Made by a program: the position numbers and the translations under genes. Of a stretch of 64,000 bases of DNA, positions 1 to 64,000 are shown piece after piece (position 1 is the stretch's first letter; the number at the start of each line of letters is the position of its first letter). The notes below the pieces were generated by a model that was not told where the DNA came from, did no database searches, and saw nothing but the letters and a program-made list of their open reading frames with translations. The stretch comes from CAVYHJ01 sp963768165 [NCBI: uncultured bacterium] (GTDB lineage Bacteria > UBP4 > UBA4092). The stretch covers positions 62,001 to 126,000 of the forward strand of contig CAVYHJ010000028.1 of the NCBI GenBank assembly GCA_963768165.1, in the 5' to 3' direction.

Positions 1-665
1 AACGGAAAACGTTGGAGAACTTTGTAAAATGTGCCTGCCCTACGTCCGCCTTCTTTGAGCACTGCCATTTTTTTTCGTTCAATCCGATGCCGTCCAATCA
101 GGGTTTCAATGAACCCTTCATTTTGTTTTACACGACCATACACCAAAGCCAGATATTTCCGCTCGATGGTGCGCTCTTTTAATTGATTGGACAGAGACCG
201 ATGTGCCAGGTCGGTTTTCGCCGCCATGATTAATCCTGAGGTTCCTTTATCGAGCCGGTGAACGATACCCGGACGTTGGACTCCGCCGATTCCCGATAAC
301 TCTTTGCAATGGTAGAGCAAGGCATTCACCAAGGTTCCATGAGATACTCCACCCGCAGGGTGAATCACCATCCCCGCGGGTTTATTAATCACCAAAAGCT
401 GTTCGTCTTCATACACAACATCCAGCGCAATATTTTCCGGTTCCGTGTCCAAGGGTTCCGGGTCGGGCAAGGTGACTTGAATTACATTTCCCTGACCAAT
501 TTTATGACTGGGTTTAACCGGTTTGCCATTCAAGAAAACTTTTTTTTGGTCAATCAAATGTTGAATATAGTTACGGGATACCGCGGGAAGTTTTTGAACA
601 AGAAATATATCCAACCGGGCGGGAGAATCGTTGGGAGTGACGTGTATTATAATTTCTTTGGACAA
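1..665 (-). CDS. RluD/RluC-family 23S rRNA pseudouridine synthase, 3' end cut by window edge
   Basis: Converts specific uridines of large-subunit rRNA to pseudouridine. The reading frame on the minus strand starts at a TTG at 665, two bases after the stop of the hpt fusion gene, and runs off the left edge. Seen: an S4-like RNA-binding domain (about residues 15-65, with RLDIFLVQKLP and VFLNGKPV), then the catalytic domain with INKPAGMVIHP and the HRLDKGTSG motif whose Asp is the nucleophile in this family, followed by AKT and RKYLALV. About 221 residues are visible of a family usually near 300-330. No ATG lies near the domain start, so the TTG is my choice. It is the last visible gene of the salvage block. 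The exact paralogue (RluD versus RluC) cannot be settled from the part seen. Confidence 0.92.
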   Translation of the reverse strand, partial: MSKEIIIHVTPNDSPARLDIFLVQKLPAVSRNYIQHLIDQKKVFLNGKPVKPSHKIGQGNVIQVTLPDPEPLDTEPENIALDVVYEDEQLLVINKPAGMVIHPAGGVSHGTLVNALLYHCKELSGIGGVQRPGIVHRLDKGTSGLIMAAKTDLAHRSLSNQLKERTIERKYLALVYGRVKQNEGFIETLIGRHRIERKKMAVLKEGGRRAGTFYKVLQRFP

Positions 666-666
666 G

Positions 667-1758
667 TTATTTCTTGGTGTAGATTTCAGGTTTCAGTACG
701 GCGATATAGGGTAAATGGCGGTACCATTCCGCGTAATCCAGCCCATACCCGACGACAAATTCTTCCGGTATTTCGAATCCCACATAATCCGGAACCACGT
801 CCACTTCATGCTCCCGTTTTTTACTTAAGAGTACGCAAATTTTTGTAGACGCCGGTTCGCGGTCTTTAATATGTTCCATGATGTAATGCAAGGTTCTACC
901 GGTATCAAAAATATCTTCGACGATGATAATATCCTGCCCTTTGACTTCCTGTTTTAAATCCATGACCAGTTTAACGTTACCGGAGGAGACAGTTTTGTCT
1001 CCATAACTGCTGACGGTCATTAAATCAAACCGGCAAGGTACGGTAATCTCCCGTAATAAATCCGAGAGAAATAATATAGACCCTTTCAAGACGGAAATGA
1101 GCAGAGGTTTTTTATGGGCATAATCCCGTGAAATCAACTTTCCCAAATCGCGGACGCGTTTTTGGATTTGTTGTTCATTAATCAAAATGTCGCGGATATC
1201 AGAATGAATGGTACGTCGTTCCTGTTCGGAAATCCGTCCACCTGCTTCATCGGCAAAAGGCCCTAGAATGGGTTTTGCGGTACCACTGGTATTCGGGGCG
1301 GTAGAGGTAGATGCGTTTAACACCATCCAGACTTCTTTCCGTGCACGAGTTAAAGCGAGACCATTTTTGTTTAAAACCTGGTAGGCAATCCCTTCCCCTT
1401 CCCGAATCACTCCCAAGAAAATATGTTCCGGCCCGACATAGGAATGTCCCATGGTATGCGCTTCTTCCCGGGCGCCTTCAACGACTTTTAGCCCTTGCCG
1501 GGAAAAGCGTGATTCTGCCGGCGCCACACGCTCATCATTGGAATGTGCGGTGTTGGCAAGGTCTAATATTTCCTTATGTAATATTTCAGGACTGACCTGG
1601 AACCGTTTAATGGCTTCTAGTGCATTATTGTCCGGATTCTCCAACAATGCCAGCAGAATATGTTCCGTGCCAATATGGAAATGTCCCAAGCGGAGAGCAA
1701 CATCCCGCGCATCCTGGGTTACAATTTTTTGTGCGAGTTCCGTTAATGCTAATAACAT
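667..1758 (-). CDS. hpt: Hypoxanthine phosphoribosyltransferase fused to an N-terminal double Clp-N (ClpC-type) domain
   Basis: Predicted to make IMP or GMP from hypoxanthine or guanine plus PRPP. The open frame extends to 1821, but that would overlap deoC; the ATG at 1758 begins seven bases past the deoC stop and gives 363 residues. Seen: two Clp-N repeats at about residues 3-68 (GHFHIGTEHILLALL) and 84-148 (GHSYVGPEHIFLGVI), a linker, then a complete HPRT domain at about 185-363. The HPRT has the flexible-loop region YGD, the PRPP motif IIIVEDIFDTGRTL and the C-terminal VVGYGLDYAEWYRHLPYI. HPRT is normally about 180 residues alone. Clp-N domains normally sit on ClpA/ClpC AAA+ unfoldases and bind substrates or adaptors; no AAA+ module is present here. 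I do not know a described protein of this architecture. The HPRT function is well supported; the role of the Clp-N part is unknown. Confidence 0.9.
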   Translation of the reverse strand: MLLALTELAQKIVTQDARDVALRLGHFHIGTEHILLALLENPDNNALEAIKRFQVSPEILHKEILDLANTAHSNDERVAPAESRFSRQGLKVVEGAREEAHTMGHSYVGPEHIFLGVIREGEGIAYQVLNKNGLALTRARKEVWMVLNASTSTAPNTSGTAKPILGPFADEAGGRISEQERRTIHSDIRDILINEQQIQKRVRDLGKLISRDYAHKKPLLISVLKGSILFLSDLLREITVPCRFDLMTVSSYGDKTVSSGNVKLVMDLKQEVKGQDIIIVEDIFDTGRTLHYIMEHIKDREPASTKICVLLSKKREHEVDVVPDYVGFEIPEEFVVGYGLDYAEWYRHLPYIAVLKPEIYTKK

Positions 1759-1765
1759 ATAATTT

Positions 1766-2683
1766 CTAATACCCTTTGGGTTTTTCTTTCGGGCTATCTT
1801 TAATAATGGCGACACTGGCACTGGCGCCGATGCGAGTCGCGCCGGCTTCTATCATTGCTCTGGCAGTTTCGGTATCACGGATACCGCCCGCGGCTTTGAC
1901 ACCCATGTATGGACCAACGGTTTTGCGCATTAAAGCGACATCATGACTGGTCGCTCCTTTGGCAGCAAACCCCGTGGAGGTTTTCACAAAATCAGCACCG
2001 GCGGCTTTTGCCAGAACACAGGCAACCACTTTTTCCTCATCACTCAATAAAGCTGTTTCAATAATAACTTTCAATACCTTATCACCGCATGCCAATTTAA
2101 TCTGCCGGATATCTTCTTCGACTGCGTGCAATTCTCCACCTTTGAGCCAACCGACATTAATCACCATGTCAATTTCATCGGCACCATCCCGGATGGCGTT
2201 ACTCGTTTCACAGACTTTGGCATCGGTTGACGTCGCACCCAGGGGGAAACCAACAACCGTACAAACTTTGACCCCCGACCCCATTAATTCTCTCTTGGAT
2301 AATGCGACATAAGAGGGATTGATACATACGCTGGCAAATTTATATTGTCTGGCTTCCTGGCATAACTTAATCACTTCTTCGGGTTTAGCATCGGCTTTCA
2401 ACAAGGTGTGATCAATAAAAGGAGCGATGTCTGCGGGGACTCGCGGGGGATTGGGCGCGGAAGCAATACGCGAGGCACCAATAGAAATTAATTCGCGGCA
2501 CTCTTTATCCCGGGAATCCAAACAATGACCGCAGGTATCACAGGAACGAGGATCGTTCACACAAACTGTTTTACAGGATAACTGTTGTGAGATGCCCACG
2601 GCACAATCAATCCCATCTTCGGTTTGTAACCGATTGATAACCGCCCTAGCGACCGCGTCTACAATTTGGTCTACATTATCCAT
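1766..2683 (-). CDS. deoC: Deoxyribose-phosphate aldolase with a ~85-residue N-terminal extension
   Basis: Cleaves 2-deoxyribose-5-phosphate to glyceraldehyde-3-phosphate and acetaldehyde. The aldolase domain occupies about residues 85-295 of 305. It has FIDHTLLK, the DMVINVG strand, the Schiff-base lysine in FVKTSTGF (K234) and the second lysine in VKAAGG (K263). The first 85 residues are extra: an amphipathic helix at 4-20 ([17 protein letters not shown]), then a cysteine cluster C37, C41, C48, C51, C54, C62 including a CxxCxxC run. The helix resembles cargo-targeting peptides of bacterial microcompartment enzymes such as PduP and EutE; the cysteines could bind a metal or Fe-S cluster. No shell-protein gene is visible here. 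The gene follows mtnP after a palindromic repeat and precedes the hpt fusion by seven bases, so co-transcription with hpt is likely. Confidence 0.95.
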
Positions 2684-2740
2684 ATAACATTTTAACTCAA
2701 TTTATTCATATATGTCTTGCCATCTCTAATATTTTATTTT

Positions 2741-2827
2741 GTCATTCTGAGCGTAGCGAAGAATCCCGGTGTTCTACCTGATGTAAAGCGACTTTAAGCA
2801 GAGATTCTTCGCTACGCTCAGAATGAC
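2741..2827. repeat. Dispersed palindromic repeat, family 'GTCATTCTGAGCG', copy 1
   Basis: The outer arms GTCATTCTGAGCGTAGCG and CGCTACGCTCAGAATGAC are inverted copies and enclose about 50 bases. Related copies lie at 48628-48734 and 51464-51572; all end in a GATTCTTCGCT...CAGAATGAC arm. It sits between mtnP and deoC, where the transcribed hairpin could act as an RNA stabiliser or partial terminator. Confidence 0.9.
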
Positions 2828-2836
2828 AGGTTTTGT

Positions 2837-3736
2837 TTATTTAAAATATTTGTCTAAAAATATTTTCAATTTCCTCTTTGTCTCCGTTGGGAATACTTTC
2901 GGATTGGTCATTATGGCATTTTTCAAAGCACGTGAACAATGACAGGTTCTCTCCGTGTCAGGAATAACGGGAATCAACCTGGCAATAATTTTCTTGGCCG
3001 TATCCACGTTATGCATAAGATTCGCAATAACCATTTCCACGGAAACGGATTCATGTTCCTCATGCCAGCAGTCATAATCGGTAACGAACGCAAGAGTGGT
3101 ATAACAAATCTCGGCTTCACGTGCTAATTTTGCTTCAGGCAATACGGTCATGCCGATAATATCCATACCCCAGGAACGATAGAGATTAGATTCCGCCAAA
3201 GTAGAGAACGCGGGACCTTCCATGCAGACGAAATTTCCATGATGGTGAACTTTGATTCCCACTTTTTCCGAGACATTGCTGACATATTTCCGCAATTCCG
3301 CGCAAAAGGGGTCGGCAAAGGTGACATGTCCCACTATCCCATTACCAAAATAGGTGTTTTTTCGGAGTCGCGTACGATCCACGATTTGGTCAGGAATTAC
3401 CAAGTCGAGGGGTTTAAAGTCTTCCCGCAAGGAACCGACCGCGCTCACGGCGATAATGCGTTCCACACCGATACTTTTCAACGCCCAGATATTAGCATGA
3501 GAATTTACTTCTGTGGGTAAAAAGCGGTGTCCCCTGCCATGGCGGGGTAAAAACGCAATCGGTCGGTTATTGAGTTTTCCGATAATCAGTGCATCCGATG
3601 GATTTCCGAAAGGTGTTTTGACTTTGACTTCCCGAATATTGGTTAATCCATCCATTTCATAGAGCCCGCTACCACCTATGATTGCGATTTTCACGGGCTC
3701 TTGCTTTTTCGTTATTATCATTTTTTTCTTAGCCAA
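2837..3736 (-). CDS. mtnP: 5'-methylthioadenosine/purine nucleoside phosphorylase (MTAP-type)
   Basis: Phosphorolyses methylthioadenosine (or a related purine nucleoside) to the base and a (methylthio)ribose-1-phosphate. Seen: IAIIGGSGLYEM at the N-terminus, the phosphate-site pattern PRHGRGHRFLPTEVN, NFVCMEGPAFSTLAESN, GMTVLPEAKLARE, and VTDYDCW, whose Asp pair in MTAP enzymes favours the 6-amino purine adenine. The frame is open to 3781, inside rpiB. I prefer the TTG at 3736, because a GAGGAG Shine-Dalgarno lies seven bases upstream, whereas the ATGs at 3751 and 3721 are badly placed relative to it. Its neighbours rpiB, deoC and hpt suggest a nucleoside salvage block. MTAP versus MTIP is judged only from the DYD motif. 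Confidence 0.9.
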   Translation of the reverse strand: MAKKKMIITKKQEPVKIAIIGGSGLYEMDGLTNIREVKVKTPFGNPSDALIIGKLNNRPIAFLPRHGRGHRFLPTEVNSHANIWALKSIGVERIIAVSAVGSLREDFKPLDLVIPDQIVDRTRLRKNTYFGNGIVGHVTFADPFCAELRKYVSNVSEKVGIKVHHHGNFVCMEGPAFSTLAESNLYRSWGMDIIGMTVLPEAKLAREAEICYTTLAFVTDYDCWHEEHESVSVEMVIANLMHNVDTAKKIIARLIPVIPDTERTCHCSRALKNAIMTNPKVFPTETKRKLKIFLDKYFK

Positions 3737-3755
3737 TTTATTTCTCCTCATCACA

Positions 3756-4217
3756 TTATTTTTTGAATAATTGCTTTTCAATCAATTCAACTTTCTTAAT
3801 TCGTGCTTGATACCGTCCGCCAAGGAAATCGGTTGTGAGCCATTGTTTGACAAGATTTTTGACGGTACCTTTACCGGTATTGAGTCCGCCGAGTACGAGA
3901 ATATTGGCATCTCCATGTTCTCGCGCCATTTGGACGGTAAACGCATCCCAACAGGTCACCGCGCGCACGCCCGGTAGTTTATTGGCAACTATCCCCATGG
4001 CAGTACCCGCGCCGTCAATCAATATCCCCCGATCAAATTTGCGTTCTGCCACAGCAGAGGCGACAAGAAACGCAATATCCGGCCAGTCCACAGGTTGAGT
4101 ATCATAAGTCCCAAAATCTTTGACTTCATGTCCCAATTCAGCAAGCACAGGACGAATCACTTCTTTTAATTCAAAACCGGCATGGTCAGAACCAATAACA
4201 ATTCTAAGAGACACCAT
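3756..4217 (-). CDS. rpiB: RpiB/LacA/LacB-family sugar-phosphate isomerase
   Basis: Family members interconvert ribose-5-phosphate and ribulose-5-phosphate or related sugar phosphates. Seen: IGSDHAGFELKE at the N-terminus, then GILIDGAGTAMGIVANK, then GVRAV and an HGDANILVLGG segment. In E. coli RpiB the position after GILI is the catalytic cysteine; here it is Asp (D68 from the chosen start), as in some subfamilies that use another base. About 153 residues, near the family norm. The ATG at 4217 is chosen; an in-frame start at 4232 adds five residues and neither has a clear Shine-Dalgarno. A TTGACG-N18-TATAGT promoter lies just upstream, so this is probably the first gene of an rpiB-mtnP-deoC-hpt-rluD transcript. 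Confidence 0.88.
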   Translation of the reverse strand: MVSLRIVIGSDHAGFELKEVIRPVLAELGHEVKDFGTYDTQPVDWPDIAFLVASAVAERKFDRGILIDGAGTAMGIVANKLPGVRAVTCWDAFTVQMAREHGDANILVLGGLNTGKGTVKNLVKQWLTTDFLGGRYQARIKKVELIEKQLFKK

Positions 4218-4261
4218 AAAATGGTTATTCACTCACTTTCGGGGTATTTGTTTAAGGATAC

Positions 4262-4291
4262 ACTATACAAACGATACGGCTATTTCGTCAA
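4262..4291 (-). promoter_or_regulatory. Promoter of the rpiB salvage block
   Basis: On the minus strand TTGACG (4291-4286), an 18-base spacer and TATAGT (4267-4262). The same pair of hexamers and spacer recurs upstream of the OmpA-domain gene at 41203-41232, which supports both. Confidence 0.7.
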
Positions 4292-4409
4292 GTGAGGGGA
4301 TAGGAGTTTGGGGGGAATAAAAACCTCTAATATGCTTTTTCCTTTAATGTCACTACGTTCTTTGCTATGATAACTACCAGTTTAAAATAAGGAAATAAGG
4401 AGAGGTATT

Positions 4410-5426
4410 ATGATTAAGAAAATTTCTGGTTTAATAGTTCTGTTTTTTTCGGTTCTCTCGATAGTCACGGCGCAACCATCAGGGACAGTAGTCACATTTA
4501 AATTCCATCCGGGTGAAATTTCCAAGTACAAAATATCCGGCAGTGGAAACGGCACATTGCTGTTATCCTCTATAGACACCTCGATGAATGCATACGGGGT
4601 CAATTCCACATTCCAAGTAAACCTGTCTTTTGAAGCCTACGTGACAGCGTCAACCCTGTCTATATCTTCCGAAGGGAACGGCACCTTCGATATGAGAATC
4701 GGAAAAATTGACCTCTCCGGTGGAATCCCCGGCCAACAATTTCGTTTTGCCATGGATACCCATAAAGTGCAAATTTATAACAATGGTCAACTCTTAACGG
4801 AACAAAGCATGGACAGTGCCGGACAACCATCGGTTATGGATAAATCCATTACATTCACATTCGACAAGCGGGGTAAATTACTGGATATGAAATCCCCTGA
4901 ATTGGATGAATTGAAAAAATCTTCCCAGGCAACCACATTTAATTTTGATTATTGGAAAAGTATGGCCCAACCTTTTTTACCTGACAAACCACTGGCTGCC
5001 GGAGACCATTGGGAATCCACTACCAAAATTGAATTTCCAGCCAATATCTTTGTTCTTTCCAAACCTTTTCAGGTCATCAACTCTTTTACTGTAGACACGT
5101 TCAAGATGATTGACGGGGAAAATTGTTTGGTCTTAAAAACCGGTTCAAATAATGATTTTACGGGAATTTCCATATCAATGGATACCTCGAATTTCCCTAT
5201 GGCCAGCGGAATGGGTAAAATAGAAACCAAATTCAAAGTTGGAAAAATTAATGCCAATGGTGAAATCGTGATGGGCGTAAATTCTGGGAAATTAATAAAA
5301 TGCTCCGGCGACCAAAATGTTAATATAGAACTTGCTATGCAGGTTCCAGTATCGCAACTACCGATAACGGCTTTCTCCCTAACCGCCAAAGGGACATTAA
5401 ATTCAACGATAGAACTTCAGCCTTAG
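4410..5426 (+). CDS. Exported protein of unknown function (possibly DUF6263-like)
   Basis: A Sec signal peptide is clear: MIKKISGLIVLFFSVLSIVTA followed by QPSGT, so the mature 317 residues are exported. There is no lipobox cysteine. The mature part is rich in beta-type alternation, Ser/Thr and Gly, with no transmembrane helix after the signal and no enzyme motif that I recognise. The pattern of an N-terminal 'VTFKFHPGEISKYKI' segment and a repeated 'FTFDKRGKLLDMKSP' segment resembles DUF6263-type exported proteins, but that is a weak recollection. A strong AAGGAGAGG ribosome site lies seven bases before the ATG. It is tail-to-tail with the cotransporter gene, with only five bases between stops. 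Confidence 0.85.
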   Translation: MIKKISGLIVLFFSVLSIVTAQPSGTVVTFKFHPGEISKYKISGSGNGTLLLSSIDTSMNAYGVNSTFQVNLSFEAYVTASTLSISSEGNGTFDMRIGKIDLSGGIPGQQFRFAMDTHKVQIYNNGQLLTEQSMDSAGQPSVMDKSITFTFDKRGKLLDMKSPELDELKKSSQATTFNFDYWKSMAQPFLPDKPLAAGDHWESTTKIEFPANIFVLSKPFQVINSFTVDTFKMIDGENCLVLKTGSNNDFTGISISMDTSNFPMASGMGKIETKFKVGKINANGEIVMGVNSGKLIKCSGDQNVNIELAMQVPVSQLPITAFSLTAKGTLNSTIELQP

Positions 5427-5431
5427 TGTAG

Positions 5432-7042
5432 CTAACTTTCCAACACCGCGTGGGCGATCGCCGAGACATGACTGTCAATCCGTTTTAGATTGGTCAGCAC
5501 ATCCAGATGAATTTCACTGGTATCAATAGACTCTTTTAATCCCTTTTTCAGCCGGTCAATATGTGATTCTCGCAGTGTCCGCTCCATTTGGGAAATCTCC
5601 GTTTTGTTTTCCAGCACTTTATTCGCCAGTTCAGGATCCCATGCCGCGTAGGCGGTAATCACCATTTCCAAATTCTCTTTGACACGGGCATATAATTGCT
5701 GAATGTCTTGCCAACCGGGTTCGGAAAAATGAACACCTAATGAAATCTTTTTGAGAGCCAATTCCATAAGATTGATATCAATCACATCACCGATATTTTC
5801 CAAATTAGCAATTGCGGACAATATACTCATCTGTCGTTTGGATTGTTCGGGACTCAATGTATATTGAGATAATTTTGTAATATAAATTTTGATGGCGTAT
5901 TCCAGTTTGTCTATCTGATCATCTTTCTTGGAAATATCATGGATTTGATTTTCGTCCAAGGTGGAAAATGCAGGGATCACGGAGTTATACATATCCGTCG
6001 CAATATCCGCCACCCGCAGCAATTCCCTGGCCGATTCACCCAATGCCAGAGAAGGATTACTCAGAATATTTTCATTCAAATATTTAGGTTCCGATGGATC
6101 GGGGACTCCTTTTTGATCGGGGACTAAAAGTATCCCCAAGCGGGTGAAGAATTTTCCAAAGGGCAAAAAGACGATACCAATAATGACATTAAATAACGTA
6201 TGGGCATTGGCAATCTGCCGCGCCAAATCGCCCGTCGTATATTGGACAAGATTAACGAAAGGATGAAGGAATGGAAGAAATAGAAGAACCCCTAAACATT
6301 TGAATAACGTCTGGATTCCGGCGACTCGTTTGGCGTCCGGTTTGTCACCGATGGCCGAAATCATGGTGGTCACACAAACCCCGATATTCGCACCGTAAAT
6401 CAAAGGAATGGCGTCTTGCAAATCTATCAAATTTTGCATGGCCAGCGCGATAGTGATTCCAATCGTCACAGAACTGTTTTGTACCAATGCGGTAAATAGT
6501 GTGGAAAGGAGAATTCCGGAAACAGGCGATTTAGCCAATAGGCTCATAATTTCCTTGAATAACAAATTATCCCCCAGCGGTTTCACTGCCAGCGTCATCA
6601 ATTGAATCGAAAAAAAGACAAATCCAAATCCCAAGATTACATCTCCAAGGCATCGAAACAATTTTGTTTTGGCGAAAAATTTAATCAATAAACCAATGGC
6701 AATCAGCAGCATGGCATAGTCGAAAACCCGAAAGGCAATCAATTGCATAATCACCGTACCGCCAATCCCAGCGCCCAGTAGAACGGAAATGGTTTGTTGA
6801 AATGTCATTACTCCCGCATTCACCAATGTCACCATAACCAGAGAAGTGATTGTACTGCTTTGCACGACAGCCGTTACGAGTATCCCTGCCAATAATCCTT
6901 TCACCGGGTTGGAAGTAAATTTGGAAAGAAGAAGATGGAATTTATCCCCGCTCAACGATTGCAATTGGGCACTGATAAGCTCCACGCCATAGTAGAGCAG
7001 ACACGACCCGCCAATTAAATTAATGAATGATAGTATATCCAT
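5432..7042 (-). CDS. Na+/phosphate cotransporter with C-terminal PhoU-like domain
   Basis: Inner-membrane sodium-dependent phosphate transporter of the NptA/YjbB type. The first ~310 residues hold two Na/Pi-cotransporter repeats, each with the QSS signature and a Gly-rich GA[GN]IG segment: QSSTITSLVMVTLVNAG with GAGIGGTV, then QNSSVTIGITIALAMQ with GANIGVCVTT. About residues 335-537 form an all-helical PhoU-type regulatory domain. The start at 7042 (MDILSFINLIGG) places the first membrane helix at the N-terminus. A promoter TTGCTT-N17-TATAAT ends 12 bases before this ATG, so the message would have almost no leader. An in-frame ATG at 7075 overlaps the -10/spacer region and is less likely. Confidence 0.93.
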   Translation of the reverse strand: MDILSFINLIGGSCLLYYGVELISAQLQSLSGDKFHLLLSKFTSNPVKGLLAGILVTAVVQSSTITSLVMVTLVNAGVMTFQQTISVLLGAGIGGTVIMQLIAFRVFDYAMLLIAIGLLIKFFAKTKLFRCLGDVILGFGFVFFSIQLMTLAVKPLGDNLLFKEIMSLLAKSPVSGILLSTLFTALVQNSSVTIGITIALAMQNLIDLQDAIPLIYGANIGVCVTTMISAIGDKPDAKRVAGIQTLFKCLGVLLFLPFLHPFVNLVQYTTGDLARQIANAHTLFNVIIGIVFLPFGKFFTRLGILLVPDQKGVPDPSEPKYLNENILSNPSLALGESARELLRVADIATDMYNSVIPAFSTLDENQIHDISKKDDQIDKLEYAIKIYITKLSQYTLSPEQSKRQMSILSAIANLENIGDVIDINLMELALKKISLGVHFSEPGWQDIQQLYARVKENLEMVITAYAAWDPELANKVLENKTEISQMERTLRESHIDRLKKGLKESIDTSEIHLDVLTNLKRIDSHVSAIAHAVLES

Positions 7043-7054
7043 TTTATAGATTGC

Positions 7055-7083
7055 ATTATAAGAAATATTTCCCATTCAAGCAA
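7055..7083 (-). promoter_or_regulatory. Promoter of the Na/Pi cotransporter gene
   Basis: Minus strand: TTGCTT (7083-7078), a 17-base spacer, and a perfect TATAAT (7060-7055). The -35 is weak. The implied start point is only about six bases before the ATG at 7042. Confidence 0.55.
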
Positions 7084-7156
7084 ATTTCCACACCCTCTCC
7101 TTGACAATTTTCTCCAAACATGGCACCTTGTTAGTCACAAATCACGAGGGAGAATT

Positions 7157-7594
7157 ATGATGGATAAATTCATGAAAGCCGCGATTGAGGAAGCTAAACT
7201 GGGATTTCGGGAAGGCGGGATTCCTATTGGCTCGGTCTTGGTAAAAAATAATCAAATTGTTGGGCGCGGACATAATAAACGGGTTCAGGACAAAGACCCC
7301 GTCACTCACGCGGAAATTGATTGTCTCCGCAATGCTGGCAGAATCGGAAGTTACAGAGACACCATTCTTTACTCCACCCTCATGCCATGTTACCTTTGTG
7401 CCGGTGCAGTCGTTCAATTTGGTATCAAGAAAGTCATTGTCGGAGAATCGGAAACTTTCCAGGGGGCTGTCGAATTCATGGTATCTCACAATGTCCATGT
7501 CATCAATCTCAATCTCGATGAATGTAAACAACTTATGCGCGATTTCATTCAAAAAAATCCTACTCTCTGGAATGAAGATATCGGAGAACTCTAA
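7157..7594 (+). CDS. Cytosine deaminase, yeast Fcy1-like zinc fold
   Basis: Predicted to deaminate cytosine to uracil, or a related pyrimidine base. The cytidine-deaminase-superfamily zinc site is complete: H51-A-E53 and P77-C78-x-x-C81. The resemblance to fungal Fcy1 extends along the whole 145 residues. Shared features include GGIPIG near residue 20, GRGHN at 36-40, the GR and YRDT segments before the PCxxC, a VVGE-type strand, and an ending WNEDIGEL that matches the end of the yeast enzyme closely (WFEDIGE). Bacterial codA-type cytosine deaminases are unrelated amidohydrolases. A GAGGGAG ribosome site precedes the ATG. The next gene starts four bases after the stop, so the two are likely co-transcribed. 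Guanine or tRNA deaminase activity is less likely given the Fcy1-like ends. Confidence 0.9.
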   Translation: MMDKFMKAAIEEAKLGFREGGIPIGSVLVKNNQIVGRGHNKRVQDKDPVTHAEIDCLRNAGRIGSYRDTILYSTLMPCYLCAGAVVQFGIKKVIVGESETFQGAVEFMVSHNVHVINLNLDECKQLMRDFIQKNPTLWNEDIGEL

Positions 7595-7597
7595 CCC

Positions 7598-8689
7598 ATG
7601 CGTAAATGGTTTTTAGCCATTATTTGTTTATTGGAAATTTTAGCTCTGATTCTGGGGTGTTCTGAGAAATCTAAAAAAACCATTTTTATCCGGATTTCCC
7701 AAATCAAACCGCGTGGGTTGGTGGATACCAAACTTTTGAAACATTCGATTGATATTCTTCCTCTCCTCAAATATCCGCCAACTTTGGATGGAGATGCTGT
7801 CGTGGAATATCAGAATGCAATAAAAATTCATGATATTAATCAGCTAGTTGTGAGCCAAAACAAAGCTAAGGTTATCTACAATACGGAAGTTCCAGAACTC
7901 AATTATCTCTTAAAGGCTGCAGAATATAAGTCCTGTAATCTTTATTCTTTCATAACAACTCACGCACTCTGGACATTACAAGGCATGAGTTGGGCATTAC
8001 TTGCCAAAGGAGACAAATATATACAAAATCATCAAACAGAAAATGGTCTAAAATGTTATGCAGCAGTTTTACTTCTGGGCGAACGATTACAGAATGCCTC
8101 TTCAGAAACAAATTTTTCTTATGGCTCTGGACTCATGATATCCAAAAGGGCTTCCGACTCACTTATGAATTATTACACAAGCATTGGAAACAAAGAAAAA
8201 GCAAACATATTCCAAGCTTATAATAAAGAGTGTGAAGATATATTACATCAGTATTATGAGAAACGGGACATCGCAATGCAATCACAAAATTTTGCATCAC
8301 ATAGCTTTCTTTCTTTATATGAATATACCGGACTCAATAAACCCATCACGATAGTTACCACCAAACTGGACGCATTAATTGAGATGGCGTTGTTTGATGA
8401 ATCCAGCAGTTACCGTGGATTGGCTATATACTGGTTAGGATATGATCGGTTTTTAACTCAAGATGAAATCATTGGTATCCCCTATAATACACAGCAAAGA
8501 TTTTATATCGAAGAAATCCTAAAATACATTCAAAAGAATGACAAGGATAGTAGTGTCCGGGAAGCAGCGGAAAAGGCATTGAAAATGACTGCCAAAGAGG
8601 TTAAAAAAAGTGCCATTGAGAGTTACGGTGTTTATCGTCAAACAATAACTGTAATGTCTACTTTACTATCCTCCACCACCCACCCGTAA
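7598..8689 (+). CDS. Lipoprotein of unknown function with a C-terminal HEAT-like segment
   Basis: The N-terminus MRKWFLAIICLLEILALILGC has a positive end, a hydrophobic core and a lipobox-like LILGC, so a lipid-anchored exported protein is likely. The body is mainly helical. Residues about 255-345 look like HEAT-type repeats (DESSSYRGLAIYWLGY, then DSSVREAAEKALK), as in exported scaffold proteins. No enzymatic motif is recognised. Four bases separate it from the cytosine deaminase gene, implying co-transcription, but no functional link is evident. Confidence 0.85.
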   Translation: MRKWFLAIICLLEILALILGCSEKSKKTIFIRISQIKPRGLVDTKLLKHSIDILPLLKYPPTLDGDAVVEYQNAIKIHDINQLVVSQNKAKVIYNTEVPELNYLLKAAEYKSCNLYSFITTHALWTLQGMSWALLAKGDKYIQNHQTENGLKCYAAVLLLGERLQNASSETNFSYGSGLMISKRASDSLMNYYTSIGNKEKANIFQAYNKECEDILHQYYEKRDIAMQSQNFASHSFLSLYEYTGLNKPITIVTTKLDALIEMALFDESSSYRGLAIYWLGYDRFLTQDEIIGIPYNTQQRFYIEEILKYIQKNDKDSSVREAAEKALKMTAKEVKKSAIESYGVYRQTITVMSTLLSSTTHP

Positions 8690-8722
8690 TTTCCCATTTA
8701 CATTCCCTTTACTACTGTGCTT

Positions 8723-8753
8723 GGAGTGGAATTGTTAATTTCAATTCCACTCC
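8723..8753. repeat. Small perfect hairpin, 'GGAATTG-N7-CAATTCC' family, copy 1
   Basis: GGAGTGGAATTG (8723-8734), a 7-base AT-rich loop, and CAATTCCACTCC (8742-8753): a 12-bp perfect stem with no T-run after it. Two further copies are at 38281-38309 and 50434-50464, with the same core and loop length. Confidence 0.85.
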
Positions 8754-8877
8754 TGTTCCGCTACCGGGTCAAAATGGCATGCCTGCCATTCCATAGAGAA
8801 GATGGGCACTCTTCTACAAATGTAGAAGAGTTTAATTTCAATAAAATCAATGATAAAAGATTTTATAAATGGAATAC

Positions 8878-8906
8878 TTGCTCTACCAAGGGGGGTGTCC
8901 TACAAT
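8878..8906 (+). promoter_or_regulatory. Promoter of the lpd-pair
   Basis: TTGCTC (8878-8883), 17-base spacer, TACAAT (8901-8906); the ATG of lpdA follows 26 bases later. The -10 matches that of the S53 gene promoters. Confidence 0.55.
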
Positions 8907-8932
8907 AGAATTCCTGTTTTGGAAGAAAAATC

Positions 8933-10348
8933 ATGGATCAAACTGTAGAACATTATGAGATTGCGATTTTAGGCGGGGGACCGGCGGGTTATGTCGGTGC
9001 GATTCGCGCGGCTCAATTGGGTAAAAAAGTTTGCGTGATTGAAAAGGAAGAAGTCGGGGGTACGTGCTTATTGCACGGGTGTATACCGACCAAAACCATC
9101 TTGTCTACGTCGGAATTGCTCTATAAAATTCAACATACAGCGGAATTGGGGTTAATCCTCGAAGGAACGATTAAACCGGATTATCCCAAAATCATCCAAC
9201 ATAAAAATCATATTGTGACCACCCTCGTAAACGGAATCAAAAGTCTGTTCAAGAGTTATCAAATCCCCACCTATTACGGATCGGGACATTTTAAAAATGC
9301 CAAAACCATTGAAGTCACTCCGGTACTGGGAAAAACCATTTTAATATCCGCAGATAATCTACTAATTGCAACTGGTTCTCATCCCGCGAATATTCCCGGA
9401 TTTTCCTTTGACGGAAAACGGATTTTATCCACGACCGATATTTTGCGGGTAACGGAAATTCCCAAATCGTTGTTGATTCTAGGCGCGGGCGCATCCGGAT
9501 GCGAATTCGCTTTTATGTTTGCGGAGTTGGGTTCCGAAGTGACCGTGGTGGAAATGCTGTCGCATGCCCTGCCGGCGGAAGACACGGAAATATCGGAATT
9601 ATTAGAGCGGCAATTCCGCAAACGTAAAATCCGTTTATTGACTCAAACCAAAATCGCTTCCGTAGATTTGACCGATGAGACCCGCATCACGGCACATTTA
9701 TTCAAAGGCGAACCGCTCCATGCCGAGAAATTGCTGGTGAGTGTCGGTCGAATCTTAAATTCAAAACATATTGGATTGGAAGAAATCGGTGTTAAATTGG
9801 GAACCAAAAACGAAATCCTCGTTAATGAAAAAATGGAAACCTCTGTGCCTTTTATCCATGCGGCGGGTGATGTGACGGGAAAAATGATGCTGGCTCATGT
9901 AGCATCCGCCCAAGCGATTGTCGCTATTAATAATATGTGCGGCAAAAACCAAACGATGAATTATCATTCGATTCCCTGGAACACGTTTACGCATCCATCC
10001 GTATCTCATGTGGGATTGACGGAAGAACAATGTATTCAAGAAAAACGGAAAATCAAGGTTGGACGGTTTTCATATCGTGCGCTAGGCGCCGCGCAAGTGA
10101 GCGGAGAATTGGACGGCATGGTCAAAATTATCGCCGATGAAAAATCGGACAAAATCCTGGGAGTTCATATTCTTGGCACACGCTCTACGGAATTGATTCA
10201 AGAAGCTGTCGTGGCGATGGAAAATGATCTCACTACCACGCAATGGAGTCACGCCATGCATGCCCATCCGACATTCTCGGAAGTGATTATTGAGGCGCTC
10301 CATGATATCCACCATCAATCCATCCACAGCCCCCCAAAAACAAATTAG
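8933..10348 (+). CDS. lpdA: Dihydrolipoamide dehydrogenase (E3), pyridine nucleotide-disulfide oxidoreductase class I
   Basis: FAD enzyme that reoxidises lipoyl groups of 2-oxoacid dehydrogenase complexes or the glycine cleavage system. Seen: the FAD-binding GGGPAGYVGAIRAAQLG at about residues 14-30, the redox-active disulfide in GGTCLLHGCIPTK at about 42-54, the NAD-binding GAGASGCEFAFMFAELG at about 183-199, the second FAD motif FIHAAGDVTG, and the C-terminal His-Glu pair in HAHPTFSEVIIEA. The 471-residue length is normal. No E1 or E2 genes are adjacent, so the partner complex must be encoded elsewhere; a stand-alone role cannot be excluded. The membrane-protein gene downstream begins 14 bases after the stop. 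Confidence 0.94.
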   Translation: MDQTVEHYEIAILGGGPAGYVGAIRAAQLGKKVCVIEKEEVGGTCLLHGCIPTKTILSTSELLYKIQHTAELGLILEGTIKPDYPKIIQHKNHIVTTLVNGIKSLFKSYQIPTYYGSGHFKNAKTIEVTPVLGKTILISADNLLIATGSHPANIPGFSFDGKRILSTTDILRVTEIPKSLLILGAGASGCEFAFMFAELGSEVTVVEMLSHALPAEDTEISELLERQFRKRKIRLLTQTKIASVDLTDETRITAHLFKGEPLHAEKLLVSVGRILNSKHIGLEEIGVKLGTKNEILVNEKMETSVPFIHAAGDVTGKMMLAHVASAQAIVAINNMCGKNQTMNYHSIPWNTFTHPSVSHVGLTEEQCIQEKRKIKVGRFSYRALGAAQVSGELDGMVKIIADEKSDKILGVHILGTRSTELIQEAVVAMENDLTTTQWSHAMHAHPTFSEVIIEALHDIHHQSIHSPPKTN

Positions 10349-10362
10349 CGGATTTTATTCTT

Positions 10363-10827
10363 ATGAATTGGCAACTGAAATATAGTATCGTCCTGCCGGA
10401 GAATTTGGTGCGTGCTCATTTTCTCATTTATCTGGGAAAGACCAAAGTACGGATCATTGAAACGGATACTTCCACAATTGAATTTCGTCCTTTGGAACAT
10501 ATTCTTATGGCCCGGCATCCCCTAGGCAGTCTTTCCAAAGGAGTTATTGAATTTAAAAAAATGCAAGAGGATGTGACGGAGATTCAAATTATTTTAAATC
10601 CCAATCCCCTGCGTGCGTTTGCGATTCTATTCCCTGCCTTGTTTATCATCATCTTGACTTTTTTCGGACATTGGATAACGGGAACGCCTGTTCTGGAAAT
10701 TTTAAAAAATCTCTGGTCCATTTATGTCAGTGTAATTGGCGGAGCTTACTTGATTTACCTGCTTATTAAACAAACGGTGATTCACTATTTCAATAAGCTC
10801 GTGGAAGAAGCAAAAATGTTGATATAA
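10363..10827 (+). CDS. Membrane protein of unknown function, two transmembrane helices
   Basis: Not recognised. 154 residues: a soluble N-terminal part of about 85 residues with beta-type alternation, then two hydrophobic helices at about 86-108 (AFAILFPALFIIILTFFGHW) and 118-140 (WSIYVSVIGGAYLIYLLI), and a short cytoplasmic-type tail. No signal cleavage site. It follows lpdA by 14 bases and is probably on the same transcript. It is convergent with the end of the ribosomal operon. Confidence 0.75.
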   Translation: MNWQLKYSIVLPENLVRAHFLIYLGKTKVRIIETDTSTIEFRPLEHILMARHPLGSLSKGVIEFKKMQEDVTEIQIILNPNPLRAFAILFPALFIIILTFFGHWITGTPVLEILKNLWSIYVSVIGGAYLIYLLIKQTVIHYFNKLVEEAKMLI

Positions 10828-10884
10828 TTCTCCCCTTGTTTTTAAATCGAAGAATTATTCCTGAGATTGAATTGGACGGTAGTA

Positions 10885-11118
10885 CTATGCCTTCAATAGC
10901 AACGCAATGATGATGGCGATATATCCACCTATAATCGAAAACGGTGATGCAATCGAAGCCCAATTTTGACCGGAGGGGTCTACCAGGGTTAACAGAAAAA
11001 ATCCAACCGCGATAGCTACCAATCCGGCCGTAAAAAGAACCTTTTTCAAAAATATCTTTTTTTCAATATCTGAAACCGGTGAATTACCGGCGGTCTGAGA
11101 CAGCGGCTTGTTTTCCAC
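10885..11118 (-). CDS. Small membrane protein, two helices (DUF3098-like)
   Basis: 77 residues, with transmembrane helices at about 27-47 (VLFTAGLVAIAVGFFLLTLV) and 57-76. The GTG start at 11118 lies inside rplQ, overlapping its end by 35 bases. An AGAGGTG ribosome site is seven bases upstream, which points to translational coupling with rplQ. It resembles small DUF3098 membrane proteins. It is the last gene of the ribosomal transcript; its job is unknown. Confidence 0.72.
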   Translation of the reverse strand: MENKPLSQTAGNSPVSDIEKKIFLKKVLFTAGLVAIAVGFFLLTLVDPSGQNWASIASPFSIIGGYIAIIIALLLKA

Positions 11119-11497
11119 TGGGTTTCACCTCTTCTTTTTGCGGTGCATCCACCAATTCCAAACGCGCCATAAACGCGGCATCTCCCGGACGGCGCGCCAG
11201 TTTGATAATCCGAGTATATCCACCGGCCCGGTCGGCACAACGGGGAGCGATGGTATCAAACAATCTTTTTAAGACCGTTTTATTTTTTACCGTCCTGGAC
11301 ACCAACTGGCGGTGATGCAAATTTTTGGCTTTGGCGTGAGTCACCAATTTTTCTGCAATGGGCCGCAACGCTTTGGCTTTAGATTCCGTAGTTAATATAC
11401 TGTCGTGTTCAAATAACGCCGTGACCATGTTCGAAAACAAGGCTTTACGATGCGCTGTTTTTCGTCCTAATTTTTTTCCTGACATTCCGTGTCGCAT
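11084..11497 (-). CDS. rplQ: 50S ribosomal protein L17
   Basis: Large-subunit protein near the exit tunnel. The 137 residues start with the family's MRHGMSGKKLGRKTAHRKAL and contain LFEHDSILTTESKAK, which is typical. The C-terminal ~15 residues (EVKPSGKQAAVSDRR) are a variable tail, and their codons also contain the ribosome site and start of the next small gene. Directly downstream of rpoA, as in most bacteria. Confidence 0.97.
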   Translation of the reverse strand: MRHGMSGKKLGRKTAHRKALFSNMVTALFEHDSILTTESKAKALRPIAEKLVTHAKAKNLHHRQLVSRTVKNKTVLKRLFDTIAPRCADRAGGYTRIIKLARRPGDAAFMARLELVDAPQKEEVKPSGKQAAVSDRR

Positions 11498-11525
11498 AAA
11501 ACTTTTTAAACCTCTTCTTGTTCAA

Positions 11526-12560
11526 CTATTTGTCTCGGGATTTCTTTTTCCCTGTATCTTTGAATTCCATATCCTCGTCGTCGGATATATCCTGGGGGAT
11601 TGGAGCCAGACTATACCCCAATTTTTCCAATATTTCAACGATTTCCGTTAAGGATTTTTTTCCAAAATTTCGGTGTTTTAATAATGACTCTTCATTGTAG
11701 GAAACTAATTCTCGGATGGTCTTAATATTGGCTGCCTTCAAACAATTATACGCCCGAACCGATAACTCCAGTTCTTCCACACTGCGGTCTAAATCTTTAT
11801 CAAAGGCCGGAGTCGAAGAATCCGTTTTTTCGTCGGCTCCCTTCCCAACTTTTTCTTCTTCTTTATCTTCTACCTTTAAAAATACATTGAAATGGTTGAT
11901 GATAATTTGTGACGCGGTAGAAATCGCATCCTGGGGGGTCACACTACCATTAGTCCAGATTTCGAGAGTTAATTTTTCATAATCGGTAATTTGTCCCACA
12001 CGGGTATTGACCACTTCATATTTGACCCGTTGAACCGGAGAATAAATCGAATCTACTGGAATCACGCCAATCGGGTGATGCGGCTTTTTATTGGCTTCTG
12101 CTGGAACATATCCACGTCCCCGTCCGATATTCACTTCCATTTGCAAATGTGCACCGGCACTTAAGGTGGCAATCGGCAAATCTGGATTAAAAATTTCCAC
12201 TGCGCTATTGGCTTGAAAATCCTTGGCTGTTACAATCCCTTCCCGTTCCACATCAAGATATATGGTTTGCGGTTCACCGGTCACAGTTTTCACCACCAGT
12301 GCTTTCATATTCATAATAATATCCAACACATCTTCCGCTACACCTTGAATCACGGAGGTTTCATGGAGCACACCATCTATCTTGACGGTAGTTACTGCAT
12401 CTCCTTGAATAGACGACAGCAAAACCCGCCGGAGCGAATTTCCAATCGTCACCCCGTATCCGCGTTCCAAGGGTTCCAAGAATACTTTTCCGTATTCTTT
12501 GGTAAGTGTTTTTTCATCCCAACTTAATTTGCTGGGAGTAAGAAAATCATTTAATGCCAT
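11526..12560 (-). CDS. rpoA: DNA-directed RNA polymerase subunit alpha
   Basis: Assembly platform of RNA polymerase and contact for activators and UP elements. The N-terminal domain (about 1-235) has the conserved EPLERGYGVTIGNSLRRVLLSS dimerisation segment near residue 30. An acidic, lysine-rich linker (about 236-262, VEDKEEEKVGKGADEK) precedes the C-terminal HhH domain (about 268-330, SVRAYNCLKAANIKTIREL and RNFGKKSLTEI). The 344-residue length is slightly above the common 315-330 because of the linker and a charged tail. It lies between rpsD and rplQ as usual. Confidence 0.98.
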   Translation of the reverse strand: MALNDFLTPSKLSWDEKTLTKEYGKVFLEPLERGYGVTIGNSLRRVLLSSIQGDAVTTVKIDGVLHETSVIQGVAEDVLDIIMNMKALVVKTVTGEPQTIYLDVEREGIVTAKDFQANSAVEIFNPDLPIATLSAGAHLQMEVNIGRGRGYVPAEANKKPHHPIGVIPVDSIYSPVQRVKYEVVNTRVGQITDYEKLTLEIWTNGSVTPQDAISTASQIIINHFNVFLKVEDKEEEKVGKGADEKTDSSTPAFDKDLDRSVEELELSVRAYNCLKAANIKTIRELVSYNEESLLKHRNFGKKSLTEIVEILEKLGYSLAPIPQDISDDEDMEFKDTGKKKSRDK

Positions 12561-12642
12561 ATATTTTTTTCTCCTTTAGTGTCGTGTTATCACCGAACCG
12601 CATCCCCGGCATTGATGGAGATTACGTTATTCGGCGAAACAC

Positions 12643-13269
12643 CTATTTGGAGTATAATTCAACGACCAGTTGTTCTAGAACCTGGGTCGGAATTGCATCT
12701 CGCGATGGTATACTTACAAAAGTTCCCTGCAATTTTTCAACGTCTCTGGATAACCAAACGGGTAATTCCTGAGTCTGGGAAAATTCCCATGCCCTCACCA
12801 CCGGCACTAATTGTTTGCTCTTCTCTTTAAGCGAAATCACCGCACCGGGTTTAACTAAATAGGATGGGATGTCCACTTTTTTCCCATTGACCAAAACATG
12901 TCCATGAAGAACCAATTGACGGGCTTCCGCACGGGATGTCGCAAAACCCAGACGGTACGCCAAATTATCCAGTCGTCTTTCAAGAATGACTAATAAATTG
13001 GTACCTGTCACTCCACGCAACCGGTTGGCAATTCCAAAATACCGGCGAAATTGCTGTTCCATGATGCCGTACATTACTTTTAATTTCTGTTTTTCCCGTA
13101 AATGTAACCGGTATTCCGACGGTTTCACACGTCCCCGGCCATGTTGTCCGGGAGCGTAACTCCGGCGAGATATCGCACATTTTTCTCCATAACATCGTGC
13201 CCCTTTTAGGAATAATTTAACACCTTCCCTACGGCACAACCGACACATTGGTCCTGTTAACTTTGCCAC
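12643..13269 (-). CDS. rpsD: 30S ribosomal protein S4, zinc-binding form
   Basis: Primary 16S rRNA binder and ram-site protein. 208 residues. The N-terminus keeps four cysteines (C9, C12, C26, C31) as in zinc-containing S4. The S4 RNA-binding domain follows at about 98-160 ([35 protein letters not shown]). An 82-base gap separates it from rpoA. Confidence 0.97.
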
Positions 13270-13289
13270 TTATTTCCTCCCATCACCTG

Positions 13290-13670
13290 CTACACCCTTC
13301 TCCGTTTGGGTGGACGACACCCGTTATGCGGAATCGGGGTAACATCTTTTATCATATTAATATCCAGCCCGGCGGCTTGAATCGCGCGTATCGCTGATTC
13401 CCGCCCGGAACCCGGACCTTTCACAAAAACTTCTACTTGTTTCAAACCTAATTCCAATGCTTTTCTGGCCGCCGCTTCCGCTGTGACCTGCGCCGCGAAC
13501 GGGGTACTTTTACGTGACCCTTTAAACCCTTGAGTTCCCGCAGAGGCCCATGCCAGGGTATTCCCTTTCGGATCGGTTATGGTCACTATAGTATTATTAA
13601 AAGTGGCTTGCACATGTGCAATCCCTCTAGTAATTCCTACGGCACCTTTTTTACGCGCTTTCTTTTCCAT
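13290..13670 (-). CDS. rpsK: 30S ribosomal protein S11
   Basis: Platform protein of the small subunit. 126 residues with [45 protein letters not shown] and the terminal [18 protein letters not shown], which is highly conserved. Position between rpsM and rpsD is standard. Confidence 0.98.
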
Positions 13671-13687
13671 AATTTACCTCGCTTGGT

Positions 13688-14065
13688 TTATTCTTCTTTC
13701 TTTCTCATGATACCCACAGTCTTACGGGGTCCTTTGCGGGTTCGCGCGTTAGTATGGGTACGTTGTCCGCGAACCGGCAACCCTTTGCGATGCCGCAGTC
13801 CCTGCCAACACCCGATATCCATATAGCGTTTGATATTCATGGATACCTCGCGCCGTAAATCCCCCTCCACTTCATAATCGCGGGAGATAATAGCATTAAT
13901 CCGGTTAACTTGTTCATCGGATAAATCTTTCACCCGGGTACTGGGTTCCACATTGGCAAGTTTCAAAACTTTCACAGATAAGGTTTTCCCGATCCCATAA
14001 ATATAAGTTAGAGAAACATCTACCCGTTTTTCTCTTGGAATATCAATTCCTGCAATACGCGCCAT
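13688..14065 (-). CDS. rpsM: 30S ribosomal protein S13
   Basis: Head protein contacting P-site tRNA and 5S-side bridges. 125 residues starting [20 protein letters not shown], with [26 protein letters not shown] and the basic tail [14 protein letters not shown]. Eight bases downstream of rpmJ. Confidence 0.98.
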
Positions 14066-14073
14066 AATTTCGC

Positions 14074-14187
14074 CTATCCTTGTCTTTGTTTATGCCGGGG
14101 ATTGGTGCAAATGACGCGCACCACACCACGCCGTTTGATAATCCGGCATTTTTCACAAATTTTTTTGACTGATGATCGAACTTTCAT
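14074..14187 (-). CDS. rpmJ: 50S ribosomal protein L36
   Basis: 37 residues, too short for many gene callers. Translation starts [19 protein letters not shown] and ends NPRHKQRQG. The zinc ligands C11, C14, C27 and H32 are all present, so this is the zinc-binding C+ form. It lies between infA and rpsM, its usual place. Confidence 0.95.
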
Positions 14188-14200
14188 ATTATTCACCTGA

Positions 14201-14419
14201 TTATTTATTGCGATATGTAATTCGTCCCCGCGTTAAATCGTATGGGGATAACTCGACTTTGACTTTATCGCCTGGAAGAATGCGAATGAAATGCATCCGC
14301 ATTTTACCGGATACATATGCCAGAACCTTGTGCCCATTATCGAGTTCTACTCGAAAAGTTGCATTCGGTAATGGTTCAATCACCGTCCCCTCAACCTCAA
14401 TCGCTTCCTCTTTAGGCAT
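14201..14419 (-). CDS. infA: Translation initiation factor IF-1
   Basis: 72-residue OB-fold factor that binds the ribosomal A site during initiation. Seen: [58 protein letters not shown]; all conserved in IF-1. Thirteen bases before rpmJ. Confidence 0.98.
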
Positions 14420-14465
14420 AATCTCCTATAGTTAAATTTGTTAACTTTTTTTCTAACTTTTCACC

Positions 14466-15217
14466 TTACACTTTTGTTAATATCTTCGGTCCTTGTTTCG
14501 TAATGGCGACAGTATGTTCAAAATGTGCCGCGGGCTTTTTGTCCCGCATGACGACCGTCCATCCGTCTTTCTGGATGTCTACTTCGGGCCGACCCATGCC
14601 GACCATCGGTTCAATCGCCAAAACCATTCCATCTTTCAACCGGACACCTGTCCCGGCATCGCCAAAATTCGGCACCGCCGGTTCTTCATGCATCGCTAGT
14701 CCTATACCGTGTCCGATAAAGTCCCGGATGACAGAGAATCCGTGTTTTTCGACGTATTCCTGAATCGTATAGGAGATATCCCCTACACGATTTCCAACAA
14801 CCGCTTTGGAAATCCCCTTGTACAGGGACTCTTCCGTAACCTGAACCAAGACTTCGTTTTCTGTATTCCGCGATTTGCTTTCCAGAATTACGGTCTCGGC
14901 GGCATCGGCATAAAATCCGTTTTTCACCACCGTTACATCGAGACTAACGATGTCCCCCTCTTTCAATTTCCGGTCTGAGGGGATCCCGTGAACCACTTCT
15001 TCATTCACGGAAACACACATATTCGCGGGATACCCGCGATATCCAAGATCTGCCGATTTGGCGCTGCGTTCGCGTATTAATTCCGCGGCCCACCTGTCAA
15101 TTTCTAGAGTGGTTACGCCCGGCGCAATTTTTTTTTAAGTTCCGTCATGACTTCCGCAACCACAATTCCACTCTGACGGATTTGTTCGATTTCCTTGAGC
15201 GATTTAAAGACTATCAT
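14466..15217 (-). CDS. map: Type I methionine aminopeptidase, frame broken at an A9 tract
   Basis: Removes the initiator methionine. The intact frame 14466-15020 covers residues from MCVSVNEEVVHG to the end and carries the metal ligands in DVTVVKNGFYAD, HGIGLAMHEEP and IEPMVGMG. The upstream part is present but out of frame. From the ATG at 15217 the protein reads MIVFKSLKEIEQIRQSG...MTELKKK and then stops (TAA). Shifting by one base at the A-run (T9 on the plus strand, 15128-15136) gives IAPGVTTLEIDRWAAEL...GYRGYPAN, which joins the downstream frame exactly as in intact MetAPs. One more A, or two fewer, would restore the gene. Since map is usually essential, I favour a homopolymer sequence error or slippage over a true pseudogene. 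It follows adk directly. Confidence 0.9.
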
Positions 15218-15221
15218 TATA

Positions 15222-15878
15222 TCATGAAACCTTGATTTTATCTAATTCCGCACAGATATCCGCGAAAACGGTCGTCATTGTCCGGTCACCGTTAAATGTT
15301 GCTAATTTGTTCCGTTCTTTATAAAAATCCAACAATGGTTTGGTCTGTGTATCATAGACCTGAAACCTTTTTCTGACCGTGTCTTCCCGGTCATCCACCC
15401 GTTGAACCAAATTCCCGCCGCAGGCATCGCATTTATTCTCCTTTTTCGGCGGTTGATTCAATACATTATAGACCCGCCCGCATTTTTCACAGGTCCGCCG
15501 GTTGGTTAACCGTTTTACTAGCGTTTCTTCCTCTACACTCAGATAAATCACACGGTCAATTGGGCGTTTTCTCAGTTCCATACTTTTTTCCAGTGATTCT
15601 GCCTGAGGAATTGTTCGGGGAACACCGTCCAACACAAATCCACTCTTACATCGCGGACTATCCAATTCCGATTCAAGTATTTTGAGAATCACACTATCGG
15701 GAACCAGTAACCCTTTTTCCATATAACTTAGAGCTTCTTTTCCCAACACCGTTTTTTCTTCAACGTTTTGCCGTAATATATTGCCGGTGGACACATGAGC
15801 GAGTTTATATCGTGTGACAATCAAATCGCCCTGCGCACCTTTTCCTGATCCTGGAGGTCCTAACAGTATTAATTGCAA
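15222..15878 (-). CDS. adk: Adenylate kinase, long zinc-lid form
   Basis: Interconverts AMP plus ATP with two ADP. P-loop GPPGSGKGAQ at the N-terminus (Ala where most have Thr before Q), HVSTGNILR, GFVLDGVPRTIPQAE, and a lid with a four-cysteine zinc site: CEKC at about 130-133 and CDAC at about 150-153. The DDREDTVRKR segment is also conserved. 218 residues. Its stop lies four bases before the ATG of map, so the two are tightly coupled. Confidence 0.97.
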   Translation of the reverse strand: MQLILLGPPGSGKGAQGDLIVTRYKLAHVSTGNILRQNVEEKTVLGKEALSYMEKGLLVPDSVILKILESELDSPRCKSGFVLDGVPRTIPQAESLEKSMELRKRPIDRVIYLSVEEETLVKRLTNRRTCEKCGRVYNVLNQPPKKENKCDACGGNLVQRVDDREDTVRKRFQVYDTQTKPLLDFYKERNKLATFNGDRTMTTVFADICAELDKIKVS

Positions 15879-15934
15879 ATATGCTTTCCTTTACATAACC
15901 TTCGTTGTAACTTTGTAATTTATCCATCTTTGCT

Positions 15935-15958
15935 ATGAACGAGAGCAGTCTCGTTCAT
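15935..15958. other. 10-bp hairpin between secY and adk
   Basis: ATGAACGAGA and TCTCGTTCAT with a 4-base loop. No T-run follows on the minus strand, so it is not a classical terminator; it may affect mRNA processing in the operon. Confidence 0.5.
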
Positions 15959-15985
15959 TACAAGACCTGTCATTTTCAGAAACTT

Positions 15986-17380
15986 CTACCAGCTTCCGCG
16001 ACCTTTGAGGGGACGTTTGGGGATAAATCCTTCATAATGCCGCATGATGAGATGCGACTCAATTTGTTTCATAGTATCAAGGGCAACACCGACTACAATA
16101 ATCAGCCCGGTTCCACCTAGAAAACTGGAAATCGTATAGGGGACTCCCATGATAATCGTTACCCCTTCCGGAACTATGGCGACCAACGCCAAGGCAATCG
16201 CCCCCGGTAAGGTAATACGTGTTAAAATCCGGTCAATCAGATCAGAGGTTGATTTCCCCGGACGAACCCCGGGAACAAACGCACCGTATTTTTTCAAATT
16301 ATCTGATACATCCACCGGATTGAAAGTAACTGCCGTGTAAAAATAGCAGAAAAAGACAATCAAAACAATATACATTACGTTGTAAGGATTAAATATTTTC
16401 AAGAAAAATAAGACGTTAACAGACTGCATATTATCCGGTACAATTAAATTCCATAAGGTATAGCGCGGTTCATAAGGACTAAAGAAAGCTCTAATAAAAT
16501 TTGCAAACCCGGGAGAATTTTTGAATAAAAATTCTCCGACAGTACTCGGAAATATTAATAGGGAGGAAGCGAAAATTATCGGGATAACACCGGCATGATT
16601 GATCTTTAACGGCAAATACGTAGATGTTCCGCCGACCATCCGCCGACCAACGACTCGTTGGGCGTGCTGAATTGGTAATTTGCGTTGTCCCTGAGTCAAT
16701 ATGACCACTGCCATGGTGACTCCTACAAACATGGCGATTATCACCACAATTGAAAAAATACTCATTTGACCCAACCGAATTTGTTCAATAGCAATTTGAA
16801 TAGCAGTGGGCATCCGGGCAACGATTCCCGCGAAAATAATCAGGGAAATTCCATTTCCGATTCCCCGTTCGGTAATTTGTTCACCCAACCACATTAAAAA
16901 CGCCGTGCCTGCAGAAACGGAAACCATAAACATAATCCGAAATCCCCAACCGGGATTTATAACAAGATGCTGATATTCCGCCCAAAGCGATAATCCGAAG
17001 GCTTGAAAAGCTGTTAATCCGACTGTCCCATAGCGGGTATATTGGGTAATTTTTTTTCGCCCTTCCTCCCCTTCTTTTGCCAACCGTTCCAAGTACGGAA
17101 CGACAACGGTTAATAATTGCAAAATAATTGAAGCGGAAATATAAGGCATGATTCCCAGAGCTACTACAGTTAATTGTTTAAACGCGCCGCCGGAGAACAT
17201 ATCAATCATATTAAATATATCACTACCTCCGGACGCAGCCATCCGTTGGATAGCTGCAACATCAATACCCGGGACAGGCACATGCGCTGCCAACCGGGTG
17301 ACCATTAACATGAGAACGGTAAATCCAATCCGCTTGCGCAGGTCGGGAATATTAAAGATGCTTTGAAACGCTTGAATCAT
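15986..17380 (-). CDS. secY: Preprotein translocase subunit SecY
   Basis: Channel subunit of the Sec translocon. 464 residues with about ten transmembrane helices. Conserved segments: RIGFTVLMLMVTRLAAHVPVPG near the start, the periplasmic DMFSGGAFKQLTVVALGIMPYI, GERGIGNG-type WLGEQITERGIGNGISL, QRKLPIQHAQRVVGRR, and the C-terminal GTGLIIVVGVALDTMKQIE. Located between rplO and adk as in many spc operons. Confidence 0.98.
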   Translation of the reverse strand: MIQAFQSIFNIPDLRKRIGFTVLMLMVTRLAAHVPVPGIDVAAIQRMAASGGSDIFNMIDMFSGGAFKQLTVVALGIMPYISASIILQLLTVVVPYLERLAKEGEEGRKKITQYTRYGTVGLTAFQAFGLSLWAEYQHLVINPGWGFRIMFMVSVSAGTAFLMWLGEQITERGIGNGISLIIFAGIVARMPTAIQIAIEQIRLGQMSIFSIVVIIAMFVGVTMAVVILTQGQRKLPIQHAQRVVGRRMVGGTSTYLPLKINHAGVIPIIFASSLLIFPSTVGEFLFKNSPGFANFIRAFFSPYEPRYTLWNLIVPDNMQSVNVLFFLKIFNPYNVMYIVLIVFFCYFYTAVTFNPVDVSDNLKKYGAFVPGVRPGKSTSDLIDRILTRITLPGAIALALVAIVPEGVTIIMGVPYTISSFLGGTGLIIVVGVALDTMKQIESHLIMRHYEGFIPKRPLKGRGSW

Positions 17381-17403
17381 AAAATAGCTTGGTTATTTAT
17401 AGG

Positions 17404-17862
17404 TTAGGTATTCTCCCCGCGAAGAGCGGCAACTCCGCCTTGCGCAAGAATTTTTTGTTTGGCAGATTCCGAATAGGCATCGGCAATTACGATAATTTTT
17501 TTAGTCAGGTCACCATCCCCCAATACTTTTACTTTGTCGGATTTATGCTTTATTAGACCCTGGGTAAATAAGATATCCGAATCTATTTTATCCACGCCTT
17601 CAATTTTGGCTAAATCTCCAATTTTAACGATAACAAAGGGAGCTTTTTGAAAATCGGTATTGTGAAATCCCCGTTTGGGAATACGACGCATCAAGGGCAT
17701 TTGACCGCCTTCATACCCCGGACGGTTATGCGCACCGGACCGTGCCGTCAACCCTTTTCCACCGCGAGTAGAGGTCATTCCATGTCCGCTGCCGGGACCG
17801 CGACCTACGCGTTTGCGACGTTTTCGTGCACCTTCTGCGAATTTCAATTCATGTAATTTCAT
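17404..17862 (-). CDS. rplO: 50S ribosomal protein L15
   Basis: 152 residues. N-terminal basic loop with RKRRKRVGRGPGSGHGMTST and GGKGLTARSG, then GFEGGQMPL-like YEGGQMPLMRRIPKRGF. Sits directly after rpsE; the usual rpmD (L30) is missing between them, and only 18 bases separate the two genes. Confidence 0.97.
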   Translation of the reverse strand: MKLHELKFAEGARKRRKRVGRGPGSGHGMTSTRGGKGLTARSGAHNRPGYEGGQMPLMRRIPKRGFHNTDFQKAPFVIVKIGDLAKIEGVDKIDSDILFTQGLIKHKSDKVKVLGDGDLTKKIIVIADAYSESAKQKILAQGGVAALRGENT

Positions 17863-17880
17863 AATATGCTTTACTGTCTC

Positions 17881-18426
17881 CTATACGGCGGCACGAGCAG
17901 CAGCAACCGCACCTGGATCTTTTAATCCTTTCAAGGCGTTAATCGTAGCAGCGACCACATTATTGGCGTTATCCGATCCTAAAGATTTCCCTAAAATATC
18001 GCGAATCCCAACGGCTTCCGCAACCGCCCGTATACTTAATCCCGCCCGAATTCCGGTTCCTTCACCAGACGGTTTCAAGAGAACCCGCGCGGCTCCGTGT
18101 TTTCCGATAATCTCATGCGAGATGGTGGTGCCCTTAAGAGAAATTTTAATCATGTGCTTTTTGGCATCGTCCGTTCCTTTACGAATCGCTTCAGAAACTT
18201 CCTTGGCCTTGCCATACCCCACACCGACCTGACCCTGTCCATCTCCAATCACGACCAACGCAGTAAAACTAAATCGGCGTCCACCTTTAACGACTTTCGC
18301 CACACGGTTCACATGTACAACCCGTTCGCGCATTCGCAAATCATCTACGTTCGCATCGGATTTTCTCTTATTATCTCGATTGTCTCTTCTGTCTCTATTT
18401 TGATTTCTGGGTGATTCCATATCCAT
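17881..18426 (-). CDS. rpsE: 30S ribosomal protein S5
   Basis: Fidelity protein of the small subunit. The double-stranded RNA-binding domain has [20 protein letters not shown] and [17 protein letters not shown]; the C-terminal domain has [10 protein letters not shown] and [13 protein letters not shown]. The N-terminus has about 25 extra charged Arg/Asn/Asp residues before the usual start. The frame is open to 18459 inside rplR; I chose ATG 18426 (ATG 18420 is the alternative, with AGGA five bases upstream). Confidence 0.96.
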
Positions 18427-18427
18427 C

Positions 18428-18781
18428 CTAAAATTTGAGCCCTGCCTCATGTGCGGCATCAGCTAATGATTTAATTTTCCCGGTATATCGGTATCCGGCT
18501 CGGTCAAAAACTACTTGAGTAATATTTCTTTCTTTGGCTATTTCCGCAACTTTTTTACCAACCTCCGCGGCGGTTTTTTTGTTGGGTTTTAACCCGCGAA
18601 GTTCTTTGGACAATGAACTGGCAAACACCAGGGTATTTCCTTCCAAGTCATTAACAATCTGCGCGTAGATATGCAGATTACTAATAAAAATACACAGCCT
18701 TGGCCGCTCCGCTGTTCCGGTAATATGGCTGCGAATCCGCAATTGCCTTCGTTTTCGTCCCGATGACTTTTGTATTGGCAT
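18428..18781 (-). CDS. rplR: 50S ribosomal protein L18
   Basis: 5S rRNA binder. 117 residues with [37 protein letters not shown], and the conserved end [21 protein letters not shown]. The stop is one base from the rpsE start. Confidence 0.97.
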
Positions 18782-18810
18782 AAACTATTTTTAACCTTAT
18801 CCTTTTCTAA

Positions 18811-19359
18811 CTAGACGGTGGTCTTGCCGACTTTCCGGCGGACATATTCGCCCGTATACCGGATTCCTTTACCCTTATAAGGTTCCGGCAACCGGATTCT
18901 GCGGATTTTCGCGGCGACTTCACCCACCAATTGTTTATCCGCGCCGGATATTTTTACACGGGTTTGCTTCTCCGCAGTGGTTTCCAACTCAATTTTAATT
19001 CCATCAGGAATCGGGAAAAGAATTGAATGAGAATATCCTGCTTGAATGGAAATATTTTTTCCTTCCAATGCCGCGCGATATCCTGTCCCAATAATATCCA
19101 AACTCTTCTTATATCCTTCCGTAACCCCGCGAACCATGTTCGAAAGCAAACTCCGGCTTAATCCGTGCAAACTGCGCACTGCACGTTCATCCGAAGACCG
19201 GGAAACAATGACTTCCTTCCCTTCAGTTTTGGCAGAAATCGCCGGATGTAGATTGATTGTCAGATTTCCCAGAGGTCCGGAGACCTGAATACTGGCTCCT
19301 TGAATCTGCACTTTTACTTTTTCCGGAATCGTAACCGGTAATCGTCCAATTCGTGACAT
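18811..19359 (-). CDS. rplF: 50S ribosomal protein L6
   Basis: 182 residues, two repeated folds. Starts MSRIGRLPVTIPEKVKV; has RSLHGLSRSLLSNMVRGVTEG, the GYRA segment, and the C-terminal RRIRLPEPYKGKGIRYTGE and RRKVGK signature. Normal length. Confidence 0.98.
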   Translation of the reverse strand: MSRIGRLPVTIPEKVKVQIQGASIQVSGPLGNLTINLHPAISAKTEGKEVIVSRSSDERAVRSLHGLSRSLLSNMVRGVTEGYKKSLDIIGTGYRAALEGKNISIQAGYSHSILFPIPDGIKIELETTAEKQTRVKISGADKQLVGEVAAKIRRIRLPEPYKGKGIRYTGEYVRRKVGKTTV

Positions 19360-19384
19360 ATCTTCAGTCCTTTAATTTAACCCT

Positions 19385-19783
19385 TTACCAAATCTTACAT
19401 AAAATTTCGCCGCCGACTTTATGGAGCCGGGCTTGTTGATCCGTCATAACCCCTTTGGAGGTTGAGATGATGCAAATCCCCATCCCATTCAGAATTTTAG
19501 GCAACCGATTGGAAGAAGAATAAATCCTCAACGAAGGCTTACTTATCCGTTCCAATCCTTCGATAATCCGTTCCTTTTGAGTACCGTACTTCATATAGAT
19601 TCGAATCAAACCTTGTTTCCGGTTTTTTACAACTTTATAATTTTTAATAAACCCTTGATCCCGTAAAATCCGGGCGAGTTCGAGTTTCACTCGGGAACTC
19701 GGAACATCTACTTTTTCATGATAGGCCTGGTTCGCATTGCGAATCCGGGTTAGCATATCGGCTATAGGATCTGTAACTGCCAT
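19385..19783 (-). CDS. rpsH: 30S ribosomal protein S8
   Basis: Binds the central domain of 16S rRNA and regulates spc operons in E. coli. 132 residues: [16 protein letters not shown] at the N-terminus, [11 protein letters not shown], and the C-terminal [26 protein letters not shown]. Confidence 0.98.
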
Positions 19784-19820
19784 AATTTTATTCTACCTGT
19801 CTCTCCAATAATTTTTTAAG

Positions 19821-20009
19821 TTACCAACTGGCTTTGACCACGCCGGGAATATCGCCTTGTCGCGCCAATTTTCTGAAACAAATCCGGCACATGCGGAACC
19901 GTCTAAGAAATGCACGCCGCCGTCCACATAAAGGGCAACGGTTATACCGCCGAACTTTGAATTTCGGTTCTGTTTTTAAGGCTTTGTAAACTTGCGATTT
20001 TTTAGCCAC
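19821..20009 (-). CDS. rpsN: 30S ribosomal protein S14, zinc-binding type Z
   Basis: 62 residues with the CPLC and CRIC pairs of the short zinc-containing S14, then [18 protein letters not shown] at the end. This is the C+ paralogue, in its usual place between rplE and rpsH. Confidence 0.97.
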
Positions 20010-20033
20010 ATTAACTCCTGTGTATTTCCATTC

Positions 20034-20672
20034 TTATGCAGAGAATGGAAATCCTAATTGACGTAATAATTCTCTCGATTCATCATCTGAACTTCCGGTA
20101 GTCGTTACTGTCACGTTCATTCCTTGAGTCCGAACGATTTGGTCATAATGAATTTCAGGGAACATCATTTGTTCTTTGATACCAAAGGTATAATTGCCAG
20201 ACCCGTCAAAGGACCTGGGGGATAACCCGCGAAAATCTTTGATACGTGGAATGGCAATATTGACCAATCGATCAAAAAATTCGTACATCTTTGCTCCCCG
20301 CAAAGTCACCATACAGCCGATGGGCATCGCCGCCCGGATTTTAAAATTGGCAATGGATTTTTTCGCCCGCGTGATAACCGCTTTTTGCCCGGTAATTTGG
20401 CCCAACTCTCGAACCGCTGCATCCAGTACTTTAATATCTCTGGACCCTTCGCCAACTCCCATGTTAATCACAATTTTCTCCAACCGGGGGACCTGCATCC
20501 GATTTCTATAACTATATTTTTTCATCATTTCCGGAACCACCTGGTCATTGTAAATTTTCCGTAAGCGGGGAACATACCCCGGAGGCATTACCGATTTTCC
20601 GTCGGCTGTTTCCGCTGCTTTCTCTTTTTTTTCTTTTTTTGGTTTTTTATCTTTAATTTCTTTTTCGCTCAT
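20034..20672 (-). CDS. rplE: 50S ribosomal protein L5 with a lysine-rich N-terminal extension
   Basis: 5S rRNA-binding central protuberance protein. The core starts at about residue 31 (YVPRLRKIYNDQVVPEMMK) and contains PRLEKIVINMGVGEG, GQKAVITRAKKSIANFKIR, GCMVTLRG and the end RTQGMNVTVTTTG. The first ~30 residues (Lys/Glu-rich, KDKKPKKEKKEK) exceed the usual ~180-residue length. No good ATG lies at the normal start. Confidence 0.97.
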   Translation of the reverse strand: MSEKEIKDKKPKKEKKEKAAETADGKSVMPPGYVPRLRKIYNDQVVPEMMKKYSYRNRMQVPRLEKIVINMGVGEGSRDIKVLDAAVRELGQITGQKAVITRAKKSIANFKIRAAMPIGCMVTLRGAKMYEFFDRLVNIAIPRIKDFRGLSPRSFDGSGNYTFGIKEQMMFPEIHYDQIVRTQGMNVTVTTTGSSDDESRELLRQLGFPFSA

Positions 20673-20688
20673 AATTTACCTGATCATT

Positions 20689-21039
20689 TTAGGATAATTC
20701 AATGCCCAACGTTTCCCCGCATTTGATACAAATCCGGGTCTTTTTACCATCTTCCAAAACCAGTCTTCGGTTCCGTCGGGGCGCATTACATTTGGCGCAA
20801 AACAACGACAAGTTTGATACATCAATCGGAGACTCGTGTTCCAGAATACCGCCTTTGGGATTATTCTGTGTCGGGCGACTATGTTTTTTTACAAAGTTCA
20901 CCCGTTCCACGATGACTTTTTTCTTTTCCGGATAAACCCGAAGAACTTTTCCTTTTTTCCCCCGGTCTTTTCCAGTTAATACAACAACAAAATCACCTTT
21001 GTGCAACCGTAATTTTGTTCTTTCAATTTGTTTATTCAT
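20689..21039 (-). CDS. rplX: 50S ribosomal protein L24
   Basis: Assembly initiator. 116 residues: KOW motif HKGDFVVVLTGKDRGKKGKV, then HESPIDVSNLSLFCAKC and a second CxxC in RICIKCGE. The four cysteines form a probable zinc ribbon, found in some L24 proteins. Confidence 0.97.
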   Translation of the reverse strand: MNKQIERTKLRLHKGDFVVVLTGKDRGKKGKVLRVYPEKKKVIVERVNFVKKHSRPTQNNPKGGILEHESPIDVSNLSLFCAKCNAPRRNRRLVLEDGKKTRICIKCGETLGIELS

Positions 21040-21051
21040 TCATGGTTCCTT

Positions 21052-21420
21052 TTACAATACTTCCGGTGCTAGAGAAATAATTTTCATAAATTTCTTATCC
21101 CGCAACTCCCGAGCAACCGGCCCAAAAATGCGGGTTCCTTTGGGTTCATTTTGGTCTGTGATAATGACGGCAGAATTCCGGTCAAACCGAATCCATGACC
21201 CGTCACTCCGTTTATATTCTTTGGTGACACGGACGACCACGGCTTTGGCGACTTCCCCCTTCTTTACCAATCCCTCGGGAATCGCGTCTTTCACTGCCAC
21301 AACAATAATATCCCCCACCCGGGCATACCGAATCCGAGAATGGCCGAGAATTCGGATACACCGAATTTTACGGGCACCGCTATTATCCGCGCAATCTAGA
21401 TTTGTTCCTACAGGAATCAC
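21052..21420 (-). CDS. rplN: 50S ribosomal protein L14
   Basis: 122 residues: [20 protein letters not shown] at the start (close to the usual MIQ..LxVADNSGA), [15 protein letters not shown], and the end [24 protein letters not shown]. Confidence 0.98.
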
Positions 21421-21440
21421 TTGTTAAATCCTTAACCCTT

Positions 21441-21728
21441 TCATTCAATCGGTTGTAATTTATCCTGACTGACTTTACTGCGTTCCAAGACTTTCACTAC
21501 CCGCCACCGTTTGGTTTTCGATAAGGGCCGGGTTTCTGAAATCAAAACCGTGTCACCGGCTTGTACTTCATTTCTCTCATCATGGGCATATACTTTTTTT
21601 GCCCGTCGAATCCGCTTTTTATATAATGAATGCGTTTGAAATTTTTCAACAGATATAATAGCCGTCTTGTCCTGTTTTTTACTCAAGACCGTTCCAGTTT
21701 CACGTTTTGCCTGCGGTTTTATCGTCAT
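21441..21728 (-). CDS. rpsQ: 30S ribosomal protein S17
   Basis: 95 residues. OB fold with GTVLSKKQDKTAIISVE, RRAKKVYAHDERNEVQAGD and ISETRPLSKTKRWRVVKVLE, all typical. Twelve-residue charged tail. Confidence 0.97.
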   Translation of the reverse strand: MTIKPQAKRETGTVLSKKQDKTAIISVEKFQTHSLYKKRIRRAKKVYAHDERNEVQAGDTVLISETRPLSKTKRWRVVKVLERSKVSQDKLQPIE

Positions 21729-21746
21729 AGGTTTCTTAGATTCCTT

Positions 21747-21953
21747 TTATTTTTTTACGACAGCAGTTTTTGTCCGTTCTTTTTGAATGGTCAACACTCG
21801 CGCCAATAATTTCCTTTTATTTCGGATCAAATGTACATTTTCCAATTGACCGGTAGCCTTTTGGAAAGGTAATTTACCTAATTCTTCGACGGTATCATGC
21901 CGAAGTTTATCCAATTCTGCATCGCTTAACAGCTGCACGTCTTTGCGTTTCAT
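21747..21953 (-). CDS. rpmC: 50S ribosomal protein L29
   Basis: 68 residues, two helices: LSDAELDKLRHDTVEELGKL and the conserved FQKATGQLENVHLIRNKRK. Five bases after rplP. Confidence 0.95.
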   Translation of the reverse strand: MKRKDVQLLSDAELDKLRHDTVEELGKLPFQKATGQLENVHLIRNKRKLLARVLTIQKERTKTAVVKK

Positions 21954-21958
21954 AATGT

Positions 21959-22369
21959 CTAGATTCTTCCTGAAATCAGTTTTATCCCGAACGGCACTTT
22001 ATGACTTGCCAACCGGGTCGCTTCTTTCGCTTGTTCTTCGGTAATTCCTTCAATTTCATACAAAATCCGGCCCGGCTTAATCACCGCTACCCAGTGTTCA
22101 GGATTTCCTTTTCCTTTTCCCATACGTGTTTCCGCAGGTTTCACAGTTAACGGTTTGTCGGGAAACACCCGAATCCATAATTTTCCGCCCCGTTTAATAA
22201 ATCGAGTTAGGGTGACACGCGTTGCTTCGATTTGATAGTTATACAACCAACCGCATTCGGTTGCCTGTATTCCGAAAGTTCCGAAACTCAATGACGAACC
22301 ACGAGAAGCGACTCCACGCATTCGTCCTTTTTGTTTTTTGCGAAATTTAACTCGTTTGGGTAATAACAT
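21959..22369 (-). CDS. rplP: 50S ribosomal protein L16
   Basis: Binds near the A site. 136 residues: [72 protein letters not shown]. Confidence 0.98.
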
Positions 22370-22394
22370 TTCCTAATCCTGGTCCTTATCCTTA

Positions 22395-23069
22395 TTATAA
22401 ATTCCGTGTCGTTTGTGCCGGCGGCGCGCTGGGCAGTTCTACTTTTCCAATTACTTCACCTTTAAAAATCCATACTTTAATACCGACTACACCGTATGTG
22501 GTATACGCTTGCGCGAAACCATAATCAATTTTTGCTCGTAAAGTCTGAAGAGGTACCCGGCCTTCGCGATACCATTCATAACGCGCCATTTCCGCGCCGT
22601 CCAACCGGCCAGAACAGGCAATCTTGATTCCTTTGGCATCCAATCGCATAGCCGTCGTCACCGCTTTTTTCAAAGCCCGACGGAATCCAACACGCTTTTC
22701 CATTGCCGCCGCCACGCTTTCCGCCACCAACTGGGAATCTAATTCCGGTTTTTTTACTTCCACAATATTAATAAAGACTCTATGCCCTGTTTTGGTTTCC
22801 ATGTCTTTACGCAGTTTCTCAATTTCGCTTCCTTTTCGACCGATGATAATTCCCGGTCTCGCCGCATGGATACTAATTCTTGCACGGTTCGGAGTCCGTT
22901 CAATTTCAATTTTTGATACGCCACTCTGGTACAATTTTTCTTTAATGTATTTCCGGATTGCCAAATCTTCATGTAGAAAATTGGCATATTCCTTTTTGGC
23001 GTACCATCGTGAACTCCATGTTTCCACGACTCCTAATCGGAATCCAATTGGATGAACTTTTTGACCCAT
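22395..23069 (-). CDS. rpsC: 30S ribosomal protein S3
   Basis: mRNA entry-channel protein. 224 residues: [20 protein letters not shown], the KH domain with [18 protein letters not shown], and the C-terminal domain with [17 protein letters not shown] [20 protein letters not shown] and [15 protein letters not shown]. Confidence 0.98.
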
Positions 23070-23078
23070 GCGTCTCCT

Positions 23079-23417
23079 TTATTCCTCTTCCACGTCGAGA
23101 ACGACCGTGATATGGCTTAATGGTTTTCTAATCCGTCCGGCGCGCCCCATCGCTTTTGGCCGAAATCGGCGAAGATAGGGACCTTTGCCAATGCGTAATT
23201 CTTTGACATATAAATTATTAATATCAATGTTTTTATCCTGCTGCTGTGCGTTGGCGATTGCCGATTTAATAATCTTTTCAATGATTCGCGCACTTTTATT
23301 CGGTGTAAATGCCAGCGCGTTCAAAGCATCATCCACCGTTTTTTTCTGCACGATATCAATGACCCGTGCAGCTTTCTGCGATGATAATCTTATATATTTT
23401 GCGCTTGCTTCAAACAT
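23079..23417 (-). CDS. rplV: 50S ribosomal protein L22
   Basis: 112 residues, exit-tunnel protein. LSSQKAARVIDIVQKKTVDD, the long beta hairpin, and the end GPYLRRFRPKAMGRAGRIRK with SHITVVLDV. Confidence 0.97.
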   Translation of the reverse strand: MFEASAKYIRLSSQKAARVIDIVQKKTVDDALNALAFTPNKSARIIEKIIKSAIANAQQQDKNIDINNLYVKELRIGKGPYLRRFRPKAMGRAGRIRKPLSHITVVLDVEEE

Positions 23418-23437
23418 AATTTAAAATCCAAATACTT

Positions 23438-23722
23438 TTATTTTAGAGCTGTTGTTTTCTCCGTATGATGACCATGCGCACGGAATGTCCGAGTGGGTGA
23501 AAATTCACCTAATTTATGTCCCACCATATTTTCTGTGACATAGACCGCAATAAATTTTTTGCCATTATGAACAGCAAACGTATACCCCACCATTCTTGGC
23601 GTAATGGTACACCGGCGCGCCCATGTTTTCACGGGTACTTTTTCACCGGAACGATCCAACTTTTCCAGTTTCTTAACTAACTTTTCATCAACATACGGAC
23701 CTTTTTTAAGAGAACGTCCCAT
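23438..23722 (-). CDS. rpsS: 30S ribosomal protein S19
   Basis: 94 residues: [40 protein letters not shown], and the end [19 protein letters not shown]. Confidence 0.98.
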
Positions 23723-23737
23723 AATTTTTCACCTGAT

Positions 23738-24556
23738 TTAATTAATTCGTTTTACAATCCATTTCGTTGTACGTTTATTGCGTCGTGTCTTTAATCCTTT
23801 TGTTTTCCAACCCCACGGGGATGTGGGATGCCGTCCACCAGACGTTTTTCCTTCTCCTCCACCCATTGGATGATCTACCGGATTTTGTGCAACACCGCGA
23901 ACACTGGGATAAATCCCCATCCAGCGGGACCGTCCTGCTTTTCCAATAGAGATATTAATATGATCCATATTACCCAGTTGACCAATTGTCGCCCGGCAAT
24001 CTAGATGAATCAAGCGAAGTTCTCCCGAAGGTAGTTTTAATGTCGCATAGTCGTTTTCTTTTGCCACCAGCGAAACAGCCACTCCGGCACCACGAGCAAT
24101 CTGCCCGCCTTTTCCCGGTCGCAACTCCACATTATGAATGGTGGTACCCGGTGGAATATTGCGTAGCGGGAGACAATTCCCTGGAGCAATATCGACTCCC
24201 GATCCTGAGATTACTTTATTATGTAAATGCAATCCTTCCGGTGCCAGGATATATCGTTTCTCACCATCCGCATACGCCAATAAGGCAATGCGAACACCCC
24301 TGTTCGGGTCATAATCAATGGCAATAACCTTTGCTGGAATTCCATCTTTATCACGTCGAAAATCAATCACCCGGTACTGTCGTTTATGTCCGCCGCCAAT
24401 ATGTCGGGTGGTAATTGTACCCTGATTATTTCGACCACCTGTTTTGCGATACGGTTTAAGCAAATTGGATGACGGTTCACCCTCACCCGATTTACGAAAT
24501 ACCAGCGTGGTTCGCCATCGAATTCCCGGTGTTGTTGGATTATATCGTTTAATCAT
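23738..24556 (-). CDS. rplB: 50S ribosomal protein L2
   Basis: 272 residues, needed for subunit association and peptidyl transfer. [20 protein letters not shown], the [20 protein letters not shown] segment, and the [13 protein letters not shown] motif with its catalytically implicated histidine. Confidence 0.98.
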
Positions 24557-24568
24557 AATTATTCCGTT

Positions 24569-24853
24569 TTATATAAGTTCTATTTTTTCACCTTTTTTAA
24601 TCGTGACAATTGCTTTTTTATAGGTAGGTTCTTTCCCTACCCGTCCCCGCATCCGGCGTGTTTTCCCTTTCACAATAATAGTGTTTACCTTGAGCACATT
24701 TACTTTAAACATCGCTTCCACGGCTTTACGGATTTCAATCTTATTGGCGTGAAGACGGACAACAAAAGTATATTGATTGTTTTTTTCCGACAGACCGAGA
24801 CTTGCTTCCGTCTGATACGGTTTTACAATTACTTGATTTAATCCTGCTGCCAT
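24569..24853 (-). CDS. rplW: 50S ribosomal protein L23
   Basis: 94 residues, exit-port docking protein. YTFVVRLHANKIEIRKAVEA, MFKVNVLKVNT, and KGKTRRMRGRVGKEPTYKKA are typical. Confidence 0.96.
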   Translation of the reverse strand: MAAGLNQVIVKPYQTEASLGLSEKNNQYTFVVRLHANKIEIRKAVEAMFKVNVLKVNTIIVKGKTRRMRGRVGKEPTYKKAIVTIKKGEKIELI

Positions 24854-24859
24854 AATAAA

Positions 24860-25492
24860 TTATCCGTTACCCAATAAAGATTGTTCGACTTTGGTAATTG
24901 ATGATTTGTCAAAAATAATTTTGTTGGACCGTAATAGATCATAAACACATACGTTATCCACTGTGCAAATTTTCACATCTGATAAATTCCGTACAGACTT
25001 CTCAAACTTTTCATCCGCTTTATTCAGTACTACCAAAGAAATTCCTTCCACATTCAACCTCCGTAATAATTCCGCCACTGGTTTGGTTTTAATTTCATTG
25101 GTCTCGATTTTATCCAGTACCACAATTCCGCCATCGCGCAACCTTTCCGACAAAACCGTTTTCAAGGCTAATTGCGTCTTTTTTTTGGTAGTATGTTGGG
25201 TGTATTTACGCGGTTTCGGCCCGAAAATACTACCACCGCCAACCCATAACGGGGATCGAATAGAACCCACGCGCGCCCGACCAGTGCCTTTCTGTTTCCA
25301 TGGCTTGATTCCACCGCCGCGGACTTCATCGCGTCGTTTAGTGGAAGCCGTTCCACGCCGCCGATTGGCCAACTGGGCCACCACGACTTCTTGAACTACG
25401 GCACTATTGGGTTCAACCGCAAACACTGCGTCTTGCAATTCCAATTCACCAGCTTCTATTCCAGCCATACTATGTAATGAAATCTTTATCAT
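24860..25492 (-). CDS. rplD: 50S ribosomal protein L4
   Basis: 210 residues. [39 protein letters not shown] and [15 protein letters not shown] form the tunnel loop; the C-terminal Rossmann-like half ends VEQSLLGNG. In many bacteria L4 controls the S10 operon; no leader evidence is visible here. Confidence 0.97.
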
Positions 25493-25498
25493 AATAAT

Positions 25499-26161
25499 TT
25501 ATTTTTTAACTCGTATTCTGATTTTAACCGCTTTTTTAATGGTCACTACTCCAGAACCAAATCCCGGAACCGCACCTTCAACTAAAACCAGGTTTTTTTC
25601 CGTATCCACTTTTCGAACAATCAGATTTTGAATGGTAATCTGAGTTGCGCCATATTGTCCTGGCAGGGTTTTGCCTTTGAGAATCCTTGACGGATCCGCA
25701 CTCGCACCCGTACCCCCCGGTCGGCGATGCATCATGGAACCATGAGTCTTCGGTTGTCCACTCCAATTATGCCGTTTCATACCACCCGCAAATCCGCGTC
25801 CTTTGGTAATTCCTGATACATCCACTTTTTCACCTTCTTTGAAGACATCGCACAACACTTTTTGTCCGACTTGATATTCCGCACCTTTTACTACTTTAAA
25901 TTCTTTGAAATGAGTTAAAATCTCATTTTCCAATCCGGCTTTTTTCAATTTCCCTTTGGTCGGCGAATTTAATTTCGGTTTCACGTTCGGTTTGGTAAAA
26001 AGAAAACCCAACTGGACCGCTTCATAGCCTTCCTTTTCGACATTTTTTTTCTGAACGACATATCCCGGTCCAACTTCCAATACTGTAACCGGAACCACTT
26101 CACCTTCTGGGGTGAAGATTTGCGTCATTCCTAATTTTCGTCCTAATAAACCGGATAACAT
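25499..26161 (-). CDS. rplC: 50S ribosomal protein L3
   Basis: 220 residues: LGRKLGMTQIFTPEGEVVPV, VSGITKGRGFAGGMKRHNWS, HGSMMHRRPGGTGASADPSR and KGKTLPGQYG. Standard position after rpsJ. Confidence 0.98.
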   Translation of the reverse strand: MLSGLLGRKLGMTQIFTPEGEVVPVTVLEVGPGYVVQKKNVEKEGYEAVQLGFLFTKPNVKPKLNSPTKGKLKKAGLENEILTHFKEFKVVKGAEYQVGQKVLCDVFKEGEKVDVSGITKGRGFAGGMKRHNWSGQPKTHGSMMHRRPGGTGASADPSRILKGKTLPGQYGATQITIQNLIVRKVDTEKNLVLVEGAVPGFGSGVVTIKKAVKIRIRVKK

Positions 26162-26180
26162 AGACTCTATAATTCCTTAT

Positions 26181-26495
26181 TTATAATTTAATTTCCACAT
26201 GAATCCCCGCCGGTAAATCCAATTGAGTAAGAGCATCCAATGTTTTCTGCGTCGGGTTTAATATATCCAACAATCTCGAATGTGTTTTAATTTCAAATTG
26301 TTCCCGCGATTTCTTATCCACGTGCGGGGAGCGTAATACGGTATACCGGCTAATGCGGGTTGGTAAAGGTACTGGTCCGGAAATAGACGCCCCGGTCTGT
26401 AATACCGTTGCTACGATTTGTCGAGTTGATTGATCCAATAACCGGTGATCGTATGCCTTTAGCCGAAGTCGTATTCTTTGATTTAATGTTTGCAT
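26181..26495 (-). CDS. rpsJ: 30S ribosomal protein S10
   Basis: 104 residues: [60 protein letters not shown] and the end VEIKL. In other bacteria it doubles as NusE. It follows tuf by 23 bases. Confidence 0.98.
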
Positions 26496-26518
26496 ATAAT
26501 TTTATAATTCCAATTTTT

Positions 26519-27721
<1,203 letters not shown>

Positions 27722-27750
27722 AATTCTCTCCCTTTAAACTTTCTAGAAAA

Positions 27751-29841
27751 TTATTTTCTCTCAGGACTCCCTGATGCCAAAACAACTTGTTCTGCTATAT
27801 TTTTCGGTACTTCTTCATAATGAGAAAATTCCATTGTATAGTTAGCACGACCCTGTGTTAGCGACCGTACTGCTGTGGCATATCCAAACATATCCGACAA
27901 GGGAACCAGCGCTTTAACCGCTTGTGCCGTACCCCGCTTGTCAATACCTTGAATCCGTCCACGCCGGGAACTTAAATTTCCAATCACATCACCCATAAAT
28001 TCTTCCGGGGTAACTACTTCTACCGACATAATCGGTTCCAAAAGAATCGGGTGACATTTTTTCGCGCCTGCTTGAAATGCCATCGAAGCGGCAATTTTGA
28101 ACGCCATTTCCGATGAATCCACTTCATGGTACGACCCATCAATCAAGGCAATCCGAATATCCACCACAGGATAACCTGCCAAGACACCGGATTTCATGGC
28201 TTCAATCACACCTTTTTCAACAGCAGGAATATATTCCCGGGGAACTACACCTCCGACAATGTCATTCACAAATTCAAATCCAAATCCAGGTTCCATCGGT
28301 TCAATACGCAATTCCACATGCCCGTATTGCCCGCGTCCACCGGACTGCCGGATAAATTTACCTTCTTGCTCAATACCTTTTTTAATCGTTTCACGATACG
28401 CTACCTGCGGTTTCCCCACATTGGCATCTACGCCAAACTCACGGGTCAACCGATCTACGATAATTTCCAAGTGGAGTTCACCCATTCCGGCAATTAATGT
28501 TTGACCTGTTTCTTCATCGGATGATACTCTAAAAGTCGGATCTTCATCTGACAACCGTGCTAATGACTGTCCCAATTTATCCTGGTCTGCTTTGGTCTTC
28601 GGTTCAATCGCAATTTGAATAACCGGTTCCGGGAAGGTCATCGCTTCGAGAATAATCGGATGATCTTCATCACACATGGTGTCACCGGTACTGGTATGTT
28701 TTAAACCAACCGCCGCCGCAATATCCCCGGTATAGACTTCATCAATATCCTGCCGTTTATTGGCATGCATCTGGAGAAGTCGCCCAATCCGTTCTTTTTT
28801 TTGATCGGTTGCATTAAAAACATAGGACCCGGCCTTGAGCACACCGGAATATACCCGGAAATAGGTTAATTTGCCAACAAAAGGATCTGTCATAACTTTA
28901 AAAGCTAATGCCGCAAACGGTTCTGAATCTTCCGCACGCCGTGTTTCCCGCTCATCATTCCGCGGATTGACTCCACTAATTAAGGGGACATCTAACGGGG
29001 AAGGTAAATAAGCAATCACAGCATCCAATAAAGGTTGTACGCCTTTATTCTTGAAAGAGGAACCCAACATGACTGGAGTAATTTTAGCGGTCAAGGTTGC
29101 TTTACGAATCGCAGTTTTCAACTCTTCTTCAGTCACCGGCTGCGCTTCTAAATATTTATGCATAATAGTTTCATCAGTATCGGCTAATTGTTCCACTAAT
29201 TTATCGTGATATTGTTTGGCTTGATCTTTTAAATCGGCGGGAATATCTACGGTTTCAAATATAGCACCCAGCTCTTCATTTTGCCAAATAATGGCTTTCA
29301 TGGCAACCAAGTCTACAACGCCCTGAAATTTTTCTTCGGCTCCTATGGGGATTTGAAGAATAACCGCATTGGCTCCCAATCGTTTCTTCATCATCTCCAC
29401 GCAAAGGAAAAAGTCTGCACCTACACGGTCCATCTTATTAACAAAAGCAATTCGCGGAACATGATATTTATCCGCCTGCCGCCAGACCGTTTCGGATTGT
29501 GGTTCCACACCGCCAACCGCGCAAAATAATGCGACGGAACCATCCAACACCCGGATGCTCCGTTCGACTTCCACTGTAAAATCCACATGGCCGGGGGTAT
29601 CAATAATATTAATTTGATAATCCTTCCACATACACTTGGTGGTGGCGGAAGTAATCGTGATTCCCCGTTCTTTTTCCTGTACCATCCAATCCATTTCGGT
29701 GGCGCCGTCATGGACTTCGCCCATCTTATGGATTTTGCCGGTATAAAAGAGAATCCGCTCGGTAGTCGTGGTTTTTCCCGCATCTATGTGCGCCATGATA
29801 CCGATATTGCGAACTCTACCTAATTCTATTTGTCTAGCCAT
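27751..29841 (-). CDS. fusA: Translation elongation factor G
   Basis: Translocase GTPase. 696 residues: [20 protein letters not shown], the G2 segment [27 protein letters not shown], then domains II-V with [25 protein letters not shown] and the C-terminal [10 protein letters not shown]. Normal length, so it is the canonical fusA rather than a fusA2 paralogue. It lies seven bases after rpsG, as in str operons. Confidence 0.98.
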
Positions 29842-29847
29842 AATTGA

Positions 29848-30321
29848 TTACCATCTAAAGTGAGCAAAAGCCTTATTGGCTTCCGCCATTTTATGAACAT
29901 CTTCTTTTTTCTTGATTGCCCCGCCTGTATTTTTATAGGCTTCCATTAATTCTTCAGCTAATTTTTCAGCCATCGGTTTACCTTTTCGTTCGCGGGCATA
30001 TAATATCAGCCAGCGAAACGCGAGTGCTTGCCGTCGTTCCGGACGAACTTCAATGGGTACCTGATAATTGGCACCGCCAACCCGCCGTGACCGCACTTCT
30101 ACCAACGGTTTACAATTTTCCACGGCTTGTTTAAAAACCTTGATACCCGGTTCTTTGGCTTTTTCCTCAACAATAGTCAAAGCCTCATAAAAAACCTGTT
30201 CCGCGGTGCTTTTTTTGCCGCCGTACATCATGCAATGGATGAATTTCGTTACCACCGGACTGCTATACACATAATCCGGCTTGGTTTCTACTTTTCTTAA
30301 CACTACTTTTCGTCTTGGCAT
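29848..30321 (-). CDS. rpsG: 30S ribosomal protein S7
   Basis: Head-organising protein. 157 residues: MPRRKVVLRKVETKPDYVYS, MYGGKKSTAEQVFYEAL, VRSRRVGGANYQVPIEV and RKEDVHKMAEANKAFAHF-like KKEDVHKMAEANKAFAHFRW. In E. coli S7 represses the str operon by binding the rpsL-rpsG spacer; a strong stem-loop is present in that spacer here. Confidence 0.98.
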   Translation of the reverse strand: MPRRKVVLRKVETKPDYVYSSPVVTKFIHCMMYGGKKSTAEQVFYEALTIVEEKAKEPGIKVFKQAVENCKPLVEVRSRRVGGANYQVPIEVRPERRQALAFRWLILYARERKGKPMAEKLAEELMEAYKNTGGAIKKKEDVHKMAEANKAFAHFRW

Positions 30322-30352
30322 ACTTTTTTACTCTTTCTCTATTTCTATAGAC

Positions 30353-30397
30353 ACAATTACGAGTTTCAGCCATCCTCAGACTGAAACTCGTAATTGT
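30353..30397 (-). promoter_or_regulatory. 17-bp stem-loop in the rpsL-rpsG spacer
   Basis: ACAATTACGAGTTTCAG and its exact inverse, with an 11-base loop, lie between rpsL and rpsG. There is no T-run after it on the minus strand, so readthrough is expected. The place matches the S7 translational operator of E. coli, but the link is inferred from position only. Confidence 0.5.
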
Positions 30398-30409
30398 ATT
30401 TAATCTATG

Positions 30410-30784
30410 CTATTTCTTCGGGCGTTTTGTCCCGTATTTTGATCTACCTTGATTTCGACCTTCCACACCGACGGTATCCAAAGTCCCGCGGATGATGTGG
30501 TACCGTACACCCGGCAAATCTTTGACACGGCCTCCGCGAATCATCACGATACTATGTTCCTGCAGGTTATGTCCCACCCCGGGGATATAAGTTGTCACTT
30601 CAAATCCATTGGTTAATCGTACCCGCGCTACTTTTCGCAATGCCGAATTCGGTTTTTTAGGAGTTGTAGTATAAACACGCACGCAAACCCCGCGCCGTTG
30701 CGGACATTCCGTCAAGGCCGGTGATTTCGATTTATACCTTACTTTTTCTCTTGCCCCACGCACCAGTTGGTTAATCGTAGGCAT
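30410..30784 (-). CDS. rpsL: 30S ribosomal protein S12
   Basis: Decoding-centre protein. 124 residues: [60 protein letters not shown] and the basic end. Both lysines whose change gives streptomycin resistance are wild type (in [10 protein letters not shown] and GGRVKDLP). First gene of the long operon; a GAGGAG site lies nine bases upstream. No rpoB/rpoC precedes it here. Confidence 0.98.
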
Positions 30785-30914
30785 GACTCGAGACTCCTCT
30801 ATACATTAATGTATTTTCTGATTAATATTCTTAGACTAAACTAAGGAACCTAACAATTTCTTGCAGGTTGTCTATCGAGGGCGCTACCCCTACCTAAAAC
30901 ACAGGAACGATAAT

Positions 30915-30942
30915 CCTATAATAACTTATGTACACCTGTCAA
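30915..30942 (-). promoter_or_regulatory. Candidate promoter of the ribosomal operon
   Basis: Minus strand: perfect TTGACA (30942-30937), 16-base spacer, TATAGG (30920-30915). It would give a leader of about 125 bases before rpsL. The -10 is only a partial match. The rest of the 255-base gap shows only short imperfect hairpins. Confidence 0.5.
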
Positions 30943-31039
30943 GCCCTCAACCAAGAGCAGCCAGTCCATCTATAAAAACCATCTTTCCTTCGAACTGTAC
31001 ATTATATTGAATAACCCAAAAAATAGCAAGTAGCATAGG

Positions 31040-33112
31040 TTATTCTTTCTCACCAGCTTGTTTAAGTATTTGCACGATATCGGAATGGCCTTTCCAGATG
31101 GCACTTCGTAACGGTGTTCCGCCGCCTTTATTTTTGACATTAATATCGGCGCCATGAGTTAATAATTGTTTGACAATTTCCGTATATCCATTAAATGCTG
31201 CCACACCCAAGGGGGAATTTCCATCATTATTCGCAGCGTTCGGATCCGCGCCTTTATTCAGTAATAATTTTACAGTTTCAGAATTTCCATTTAATACCGC
31301 ACCCAGTAATGCTGTCCAACCTGAATTGGTTTTCGCATTGACATCCGCGCCATTGGCTAATAAAATTCCCACAATTTTCCGATAACCATTGTTTGCCGCA
31401 TCTATCAAAGCAGTTGACCCAACGTCATTTTTCTGATTAACCTGTACCCCTTTATTCAACAAAAGTTGGACCATTTTCAAATCTCCTTTTCGGGTGGCCT
31501 GAAAAAGGGGTGTAGTCCCATTGGGATAAACACAATTGACGTCCGCACCGATTTCCAATAAGGATTTCACTTTATCATATTCACTTTTCTCGATGGAGGA
31601 CATTAAAGCCAGCCGATAATCATCGGCTTGGGGTATAACCGAATCATTAATTTTTTTATAGATGACAAGAGTTACGGTGGTATCAGAAAAACGAATTGCT
31701 TTTTCGGGACGGTATGCCTGTTCCTGCCAGGTATCGGGTATTGCAAAATCATATCCTCTGATTGGAGGCGAAAAACGTATAAAGTAATCCGGGCGATAAT
31801 ACCGTATAGGCCAATACGGGTCGTTTAAAAAAACATGCCGGCTGACACCGGGGGTGACCAACCCAGCCATATCAATAATGGTTCTATTAGAAAAATAACC
31901 CAGAACACCCACTTCATAGGCACCAATAGTTGTGGAAGGAGGAGTATTCTCTCTGAACCAATTCCCCGCTTCAAGATAGAAAGTCGTACGATTCCTATGT
32001 TTCCAATCGTGGGTCACAAAAGTCGTATAAACGATTATTTCAGGAATACAGAAAAGTCCAAATAATAGGATTATAACGAAAACTCGGAACGGATTTTTAA
32101 GAAAAGAAGTCAGAGATTCTATGCTCATCGCGGCTAAAATACAATAAATTCCAGCGACCGGTGCCATGTGCCAGCAATACCCAACAGGAATTCTAAAATA
32201 AATATAAAGCGCCATATGCAAAACACCCCATAGCAGAAGAATGACCAATAATTTGTATTTATTGTTGCCTGATAAAACATCCCTTTTTTCAAAAAAGATT
32301 TTAAGCAAACCTCCGAGCACAAGCAAAATAAAAACCCCTATAAAGAATTGTTTAAAATGTAATGGTTCTATAAACCCCACCGGCATGGGATCAAGGACTC
32401 GCAGGCTAATCCTCTGCCAGAGTGGCAGATTCTCTAGTAAACCCTGTATGATTTTTGAATACAAGGTATTTGGAAAAAGTGATTTAAATGTGACCCATGA
32501 AAATATACCCCACGGAAGCAATAGAAGGATAAATAGTAATAGTTGCTGCCAGGGTATTTTTCGAGTAGTAAAAAGAAAATGAAAAAAAAGAACGCCTGCC
32601 AATAACATCGTATCCGGACGGGTGAGCACGGTGAGTGCCAACAAGGCGGTGGTTAGCGTGTATCGTTTTTGAAAATAAAAATAAATTGAGAGAAACGAGA
32701 GGCATAAGGCCATGGTTGTTTCCAGACCCAGGCTCCAGAGTGAAATTACACGAACAATAATTAAAAATGGCGCCAGATAAGCCGCTTTGGGGTAGCCATT
32801 TTGTTTCAAAAGAAAATAAACAACTATCCCACAACCGGCGAGAAAGAAAAGGCTCAACCAAAGCGCGGTTGATACGATATTAAAACCCAGTAAAGCAAAA
32901 CAAGCTAACAGGAGAGGATAAAGAACCGACGTGCATCCGTTAATCGTCATTCCCTGATTGAATGTCCAGCCATGACCGGTAGAAATATTTTTGACATATT
33001 GAAAAATAATATATTCATCGTCTCCCAGCTTATTTCTCAAAAGAACACCGGTCAGAGTTACAAAAAGAAAAATTAAAATGAAATATAGGATGGTTCGTTT
33101 ATTTATCTGCAT
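31040..33112 (-). CDS. GT-C-type membrane glycosyltransferase fused to C-terminal ankyrin repeats
   Basis: 690 residues. The first ~400 contain about ten hydrophobic helices. The first lumenal loop reads GDDEYIIFQYVKNISTGHGW with FNQG following: the DD(A/E)-x-I...NxxxGxGxxxN(P/Q)G pattern of polyprenyl-phosphate-dependent GT-C transferases. A soluble loop with WFRENTPPSTTIGAYEVG and an NRTIIDMAGLVTP segment follows, as in that family. From about residue 500 to the end there are six ankyrin units (for example NGTTPLFQATRKGDLKMVQL and SGWTALLGAVLNGNSETVKL, each ending GADxN). Ankyrin repeats mediate protein binding; their attachment to a GT-C enzyme is unusual. The next gene upstream (SagB-like) starts 42 bases away in the same direction. 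Confidence 0.85.
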   Translation of the reverse strand: MQINKRTILYFILIFLFVTLTGVLLRNKLGDDEYIIFQYVKNISTGHGWTFNQGMTINGCTSVLYPLLLACFALLGFNIVSTALWLSLFFLAGCGIVVYFLLKQNGYPKAAYLAPFLIIVRVISLWSLGLETTMALCLSFLSIYFYFQKRYTLTTALLALTVLTRPDTMLLAGVLFFHFLFTTRKIPWQQLLLFILLLLPWGIFSWVTFKSLFPNTLYSKIIQGLLENLPLWQRISLRVLDPMPVGFIEPLHFKQFFIGVFILLVLGGLLKIFFEKRDVLSGNNKYKLLVILLLWGVLHMALYIYFRIPVGYCWHMAPVAGIYCILAAMSIESLTSFLKNPFRVFVIILLFGLFCIPEIIVYTTFVTHDWKHRNRTTFYLEAGNWFRENTPPSTTIGAYEVGVLGYFSNRTIIDMAGLVTPGVSRHVFLNDPYWPIRYYRPDYFIRFSPPIRGYDFAIPDTWQEQAYRPEKAIRFSDTTVTLVIYKKINDSVIPQADDYRLALMSSIEKSEYDKVKSLLEIGADVNCVYPNGTTPLFQATRKGDLKMVQLLLNKGVQVNQKNDVGSTALIDAANNGYRKIVGILLANGADVNAKTNSGWTALLGAVLNGNSETVKLLLNKGADPNAANNDGNSPLGVAAFNGYTEIVKQLLTHGADINVKNKGGGTPLRSAIWKGHSDIVQILKQAGEKE

Positions 33113-33154
33113 TTTTATCTTTTGTTATATTAGAGATGATTTGAATATTAAATC

Positions 33155-34852
33155 TTACACTTTTTCTTGTTTTGTAGTAAACAAATCGAGCGGGTCATCC
33201 CCAATTTGAATCAGGCGATCATCGAGAACGGCTTTCCCGACTGTGAAATGATAAATGACATGTCCCTGGTCTGGCGGGATAGCAAGATATTTATGCACAT
33301 CGTCATCGAAGAAAGCGCCGATTCCTGTGGCATTCAATCCAAGCGCTTCGGCTGCCAGATATAATCCCTGACCAATAAATCCTGCTTCGCAATGGACATA
33401 CCGGTATCCCCGATTCCCGAATATTTGCGCAGCGGATTTCAAATCGGCTATCATGGAAAAAGCGACAATACAATTTGCCGCGATGGATTGTCCAAGACTA
33501 AGTCCTGCCGCCCAGGAACGCTGGTCGCCGTCTTTTACTTTTTTTAAAGAATGGGATTCAGGATTGTATTGATAAACCCCCGGTTCGATTCCTTCGACTC
33601 GATGGATATAGAGATAGAGCGTAATGAAATCCGCCCCTCTTCCACCAAAAAGATTATTGCGAAAATCAGCACAAAACCCGCGGGTGGCATAGTACATTAG
33701 AGAGCCAAAATTTTCCAAAGACATACTTATTTCATTATTAAATTCCAATGCAGAACGGCGGGTTCGAGAAACTATTCGCAAAGGTTTATCCACCGTATCC
33801 GATTTAGAAAGCCGGACGATATTTTTTTCTCCCTTCTCCTTACCAAGGAGAGGGGTCGGGGGTGAGGTAATCTCATCGGGTAACCGAGTTGCGATATGCA
33901 TATTTTCCAAGGCATAATAAGGCACTTCTTCATTGGATAATTGATTAGGTTCACCAGAAGTCTGAGGAACAAGAGAAAGGATGTCATTCACAATTAATTT
34001 ATTCAATTCCATATTTTCTTTCGGGAGAACCCCCAAAGGAATCATCATCAGGGGCTGTTCATCACTTTCGAGAAGTCCCAATGTTTTTGCAACGGCATTA
34101 TCGGGAAAATGACCGAGACAAAAACCGGGTAATCCCAAAACTTTTGCCGAAGTTAAAAGGGAACAACTCGCATGACCCAAGTCGTGCAAACAATAACGAT
34201 ACGCCCTGTCTTGATATTTCCAGGACTCCCGCCAAAAAATAGAAGTGAAGACGATTAGGATTGGCGATTCCACCGCCCAAGGCGCATTCCCCAGCAATGC
34301 CAAAGGACGGACAAATTCTCCCAGACCCCTTTGTTCCAGAGCATGTTCATTCACGCGATAATGGTACAATCCGTCGGGAATTTCCTGAATCCCTTTAATC
34401 GCCAAATGGGTTTCTGTCGGATGCAAATTACCCGAGGAAGGATTCACTCGCAAAGAATATTTAAAATCAGAATCGCGTACCTGTTTCCACGCGCTAATCG
34501 CCATGCTGTAATAGAGCAATTGGCTTAGGGTTAAAAGGGTTAATAGAGGTTGACGATACCCGTTAGGAATTTCATTGAGACCTTCCAAAGCTTTTAACGT
34601 CCCCTCCTCCGGAAAATCCGGTTTGCGCGGCAAGGGAATTACAGGAACTCTCGAATAAATCCTAAACGGGTTGGGCTGATTATCCCAATCCAGATAATGG
34701 CTGTTGAAATTGACAGATTGATAGGTATGTTTGGTCCGTTCGTGATAATAAAACAATCGTTCTGTTTCCTGATTGTAATATTGAATAACCGGCGGGGTGT
34801 TTTCATCTCTCTTTTTCTTTTCATCCGAATCTTTTTTAGAAAACCAAGCCAT
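33155..34852 (-). CDS. SagB-type dehydrogenase with two nitroreductase-like domains
   Basis: FMN-dependent oxidoreductase family that in some peptide pathways oxidises azolines to azoles. Seen: YYHERTKHTYQSV at residues 35-47, typical of SagB-type proteins; domain 1 at about 95-290 (SLRVNPSSGNLHPTETHLAI, LHDLGHASCSLL) and domain 2 at about 360-555 (RRSALEFNNEISMSLENFGS, GGRGADFITLYLYIHRV, GLNATGIGAFFDDDV). The linker contains an in-frame palindromic repeat (residues about 329-343). No YcaO cyclodehydratase or precursor-peptide gene is nearby, so a RiPP role is not supported; many such duplicated proteins stand alone. Confidence 0.88.
   Translation of the reverse strand: MAWFSKKDSDEKKKRDENTPPVIQYYNQETERLFYYHERTKHTYQSVNFNSHYLDWDNQPNPFRIYSRVPVIPLPRKPDFPEEGTLKALEGLNEIPNGYRQPLLTLLTLSQLLYYSMAISAWKQVRDSDFKYSLRVNPSSGNLHPTETHLAIKGIQEIPDGLYHYRVNEHALEQRGLGEFVRPLALLGNAPWAVESPILIVFTSIFWRESWKYQDRAYRYCLHDLGHASCSLLTSAKVLGLPGFCLGHFPDNAVAKTLGLLESDEQPLMMIPLGVLPKENMELNKLIVNDILSLVPQTSGEPNQLSNEEVPYYALENMHIATRLPDEITSPPTPLLGKEKGEKNIVRLSKSDTVDKPLRIVSRTRRSALEFNNEISMSLENFGSLMYYATRGFCADFRNNLFGGRGADFITLYLYIHRVEGIEPGVYQYNPESHSLKKVKDGDQRSWAAGLSLGQSIAANCIVAFSMIADLKSAAQIFGNRGYRYVHCEAGFIGQGLYLAAEALGLNATGIGAFFDDDVHKYLAIPPDQGHVIYHFTVGKAVLDDRLIQIGDDPLDLFTTKQEKV
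33829..33869 (-). repeat. In-frame palindromic repeat (CCCCTCTCCTT family), copy A
   Basis: Arms CCCTTCTCCTT (33831-33841) and AAGGAGAGGGG (33845-33855), one mismatch, then the tail TCGGGGGTGAGGTA. It encodes SPPTPLLGKEKGE in the linker between the two nitroreductase domains. Homologous to 39171-39214 and 58411-58450. Confidence 0.88.
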
Positions 34853-34979
34853 ACTCTACCTTGAAAGATAGTCTAGCATGTTTGGGAAAATGTTAAAGGA
34901 GTTAAACAGAAGAATGTTACAGGGTATTAGGAAGAAGTCGTAGAATCTGCTTCGCTCCATTACCGATGCATAAAATTTT

Positions 34980-35750
34980 CTATATAAATTCACTTAATAA
35001 TCTTTGAATTCTATCCTCATTACTATGTAGACTAGAAAATTGTCGCTCAGCAACGTCTGTAAATCGTGACAAAACCTTTCGATTTATCACTTCTTGGTCT
35101 TCAAAAATTGATAAAGATTGAAAAGGTATTTTCATACGTTCATATTGTAAAATTGTAATTGTAACAGTATTACACTTATCATCGTTAGGTATTGCAAAAA
35201 CAAACAAAGGTCTTTGTGTACCGTTGATCTTGCAATCAACAATGTACTTTTTTTCAGGGTCTTTAATTGGATCACTATAGTTAAACACTCTTTTTTCTTC
35301 AGGAACTGTTTTAGTCATATAAATCCGAAAATCTTCCATAAAAGTTGATTTAACACGTTCTCGACTCAGATAACTAACATCAGTTACTCGGAGCAACCCC
35401 TGTACAAAACTATATAAGGCATCTCCATACTTATCTTCTTCAATCTTGGAAACTAATTCACCATCATTATCTTCAATACCAAACATATTTAAGGAAGTAT
35501 CAATAATTTTTCGACGGGTACCCTTTTCAAGGTCAGATTGATCCATATCATAGGTTAAATGCATGTAAGTATGACCCTCATCGGATAATAACCAACCATT
35601 AATTCCTTTTTTTAATAAAATGCATAAATGGTCGCCATCTTCCAACATGAATGGAGTAAAAACACGAAATCTATTTTTCCCTTCTTCCATCAACCGGATT
35701 TCATCACATACCTTTTTCTTAAAATCTTTTACTATGGTTTGGATATCCAT
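34980..35750 (-). CDS. DUF1828/DUF1829 domain protein
   Basis: 256 residues, soluble. The N-terminal half (about 1-95: FRVFTPFMLEDGDHLCILLK, GWLLSDEGHTYMHLTYD) matches my memory of DUF1828; the second half (about 130-256) matches DUF1829. Function is not known. It is the second gene of a compact pair: it starts two bases after the DUF6978-like gene's stop. Such genes are found on mobile or defence-rich regions, in line with the IS element next door, but that is association only. Confidence 0.8.
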   Translation of the reverse strand: MDIQTIVKDFKKKVCDEIRLMEEGKNRFRVFTPFMLEDGDHLCILLKKGINGWLLSDEGHTYMHLTYDMDQSDLEKGTRRKIIDTSLNMFGIEDNDGELVSKIEEDKYGDALYSFVQGLLRVTDVSYLSRERVKSTFMEDFRIYMTKTVPEEKRVFNYSDPIKDPEKKYIVDCKINGTQRPLFVFAIPNDDKCNTVTITILQYERMKIPFQSLSIFEDQEVINRKVLSRFTDVAERQFSSLHSNEDRIQRLLSEFI

Positions 35751-35752
35751 AC

Positions 35753-36244
35753 TTAACTCCTACCTGGATATAAAAAATCCATTTGAGGATTTGGCGGCAA
35801 TAACAAACCACAATCCTGAAACATGCAACGAACTGCTTCCTCAAATATATTATACCTATTAGTTGTTTCTGCATACCACTCTTCCTTGAACCCCGCCCTT
35901 TGATACCGCTCCGTAGCTGTGTGAATATGAAAATCATAAAAAGGTAAATGTCTTTCGATTTTATTGGTATGTTCGTGACTTTTCCCGTTATATCTTCTCA
36001 GTAGGAATACTTGATTGGTTTGTTTTGGTAAATACGCTAATATCACAGAAAAATCCAAAGGATTAATTAAACTTTGCCTTAATATAATTCGAAATTGATT
36101 TTCCTCCACTCCAATAATATCCAATTCTTTTTCACTATGACCTCTTTTAGGTTTTAAGATTATACGACTCTCAAAATCATCGGGTAAAGGTTTTTGCTCC
36201 TCAATTAATCTTTGTATCTCAATATCTGTTAATAGAAGCGGCAC
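35753..36244 (-). CDS. DUF6978-like protein
   Basis: 163 residues from a GTG start, with a GGAAGGAAA ribosome site upstream. Seen: PDDFESRIILKPKRGHSEKE, FRIILRQSLINPLDFSVILA, RRYNGKSHEHTNKIE and FYDFHIHTATERYQ; the last two are the most conserved-looking parts. I recall this pattern as DUF6978, not verified. The HEHT...HIHTATERYQ segment contains several histidines but no known catalytic motif. It lies between a 32-residue ORF and the DUF1828 gene, with spacings of three and two bases, so the three are translated from one message. Confidence 0.75.
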   Translation of the reverse strand: MPLLLTDIEIQRLIEEQKPLPDDFESRIILKPKRGHSEKELDIIGVEENQFRIILRQSLINPLDFSVILAYLPKQTNQVFLLRRYNGKSHEHTNKIERHLPFYDFHIHTATERYQRAGFKEEWYAETTNRYNIFEEAVRCMFQDCGLLLPPNPQMDFLYPGRS

Positions 36245-36247
36245 AGA

Positions 36248-36346
36248 TTAATTTCCTTCCCAATAATCCTCTACAATATTAATTAATTTTACCTCTAAAT
36301 CATACAACTCATAAGCCAGTTGGTCAATTTTGGTGGTTGGTAGCAT
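36248..36346 (-). CDS. Small ORF of 32 residues leading the DUF6978 cassette
   Basis: Starts MLPTTKIDQLAYELYDLEVK and ends NIVEDYWEGN, acidic and amphipathic. Its stop is three bases before the GTG of the DUF6978-like gene. A consensus promoter ends 15 bases upstream of the ATG, implying a leader of about nine bases and no Shine-Dalgarno. The codon pattern looks protein-like, but a leader peptide is also possible. Confidence 0.55.
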   Translation of the reverse strand: MLPTTKIDQLAYELYDLEVKLINIVEDYWEGN

Positions 36347-36361
36347 AATTTCAAATAATTA

Positions 36362-36390
36362 GTTATAGGCGAGGAAAATTAAGATGTCAA
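36362..36390 (-). promoter_or_regulatory. Promoter of the DUF6978/DUF1828 cassette
   Basis: Minus strand: TTGACA (36390-36385), 17-base spacer, TATAAC (36367-36362). Eleven of twelve consensus positions. Confidence 0.75.
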
Positions 36391-36421
36391 GGAAAAAAGA
36401 AAACACTACTCTTTACCAAAT

Positions 36422-36561
36422 GAGATCTCTGAAAAAGTGGATTAAAAAACTTATGGTAAAATTCATAAATTTTTATCTCTTGTAGAATCAATGGGTTAGA
36501 AAACTTTATACGTTTGCAGAAAGTTAATTTCTATAAAATTTGGTACTTTTTCAGAGGTCTC
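36422..36561. repeat. 17-bp inverted repeats around ~105 AT-rich bases
   Basis: GAGATCTCTGAAAAAGT (36422-36438) and ACTTTTTCAGAGGTCTC (36545-36561), one mismatch. No gene lies inside. It may be a MITE or remnant ends of an insertion element close to the IS1380-like gene. The rest of the gene-free stretch 36347-36686 is AT-rich, with only the cassette promoter. Confidence 0.6.
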
Positions 36562-36686
36562 GAACGTTAAAAACTATAAATATTTAATTTTATTGTAGAT
36601 AAAACTTTCCACAATCGTGTAAAGTTCTTTAATAGACGGAAAAGTACCAATAGGTGCAAAAATAATCCCAAAATAGTCATTAGGAA

Positions 36687-38006
36687 TCAAGTTTTAAGGA
36701 TGAAAGGCCAGCTCATAAGGTCTGCCGAGGACCAAAGACCCGAGAACCAAGTTCGTCTTTTCATGGAAAGGGACAATTTAAGGATCCTTGAATTTCCCTT
36801 CTGAATCAAATAGCCACCTACCGCAAAAACCTTATAGCGAATGGTTTTTAAAAAGGGCTTGGATGTCCCTCCGAGAAGGGCTTGCCGAAAAAGACTCATC
36901 AGATTATACGCCAGCATCACGAAATTTAAGGTAGCCTCGGTGGCCCAAAAGTGATGGGTATTAAACCGGTCTGCCCCAAAGTCATACTTTACTTCTTTGA
37001 TACGGTTTTCGGCATCGGCCCGATTGCGATACAGGTCATACACCATCTTGGGAGACAAGTCTACATTGGTCACAAAACAACTGTAGCGATACTTCTGGTA
37101 GAGGGTTTCGTCCGAAAACAAACGTAATTGTTTTCCCACCGCCTTGGGACGCTTTTCGATTTCCTGCCGAACCATAATCAGACGTCGGGGAGCCTTCCAG
37201 GAATCGGCTTGATAGAAGGTCTCGGCAATCTCCAATCCCTCGTCCAGTTTTAACCATCCCTTCTGCCGGAGGACCACCGCTTGAAGAGGAGGATAAAACT
37301 TGGCCGCCAGGATATAGGACGTCGGACGATGGGTTTCCAGATACTCCATGATTCTATCGCTGTAGAATCCACTATCCGCTCGAATCAACCCTACACTTTT
37401 CCCCTGAAGCTTGTTTAGGGTATCTTCCAAAAAACCTAAAAAATTATTGGTCGTGTGGCTGTCTCCGGACCGCAGCCAAAAATTAGCCACCATCCGACAA
37501 TCGGGAATAAATGCCATCAACGGATGATGCGATTTTCTCCCCCGTTTCTTAGGATTATAGCCCTTCTTGCTCCCTTGCTGTTCCCCATAACGAGTCAGGA
37601 CCGTGGAATCAAAATCCAAGGTATAGTTGTCAAAATGTATATTCCGAAAAAACCATTGATATAAATGCGTGAAAACCCGTTGATTGGTGGCTTGCGTAAA
37701 TTTATTGAAATAGCGTGCAAAGGCTTTATTCCCCGCCATCCGTTTCCAATCGAAGATCTCCTTGACCACTTCATCCTGTCGCGTCACTTCCAAATGCTCA
37801 AAACAATTCGCCCCACACCATACCCCGACCCAAAAGTTCTGGATCAATTGACTGGGACGGTACCCTCGATTAGATCCTTGTTGGGGGAGTGGCGCTTCTT
37901 TCAGGGTCTCCTCCATCTGGATTTGCTCCAGCATCTTCCTCAGGATACTCATCCCACCCCAGGGGGTTATTTCTTTGTCTGTATATTCTATTTTTAGATT
38001 CTTCAT
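36687..38006 (-). CDS. IS1380-family transposase
   Basis: 439 residues, full length for the family. DDE-type residues are visible: LDFDSTVLTRYGEQQGSKKG with KKRGRKSHHPL (first Asp), GLIRADSGFYS (second Asp) and the YRNRADAENRIKEVKYDFGA segment (Glu) with the typical Y-x-x-R-x-x-x-E-x-x-I-K spacing. The frame is intact, so it may be active. I could not identify terminal inverted repeats or a target duplication with confidence; the left side ends near 36600-36680 and the right near 38040-38090. It separates the DUF6978 cassette from the helicase. Confidence 0.9.
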   Translation of the reverse strand: MKNLKIEYTDKEITPWGGMSILRKMLEQIQMEETLKEAPLPQQGSNRGYRPSQLIQNFWVGVWCGANCFEHLEVTRQDEVVKEIFDWKRMAGNKAFARYFNKFTQATNQRVFTHLYQWFFRNIHFDNYTLDFDSTVLTRYGEQQGSKKGYNPKKRGRKSHHPLMAFIPDCRMVANFWLRSGDSHTTNNFLGFLEDTLNKLQGKSVGLIRADSGFYSDRIMEYLETHRPTSYILAAKFYPPLQAVVLRQKGWLKLDEGLEIAETFYQADSWKAPRRLIMVRQEIEKRPKAVGKQLRLFSDETLYQKYRYSCFVTNVDLSPKMVYDLYRNRADAENRIKEVKYDFGADRFNTHHFWATEATLNFVMLAYNLMSLFRQALLGGTSKPFLKTIRYKVFAVGGYLIQKGNSRILKLSLSMKRRTWFSGLWSSADLMSWPFILKT

Positions 38007-38280
38007 AATGTCCTTTATTCTTACACACCTTGACCCGTTTTTTAACCCCCCTTTGCCCAGGTCTATAGCACTCTATCTATTTAGGTTACCTATCTGTTTC
38101 TCTAATGACCGCCATTAGAAACTATTGCCCCTATTGACGAATTTGGGATAATAATTATACAAATGTATAATTGTTCCAAATGATTGATTTTATTGAGGAT
38201 AAAAAACCTTCTCCGTTTGGAGAAAGTTTTCCCGCATTCCCTTGAAATGCCAGCCAAAAATCAACCTTGTTCGCTCTTGC

Positions 38281-38309
38281 AAGCGGAATTGAAAATAACA
38301 ATTCCGCTT
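38281..38309. repeat. Small perfect hairpin, 'GGAATTG-N7-CAATTCC' family, copy 2
   Basis: AAGCGGAATTG, loop AAAATAA, CAATTCCGCTT: an 11-bp perfect stem. Same core and loop length as 8723-8753 and 50434-50464. Confidence 0.85.
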
Positions 38310-38373
38310 AAAACCCGTTAAAAGACAAATATCTGGTTCCGGATTTACTTCGCATCCGGTTGGGGGATTTCAC

Positions 38374-38402
38374 TTGACAAGAGGTTGGGATTGGTCTATT
38401 AT
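38374..38402 (+). promoter_or_regulatory. Promoter of the helicase gene
   Basis: TTGACA (38374-38379), 17-base spacer, TATTAT (38397-38402), then an AAGGAGG ribosome site at 38432-38438, five bases before the ATG. Near-perfect on all three elements, so strong expression is plausible. Confidence 0.8.
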
Positions 38403-38443
38403 ACCTAACGTAATATAGGATAATATGGAAAAAGGAGGAAAGT

Positions 38444-41206
38444 ATGCAAATACGGTATTTGGAAGCGTTCGGGGTATTGCCTGAAATCATTGATTTATGG
38501 GAAAAGGGGTATGGGAGTGAGTTATTGCCAATTCAGGAGAGGGCGGTGAAAGAGTACGGGGTCTTGGACGGGAAAAGTTTGGTGGTGTTGGGGGCGACTT
38601 CATCGGGGAAGACATTTATCGCGGAGATGGCGAGCGCGAAACGGGCGTGCGCCAGGGAGAAGGTGATTTACGCGGTGTCGTTAAAATCGTTGGCGGAGGA
38701 AAAGTTCCGGCAGTTTCGGAAGATGTACGGGGATTTCGGGATACGGGTGGCGGTTTCTCACCGGGACCGCAGAGAATTCGATTATGCCATTGAGCAAGGA
38801 CATTTTGAAATCGCCATTGTGGTGTATGAAAAACTGCACGGGTTACTCATCCGCAATCCCGATTTATTGCGGGAGACGCGGTTGGTGGTGATTGATGAAT
38901 TGCAAATGCTGGGCGATGAAGACCGGGGTGCGGATTTGGAATTATTGTTGACCATGATGATAGAGGCGACCCGCCAGTCGCCCCTACAAATCATTGGATT
39001 ATCTGCCGTGCTGAATAACCCGGAAGAAATCGCGCGATGGTTGAAGGCGCAATTGCTGGTGCATTATGCCAGACCGGTGGAATTGCGCAAAGGGGTATTG
39101 TGCGATGGAGTGTATCAATACCGGGAACATAATACGGGGACGGTGGGGCAGGAATTTTTTCTCCATCGCTCTTCACCCCTCTCCTTATCAAGGAGAGGGG
39201 GCGGGGGTGAGGTAGACCCGTATCATTCTGAATTGATTTTAGAAACCGTGCGGTTTTTAGCAGAAGAAAAAAACGAATCGAGCATTGTCTTTGTCCCAAC
39301 CAAGGCGTTGGCACGGCAATGGGCGGAGAAATTGTCCGAGAAATCCAAATTGGCACCCGCGAAATCCGTGATGGAATCGTTACGGGAGTATGAGGAGAGC
39401 GCGGCGAGGGAAGTGTTATTGAAAACGTTAGATCGCGGGATGGGATATCACAACGCGGATTTGCCGATGGAGATACGAGAAGTAATAGAGAGAGGATTTC
39501 AAAGCGGAGAAATCAAAATATTATTCGCCACCAGCACGTTGGGACAGGGGTTAAATTTCGCAGCACAGAATACCGTCATCGTGCCGGAAATTTATAAATA
39601 TTCGGTGAAGAGCGGAGGGTTATTGACGTATGCGATTCCGCCGTCCCAGTTGGAAAATCAAGGGGGGAGAGCAGGACGATATGGATATTCGGCGGAATTC
39701 GGGCGGATGATTTTAATCGCGGAATCGGAACATGAAAAGACCATGTTGTGGGCGCAGTATATCAACGGACGATCCCCCGAAAATAACGGGAAGGGACTGG
39801 CGCAACATTTCGAGTTGTTGCACCCGGCATTGGCGGGGACGAGTTGGGAAACGCAGGTTTTGCGATTGGTATCATCGGGATGGTGTAAGACAGAAATGGA
39901 AATTAACCAATTTTTCGAGAAGACATTGAGTGCACCGTTGTTCCCATTGCAGGCGGTGGCGACAGGGAAAACTTTAGCGGATAAAATCAAACAGAATCTG
40001 GAAACGTTAGAGAATGCGGATTTTCTTTCGCAATCACCGGAGGGGAATTTGACGGTAACGGAATGGGGTCAGATTTGCGCATCGAGCGGGGTGCGGATTC
40101 AGACAATGGAGTGGATTAAAAAATGGATTTCATATTTTGACGGGAGTTCGATCGAGCTGTTGGAGTTGCTCTTGATGCTGGCGTTCACGGAGGACGCGAT
40201 GCGATTTCGGATTCCCATCCGGGAGGGGGAAGTGCGGTCGAATTATTACCGGTCACAATTATTGAAAAGGGTTCATGACAGAAATATGGATTCACGAAAA
40301 TTAATAGAGCCGTTGTTGAAAGAGTCGGTGCCCTTGCCCAAGGAAAAGACGGGGGCGATTAAGAAAACCTTGGTGTTGCAGGATTGGATCACGGAAATGG
40401 AGACGGTGGACTTGGAGCGAAAATATAATTTGCACGCGGGAATGATCCGGTTATTGGCAGGAGATATGGTATGGCTGCTGCGGGTATTTATGACGTGTGT
40501 CTCCAACAAGGGATGGACAGAAGAGCAGGTAAAAAATCTGGAACTATTAGCAGAAAAATTAAATTATGGTGTGACGGAATCGGGGTTGGTGTTCGCTCGA
40601 TTACCGATTTGTGGATTGGGTAGGAATCATATCCACGCTTTAGTCCGCGCGGGATTTGAGAAACCGGAGGTGTTGAAAGAGATGCCTTTGCTGGAATTGT
40701 CAAGAATCATCCCTGAAACATTGGCGGAAAAGATATTAAGCCAACTAAATGAGAATATGCCCGAAATACAAATACCAAAGCCCATAATTCAGGATTACAC
40801 ACGAGACCGGATTTGTTTGACGGGGAAAGCGGTGAAACGGCGCACAGTGGTGGTCATGAATGGAAAAGAATTGGAATTAATCAATAGTTCGTATCTGGTG
40901 TTATTGAAATTAGCACGGGCACTCCAAAACCAACGTAATGAAATTCCCCAATCCGGCTGGATTCACCGGGATGAGTTGGATTCATCCGACCAATGGCGGA
41001 ATATTTCACGGTTACGGTGCGCGCTGATGCCGTTCTTAATTGACGTGAAAGAACCGGTTATTGATAATGACAATATGGGGTATTACCGTCTGCGATTGCA
41101 TCCCGAAAATCTGGTCATTGAGGAAGAGAATCATCAACAGCATTGGAATCATGAGTTTCATCCATTGATTCATGAAAAGGTAAAATCCAATATTCCAACC
41201 AGTTGA
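38444..41206 (+). CDS. Superfamily 2 helicase, Ski2/Hel308-like, with C-terminal winged-helix-like domain
   Basis: 920 residues. ATP-dependent nucleic acid translocase. Seen: Q-like LLPIQERAV at 27-35, Walker A GATSSGKT at 50-57, Walker B/motif II DELQ at 151-154 (instead of DEAH/DEVH), motif III LSAV at 186-189, and motif VI QLENQGGRAGR at 402-412. The architecture after the two RecA domains (winged helix, then a helical 'ratchet'-like region, HhH-like RAGFEKPEVLKEMPLLELSR near 740) is that of Hel308-type proteins. The last ~100 residues (VVVMNGKELELINSSYLVLL, then ISRLRCALMPFL and GYYRLRL) resemble an OmpR-type winged helix. Residues about 241-258 come from an in-frame palindromic repeat between the RecA domains. 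Bacterial members are uncommon and often accessory; no defence partner is recognised beside it. Confidence 0.87.
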   Translation: MQIRYLEAFGVLPEIIDLWEKGYGSELLPIQERAVKEYGVLDGKSLVVLGATSSGKTFIAEMASAKRACAREKVIYAVSLKSLAEEKFRQFRKMYGDFGIRVAVSHRDRREFDYAIEQGHFEIAIVVYEKLHGLLIRNPDLLRETRLVVIDELQMLGDEDRGADLELLLTMMIEATRQSPLQIIGLSAVLNNPEEIARWLKAQLLVHYARPVELRKGVLCDGVYQYREHNTGTVGQEFFLHRSSPLSLSRRGGGGEVDPYHSELILETVRFLAEEKNESSIVFVPTKALARQWAEKLSEKSKLAPAKSVMESLREYEESAAREVLLKTLDRGMGYHNADLPMEIREVIERGFQSGEIKILFATSTLGQGLNFAAQNTVIVPEIYKYSVKSGGLLTYAIPPSQLENQGGRAGRYGYSAEFGRMILIAESEHEKTMLWAQYINGRSPENNGKGLAQHFELLHPALAGTSWETQVLRLVSSGWCKTEMEINQFFEKTLSAPLFPLQAVATGKTLADKIKQNLETLENADFLSQSPEGNLTVTEWGQICASSGVRIQTMEWIKKWISYFDGSSIELLELLLMLAFTEDAMRFRIPIREGEVRSNYYRSQLLKRVHDRNMDSRKLIEPLLKESVPLPKEKTGAIKKTLVLQDWITEMETVDLERKYNLHAGMIRLLAGDMVWLLRVFMTCVSNKGWTEEQVKNLELLAEKLNYGVTESGLVFARLPICGLGRNHIHALVRAGFEKPEVLKEMPLLELSRIIPETLAEKILSQLNENMPEIQIPKPIIQDYTRDRICLTGKAVKRRTVVVMNGKELELINSSYLVLLKLARALQNQRNEIPQSGWIHRDELDSSDQWRNISRLRCALMPFLIDVKEPVIDNDNMGYYRLRLHPENLVIEEENHQQHWNHEFHPLIHEKVKSNIPTS
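39171..39214 (+). repeat. In-frame palindromic repeat (CCCCTCTCCTT family), copy B
   Basis: CCCCTCTCCTT (39176-39186), 3-base loop, AAGGAGAGGGG (39190-39200): 11-bp perfect stem, then the tail GCGGGGGTGAGGTA. It encodes SSPLSLSRRGGGGEV in the loop between the helicase RecA domains. Confidence 0.9.
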
Positions 41207-41232
41207 CGAAAAATGCGGAGTTTCTTTATAGT
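41203..41232 (+). promoter_or_regulatory. Promoter of the OmpA-domain gene
   Basis: TTGACG (41203-41208, overlapping the helicase stop), 18-base spacer, TATAGT (41227-41232). Identical hexamers and spacing to the rpiB promoter. Confidence 0.7.
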
Positions 41233-41310
41233 AATATCCTCAATGTGATGTAAACTATCCCAGACTATTTCAGGTATACGTTTATGTATCCATCAGGAGT
41301 GTTACGATAA

Positions 41311-42354
41311 ATGAAGAGAAATATGTATAAAGTAAGCCTATTGGCCATTTTGGTTCTGTCCATGGCTGTTAGCGTGCACGCCTATCTGAATGGGCGGATT
41401 ATAGATGCCTACCAGACACCTTTTCTTTATGTGTATGGATCCATAAGTCCGAACCCGTTTGAAAATGAAGTACTTCAAAAGACTACACAAGATGTGGTGG
41501 ATAAATGGAAAGTTTTGCGAGGAGAAGTGGTGCCCATTAAAAAGGATGTGGACGTAACCGATGAGGACATTCAAAAATATAATTTGCTCCTTTATGGAAA
41601 CGAACATTCAAATAAAATTCTCCAGCGGATTGGCAAAGATTTACCCATTCGAATCACCGATGAAGCGATTATTGTCGGAGAGCGGAAATACATCTCCTGG
41701 GATGAAGGCGCTATTTTTATCGCGCCCAACCCGCTTAGTCCCAATAGATATGTGGTCGTGTACGGAGCGTTAAGTTATCACGGTTTCCCGCATATTAACG
41801 CGGTAAAAGCGGATTTTACTGATTTTGTAATTTTCAATTCCAATACCAAAGCCGTTAAATTCGAGCGTCCATCACCACCTTTGGAAGAGGGATTTTTCGA
41901 CAAAACCGATCCGATGCATTGGAAGGTAATTCCCTTGCCGAAACCACCAGCAAGAATTAATGTGGAGACATCCTATGAACCCATTAGAAAATCGTTAGTG
42001 TTTCCACCCGCCAAAAAAGTCACACTGGAAAAATCGCGCATTTTCTTTGATATTGGGAAAACGACACTCAAATCCTCTGATAAAGAGGATTTGTCGAAAA
42101 TTGCCAAGACATTGCATGATGGCGGGTATCCCGCTATTTTGATTACCGGGTACATTGATTCCACCGATTCACTAGAGTCCAATAAAAAGCTGGCGTTACA
42201 ACGCGCGAACGCTGTCAAAACCTATCTTGCCAACCAAAAAGTTCCTGAAAGTACCATGACGGTTCGCAGTTCCGGGAATGAAAAACCGCCGGCCTCAACC
42301 AAGACTCAAAAACAGAATCGTTTCGTAGAGATCAAACTGGTTCATCCTAACTAG
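41311..42354 (+). CDS. Exported protein with C-terminal OmpA/MotB-like domain
   Basis: 347 residues. Signal peptide to about residue 24 (LLAILVLSMAVSVHA). Residues ~35-155 (FLYVYGS, YNLLLYGNEHSNKILQRIGK, GAIFIAPNPLSPNRYVVVYG) resemble a segment that precedes the hydrolase domain in some exported serine-esterase/prolyl-oligopeptidase proteins, but no hydrolase domain follows. Residues ~235-345 are OmpA-like: IFFDIGKTTLKSSDKEDLSK, ITGYIDSTDSLESNKKLALQ, RANAVKTYL; the usual NxxLSxxRA is SNKKLALQRA. The domain normally binds peptidoglycan. The combination is unusual to me; the role is unknown. Confidence 0.82.
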   Translation: MKRNMYKVSLLAILVLSMAVSVHAYLNGRIIDAYQTPFLYVYGSISPNPFENEVLQKTTQDVVDKWKVLRGEVVPIKKDVDVTDEDIQKYNLLLYGNEHSNKILQRIGKDLPIRITDEAIIVGERKYISWDEGAIFIAPNPLSPNRYVVVYGALSYHGFPHINAVKADFTDFVIFNSNTKAVKFERPSPPLEEGFFDKTDPMHWKVIPLPKPPARINVETSYEPIRKSLVFPPAKKVTLEKSRIFFDIGKTTLKSSDKEDLSKIAKTLHDGGYPAILITGYIDSTDSLESNKKLALQRANAVKTYLANQKVPESTMTVRSSGNEKPPASTKTQKQNRFVEIKLVHPN

Positions 42355-42452
42355 AAACCATCTTATCGCACATTGTTTGCGTTATGTTTTTCGAACTTGT
42401 CCTTTCCCCGATTGGATAACTCTGATAAAATAACACCATTCCGTAAATTCAT

Positions 42453-42529
42453 GCGCCCGTAGCTCAATTGGATAGAGCGTTAGCCTCCGGAGCTAAAGGT
42501 TGTGCGTTCAATTCGCGCCGGGCGCACCA
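42453..42529 (+). tRNA. tRNA-Arg (anticodon CCG)
   Basis: Acceptor stem GCGCCCG/CGGGCGC closes; D arm AGCTCAATTGGATAGAGC; anticodon stem TTAGC/GCTAA around loop CTCCGGA, anticodon CCG reading CGG; T arm with TTCAATTC in the loop region; encoded CCA at 42527-42529. It lies alone between the OmpA-domain and GH130 genes. Confidence 0.96.
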
Positions 42530-42650
42530 ATATTATTCCATCCAGCCAACCAGCATCATGATATCTATTATTCCCGCATTGATGTACAATCAAACAAGGG
42601 TGGATTTGAAAATCGTATTTAAATCCATCGTTTTATTTTAAGGAGATTGA

Positions 42651-43631
42651 ATGATAGAAAAAGGAAATAATTTTCATGATATTCTTTTTCAACGGCACCG
42701 CGGAAATCCAATTTTAACTCCGCGTGATTGGCCTTATCCAATTAATAGCGTAATGAATGCAGGGGCTACATTACTTTCCGATGGAACCACACTTTTGCTT
42801 TGTCGTGTGGAGGACCGAAGCGGCCGATCTCATTTATGCGCCGCGCGTTCAACCAATGGTATAGATAACTGGCAGATTGATTCGAAACCCACTCTCTTGC
42901 CGGATCCAAATAACTATCCGGAAGAAATCTGGGGGATCGAAGACCCACGAATTACTTTTGTACCGGAACTTAAAAAATATGCGATTGCTTATACTTCCTA
43001 CTCAAGAGGGGGACCGGGCGTTTCTCTGGCAATGACGGAGGATTTCAAGAGTTTTGAGCGGATTGGTGTCATAATGACACCGGAAGATAAAGATGCGGCA
43101 TTGTTACCCAGACGATTTGGTGATTACTGGGCATTGATCCATCGGCCAATGACAGGTCTTGGTGCCCATATATGGATATCCTATTCTCCCGATTTGCGTC
43201 ACTGGGGAAGTCATAAATTAATGCTGGAAGCCCGCCGGGGTGCATGGTGGGATGCCAATAAAATCGGTCTTTCTCCGCCGCTCATTGAAACACCCAAAGG
43301 TTGGTTAATGCTTTATCACGGAGTCCGTCAGACGGCGGGTGGATGTCTCTACCGGCTGGGGCTTGCTCTTTTTGATTTAGAAAAACCGGAACATTGTCTT
43401 CACCGTGGTGATAAATGGATTTTTGGTCCGGAAGAGAATTATGAACGATTTGGGGATGTCGGAAATGTGGTTTTTCCCTGCGGATACACAATACTCTCTG
43501 ACGGGGACACGATTCATCTTTATTACGGCTGTGCCGATTCCTGCATCGGATTGGCTTCCGGCAGTATTAAATCAATTTTGAAATGGTTGGAAACCCCCGG
43601 GAATTGTGATAAAGATAAAAATCAGTATTAG
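42651..43631 (+). CDS. GH130-family glycoside phosphorylase/hydrolase
   Basis: 326 residues, five-bladed propeller family acting on beta-mannosides, mostly as phosphorylases releasing mannose-1-phosphate. Seen: RHRGNPILTPRDWPYPINSV, NAGATLLSDGTTLLLCRVED, GIEDPRIT with the catalytic Asp (D98), GVSLAMTEDF, KIGLSPPLIETPKGWLMLYH and YRLGLALFDLEKP. No signal peptide, so cytoplasmic. An AAGGAG ribosome site precedes the ATG. It is convergent with a GT4 fused to a helical domain, 20 bases away, suggesting a shared glycan. The linkage specificity (beta-1,2 or beta-1,4) cannot be read from sequence here. Confidence 0.93.
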   Translation: MIEKGNNFHDILFQRHRGNPILTPRDWPYPINSVMNAGATLLSDGTTLLLCRVEDRSGRSHLCAARSTNGIDNWQIDSKPTLLPDPNNYPEEIWGIEDPRITFVPELKKYAIAYTSYSRGGPGVSLAMTEDFKSFERIGVIMTPEDKDAALLPRRFGDYWALIHRPMTGLGAHIWISYSPDLRHWGSHKLMLEARRGAWWDANKIGLSPPLIETPKGWLMLYHGVRQTAGGCLYRLGLALFDLEKPEHCLHRGDKWIFGPEENYERFGDVGNVVFPCGYTILSDGDTIHLYYGCADSCIGLASGSIKSILKWLETPGNCDKDKNQY

Positions 43632-43651
43632 CTTTGAGATTCCACGCTTTT

Positions 43652-45991
43652 TTATATAGACTGTTGGTTCTCTAGTGATTCTTTTTGTATATCCGCCGGA
43701 AGTTGTTTTATTTCAGTTTCCGCTCTAATCTGATACATTTCATGTAACGCCAAAAGGAAGCTGATAGTGGATTCAGACCCAAAATTTTGGCTGACTTCCG
43801 TGGCTTCCAATCCATCAGCACATCCTCCTGAACGAAAATCACAGAGCGGCAAGTTTAAATCATTATTGCCTAAAAACCATTCGTAGGCACTTTGCATCTT
43901 ATTCAGATAATCTAAATCCCCTGTAACACGATAAGCCCATCCATAACATTCTACCAAGTCAGCGGCATCAATCGGCTGTTGAGCAAAACGTGGAATGGTT
44001 TCACCCTTGCGATACCATCCTTGATTACCGACCAGAGAGAAATGATCTTCTTTCCAATAAAGTTTCGTCAGGAAATCGAGAGATTCCAATCCAATATTAA
44101 TCAAGTCTTTTCGTTCCAACGCTTTCCCTGCCATCAGCATAGCTTGCGGTAATTTGGCATTCGCATAAGAAATAACATTTTCAAACCAACGCCAATCCGG
44201 AGTGACAGAATTTTTATACCATTGCGACATTTTCACTGCCAGGGTTTCCAATTGTCGGCGAATCCCGGTGGCACCGGCATAATGTTCCAGATAATAATAC
44301 AATCCCAACATACTATACGCTACAGCTCGCGGAGAAGGGAGGTTTTCCAGAGCCGGCAAGGCATGTTCAAAAAGTTGGCGGGAAAGCCGTCGAATCTGCT
44401 CTTGAGGGGCACGAGAAACGGCATAACCTAATGCCCAAACACTGCGCCCCAAGGAATCATCACTGCCTTCCTTATCCAACCATTTTCGGTCATAATCCAT
44501 AAAATTATGGAATCGCCCATCGGGAAGCTGCGCATAGTCGAGGAAAGAAAGATAGTTATGTGCCAAAGGGAGAACTTCATTGACACGAGAAACCTCAAAG
44601 TTTTTAAGAATTAACAGAAAGGCACGCGCGTTATCATCCGTGGTATAGCCATCCTTGCGCCGAGGCGTAAAGGAAGTTGCATGTTGAAAAATCCCTGTAT
44701 CATCTGTCAGCAATTGTAAATGACCCAAATTGATTTGAAGCAATGTAATCGGTGAGGTAACTATATTTTGAAGTGGTATATTTACAGTTTGCGCAGGATC
44801 ATTATAAATTTCTTGAAAGAGTTCCAGATAACGGCGCGCTACCTGCCGCCAGGTGGTATCCCGGGCAAATAAGTAGGCACGTTTCCTACATTGCTGATAA
44901 AAAAGGTCATCAACCAAGTATCTTCGAATTTGTTGAGTTAACGCCTTGGAATCCTGAAAATCAAATAACAATCCCCGCTCTTCCGCCAAGACTTCCTCGG
45001 CATACCAATAAGGAGTGCTGATTATCGCCTTCCCACTGCCTAATGCAAATGCCAGTGTGCCGCTAACGGCTTGTTCACGCGTCAAATAGGGACTTAGATA
45101 AATATCCGCCGCTGAAAGGAAATTATAAAGTTCTTCGCTCTTGAGATAACGGTTATAAAACAGCACGTGTTTTTCCAAACCCAGTTTTTTGGTAAGCAAT
45201 TCCAAACTGGCACGGTATTGTTCCCCCGATTGGCGTTTCACGTCTGGATGGGTCGCCCCAAGAACTACAAAAGTTATAGCTGGAAATTCTTTAATCAAAG
45301 GTGGAAGAGCTTTCAAAACAACTTCAACCCCCTTATTGGGACTTAACAGGCCAAAGGTCAGCAAAACTTTTCTTCCTTCCAAGGCAAACTGATCTTTGTA
45401 AAAACTTGGATCCACGAAAGGCAAATCCGGGACGCCGTGAGGGATAATTCGTATTTTTGATGAAGGTACTTTATAAACCTCTTCCAGAATACGTTTGGAA
45501 CGATTCGTCATGACAATCAGTACAAAAGACCGTTCAATAAGTTTATTGGCTACACGCCGTTGATTGAGAGTGGGTTCTTCTAAAACCGTGTGAAGAACCG
45601 CCACCACGGGTTTCCTCAATTCTTCCAAGAGTGAAAGCAAATAGCTGCCGTCTTGTCCGCCGAAAATGCCAAATTCATGTTGAATGCAGACCAAGGCTGT
45701 ATTACTCATATTGATATAATCTGCCACACTGCGATAATCTTCTTCCTTATCGTCATTGAGTTCGAAAGCGACCTTGGAATCGTAGGTGAAATGTTCTTGA
45801 GGACGATTTGCCGCAAAGATTTGACATTGGATATTGGGTGATTCCTCGCGGATGGCGCCCACCAGATCTGAGCAGAAGGTCGCTATCCCGCACTGGCGGG
45901 GAACCCAGGTACTCACAAATGCCAATTTGACAATTTCATCCGTGACTCTGAATTTCTTAAGTGAAGTTTTTCCCGCGTGATTTTCTGACAT
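43652..45991 (-). CDS. GT4 glycosyltransferase fused to an (alpha/alpha) barrel-like domain
   Basis: 779 residues, cytoplasmic. Residues ~20-410 form a GT-B transferase: STWVPRQCGIATFCSDLVGA near 30, HEFGIFGGQDGSYLL near 103, VLLTFGLLSPNKGVEVVLKA, and the donor-site EQAVSGTLAFALGSGKAIIS. Residues ~430-755 are all helical with WALGYAVSR, YTTDDNARAFLLIL, WRWFENVISYANAKLPQAML and FSLVGNQGWYRKG, a pattern of six-hairpin glycosidase-like domains. The fusion is seen with GH130 genes in mannan-type loci, so synthesis or remodelling of a mannoside is a reasonable guess. Product unknown. Confidence 0.87.
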   Translation of the reverse strand: MSENHAGKTSLKKFRVTDEIVKLAFVSTWVPRQCGIATFCSDLVGAIREESPNIQCQIFAANRPQEHFTYDSKVAFELNDDKEEDYRSVADYINMSNTALVCIQHEFGIFGGQDGSYLLSLLEELRKPVVAVLHTVLEEPTLNQRRVANKLIERSFVLIVMTNRSKRILEEVYKVPSSKIRIIPHGVPDLPFVDPSFYKDQFALEGRKVLLTFGLLSPNKGVEVVLKALPPLIKEFPAITFVVLGATHPDVKRQSGEQYRASLELLTKKLGLEKHVLFYNRYLKSEELYNFLSAADIYLSPYLTREQAVSGTLAFALGSGKAIISTPYWYAEEVLAEERGLLFDFQDSKALTQQIRRYLVDDLFYQQCRKRAYLFARDTTWRQVARRYLELFQEIYNDPAQTVNIPLQNIVTSPITLLQINLGHLQLLTDDTGIFQHATSFTPRRKDGYTTDDNARAFLLILKNFEVSRVNEVLPLAHNYLSFLDYAQLPDGRFHNFMDYDRKWLDKEGSDDSLGRSVWALGYAVSRAPQEQIRRLSRQLFEHALPALENLPSPRAVAYSMLGLYYYLEHYAGATGIRRQLETLAVKMSQWYKNSVTPDWRWFENVISYANAKLPQAMLMAGKALERKDLINIGLESLDFLTKLYWKEDHFSLVGNQGWYRKGETIPRFAQQPIDAADLVECYGWAYRVTGDLDYLNKMQSAYEWFLGNNDLNLPLCDFRSGGCADGLEATEVSQNFGSESTISFLLALHEMYQIRAETEIKQLPADIQKESLENQQSI

Positions 45992-46062
45992 TCGTTTACC
46001 TATACTAATAGTATCATAAGAAAAAACAAAATACTTGTGATATATTGATTGAAATAGAAATT

Positions 46063-46503
46063 ATGAAAAAATGTCCGCTATTTATTTCATACGCAGTTTT
46101 CTTGATTTTTCTTATCGGATGTGCGACAGCACCGAAACCTACATCGGGGAATTTTAAAGAGCATGTTTTTGCGGCCTCGTTTAATAAAACGTATGAATCC
46201 CTGATCAAATCTCTACAGGATGCAAAGTTCCAATTTCAAATTCAGAATCCGGAATCAGGAATCATTGAGACAGAATGGAAACCGGAATCCAGTTTTTTAG
46301 CCGGGCTATTTATCGGGAAACTTCAATCGAAAATCAAGACGACGATTACCCAGCTGGATGAGACACATACGAAGGTGACAATAGCGATTCTCGTCGAAAA
46401 GCAGACTGGACCGGGAACATGGGAACCCGCAGATTTGGTTCGGGAAAAGGATTATACAGAATTTTTCAACGGGGTACAGGAAAACCTAAATAGCCTAAAA
46501 TAA
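46063..46503 (+). CDS. Small lipoprotein of unknown function
   Basis: 146 residues from the ATG at 46063 (an in-frame ATG at 46045 would add six residues before the signal). MKKCPLFISYAVFLIFLIGC carries a lipobox LIGC. The mature part (FAASFNKTYESLIKSLQDAK, SGIIETEWKPE, TKVTIAILVEKQ) resembles short BamC/DUF-type periplasmic lipoproteins with a single alpha/beta fold. Tail-to-tail with the phosphoesterase gene. Confidence 0.8.
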   Translation: MKKCPLFISYAVFLIFLIGCATAPKPTSGNFKEHVFAASFNKTYESLIKSLQDAKFQFQIQNPESGIIETEWKPESSFLAGLFIGKLQSKIKTTITQLDETHTKVTIAILVEKQTGPGTWEPADLVREKDYTEFFNGVQENLNSLK

Positions 46504-46512
46504 TTTCCCAAA

Positions 46513-47403
46513 CTAATCTTTCGCAGGAACGTAAACCCGCAAGTCTTTTAAATCAATTCCCACCGTAACATCAAGTGCTTCAAACATATTACTCGCAGCG
46601 GCATCATTGGCCGTCAAGGTAGGTAATCCCCAGTTATCTTCCATCGTGCGTAAAAGGCTGTAATGTGTGTAGGCTGTACCGGCTTGATAACCAGGTTTCG
46701 CCAGAGCCGAGACGACTACACAATAAACTTGATTGGGGGATATATCATTTGCATTTTCATCAAAAGTAATAAATATCGCTCTGTCGGTATAATATTTGGA
46801 TTGCAACATATCCTGAAAAAACGAAGTGCTTTGCAGCCACGCATTATAGGAAGCCACACTGGTATTGTGCCCATCGTCTATCAAATTGGGTGTGACGGCA
46901 ACAAAGGAAGGTGGGTTTGCTCCGGTCAATTCGGAATACGTGGAAGGAACTCCTCCTTGAAACGCTACAATGTTATTCGTTCTGTTCGTTGTGGAATTCA
47001 CATCCAAAAAATTGATAAAGAAATCATGTTTCGTGGCATACAACGAAGTCTGCGTACAAGGTCCCGGATAATCTTCTTCATATTCCTTCCAGGAAACACT
47101 CCCTGACTCCAACCGATCTACCAGATTTTGATTGGGAATATACAGGCAGGTACTGTTATCCTTGGTTACAAAAGTAGACCCTCCGGCAAAAGCAACATAA
47201 TTAGGTTGGGAAGGATGAGCTAATGCCTGATAATTGGTATAGGAACCATAGGTGGTTGCGAGGGTATACAGATAGGGTTGAGCGAGTGCCGTGGCATAAT
47301 CCGTGTTTTCACCCCAAATCACCATGATGTGATTAAGTACGGGTGTCGCTTGAGAAATCGCACACGCTAAAACAATAATTACTAGGAGAAGTAATTTTTT
47401 TAT
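46513..47403 (-). CDS. Secreted phosphoesterase (acid phosphatase/phospholipase C superfamily) with an apparent ATA start
   Basis: The family hydrolyses phosphomonoesters or phospholipids outside the cytoplasm. Seen: HIMVIWGENTDY (usual HIVVIxxENxSY), ALAHPSQPNYVAFAGGST, VSWKEYEEDYPGPC, TPNLIDDGHNTS, IFITFDENANDISPNQVYCV and YTHYSLLRTMEDNWGL. The first ATG (47325) falls inside the core, after a needed strand. The frame continues upstream through KKLLLLVIIVLACAISQA, a good signal peptide, and the only start-like codon before the in-frame stop is ATA at 47403. A GAGGCGG ribosome site lies nine bases upstream and a perfect TATAAT at 47449-47444. The codon may be a mutated ATG or an error. Confidence 0.85.
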   Translation of the reverse strand: MKKLLLLVIIVLACAISQATPVLNHIMVIWGENTDYATALAQPYLYTLATTYGSYTNYQALAHPSQPNYVAFAGGSTFVTKDNSTCLYIPNQNLVDRLESGSVSWKEYEEDYPGPCTQTSLYATKHDFFINFLDVNSTTNRTNNIVAFQGGVPSTYSELTGANPPSFVAVTPNLIDDGHNTSVASYNAWLQSTSFFQDMLQSKYYTDRAIFITFDENANDISPNQVYCVVVSALAKPGYQAGTAYTHYSLLRTMEDNWGLPTLTANDAAASNMFEALDVTVGIDLKDLRVYVPAKD

Positions 47404-47518
47404 TTAATTATTCCGCCTCTTTAGTATTTAAAAATGGTAGAGAATTATACCTTAACTGAAGAATAATAAATAGAATTGTCTTTGCTGTAAAGCAGACCCT
47501 CTCGGTCATATACTCATA

Positions 47519-48538
47519 TTAATATTTTACAACTCGCTCTGTCCGTTTTAATTTCACAACTTTTCCGGTCTTGGAAGATTCTTGTGCTGCGTTAATGGTT
47601 CGCATGTTATAGAGGGCATCGTCTGCGGGGAATCTTGGCAGTTTATTTTCCAAAATGCATTCATCAAAATGTTCCACCATCAAGGTGTATTGATTTATGG
47701 CGGGGATGGTAATGGTTTTAACTTTGTCTTCCTGATAGATTTCAATAATCCCATTATTTAATTTGGGAATGAAGGCACGCAAGAGACTGATTTTCCCTTT
47801 TGAGCCGACAACATCATACTGGTTCTGGAACTGCGTTTCAAAACTACAACTCAATAACGCGGTTTGCCCTTGCGGAAATTCCAATAAAATGTTATCCGTC
47901 ATATCAATCTTCCATTTGGAATCCCAACGGACTTTGGCATATACCGATACCGGTTCACAACCCAGAATCAGGCGTGCCGCGCTAATTGTATAACAACCGA
48001 CATCCATCAAGGCGCCGCCGCCCCATTCGGGAAAAGAGCGGTAATCTTCTTTCCCGCCGGAATATTGAAAAGTAAACGCGGCATGAAATGTCCGAATGTC
48101 TCCGATGGTATCCTTTTCTATCAACTCCAATACTTTCGTATGTTGCGGATGAAACCGATACATGAACGCTTCCATGAGATGAACATCGTATTTATCCGTT
48201 TCGCGTATCATTTTCTTGACTTCTTTGATATCCAGCGCCAACGGTTTTTCGCATAAAATATGTTTCCCGACTTTCGCGGCTTTGCAGGTCCATTCGCAAT
48301 GCAGATGGTTGGGTAAAGGGTTATAAATCGCGTCAATGTCCGGGTCATCCAACAGAGATTGATAATCGGAATAAACTTTTTGAAAGTGAAACTTTTCTTT
48401 CCACTCTTTGGCTTTCTGGAAATTCCGGCTGGCGATTCCATATAATGTTGCGTTAGACGCTTCGGTAATCGCGGGAATTAGTGCTCGCTCCGCAATCCGC
48501 GCGCAACCCAAAATTCCCCATCGTATTTTTCGTTTCAT
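47519..48538 (-). CDS. Gfo/Idh/MocA-family NAD(P)-dependent oxidoreductase
   Basis: 339 residues, cytoplasmic. Rossmann N-terminus IRWGILGCARIAERALIPAI, DAIYNPLPNHLHCEWTCKA, and the catalytic EKP motif in GKHILCEKPLALDIKEV; then the C-terminal sheet with GGGALMDVGCYTISAARLIL and its conserved Asp-His-like residue replaced by C-Y. Substrate is a sugar or cyclitol, not identifiable here. Not linked to a neighbour operon. Confidence 0.93.
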   Translation of the reverse strand: MKRKIRWGILGCARIAERALIPAITEASNATLYGIASRNFQKAKEWKEKFHFQKVYSDYQSLLDDPDIDAIYNPLPNHLHCEWTCKAAKVGKHILCEKPLALDIKEVKKMIRETDKYDVHLMEAFMYRFHPQHTKVLELIEKDTIGDIRTFHAAFTFQYSGGKEDYRSFPEWGGGALMDVGCYTISAARLILGCEPVSVYAKVRWDSKWKIDMTDNILLEFPQGQTALLSCSFETQFQNQYDVVGSKGKISLLRAFIPKLNNGIIEIYQEDKVKTITIPAINQYTLMVEHFDECILENKLPRFPADDALYNMRTINAAQESSKTGKVVKLKRTERVVKY

Positions 48539-48627
48539 CGTTTCTTTCCTCCTACTTTTAATTGTTTGAGACCTTTGTAAAAGTTAGAACAATAATAACA
48601 TCTGTCATCTCTGAAAGCGCGTAGTTT

Positions 48628-48734
48628 GTCATTCTGAGGAGCGAAGCGACGAAGAATCCCTGCCTAAAGTCGTTTTACATCAAGTAGAACATAGAGATTC
48701 TTCGCTCCGTAAAAAGCACTCCGCTCAGAATGAC
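48628..48734. repeat. Dispersed palindromic repeat, family 'GTCATTCTGAGCG', copy 2
   Basis: Starts GTCATTCTGAGGAGCGAAGCG and ends with CGCTCAGAATGAC; the arms carry small internal differences from copies at 2741-2827 and 51464-51572. Between the oxidoreductase and DUF4139 genes. Confidence 0.85.
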
Positions 48735-48758
48735 AATAATTAAGTATCTTTTTTGAAA

Positions 48759-50276
48759 TTACCACGCATATCTTACCGTATACGTTATCACGGTTTCCCC
48801 GTCTTTGGGGACAGGGACATTGAATTCTATGGTCTTGGAATCCTTCTTGGTAAAATCCTGCGACTTTTGTGTAATCTCCCAATCCGACCAGCGGTAGAGA
48901 TGTTCGGGAACACGCACGGTCACATCCTGATTTTTGTGATTCCGCAACCGGATTTCAAAAGACTCGTCATAGATACGATTGGAGGCAACCATTTTGAAAG
49001 AGGTTTGTTTGCGTTCCCCGACCACATCAAAGGCATTCCCGGTATATATTCTGACCGTTTCATCTTTGGGGGTATGCTCGATCTGGTCTTCGCCGACAAA
49101 TTCTTGCGACCCGTCTTCATCTTTTTTATAGACCCGGATTTTCCCGGCAGGCAACGGCATCCCCAGATTATTTTTTTCTGAATTCTTGAATTCCACCATC
49201 ACATTCACTTTTTTATTACTCTGTGTCCCGTATTCCGGTGCTGTGCGGTTATATTGATTATACTCCCACCAATTCCCTTGTAACTGTGCGCCGTCATACA
49301 TATAAATTTTCTGAAAGGGTACATTTTCCCCATGATTCAATTCAATCTGTTTGGTTTGATTATCCAATATGGTGGCGGGTCTCTGTAAGGTATACAAATG
49401 ATAATCAGCAAATCTCTTTTCCTGGAATTGGGGTTGAATCGCTTCAGCAGACCTACTTGCTCCCAAGGCATAATTTGCTAGATATATTGGTTGTGGAGGA
49501 TTTACCAGATGCACATCCCCTGCCATGAGTTTGAGTTTGGCATTGGCATACGCAACGCCGCTGCGGTTATCCAAGGTGACCCACCCAGTGAGGTCGAGAG
49601 TTTTATCGTCTTTATCGGTCACTATTACATAATCCGCATTCCAATTGATTCCGTTGGTAATATAGGATAATTCAGTTTGATGTTGTCCTTCTTTTTTTGC
49701 GGATACCGTCCAATCTAACGTCGGTTTGAGAATCAGCCCTTCGCTTAATTTCGGCAGAATAAAAGTCCCGGAAGGATTGATATAAATTTTGTCGTTAATT
49801 TTGACTACTGTCCCGCCGGAACTGTAATACGGATTATTGTATCCATAATTTTGCCATTGATTTCTGGGGACTCTCGTCTGTCCGGTAGAGAGCAATGTCC
49901 CGTCCACGATTTCTCTTTTCCCATCGGTCACTTGTTCCAATTGGACGTCTTTGCCGATGTATTTTTCTAATAATTTATTCGTATTGACCAAATCATAGTC
50001 ATAATTTTGTTCAATGACATAGGTGCCCAAGGGGTCGGTCAAGGATTTGAAATGCACCGAAGTCGGGTCAATTTGTGCCGCGACATCCTGTAACATTAAT
50101 TCATTGATACCGTTTTTTAAATCCATCACCCGTTCTTCCTTGACCAGGGCAAAGTCCTGATTATAGACCGTAAGTTCGACATTTTTCCTTTCCCCAATCT
50201 CCGTTCCCGCAAAACCGGGAGAGAACAAACTTAACCCTAAAATCCCCAAACTGATAATAAACGTTTTTCTCGACAT
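48759..50276 (-). CDS. Exported DUF4139 protein
   Basis: 505 residues from ATG 50276, which has an AAGGAGAAAGG site upstream; the frame is open to 50336 without support. Signal peptide FIISLGILGLSLFSPGFA. The DUF4139 pattern is clear: VELTVYNQDFALVKEERVMD, LKNGINELMLQDVAAQIDPT, YITNGINWNADYVIV and LTGWVTLDNRSGVAYANAKL, and FKNSEKNNLGMPLPAGKIRV near 380. Exported beta-rich protein of unknown function, common in diderms. Confidence 0.9.
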   Translation of the reverse strand: MSRKTFIISLGILGLSLFSPGFAGTEIGERKNVELTVYNQDFALVKEERVMDLKNGINELMLQDVAAQIDPTSVHFKSLTDPLGTYVIEQNYDYDLVNTNKLLEKYIGKDVQLEQVTDGKREIVDGTLLSTGQTRVPRNQWQNYGYNNPYYSSGGTVVKINDKIYINPSGTFILPKLSEGLILKPTLDWTVSAKKEGQHQTELSYITNGINWNADYVIVTDKDDKTLDLTGWVTLDNRSGVAYANAKLKLMAGDVHLVNPPQPIYLANYALGASRSAEAIQPQFQEKRFADYHLYTLQRPATILDNQTKQIELNHGENVPFQKIYMYDGAQLQGNWWEYNQYNRTAPEYGTQSNKKVNVMVEFKNSEKNNLGMPLPAGKIRVYKKDEDGSQEFVGEDQIEHTPKDETVRIYTGNAFDVVGERKQTSFKMVASNRIYDESFEIRLRNHKNQDVTVRVPEHLYRWSDWEITQKSQDFTKKDSKTIEFNVPVPKDGETVITYTVRYAW

Positions 50277-50433
50277 AACCTTTCTCCTTTTCTTTTTAGT
50301 TTTTAGTATATGTTTATATAAAGGATAACAATTCATAACCCGGATTTATTCATTTTCCAACGATAGTATACCCCTCTTTGCCCATCTTCGCTATCCTATC
50401 TTCCACCATTTCATGCAAATCATAAGCGGGGGA

Positions 50434-50464
50434 GGACTGGAATTGAAAATAGCAATTCCAGTCC
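50434..50464. repeat. Small perfect hairpin, 'GGAATTG-N7-CAATTCC' family, copy 3
   Basis: GGACTGGAATTG, loop AAAATAG, CAATTCCAGTCC: a 12-bp perfect stem, close in sequence to 8723-8753. Confidence 0.85.
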
Positions 50465-50502
50465 CACAAGCAATGAAAAAGACAGGGGGACTAATGACGG
50501 GG

Positions 50503-50527
50503 AAAGTGTCGCCAGTGGCGACACTTT
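50503..50527. other. 11-bp hairpin, possible terminator on the plus strand
   Basis: AAAGTGTCGCC, loop AGT, GGCGACACTTT, followed on the plus strand by two more T. It lies just past the stop of the SBBP-type gene; read on that gene's strand there is no T-run, so its action is uncertain. Confidence 0.4.
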
Positions 50528-50613
50528 TTAGAGTATTGATTTGATTGGAGATATCAGAGTCGTCCGGTGCGACACTGATCAGAGGTGGCATGGACACCTT
50601 TGAAAAAGAGAAT

Positions 50614-51429
50614 TTACTCAATCACCAGTGGGAGAGCAGGGTCGTATTTGCCGATATCGAACCCAACGGTATTCTTTTTTTTGAGGACAAATTTGGCGGG
50701 GATAAGGATTTTTTTACCATCCACTACCTGATACGCACCCGGTTTTTGTTCAGTGGAGGTTCCCATTTTGGTTTCAATTACCAAGTCACCATTCGGGGAT
50801 AGTTTCACTTTGTCCGCGCCTACAATGGCAAACTGAATGGGTTTGATATCGGCTTTGGGAACGATGTGAACGCTCGTTTCTAACATACTGTTGGTTCCAC
50901 TATAGATGACATCCACCCCGGGATATAAGTTGTGGTATTTAATTTCACTATAGGTGGAAATATTTTGTTTCCATTTGGAGGGGTCGTTGCCTCGGAAGAC
51001 ATTGACTTTTCCAGGGAGAGGCTTGGTACCGATTAATTGAACGGTGGAAGCGGTATTCAAAAATTGTCTACGCAGAACCAAACGCTCTTCCATGACGGCG
51101 GTGGTGGATTTATCCGCACCCGGTAGAGGTGACGGTTTGCCTTTCCTTTCGACCGGGCTATCGCGTTTGACGAATTCCGTAACGACTTCTTTATCCGTGA
51201 AGAACATGGTTCCTCCCGCACCCTCGATATAGAATCTCACCGTAGTATCTTTTTGGCCGTGATTTTCCACGAAGGATATCGGCATTCTTCTATAGGCTTG
51301 CGCTACTTTCGCGCGAACTTCCGGGGATATGTTGGGTTGCGCGGGCGCTTTGGCAGTATCCTGTGCAAAACCCAGAGAGCAAAGGAAAACTATCGAAACG
51401 CAATTTTGCAATACAAACATCTTTTTCAT
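50614..51429 (-). CDS. SBBP-type secreted protein, N-terminal domain only
   Basis: 271 residues from ATG 51429, with signal peptide VSIVFLCSLGFA. The rest is the N-terminal domain that precedes SBBP beta-propeller repeats in large surface proteins: FVENHGQKDTTVRFYIEGAG, VQLIGTKPLPGKVNVFRGND, YSEIKYHNLYPGVDVIYSGT and VGFDIGKYDPALPLVI. In those proteins this point continues DPxLxYSTYLGG and on through the repeats; here a TAA follows LPLVIE at once. No repeats appear in any frame downstream. It is a truncated relic or a stand-alone form. The open frame to 51510 is an artefact of the repeat that overlaps it. Confidence 0.82.
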   Translation of the reverse strand: MKKMFVLQNCVSIVFLCSLGFAQDTAKAPAQPNISPEVRAKVAQAYRRMPISFVENHGQKDTTVRFYIEGAGGTMFFTDKEVVTEFVKRDSPVERKGKPSPLPGADKSTTAVMEERLVLRRQFLNTASTVQLIGTKPLPGKVNVFRGNDPSKWKQNISTYSEIKYHNLYPGVDVIYSGTNSMLETSVHIVPKADIKPIQFAIVGADKVKLSPNGDLVIETKMGTSTEQKPGAYQVVDGKKILIPAKFVLKKKNTVGFDIGKYDPALPLVIE

Positions 51430-51463
51430 ACGAAGCTTTGGCATAAGTATATTTTCCAAATCT

Positions 51464-51572
51464 GTCATTCTGAGCGCAGCGAAAAATCCCAGTCTGTAGA
51501 GACGTAACATGTTACGTCTCTACCATAAAATATAGGTAGAACATAGAGATTCTTCGCTGCGCTCAGAATGAC
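51464..51572. repeat. Dispersed palindromic repeat, family 'GTCATTCTGAGCG', copy 3, with a nested palindrome
   Basis: Outer arms GTCATTCTGAGCGCAGCG and CGCTGCGCTCAGAATGAC. Inside is a second, 28-bp perfect palindrome at 51496-51523 (GTAGAGACGTAACA and its inverse), absent from the other copies. Lies just after the argJ stop. Confidence 0.88.
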
Positions 51573-51582
51573 AAAGCATTTT

Positions 51583-52833
51583 TTAGGATCTGTAACTGGC
51601 GTTAATTTTGACATAATCCAACGAGAAGTCACAAGTCCAGATGGTGGAACTGGATTTCCCCTGATGGAGATTAATTTCAATCAAGATTTCGGGATGGGAT
51701 AAAATCTCTTTGGCTTTGGATTCGTCATATCCCGAACCTATTCCATTTTTTACCAAAACCACCTTTTTATACGATTTGTCATTTTCTTTTTTTCCACCCA
51801 AAACGATAGTGATTTTATCGGGATGGATGGGAATTCCCGAATAGCCCACAGCGCAAAGGATTCTTCCCCAATTGGCGTCCCTTCCAAAGACAGCGGTTTT
51901 AACCAATGGTGAATTTGCGACTGCCAAGGCGATTTGCCTTGAGGCATCGGTTGATTTCCCCTGATTTACCATAACCTCTATTAATTTGGTGGCGCCTTCC
52001 CCATCTTTGGCAATGAGTTTGGCTAATTTTAAACAGACCGCCTGCACTGCTTCTTTGAAAACAGCAATATCTTTTATTGAGGACGGGGTCACGGTTTTAT
52101 TTCCCGCAAGGCCATTAGCGAGTAATAGAACGGTGTCATTGGTACTGCAATCGTTATCCACCGTGACACAATTAAAACTATTTTCAACAGTGTGCGCCAA
52201 CACGGATTGTAAAACCTTTTGGGACACTGCCGCATCGGTCGTTAAAAAACATAACATGGTCGCGTGCAATCCTGATGGAGTCATATTGGGGGCAATCATT
52301 CCCGCGCCTTTGGTGATACCGCCCAACCGGCATGTTTTTCCGCCGAGAGTAAATTCGACAGCAACTTCTTTGGGAATCCGGTCGGTGGTCATAATCGCCT
52401 GCGCAGCGTTTGCTCCACCGTCAACTGTAAGTTCTTTGGCAGCGAGATGAATCCCATTCATTATTTTTTGCATAGGCAACCGCTGGCCGATAACTCCTGT
52501 AGAACCAACGTAGACAAGTTTCGGATTGATATGCAAAACCTTACCGACTTCTACGGCAGTTCGTTGGGCATCAGTCATACCGGCTTTCCCGGTACAGGCA
52601 TTGGCATTTCCGCTATTAACGATAAACGCCTGACCTTTGCCGGATTTAATATGTAGCAAATCGAGCAATACCGGTGCGGCTTTGACTTGATTGGTAGTAA
52701 AGGTTCCGGCAATGACTCCCGGAATCTCCGAGACAATCAGCGTCATATCTTTTCGTGTCTTTTTAATTCCCGCGTTAACCCCGGCGGCTTTAAATCCTTG
52801 GGATGCGGTTACTCCTCCAGAAATCCATTTCAT
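51583..52833 (-). CDS. argJ: Glutamate N-acetyltransferase / amino-acid acetyltransferase (ArgJ)
   Basis: Arginine biosynthesis: moves acetyl from acetylornithine to glutamate. 416 residues. Seen: FTTNQVKAAPVLLD, NSGNANACTGKAGMTDAQRT, the self-cleavage site in HATMLCFLTTDA (Thr nucleophile between the two chains), VDNDCSTNDTVLLLANG, GEGATKLIEVMVN and GRDANWGRILCAVGYSG. The arginine genes usually linked to it are not in this window. The stop is ten bases from the palindromic repeat. Confidence 0.97.
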   Translation of the reverse strand: MKWISGGVTASQGFKAAGVNAGIKKTRKDMTLIVSEIPGVIAGTFTTNQVKAAPVLLDLLHIKSGKGQAFIVNSGNANACTGKAGMTDAQRTAVEVGKVLHINPKLVYVGSTGVIGQRLPMQKIMNGIHLAAKELTVDGGANAAQAIMTTDRIPKEVAVEFTLGGKTCRLGGITKGAGMIAPNMTPSGLHATMLCFLTTDAAVSQKVLQSVLAHTVENSFNCVTVDNDCSTNDTVLLLANGLAGNKTVTPSSIKDIAVFKEAVQAVCLKLAKLIAKDGEGATKLIEVMVNQGKSTDASRQIALAVANSPLVKTAVFGRDANWGRILCAVGYSGIPIHPDKITIVLGGKKENDKSYKKVVLVKNGIGSGYDESKAKEILSHPEILIEINLHQGKSSSTIWTCDFSLDYVKINASYRS

Positions 52834-52920
52834 AGAAAACTCCTTTATTGGTTACAGAAAAGAAAATACACTTATACCCTGAGATTTTATCGTAAAGAGA
52901 AAGAAAACGAAAGTTACTCT

Positions 52921-54096
52921 TTAACGCAGGTCAGAATCCGCTTCATATTTCCATAGATCGATGGCTAATATAGAAAGACTAAAATGGGTGGTCAACGGAC
53001 TGCCTAATCCCGTAACATAATCATACTTGGTTGTCGCTGTAGTATAAAATCCAGGGGTCCCATTGCTTCCAGTGGTAATGTCACGAAACGTTGTAGCATA
53101 GGCTATCGAATTAGCTGCCACTGTATAAAAATTGGAGTTTATAGCGGTAGTGTCCAGGGCATGAATGGCGGCCCATTGCGGTGCACCGGCACTAGTTCCA
53201 CCAACCCCATACCAACCCGGTGAAGCTAAACCCAAATAAACAGTAAAAGCGGTGTTGTCTGGATCCGCATTATACGAGACATCCGGAACCCCACGAAATC
53301 CAAGAGATGAAGGAATACCGTACGCGGATTGATAACTCGGTTCCGGTTCATACTGGCTTAATCCCCCGCCACTACCGGTCCAAGCGGTTTCCGAAACAAA
53401 TGAACCTCCACCATTTAGAGTCACTGAAGTTCCTCCGACGGCGGTAACATTGACGGAAACTGCCGGCCAACTGACTCCGGTACCGTTGTCTCCGGAAGAC
53501 GCAAAAAAAGCGGCATTATAAGAACTGGTAAAGAGACTATCAAAAGCACTTTCACCCAGAAATTCCGGAGAACCCCAACTCATAGAAATAGCTACTACAT
53601 CCGACCTACCCGCGGCATAGCTTACTCCAGCCGATAAATCGTTGCCACCATCGGTGGAACATTCCACAAATAAGATTTTGGCATTAGGAGCAATGGCATG
53701 CGCCCATTCAACGTCCAAATCTTCTTCTGGATACCAAGGATCTGCCCCTACAGTCGCCAAGGAAATGTTTGGACCTATTGGATGGATTTCAAAATTCCCT
53801 GCTGTGGCGGTAGGTAATCCATACGCCAAACTAAACGTATTAAAATCATTTTGAATACTGGGATTAGCATAGGCATCAATAATGGCAATCGTTCCAGTCC
53901 CACCTGTAGTCGGTAGACCATAGATTGATCGTATGGTAGAGGGGTCTGCAAAATAGTTCACATCGGGATGAATGCCCCTTAAAACAATAATCGGAGGTTT
54001 ACACTTTATATTATCCAATGGACTTCCCGCATTAACCAAACTAACCGTCGAGAATAAAAGAACTGTTGATAGGATAAGAAATCTTTTGTTAATCAT
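52921..54096 (-). CDS. Secreted S53 (sedolisin) peptidase, paralogue 1
   Basis: 391 residues, acid serine-carboxyl endopeptidase. Signal peptide FLILSTVLLFSTVSLVNA. No pro-domain: the catalytic fold starts within 60 residues (RSIYGLPTTGGTGTIAIIDA). Catalytic Glu and Asp in EEDLDVEWAHAIAP, oxyanion Asp in ASSGDNGTG, catalytic Ser in GVGGTSAGAPQWA, and calcium-site residues in FRDITTGSNGTPG with TGLGSP. Sedolisins usually carry a ~180-residue propeptide; here there is none. C-terminal half nearly identical to paralogue 2. Confidence 0.93.
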   Translation of the reverse strand: MINKRFLILSTVLLFSTVSLVNAGSPLDNIKCKPPIIVLRGIHPDVNYFADPSTIRSIYGLPTTGGTGTIAIIDAYANPSIQNDFNTFSLAYGLPTATAGNFEIHPIGPNISLATVGADPWYPEEDLDVEWAHAIAPNAKILFVECSTDGGNDLSAGVSYAAGRSDVVAISMSWGSPEFLGESAFDSLFTSSYNAAFFASSGDNGTGVSWPAVSVNVTAVGGTSVTLNGGGSFVSETAWTGSGGGLSQYEPEPSYQSAYGIPSSLGFRGVPDVSYNADPDNTAFTVYLGLASPGWYGVGGTSAGAPQWAAIHALDTTAINSNFYTVAANSIAYATTFRDITTGSNGTPGFYTTATTKYDYVTGLGSPLTTHFSLSILAIDLWKYEADSDLR

Positions 54097-54149
54097 AACT
54101 TACACTCCTTTAAAAAATTATTTTGAAATTATAAACTTAATTGCCAATT

Positions 54150-54178
54150 AGTTTAGCTCTCTAAACTAGGACTGTCAA
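54150..54178 (-). promoter_or_regulatory. Promoter of S53 paralogue 1
   Basis: TTGACA (54178-54173), 17 bases, TAAACT (54155-54150), on the minus strand. Confidence 0.7.
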
Positions 54179-54188
54179 CTAAAACTCT

Positions 54189-55370
54189 TTAGGGCAGGTC
54201 GGAATCCGTTTCAAATTTCGAGAGTTCGACAGGGACTGCGGAAAGACTAAAATGGGTAGTCAAAGGACTGCCTAATCCCGTGACATAATCATACTTGGTT
54301 GTTGCTGTAGTATAAAAACCGGGAGTCCCATTAGTCCCGGAGGTAATGTCACGGAATGTTGTGGAATAGGCTACCGAATTAGCTGCTACTGTATAAAAAT
54401 TGGAATTGATGGCGGTGGTGTCCAAGGCATGAATGGCAGCCCACTGCGGTGCACCGGCACTGGTTCCATAGGCACCATTCCAACCTCCTTGATAGATGTC
54501 ATAGACCGAAACATAGGCAATAGAATTAGAACCTGAATTATACGAAACATCAGGAACCGCCCGGAATCCATTGGCAGAAACAACACCATAAGTACTTTGA
54601 TAACCCGGTTCGGTCTCATACTGACTTAACCCGCCACCGCTCCCGCTCCAAGCTATTTCCGCCGTTAATTGACCCAGGGAATTAAAATACAGATTCGTTC
54701 CCCCAACACCGGTTACATTGGGTGAAGCCGCAGGATATTCCACTCCGGTTCCACTGTCTCCGGCAGACGCAAAAAAGGCGGCTCCATAGGAACTGATAAA
54801 ATGAGAATCTTCCGTGGATTCCGCACTGGATTCTGACCCACCCCAACTCATGGAAATCGCCACTACATCCGACCTGCCACGGGCATAATCCACAGCCGCA
54901 TATAAATGGTTATTACTATTTGATACCGCTTCCACAAACAATATTTTAGCATTGGGCGCGATCGCGTGAGCCCATTCGACATCCAGACATTCTTCAAAGT
55001 CCCAACCGGATATAGTAGCGTTTTGAATGGTGGTCTTCATCTTATGTATTTCAAAATTGGTGGTTGTTGCTGTCGGTAACCCATATTGCTGGCTGAAGAT
55101 ATTGAAATCATTTTGAATGGTGGGGTCATCATAGGCATCAATAATCGCGATAGTACCGTTCCCGCCTGTAGTAGGAAGGTTATACGCCGAACGGATCTGC
55201 GACGGTGATAAAGCACCCGATATAGGTCCGGCGAACGGTTGAATACCCCTAGGCGGACGAACAATATGTACCGGTGGTTGAAATGTCCTCTCATCCAATG
55301 GACTTTGCGCATAAATAAAATGTGCTATTGATAATAAGATTAAGAAAAGGAGACCTTTTTTGATACTCAT
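54189..55370 (-). CDS. Secreted S53 (sedolisin) peptidase, paralogue 2
   Basis: 393 residues. Signal peptide LLFLILLSIAHFIYA. Catalytic EECLDVEWAHAIAP, SAGDSGTG, and AYGTSAGAPQWA (Tyr where others have Gly). Its last ~90 residues are almost the same as paralogue 1, from QWAAIHALDTTAINSNFY on, suggesting recent duplication or gene conversion. No propeptide. Confidence 0.93.
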   Translation of the reverse strand: MSIKKGLLFLILLSIAHFIYAQSPLDERTFQPPVHIVRPPRGIQPFAGPISGALSPSQIRSAYNLPTTGGNGTIAIIDAYDDPTIQNDFNIFSQQYGLPTATTTNFEIHKMKTTIQNATISGWDFEECLDVEWAHAIAPNAKILFVEAVSNSNNHLYAAVDYARGRSDVVAISMSWGGSESSAESTEDSHFISSYGAAFFASAGDSGTGVEYPAASPNVTGVGGTNLYFNSLGQLTAEIAWSGSGGGLSQYETEPGYQSTYGVVSANGFRAVPDVSYNSGSNSIAYVSVYDIYQGGWNGAYGTSAGAPQWAAIHALDTTAINSNFYTVAANSVAYSTTFRDITSGTNGTPGFYTTATTKYDYVTGLGSPLTTHFSLSAVPVELSKFETDSDLP

Positions 55371-55406
55371 ATATCTTCGTTCCCCCTGATAATTTAAATA
55401 TGTACC

Positions 55407-55435
55407 AGTGTAGGTCTCATAATCAGAAATGTCAA
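55407..55435 (-). promoter_or_regulatory. Promoter of S53 paralogue 2
   Basis: TTGACA (55435-55430), 17 bases, TACACT (55412-55407), on the minus strand. Confidence 0.7.
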
Positions 55436-55447
55436 CTGATAGTCTTA

Positions 55448-56632
55448 TTATTTGGAAAAAGAATCATCCAGGTCAAAATGCTGTTCTTTCCAGTTTTCGA
55501 CACCTGTTAATAATCCCGTCCCGAGGGGACTGCCGAGTCCCGTGACGTAATCATAACCGGTCGTTGCTGTAGTATAAAAACCAGGTGTGCTATTACTTCC
55601 ACTGGTAATATCCCGGAAATTAGCGGCATAACTTGCCGGAGAAGACGCTCTCTGATAAAAATGGGAATTATTTATCTTATTCCCGCCGAGAGCTCGGATA
55701 GCCGCCCATTGAGGGGCACCGGCACTGGTTCCGCCGACCTCCCGAAATCCGGGTGAAACCCCAAAACTCATATAGACTAAAAATGGCGAAACATTATTAT
55801 CGGCGTTATACGAGACATCAGGCACCGCCCGAAAACCATTGGCCGAAAGGACTCCATAACTAATTTGATAACTCGGTTCAAATTCAGTGATACTCAATCC
55901 ACCACCACTACCGCTCCAAGCTGATTCAGACACAAATTGACCCTCACCATCAAAAGTCAAAGAGGTTCCTCCAACGGCAATGACATTCCCGGACACGGCA
56001 GGCCAACTGATACCGGTGCCTCCATCACCCGATGACGCGAAAAAGACAGCGCCATAGGGACTAATGAAATGATAATCCCGTGTGGTTGTGGTGTCCATGG
56101 ATATTTCATTTTCACCCCAGCTCATGGAGATAGCCACTACATCCGACCTATTCCGGGCATAATCTACAGCATCCAATATATCGTTGTCCTGATCTGAAGT
56201 GGCTTCTACAAATAATATTTTAGCGTCCGGGGCAATTGCATGCGCCCATTCTACATCGAGCGGTTCTTCCAAATTCCAGTTATTCATATTGGCGGATAGA
56301 AGATTGGCACCCATTTTATGAATTTCAAAATTCGATGCGGTCGCCGTGGGTAAACCGTACTGCATAGAAAAGACATTAAAATCATTTTGAATATTGGGAT
56401 CATCGTAGGCATCCACGATCGCAATCGTCCCGTTTCCTCCGGTAGACGGGAGACCATAGACAGAACGAATGATTGATGGAGTAATTGCAGTAAACGAATC
56501 AGGATGAATGCCCGAATTGAGGTGAACCGGTGGTCGCACGGAATGATTATTCGATATGGTTTGTGCACAAACCATAGCTATCGTGGATAATAATAAAATT
56601 ATAAAGAGAAAAAGAGATTTCCAGGTAAACAT
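55448..56632 (-). CDS. Secreted S53 (sedolisin) peptidase, paralogue 3
   Basis: 394 residues from ATG 56632 (the frame is open to 56671, but the signal peptide SLFLFIILLLSTIAMVCA starts here and its promoter lies beyond). Catalytic EEPLDVEWAHAIAP, SSGDGGTG, EVGGTSAGAPQWA; calcium site FRDITSGSNSTPG. The C-terminus GTGLLTGVENWKEQHFDLD pairs it with paralogue 4, and it lacks the FSLS tail of 1 and 2. Confidence 0.92.
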   Translation of the reverse strand: MFTWKSLFLFIILLLSTIAMVCAQTISNNHSVRPPVHLNSGIHPDSFTAITPSIIRSVYGLPSTGGNGTIAIVDAYDDPNIQNDFNVFSMQYGLPTATASNFEIHKMGANLLSANMNNWNLEEPLDVEWAHAIAPDAKILFVEATSDQDNDILDAVDYARNRSDVVAISMSWGENEISMDTTTTRDYHFISPYGAVFFASSGDGGTGISWPAVSGNVIAVGGTSLTFDGEGQFVSESAWSGSGGGLSITEFEPSYQISYGVLSANGFRAVPDVSYNADNNVSPFLVYMSFGVSPGFREVGGTSAGAPQWAAIRALGGNKINNSHFYQRASSPASYAANFRDITSGSNSTPGFYTTATTGYDYVTGLGSPLGTGLLTGVENWKEQHFDLDDSFSK

Positions 56633-56680
56633 GATCCTCGCTTCTTGAAATATATTTGGGAATACTATCAATTTTCTCTA

Positions 56681-56709
56681 ATTGTAGTTCTTCCGCTAAA
56701 GAACGTCAA
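56681..56709 (-). promoter_or_regulatory. Promoter of S53 paralogue 3
   Basis: TTGACG (56709-56704), 17 bases, TACAAT (56686-56681), on the minus strand. Confidence 0.75.
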
Positions 56710-56732
56710 TTAAAAATAATTGTAGGGTACTT

Positions 56733-57920
56733 TTATTTTGTGAGAGAAAAATCCAGGTCGAATCTTTGTTCTTCCCAGTTCTCGACACCCGTCGTCAATA
56801 ATCCCGTACCGATGGGGCTACCGAGTCCCGTGATATAGTCATACCCCGTATGAGCCTCAGTATAATAACTGGCCGGACCGTTGCTTCCACTGGTAATATC
56901 CCGGAATTTAGCAGCATAGCTTGCGGGGGTAGCCGCCACTTGATAAAAATAGGGATTGGTTATTTTACTTCCCCCTAAAGCCCGGATGGCAGCCCATTGC
57001 GGCGCACCGGCACTGGTTCCACCGATCAGATAAGGGGACCATCCTCCGTATCCTGAACTGTCATATACCGCTACTCCGGAATTGGGGTCGCCATTGTATG
57101 ACACATCGGGAACCCCGCGGAACCCATTGGTCGATTTAACCCCATAACCGACTTGATAACTTGGTTCAAATTCTGTAGTACTTAACCCGCCACCGCTACT
57201 ATTCCAAGCGGTTTCCGTAGTCGTTACGCCTAAATTCAATAAAGTTCCGCCGACGGCTATAACATTAGGAGACGCTGCCGGATATAAAACTTCGGTACTA
57301 TCATCTCCCGCGGAAGCGAAAAAGGAGGCTCCATAGGGACTGATAAAATGAGAATCATAACTTGCATCACCGGCAAATTCACCGGCGCCCAAACTCATGG
57401 AAATGGCAACGACGTCCGACCGGGTTCTCGCATAATCCACGGCACTAAAAATATCGCTCAGGTTAGCAGAGATAGCTTCGACAAACAATATTTTGGCATT
57501 GGGCGCGATCGCGTGAGACCATTCAACATCCAAACATTGTTCCATGTCCCACCCATATACAGTCGCGTTTTGAATGGTAGCGTTCATTTTATGGATTTCA
57601 AAATTCGATGCGGTCGCCGTGGGTAAACCGTACTGCATAGAAAAAACATTAAAATCGTTTTGAATACTGGTATTATCATAGGGATCAATAATTGCGATGG
57701 TGCCCGTTCCCCCGGTAGAAGGGAGACTATAAACCGCACGGAGGGTAGACGGACCATATCCTACGGGGCCCGTTGCCGGACTAATACTTTGATTTATCGG
57801 CTTAAGAATACGGATAGGAGAATGTACCACTATCCCATCCAATGGGTCTTGAGCAAAAACAAAACTGCTGGTAACTAGTACGAGAACTGTCAATAAAGCG
57901 AGTACTTTGTTGATAGACAT
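56733..57920 (-). CDS. Secreted S53 (sedolisin) peptidase, paralogue 4
   Basis: 395 residues. Signal peptide VLALLTVLVLVTSSFVFA. Catalytic EQCLDVEWSHAIAP, SAGDDSTE (oxyanion Asp kept, next residues changed), IGGTSAGAPQWA; calcium site FRDITSGSNGPAS. C-terminus pairs with paralogue 3. No propeptide. The GDDSTE change could alter activity. Confidence 0.92.
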   Translation of the reverse strand: MSINKVLALLTVLVLVTSSFVFAQDPLDGIVVHSPIRILKPINQSISPATGPVGYGPSTLRAVYSLPSTGGTGTIAIIDPYDNTSIQNDFNVFSMQYGLPTATASNFEIHKMNATIQNATVYGWDMEQCLDVEWSHAIAPNAKILFVEAISANLSDIFSAVDYARTRSDVVAISMSLGAGEFAGDASYDSHFISPYGASFFASAGDDSTEVLYPAASPNVIAVGGTLLNLGVTTTETAWNSSGGGLSTTEFEPSYQVGYGVKSTNGFRGVPDVSYNGDPNSGVAVYDSSGYGGWSPYLIGGTSAGAPQWAAIRALGGSKITNPYFYQVAATPASYAAKFRDITSGSNGPASYYTEAHTGYDYITGLGSPIGTGLLTTGVENWEEQRFDLDFSLTK

Positions 57921-57971
57921 GATCTAATCTCCTTAAATATGTATTTTATTCCGACTTTTTTAGCTCTAAAG

Positions 57972-58000
57972 ATTGTAGTGTTTTGAGTAGGAAAAGTCAA
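57972..58000 (-). promoter_or_regulatory. Promoter of S53 paralogue 4
   Basis: TTGACT (58000-57995), 17 bases, TACAAT (57977-57972), on the minus strand, just beyond the rnr stop. Confidence 0.75.
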
Positions 58001-58011
58001 TCGAAAATTGG

Positions 58012-60150
58012 CTATTCGTCCACAATACGCAAATCAATTTCTTTTTTCTGCAAGTCCACTTTCATAATACGTACTTGCACCCTGTCCCCCAATCGGAATT
58101 GGCGGCGGTTATGTTCTCCTTCCAGGGAATATTTTTCTTCTACGAATTTATAATAATCATCGGTCATAGCGCTCACATGGACCAACCCTTCCACCAGGAA
58201 ATCCTGCAATTCCACAAAAAAACCATATGACGCCACACCGGTAATAACGCCGGGATATTCTTTCCCGACATGGTCTTTGAGAAATTCGATTTTCTTAATC
58301 AATTGCGATTCCCGCTCGGCCTCCATCGCCTGCCGTTCCGTAGTGGAGGTATGTTTACAGATGGATTCCAACCGGCGGTATAGTTCATCGGAATTCACCA
58401 CCCCCGTTGATTCCCCCTCCTTAATTAAGGAGGGGGACAGGGGGTGGTGAAGTATCCGACGCAATAACCGGTGCACCACCAAATCGGGATAGCGCCGAAT
58501 GGGAGACGTGAAATGGGTATAAAAAGACGTTGCCAAACCAAAATGACCGACATTTTCCACAGAATACCGCGCTTCTTTCATGGAGCGCAGCAGCACTTGA
58601 TTAATGAGATGCTCCTCAGGATTTCCGGAGACATGATTGAGTAATCGTTGGAGTTCCTTGGGTTCAAGCGGGTCTGTCACTTTCAGTTTATATCCGAGAG
58701 GTCGAATAAATCCGGCAAATTCCATAAGTTTATCTATATCGGGCGACGGGTGGACGCGAAACAGAAATGGCATTTTCTGAGTATGCATGTGCGTAGCAAC
58801 CGTGCGATTTGCCGCCAGCATAAATTCTTCAATAATCTGATGGGACAGGTTATGTTCCACTTTGCGGATTTCAATCGGTTTCCCTTTTTTATCGAGAATC
58901 ACTTTAGTTTCCGGCAGATTGAAATCAATTGACCCTTGCTGTTTTCGTTTATTGCGGAGTAACATTGCCAACTCGGACATTCTTTCCAGCAAGGGCAAAA
59001 CTTCTTCATGCTGTTTTTTGAGGGAACGGTCTCCGCCTGCTAAAATCGCCTGTACTTGTTCATAATTAAACCGGGTATGCGTGCAAATCACCGAATTGGC
59101 AAATTCTGAATGAATTATATTTCCCTTTTTATCAAAATCCATAATACAACTGAGTGTCAACCGATCAACATTCGGATGCAGACTACAAATCCCGTTAGAT
59201 AATTCCGGCGGCAGCATCGGAATAACACGGTCAACCAAATACACACTATTTCCCCGCAAGCGCGCTTCCTGATCCAGCGCGTTGCCCTCTTTTACATAAT
59301 GACTGACATCCGCAATATGTACTCCAAGCCGAAATCCATTTTCTGTCTTTTCCAGAGAAACCGCGTCATCCAAATCTTTAGCATCTTCCGGGTCTATGGT
59401 AACAATCATTTGATCCCGTAAATCCAACCGACCGTCCAATTCAATCACCTGCTCCGCCAAAGTGCCCGCTTCCCGCAACACCCGCATAGGAAACACCGTA
59501 GGCAATTCATGTTTTTCAATGATGGATTGAATATCCACACCCTGTTCGTCGGGATACCCAAGAACGGAAAGGATTTCCCCTTCGGGATTTAACTGTTCCG
59601 ATTTCCACTCTAAAAGACTAACGACAACTTTTTGTCCCTTCTGTGCGCCTAGGGTTTTCTTGCGATTGATATAAATATCATGAAACAAGCGTTTTTCATC
59701 GGGAACAACGAAACAAAAATTCCGGTTGTAATCGAAAACACCGACAATCTGGTCATGGGCGCGTTCCAAAATTCGGATAATGCGACCTTTGGGTTTTCCC
59801 ATCCGGTTTTTCCCCTCGACGCGAACCACGACTTTGTCATCATGCATCGCTGTCCCGAAATCCCGCCCTTCGACAAATACATCCACCTGCCGGACATCTT
59901 CTGGAATCACATAACCGAATCCCTTGGAAGACGCTTGCAGTATACCCACTACCAAATTCATGGCCGTCGGCAATCCAAACCTCTGCCCCTTAATGCGGAT
60001 TAATTTACCCTGCACTACCATCTTTTTGACTTGTTCTTTTAACGCCATGCGATGATCTCCCGATAACCGTAATCGTTTTGCCAGCTCTCGCAACAAAAAA
60101 GGCCGTGGGAAATTCGATTGGATAAATTTCAGTAATTCTTTTTCATCCAT
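58012..60150 (-). CDS. rnr: Ribonuclease R (3'-5' exoribonuclease)
   Basis: 712 residues, degrades structured RNA. N-terminal winged-helix-like part (about 1-60), cold-shock OB domains (~65-190), RNB nuclease domain with the metal-binding IDPEDAKDLDDAVSLE near 252-267, RVHPSPDIDKL and HFTSPIRRYPDLVVHRLLRR near 546-565, and a C-terminal S1 domain (~625-712). About residues 568-581 (HHPLSPSLIKEGE) come from an in-frame palindromic repeat at 58411-58450, in the variable loop after the PIRRY helix. Full-length otherwise. Start ATG 60150 lies next to a CTAG-rich repeat. Confidence 0.95.
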   Translation of the reverse strand: MDEKELLKFIQSNFPRPFLLRELAKRLRLSGDHRMALKEQVKKMVVQGKLIRIKGQRFGLPTAMNLVVGILQASSKGFGYVIPEDVRQVDVFVEGRDFGTAMHDDKVVVRVEGKNRMGKPKGRIIRILERAHDQIVGVFDYNRNFCFVVPDEKRLFHDIYINRKKTLGAQKGQKVVVSLLEWKSEQLNPEGEILSVLGYPDEQGVDIQSIIEKHELPTVFPMRVLREAGTLAEQVIELDGRLDLRDQMIVTIDPEDAKDLDDAVSLEKTENGFRLGVHIADVSHYVKEGNALDQEARLRGNSVYLVDRVIPMLPPELSNGICSLHPNVDRLTLSCIMDFDKKGNIIHSEFANSVICTHTRFNYEQVQAILAGGDRSLKKQHEEVLPLLERMSELAMLLRNKRKQQGSIDFNLPETKVILDKKGKPIEIRKVEHNLSHQIIEEFMLAANRTVATHMHTQKMPFLFRVHPSPDIDKLMEFAGFIRPLGYKLKVTDPLEPKELQRLLNHVSGNPEEHLINQVLLRSMKEARYSVENVGHFGLATSFYTHFTSPIRRYPDLVVHRLLRRILHHPLSPSLIKEGESTGVVNSDELYRRLESICKHTSTTERQAMEAERESQLIKKIEFLKDHVGKEYPGVITGVASYGFFVELQDFLVEGLVHVSAMTDDYYKFVEEKYSLEGEHNRRQFRLGDRVQVRIMKVDLQKKEIDLRIVDE
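58411..58450 (-). repeat. In-frame palindromic repeat (CCCCTCTCCTT family), copy C
   Basis: CCCCCTCCTT (58413-58422), 4-base loop AATT, AAGGAGGGGG (58427-58436), then ACAGGGGGTGGTGA. It encodes HHPLSPSLIKEGE inside RNase R. Same design as copies A and B though more diverged. Confidence 0.85.
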
Positions 60151-60156
60151 AAATTC

Positions 60157-60190
60157 AGTTCCTAGTTTCTAGTCCCTAGTTCCTAGTTTT
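60157..60190. repeat. CTAG-rich repeat, left arm around the four-helix-bundle gene
   Basis: Tandem units of the AGTTCCTAGTTTCTAGT kind. They recur in inverse orientation at 60627-60653. The stop codon of the enclosed gene lies inside this arm. Confidence 0.75.
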
Positions 60191-60578
60191 CTCTGTACTT
60201 TATGCCTTTCATGTTTACTTTTTTCAAATATTGCATCAATCCACCAATAATCCGTCCTGTTTCCTTAGCTTCATTGAAAATTCGTTCAAATTCTATTTTT
60301 TCAATATATTCCTGATCCAATGCCACGTATAGTTGACTTTTTATCTCACCGATAGAACCTTTAGCTACGGATAAAAACTGTACGAATTCTCGTGTTCCAT
60401 CTCTTTCAAAACCATCGGCTATATTTGACATCACCGATACGGAAGCCCGGCATATTTGATCTCTTAATCCGTAGTCTTTGGAGAATTTGGAATTATGTAT
60501 AATCTTGTAAACATCTTTTGTTAGCTCACTGGCTTTCTTCCAAGCTTCAATATCTTCAAATCGTTGAAACGTTGCCAT
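60183..60578 (-). CDS. Four-helix-bundle protein of the S23/IVP family
   Basis: 131 residues, MATFQRFEDIEAWKKASELT, DYGLRDQICRASVSVMSNIA, GFERDGTREFVQFLSVAKGS, GEIKSQLYVALDQEYI: the pattern of the 23S rRNA intervening-sequence protein. Function unknown; some homologues support diversity-generating retroelements. Its ends sit inside CTAG-rich inverted repeats, and its stop codon and that of rlmN both lie in those arms, as though it were an inserted cassette. Confidence 0.9.
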   Translation of the reverse strand: MATFQRFEDIEAWKKASELTKDVYKIIHNSKFSKDYGLRDQICRASVSVMSNIADGFERDGTREFVQFLSVAKGSIGEIKSQLYVALDQEYIEKIEFERIFNEAKETGRIIGGLMQYLKKVNMKGIKYREN

Positions 60579-60626
60579 TGTAGTTCTCTCCTTTATAAAA
60601 TTAAATTGTTCTTTGATTTTAAACTC

Positions 60627-60653
60627 GAAACTAGGAACTAGAAACTAGAAACT
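60627..60653. repeat. CTAG-rich repeat, right arm around the four-helix-bundle gene
   Basis: GAAACTAGGAACTAGAAACT and on: the inverse of the units at 60157-60190. The rlmN stop (60645) is inside it. Confidence 0.75.
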
Positions 60654-61739
60654 TGATTTTAACTGTCCGCACGCTGCTAAAATATCCCGACCCCGTGACT
60701 CCCGAATAGTGGCTGTTATTTCAGCGTCCCACAATATCTGCTGGAATTTTCGTACATCTTGCAAATCCGGTCTTTTATATTTGGAATCGGGAATTTCGTT
60801 CAGCGGAAGGAGATTCACCTTGCATTGCAACCCCTTTAACAATCGTACGAGATGATGCGCGTCTAGTTCCGTATCATTAATTCCTTTTAATAGAACATAC
60901 TCAAAGGTAATCCGGCGCCGGGAAGCCAATGGATAATTTCGCACCACCTGCATTAATTCAGACAAGGGAAACCGTTTATTGATGGGCAATAGCATGTCCC
61001 GTTTTTCATCTGTTGCCGCCGTCAGGGAAATCGCCAGGTTGGCTCCCGTATCCGCCATGCCGAATTTCTCAATCTGCGGAACCAAACCAACTGTCGAAAC
61101 CGTAATTCGGCGGGGAGCCAGATTAAATCCGTCAGAAGAACGGATGACTTGAATTGCTTTTACTACCGGATTCAGATTCGCCAACGGTTCTCCCATTCCC
61201 ATCATCACAATATGCGTCAAATATCTTTTGAGCGGTCCGCTCTGCTGGGGTTCCAGCTTATTACCATCTTTGTCTTTGGGCGGGTCGTCGTATAAATCCT
61301 GTTCCACCGCCAACACTTGATTGACGATTTCCCCGCTGGTTAGATTTCTCTTCATACCCATGGTCCCGGTCAAACAAAACACGCATCCCATCGCGCACCC
61401 GACCTGGGTCGAAATACACACGGTCAACCGGTCATCATCCGGTATCATAACCGATTCAATGGTCTCACCGTCTTTTAATGAAAATAGGAATTTGCGCGTC
61501 CGATCCGTCGAAACCTTCCGTAATGTAGGTTTTAAAAAACTGACCTCCCCCGCACTCTCCAATTGTTCTCGAAAAGGTACCGCCAAATCCGTCATTTCAG
61601 AAAAAGATTTTGCCCGGTGACGATATAACCAGGAAAATAACTGTTTCGCCCGGTACGGTTTTGCGCCCAGTTCAGTGACAAACGTCCCTAATTCTTCAAT
61701 CGAAAACTCTTTTAAATCCCGCTGGCTCATGCTATCCAT
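60645..61739 (-). CDS. rlmN: 23S rRNA (adenine-2503-C2)-methyltransferase
   Basis: Radical-SAM enzyme that methylates A2503 of 23S rRNA and A37 of some tRNAs. 364 residues: N-terminal helix-hairpin domain (YRAKQLFSWLYRHRAKSFSE), CAMGCVFCLTGTMGMKRNLT with the CxxxCxxC cluster, GMGEPLANLNPVVKA, and the C-terminal ESRGRDILAACGQLK, whose Cys is the methyl-carrying residue. ATG at 61739, with an alternative Met four codons in. Convergent orientation with the upstream phosphoesterase promoter region. Confidence 0.97.
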   Translation of the reverse strand: MDSMSQRDLKEFSIEELGTFVTELGAKPYRAKQLFSWLYRHRAKSFSEMTDLAVPFREQLESAGEVSFLKPTLRKVSTDRTRKFLFSLKDGETIESVMIPDDDRLTVCISTQVGCAMGCVFCLTGTMGMKRNLTSGEIVNQVLAVEQDLYDDPPKDKDGNKLEPQQSGPLKRYLTHIVMMGMGEPLANLNPVVKAIQVIRSSDGFNLAPRRITVSTVGLVPQIEKFGMADTGANLAISLTAATDEKRDMLLPINKRFPLSELMQVVRNYPLASRRRITFEYVLLKGINDTELDAHHLVRLLKGLQCKVNLLPLNEIPDSKYKRPDLQDVRKFQQILWDAEITATIRESRGRDILAACGQLKSSF

Positions 61740-61829
61740 CGTAACATAAATTTTTCCCTATAAATCAAGTTAGAAATGGGTTATACTTAATTAACTACAA
61801 AAGCGAGTCTTCGGATTTAGCAATCAGTT

Positions 61830-62693
61830 ATGCAAGTAGTCTTAAAAAATAAAGCTACCAAACGAAAATTTGTCAAACGAATGACACTGGCGGGATGCAG
61901 TTTGGGATTGGGTGGGACGCACTATGTGGCGACTCATGAACCCACCTGGGTGGAAACTAATTCCATTACCATACCCATGGCGAATTTACCCCATTCACTC
62001 AACGGGTTTCGGATTGTCCAGTTGTCAGACTTGCACCATAGCCGGGTAGTCTCCCGAAAGTATATTCGGTATTGCGTGACATTGGCCAATCAATTAAAAC
62101 CGGATTTGTTTTTATTGACGGGGGATTACGTGACCAGCAGCGCGCGGTTTGCCGAACCGGTCGCGGAAGAATTATCCCGGTTACAAGCACCGTATGGAGT
62201 TTTTGCCGTATTGGGAAATCACGATTATTGGGCCAATGGAGTCATCGTACACCGGGCATTGACGGATGCCGGAATACGGGTTTTGAAAAACGAGAATATC
62301 TTTTTGCCGGTGAACGGGGATGGACTTTGGATATTGGGCGTGGACGATTTATGGGCGGGGGATTTCAATCTCGATAAAACCGTCTCAAATACTCCCTCCC
62401 ATGAACCGAGAATCCTGCTGATGCATAACCCGGATACCTTCATGGAAGCCGTGCAGCATGGGATTGATTTGGTTCTTTCCGGACATACCCACGGGGGACA
62501 GGTATCTCTCCCATTTGTCGGACCCTTGATTGTGCCTTCCAAATATGGATCGCGCTATGCGTCCGGTTTATTCCGAGATGGAAAAACACGGATGTATGTC
62601 AATAAGGGATTGGGGCTTATGTCCCTGCCGGTGAGATTCAGAGTCAGACCGGAAATTACTCAATTTACCCTCCGCGCTCCAGTACGGGCTTAA
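61830..62693 (+). CDS. Calcineurin-like metallophosphoesterase (YaeI type)
   Basis: 287 residues. All five motifs are seen: LSDLHHSRVVS, LLTGDYV, VLGNHDYW, LLMHNPD and LSGHTHGGQ. A basic N-terminus (KNKATKRKFVKRM) with a short hydrophobic stretch suggests membrane association rather than export. Family members cleave phosphodiesters of lipids or nucleotides; the substrate here is unknown. Confidence 0.93.
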   Translation: MQVVLKNKATKRKFVKRMTLAGCSLGLGGTHYVATHEPTWVETNSITIPMANLPHSLNGFRIVQLSDLHHSRVVSRKYIRYCVTLANQLKPDLFLLTGDYVTSSARFAEPVAEELSRLQAPYGVFAVLGNHDYWANGVIVHRALTDAGIRVLKNENIFLPVNGDGLWILGVDDLWAGDFNLDKTVSNTPSHEPRILLMHNPDTFMEAVQHGIDLVLSGHTHGGQVSLPFVGPLIVPSKYGSRYASGLFRDGKTRMYVNKGLGLMSLPVRFRVRPEITQFTLRAPVRA

Positions 62694-62723
62694 AGCCTTA
62701 CACTACATACAGAGAGTAATTCT

Positions 62724-63545
62724 TTACGTTTTATCTGTTTTATTTCCCCAGAGATTTTTTAGGTGATAGACAAACCCGGCACCAACCACATAATTAGGTG
62801 AATTCTTACTCAACCCTGCACCGATATTGGCATCCAGTGTAAAGTCGCAGATATCGTATTGCACACCAATTCTTGCCAGGGAGGTGGTATTTTCCACTTT
62901 GGAACACGCCGTTCCAACTACTTCACCCATGACTTTCAGTTTTTCCATCACGGGATACACCACGGCAAAATTGTACGTGAACAAATCATCCTGGCCAAAA
63001 TCTGTGGAGACATTATCATATAATGCCAGACCTAAATTTAAGTGTGCATCTACCGGTCCTATTTTCTTACTAACCAATGCTTCCGCAAAAATATCTACTC
63101 GATTGTCACCCAGTCCCTTGCTATCATCAGCATCCGGTGCTTTCAATCCAAACCGCACACCCAAAGCAGGGATATTCCCATTTTCTTTTAAAATATTAAT
63201 TTTAGTATAAAGTCTTGCGTCTCCAGGACCAAAATTATCTCCATACACGGGACTGTTGATTTTGACAGCCGCCCAATTAATTTGGACTTCGACATTATCC
63301 GTTACCCCGATATTGGCGCCAATGCGGGGAAGCTCATAAAAATCCCCATGGTCCTTCCCGGTAGAGAATTCAGGGACATAATTATGGTAATACGCCAAAC
63401 TTAAACTCCAATCTATCTGTCCGCCGGGAAGGGTATTGGCATCCTGCGTTTCCAAGGCAGATAACGTTTCCGCGGAACCATAATTCACACAACATCCAAC
63501 CAACGCTATACTTGTCAATACCACAAAAAGCTTTTTGCATTTCAT
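62724..63545 (-). CDS. Outer-membrane beta-barrel protein (MetA/phenol-degradation-type)
   Basis: 273 residues. Signal peptide LFVVLTSIALVGCCVNYGSA, then alternating aromatic/hydrophobic strands typical of a barrel (IDWSLSLAYYHNYV, GANIGVTDNVEVQINWAAVK, DAHLNLGLALYDN, YVVGAGFVYHL). Pattern recalls the PF13557 transporter-like family. The signal contains Cys-Cys, but no clean lipobox. Last residues are charged rather than aromatic, so barrel-end rules are not met fully. Divergent from the phosphoesterase. Confidence 0.82.
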   Translation of the reverse strand: MKCKKLFVVLTSIALVGCCVNYGSAETLSALETQDANTLPGGQIDWSLSLAYYHNYVPEFSTGKDHGDFYELPRIGANIGVTDNVEVQINWAAVKINSPVYGDNFGPGDARLYTKINILKENGNIPALGVRFGLKAPDADDSKGLGDNRVDIFAEALVSKKIGPVDAHLNLGLALYDNVSTDFGQDDLFTYNFAVVYPVMEKLKVMGEVVGTACSKVENTTSLARIGVQYDICDFTLDANIGAGLSKNSPNYVVGAGFVYHLKNLWGNKTDKT

Positions 63546-63616
63546 ATTGATTGTATTCCCTCCTTTTAAAGCCTCATCCCCGGCTTCCTTTCATTGTCAA
63601 AGGAAAGGGGTAAGAC

Positions 63617-64000
63617 TTATTTAATAAAATGTTCGTAACCAAATTTTGTTAATTGGGTTTCTTTTCCATCCTTATCAACCAAAAGAATCTTTTTATCGCG
63701 CGATACCACTTCTCCAATTTGGGCAATCTCTATTCCTGTTTCCATTTTAATCTGCTTTTGAAGTTGGGCAACGTTTTCTTTTGGTGCTGTAAATACTAAC
63801 TCATAATCTTCCCCGCCGTAAAGAGCCAAATCAAGGAGAGGTTGTTGGAGTACTTCGGCGGCTTTCCGGGTGGCTACATGAATGGGGATGTTTTCGATTC
63901 CTACTTTCATTCCGACATCGCTGGCGACACTGAGATTTCGCAAATCGGCCGCGAGTCCGTCACTGGAATCGGTCATGGCACGGTGATACCGTTGAGCCCC
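63617..64000 (-). CDS. thiL: Thiamine-monophosphate kinase, 5' end off the window
   Basis: Phosphorylates thiamine monophosphate to the diphosphate cofactor. The visible 127 residues are the C-terminal half: RAMTDSSDGLAADLRNL (with the catalytic Asp), LALYGGEDYELVFTA, and a TKFGYEHF end. The frame continues off the right edge without an initial methionine, so the first half lies beyond 64000. Confidence 0.93.
   Translation of the reverse strand, partial: GAQRYHRAMTDSSDGLAADLRNLSVASDVGMKVGIENIPIHVATRKAAEVLQQPLLDLALYGGEDYELVFTAPKENVAQLQKQIKMETGIEIAQIGEVVSRDKKILLVDKDGKETQLTKFGYEHFIK

What the first reader, a model, noticed from the sequence alone, without database searches (positions are those of the whole stretch)
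39171..39214. Palindromic element inserted in frame in a helicase, with relatives in two other proteins
An 11-bp perfect hairpin with a G-rich tail (GCGGGGGTGAGGTA) lies within the helicase gene, and diverged copies sit at 33829-33869 (SagB-like linker) and 58411-58450 (RNase R loop). All three are in frame, free of stop codons, and fall at variable loops or domain linkers; the genes are unrelated. They encode Ser/Pro/Gly/Lys-rich peptides. This is the arrangement of the Rickettsia palindromic elements, a mobile repeat tolerated inside proteins. The three copies are on different strands relative to each other yet avoid stops, so the element seems built to be readable in at least two orientations or has been selected after insertion.
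Basis: partly seen in the sequence, partly recalled or inferred. Interest (0 to 1): 0.82.

Follow-up and report, generated by a model that had tools for sequence, protein, structure and literature searches.

The report
Triplex-forming DNA repeat inside protein genes
A short repeated piece of DNA that could fold into a three-stranded hairpin sits, without breaking the reading frame, inside three unrelated bacterial genes, and similar repeats sit in frame inside some cyanobacterial proteins, so a repeat known mainly from between genes can also lengthen proteins.

Summary
The three palindromes are real and beyond chance (3 matches against 0.01 expected). All lie in frame in intact genes, between or beside domains. 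The helicase and SagB copies are one family (91% over 43 bp); the RNase R copy is a second family with the same architecture.

They do not fit the Rickettsia palindromic elements. They fit the intrastrand-triplex motif (TM/PIT; Holder et al. 2015, PMC4666352): a hairpin whose G-rich tail mirrors its purine arm. A scanner knowing only this rule finds exactly these three sites and nothing in 20 shuffles. Tail and arm match across families (68 and 52 stretches matched, 3 and 4 swapped; 119 perfect matches against 41.6 expected).

Holder et al. report the motif as always intergenic in E. coli K-12, and it is depleted from ORFs in viral contigs. Yet in-frame copies recur: at least ten in a Pseudanabaena methyltransferase, four in a Planktothrix homologue, one in a Stanieria Cas10d; the homologues fetched that lack those residues have no motif.

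Untested: genome-wide counts and empty sites in close relatives, because the window's genome is not held. The mover is unknown.

The parts
39173..39214 (+). Copy 1 (family 1) in the helicase gene: arms 39176-39186 and 39190-39200, tail 39203-39213; encodes SPLSLSRRGGGGEV, G strand is sense
33827..33869 (+). Copy 2 (family 1) in the SagB-type gene: arms 33831-33841 and 33845-33855 with one mismatch, tail 33858-33868; in-frame block 33830-33868 encodes TSPPTPLLGKEKG, C strand is sense
58396..58449 (.). Copy 3 (family 2) in the RNase R gene: palindrome 58412-58437 with a tail on each side; 54 bp, 18 codons HHPLSPSLIKEGESTGVV
38444..41206 (+). Host gene 1: Hel308-like DEAD/DEAH helicase, 920 aa
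33155..34852 (-). Host gene 2: SagB-family nitroreductase-type protein, 565 aa
58012..60150 (-). Host gene 3: ribonuclease R, 712 aa (NCBIfam equivalog TIGR02063, 837 bits, cut-off 598)

Best explanation
These are copies of a small dispersed repeat of the intrastrand-triplex kind (TM/PIT, the kind of the E. coli TM_ECO motif). As a single strand the DNA could form a hairpin whose G-rich tail folds back on the purine arm (G.GC, A.AT, T.AT triplets). The repeat spreads as a non-autonomous element. Copies that happen to land in a linker with an open frame and a length that keeps the frame are tolerated and translated as inserts of about 13-18 residues rich in Pro, Ser, Gly and charged residues. 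The arm-tail match is kept because the element's nucleic-acid fold is selected, not its peptide. Shown: architecture, arm-tail covariation in the class, in-frame residence, absence of the motif in homologues lacking the residues. Inferred: mobility, near-neutrality for the proteins, a single-stranded intermediate; the mover is unknown.
For: Near-identical DNA in two unrelated genes read in different frames and senses. An architecture-only scanner returns these three sites and 0 hits in 20 shuffles. Matched arm-tail pairs 68 and 52 stretches, swapped pairs 3 and 4 (Fisher p 5e-27). In hairpins not used for selection, 119 of 211 with G-rich tails match perfectly against 41.6 expected, maximum 56 in 200 shuffles. 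RNase R relatives lack 10-12 residues at the site in 31 of 31 rows, 30 distinct proteins. Independent in-frame cases: Pseudanabaena methyltransferase, ten copies; Planktothrix homologue, four; Stanieria cas10d, one; the four other methyltransferase and four other Cas10d homologues fetched have none.
Against: No empty site in a close relative was seen; the window's genome and phylum are unknown. The SagB linker is not alignable, and six homologues are only 3-7 residues shorter there while one is 9 longer; the 3eo7 structure has nearly the same length. 5xgu RNase R is only 4 residues shorter. The covariation test does not remove relatedness among elements, and stretches from one contig are counted separately. 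Holder et al. found no support for a stable triplex in duplex DNA or in vivo. No mover was found.
Confidence: 0.72

Rival explanations
1. A REP-type element moved by a RAYT (REP-associated tyrosine transposase), as in the GTAG- and CGTC-tagged superfamilies, some members of which lie inside genes.
For: Size, palindrome, inverted pairs in other genomes, and known intragenic REPs (PMC3733652, section 15). A GTAG lies just after the tail of copy 1.
Against: No GTAG or CGTC tag at copies 2 and 3, and the GTAG at copy 1 is 11 nt from the hairpin foot. The arm-tail mirror rule is not named as a REP feature in the parts I read. RAYT presence could not be tested: no genome.
Confidence: 0.13
2. A regulatory or structural signal kept in these genes, for example a pause, attenuation or mRNA-stability element acting within the transcript.
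For: Covariation shows selection on structure in the class as a whole.
Against: Unrelated host genes, both senses relative to transcription, mid-gene sites; depletion from ORF interiors (60 of 137 against 85% expected). PIT motifs are reported without promoter or terminator activity (citing an earlier study).
Confidence: 0.07
3. Ordinary low-complexity linker sequence that resembles a palindrome by convergence; no insertion at all.
For: Linkers are variable in the SagB and helicase families.
Against: 0.01 hairpins expected against 3 found; 91% identity over 43 bp between genes read in different frames; no scanner hit in shuffles.
Confidence: 0.03

Closest known systems
Intrastrand triplex motifs, TM_ECO / PIT elements (Holder et al. 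2015, PMC4666352; Hoyne et al. 2000 seen only as cited there)
   Same: Hairpin plus G-rich tail that mirrors the purine arm; core GGAGAGGG-NNN-GGGGTGAGG shared with listed E. coli copies; dispersed, many copies across bacteria.
   Different: A/T-richer inner stem, so the exact TM_ECO pattern is not met; copy 3 has another sequence; these lie in frame inside genes, whereas the K-12 motif is reported as always intergenic.
Intragenic REPs of the GTAG and CGTC superfamilies (PMC3733652)
   Same: Short palindromic repeats in frame inside unrelated ORFs, adding residues.
   Different: No consistent GTAG or CGTC tag; arm-tail triplex rule instead.
Rickettsia palindromic elements (Ogata et al., seen only through review PMC10969869)
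   Same: Palindromic repeats in frame in unrelated proteins.
   Different: Those are about 150 bp with a conserved encoded peptide; these are 38-54 bp with different peptides.

Membership tests
Intrastrand triplex motif (TM/PIT), general | Hairpin with purine arm followed by a tail that mirrors the arm (G.GC, A.AT, T.AT), at most one mismatch in each relation | tested here: met
   all three copies and nothing else in the window; 0 in 20 shuffles
Intrastrand triplex motif (TM/PIT), general | Forms a triplex as a single strand in vitro | not testable with these tools
   needs CD or NMR
TM_ECO in the strict sense | CCCTCNCCC N3-6 GGGNGAGGG N3 GGGNGAGGG | tested here: not met
   pattern held by eye against the copies: inner stem reads CTCCTT/AAGGAG and the tail of copies 1 and 2 ends in T
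REP, GTAG or CGTC superfamily | GTAG or CGTC tag at one end of the hairpin | tested here: not met
   tag searched 15 nt before and 20 nt after each hairpin: only copy 1 has a GTAG, 11 nt away
REP, GTAG or CGTC superfamily | Cognate RAYT (Y1 transposase) in the genome | not testable with these tools
   no genome held
Rickettsia palindromic element | About 150 bp with a conserved encoded peptide | tested here: not met
   38-54 bp, three different peptides
Rickettsia palindromic element | In-frame residence in unrelated ORFs | tested here: met
Mobile element in general | Empty site in a close relative | tested here: inconclusive
   152 spanning alignments among viral-contig loci gave 5 gapped and 1 two-piece candidate, none clean; not testable for the window itself

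The most novel reading that the evidence does not exclude
Intrastrand-triplex repeats are a class of in-frame protein-lengthening elements found in more than one phylum and defined by DNA structure rather than sequence: at least three sequence families (two here, one in Planktothrix) enter ORFs, single genes can collect ten copies, and the arm-tail match persists even inside coding sequence.
Probability: 0.45. Interest if true: 0.66.

Novelty: new variant of a known kind. Interest (0 to 1): 0.52.

Why it matters
Intrastrand-triplex motifs are common, unexplained bacterial repeats discussed mainly as intergenic. Copies in frame inside enzymes would show that they reach genes and survive there, would explain odd Pro/Ser/Gly-rich inserts in annotated proteins, and would make their spread datable against protein homologues. 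The ten-copy Pseudanabaena methyltransferase puts this within reach in a named organism. Arm-tail covariation across sequence families gives an evolutionary handle on whether the three-stranded fold matters.

Tried and rejected
Kinship with Rickettsia palindromic elements: rejected on length and peptide. Design for readability in several frames: rejected. A gene bias of the window copies: not significant (0.67 at the window's coding fraction; 0.085 at the 44% in-ORF rate seen in viral contigs). A long exact pattern in viral contigs: 0 hits. Empty sites among fetched viral contigs: 152 spanning alignments, 5 gapped and 1 two-piece candidate at 66-85% identity, none clean. Copy 1 in 5,426 E. coli genomes: one weak match (E 2). 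Rfam at gathering score: one tRNA only. Naming the organism: RNase R against genome contigs gave one Erysipelotrichaceae locus at 36% identity, so the window's phylum stays unknown and the RNase R relatives compared come from around that distant genome. Structure prediction, fold search and covariance models were not run.

Full report
OBSERVATION. The window has three hairpins CTCCTT-loop-AAGGAG and no more (3 against 0.01 expected). Copies 1 (39173-39214) and 2 (33827-33869) are 91% identical over 43 bp and share AAGGAGAGGG-NNN-GGGGGTGAGGT (2 against 0.00 expected). Copy 3 (58396-58449) has a different arm and tail and a tail on each side. Each lies in an ORF without a stop: a Hel308-like helicase, a SagB-type protein and ribonuclease R. 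They are read as SPLSLSRRGGGGEV, TSPPTPLLGKEKG and HHPLSPSLIKEGESTGVV. Each copy has a G tail on the window + strand; it is the genes that differ in strand. Lying in genes is not surprising in itself: my gene list covers 87.5% of the window, so three of three has probability 0.67.

ARE THEY INSERTIONS? RNase R: 31 rows, 30 distinct proteins, all lack 10-12 residues between window residues 560 and 600. The rows are L001 and the 30 best loci, in which 55 of 60 genomes matched; the other genomes' loci were not compared. Among solved structures, 8cdu lacks 10 residues at the site but 5xgu only 4. Helicase: six bacterial plasmid homologues are 7, 7, 7, 7, 7 and 9 residues shorter between residues 240 and 262, and one archaeal homologue 15; this is a variable loop between the helicase domains, so insertion is likely but not proved. 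SagB: six homologues are 3-7 residues shorter between residues 320 and 350 and one is 9 longer, the linker cannot be aligned with confidence, and 3eo7 has nearly the same length; here the case rests on DNA identity with copy 1. None of these loci (30 RNase R, 7 helicase, 7 SagB) has a triplex motif in the stretch fetched.

WHAT IT IS. Read backwards, each tail repeats the purine arm, with G opposite G and A or T opposite A. That is the rule of purine-motif intrastrand triplexes. A scanner using only this rule (9-nt stems, at most one mismatch in each relation) returns the three sites, copy 3 on both strands, and nothing in 20 Markov shuffles. Holder et al. 2015 (PMC4666352; I saw the outline, passages, sections 15 and 16, and part 1 of 2 of section 20) give the E. 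coli pattern CCCTCNCCC N3-6 GGGNGAGGG N3 GGGNGAGGG, 3,610 occurrences in 262 proteobacterial genomes. They report it as always intergenic in K-12, triplex-forming as a single strand in vitro, without support for a stable triplex in vivo, and linked to genomic instability. Copies 1 and 2 share its GGAGAGGG and GGGGTGAGG but not the strict pattern.

COVARIATION. In viral contigs, arm type 2 with its own tail is found in 68 stretches, arm type 1 with its own tail in 52, and the swapped pairs in 3 and 4; Fisher p 5e-27. Stretches from one contig are counted separately, and two separate family histories could give this alone. I therefore took hairpins that match none of the selecting patterns: 535 of 737. 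Of these, 211 have a G-rich tail, and 119 of the 211 match perfectly over 8 nt against 41.6 expected with shuffled tails (maximum 56 in 200 shuffles). The matches include distinct arms such as GGAGAAGG with GGGATGAGG and AGGGGGAGGG with AGGGTGGGGG. The shuffle does not remove relatedness, and the loci were selected for holding at least one motif.

WHERE SUCH REPEATS LIE. Of 137 occurrences in them, 126 have a pyrimidine arm (up to two mismatches), and 60 lie inside greedily called ORFs against 85% expected, so the class avoids genes. In 50 plasmid records matching a Pseudanabaena pair, the best place lies under an annotated gene in 11, under none in 36, and 3 records have no annotation; these gene tables are incomplete.

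IN-FRAME COPIES ELSEWHERE. Copy 1's best plasmid match lies in cas10d of Stanieria cyanosphaera (86%, E 3e-4), read as LPLPQPLSYKERG. Four Cas10d homologues, 45-69% identical, are 10-13 residues shorter there and have no motif. A 1,580-residue methyltransferase of Pseudanabaena galeata has ten copies found by the scanner, four inverted pairs and two singles, four with the G strand and six with the C strand as sense, all in frame. Five homologues, 55-59% identical, lack most of these residues. Four of the five have no motif. The fifth, from Planktothrix agardhii, has four copies of a third sequence family at another site, three of them spaced 42 bp apart; of five P. agardhii records with this array, two depart from the full length or sequence. 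A Leptolyngbya protein has two more copies; its homologues were not examined. On the Pseudanabaena plasmid the scanner finds 15 copies and none in five shuffles: ten in this gene, two in the nearby exonuclease gene and three between genes, by my comparison. BLAST counts 19 places for a pair there, so the scanner misses diverged copies.

HOW IT WORKS. The best reading is a small dispersed element selected for its fold, which sometimes lands in a gene; copies that keep the frame at a linker survive and are translated. Mobility is inferred from near-identical copies in unrelated genes. The mover is unknown, no clean empty site was found, and whether a triplex forms in the cell is open.

KNOWN AND NEW. 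In-frame REPs in proteins are known (PMC3733652; passages and section 15), as are Rickettsia palindromic elements (PMC10969869, passages). In the listings of searches I saw no paper whose title or shown abstract reports intrastrand-triplex motifs in frame in genes; that library holds open-licence PMC papers only, and subscription papers, including the PIT papers, were not seen. I file it as a new variant of a known kind.

LIMITS. The organism is unidentified and its genome not held. Genome-wide copy number, gene-versus-spacer counts and empty sites in close relatives remain untested. Species names for the PDB entries are not given by the calls and are left out.

Noticed in passing
2738-2833, 51458-51575, part at 48684-48709: Another dispersed inverted repeat (TGTCATTCTGAGCG...), 26-bp arms 37-59 nt apart. 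The ORF at 50614-51510 begins inside the second copy (…GFFAALRMTD…), so its start may be misplaced.
   Followed up: no
60151-60189 and 60621-60659: Inverted CTAGTTTCTAGT-type repeats, 85% complementary over 39 nt, flank a gene of the 23S_rRNA_IVP family PF05635 at 60183-60578.
   Followed up: partly
52916-57920: Four neighbouring paralogous ORFs of about 390-407 aa on the - strand, with repeats of 60-84% identity at a step of about 1.27 kb.
   Followed up: no
36687-38006: DDE transposase gene (PF13701) between host genes 2 and 1; nothing links it to the motif.
   Followed up: no
11084-30784: Looks like the large ribosomal-protein operon (S12 confirmed by Pfam; the rest by my reading of sizes and translations), useful for naming the organism.
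   Followed up: no
L003 893-5635 and L290 310-4320: Cyanobacterial methyltransferase genes with ten and four in-frame triplex motifs of two different sequence families, missing from other homologues.
   Followed up: yes
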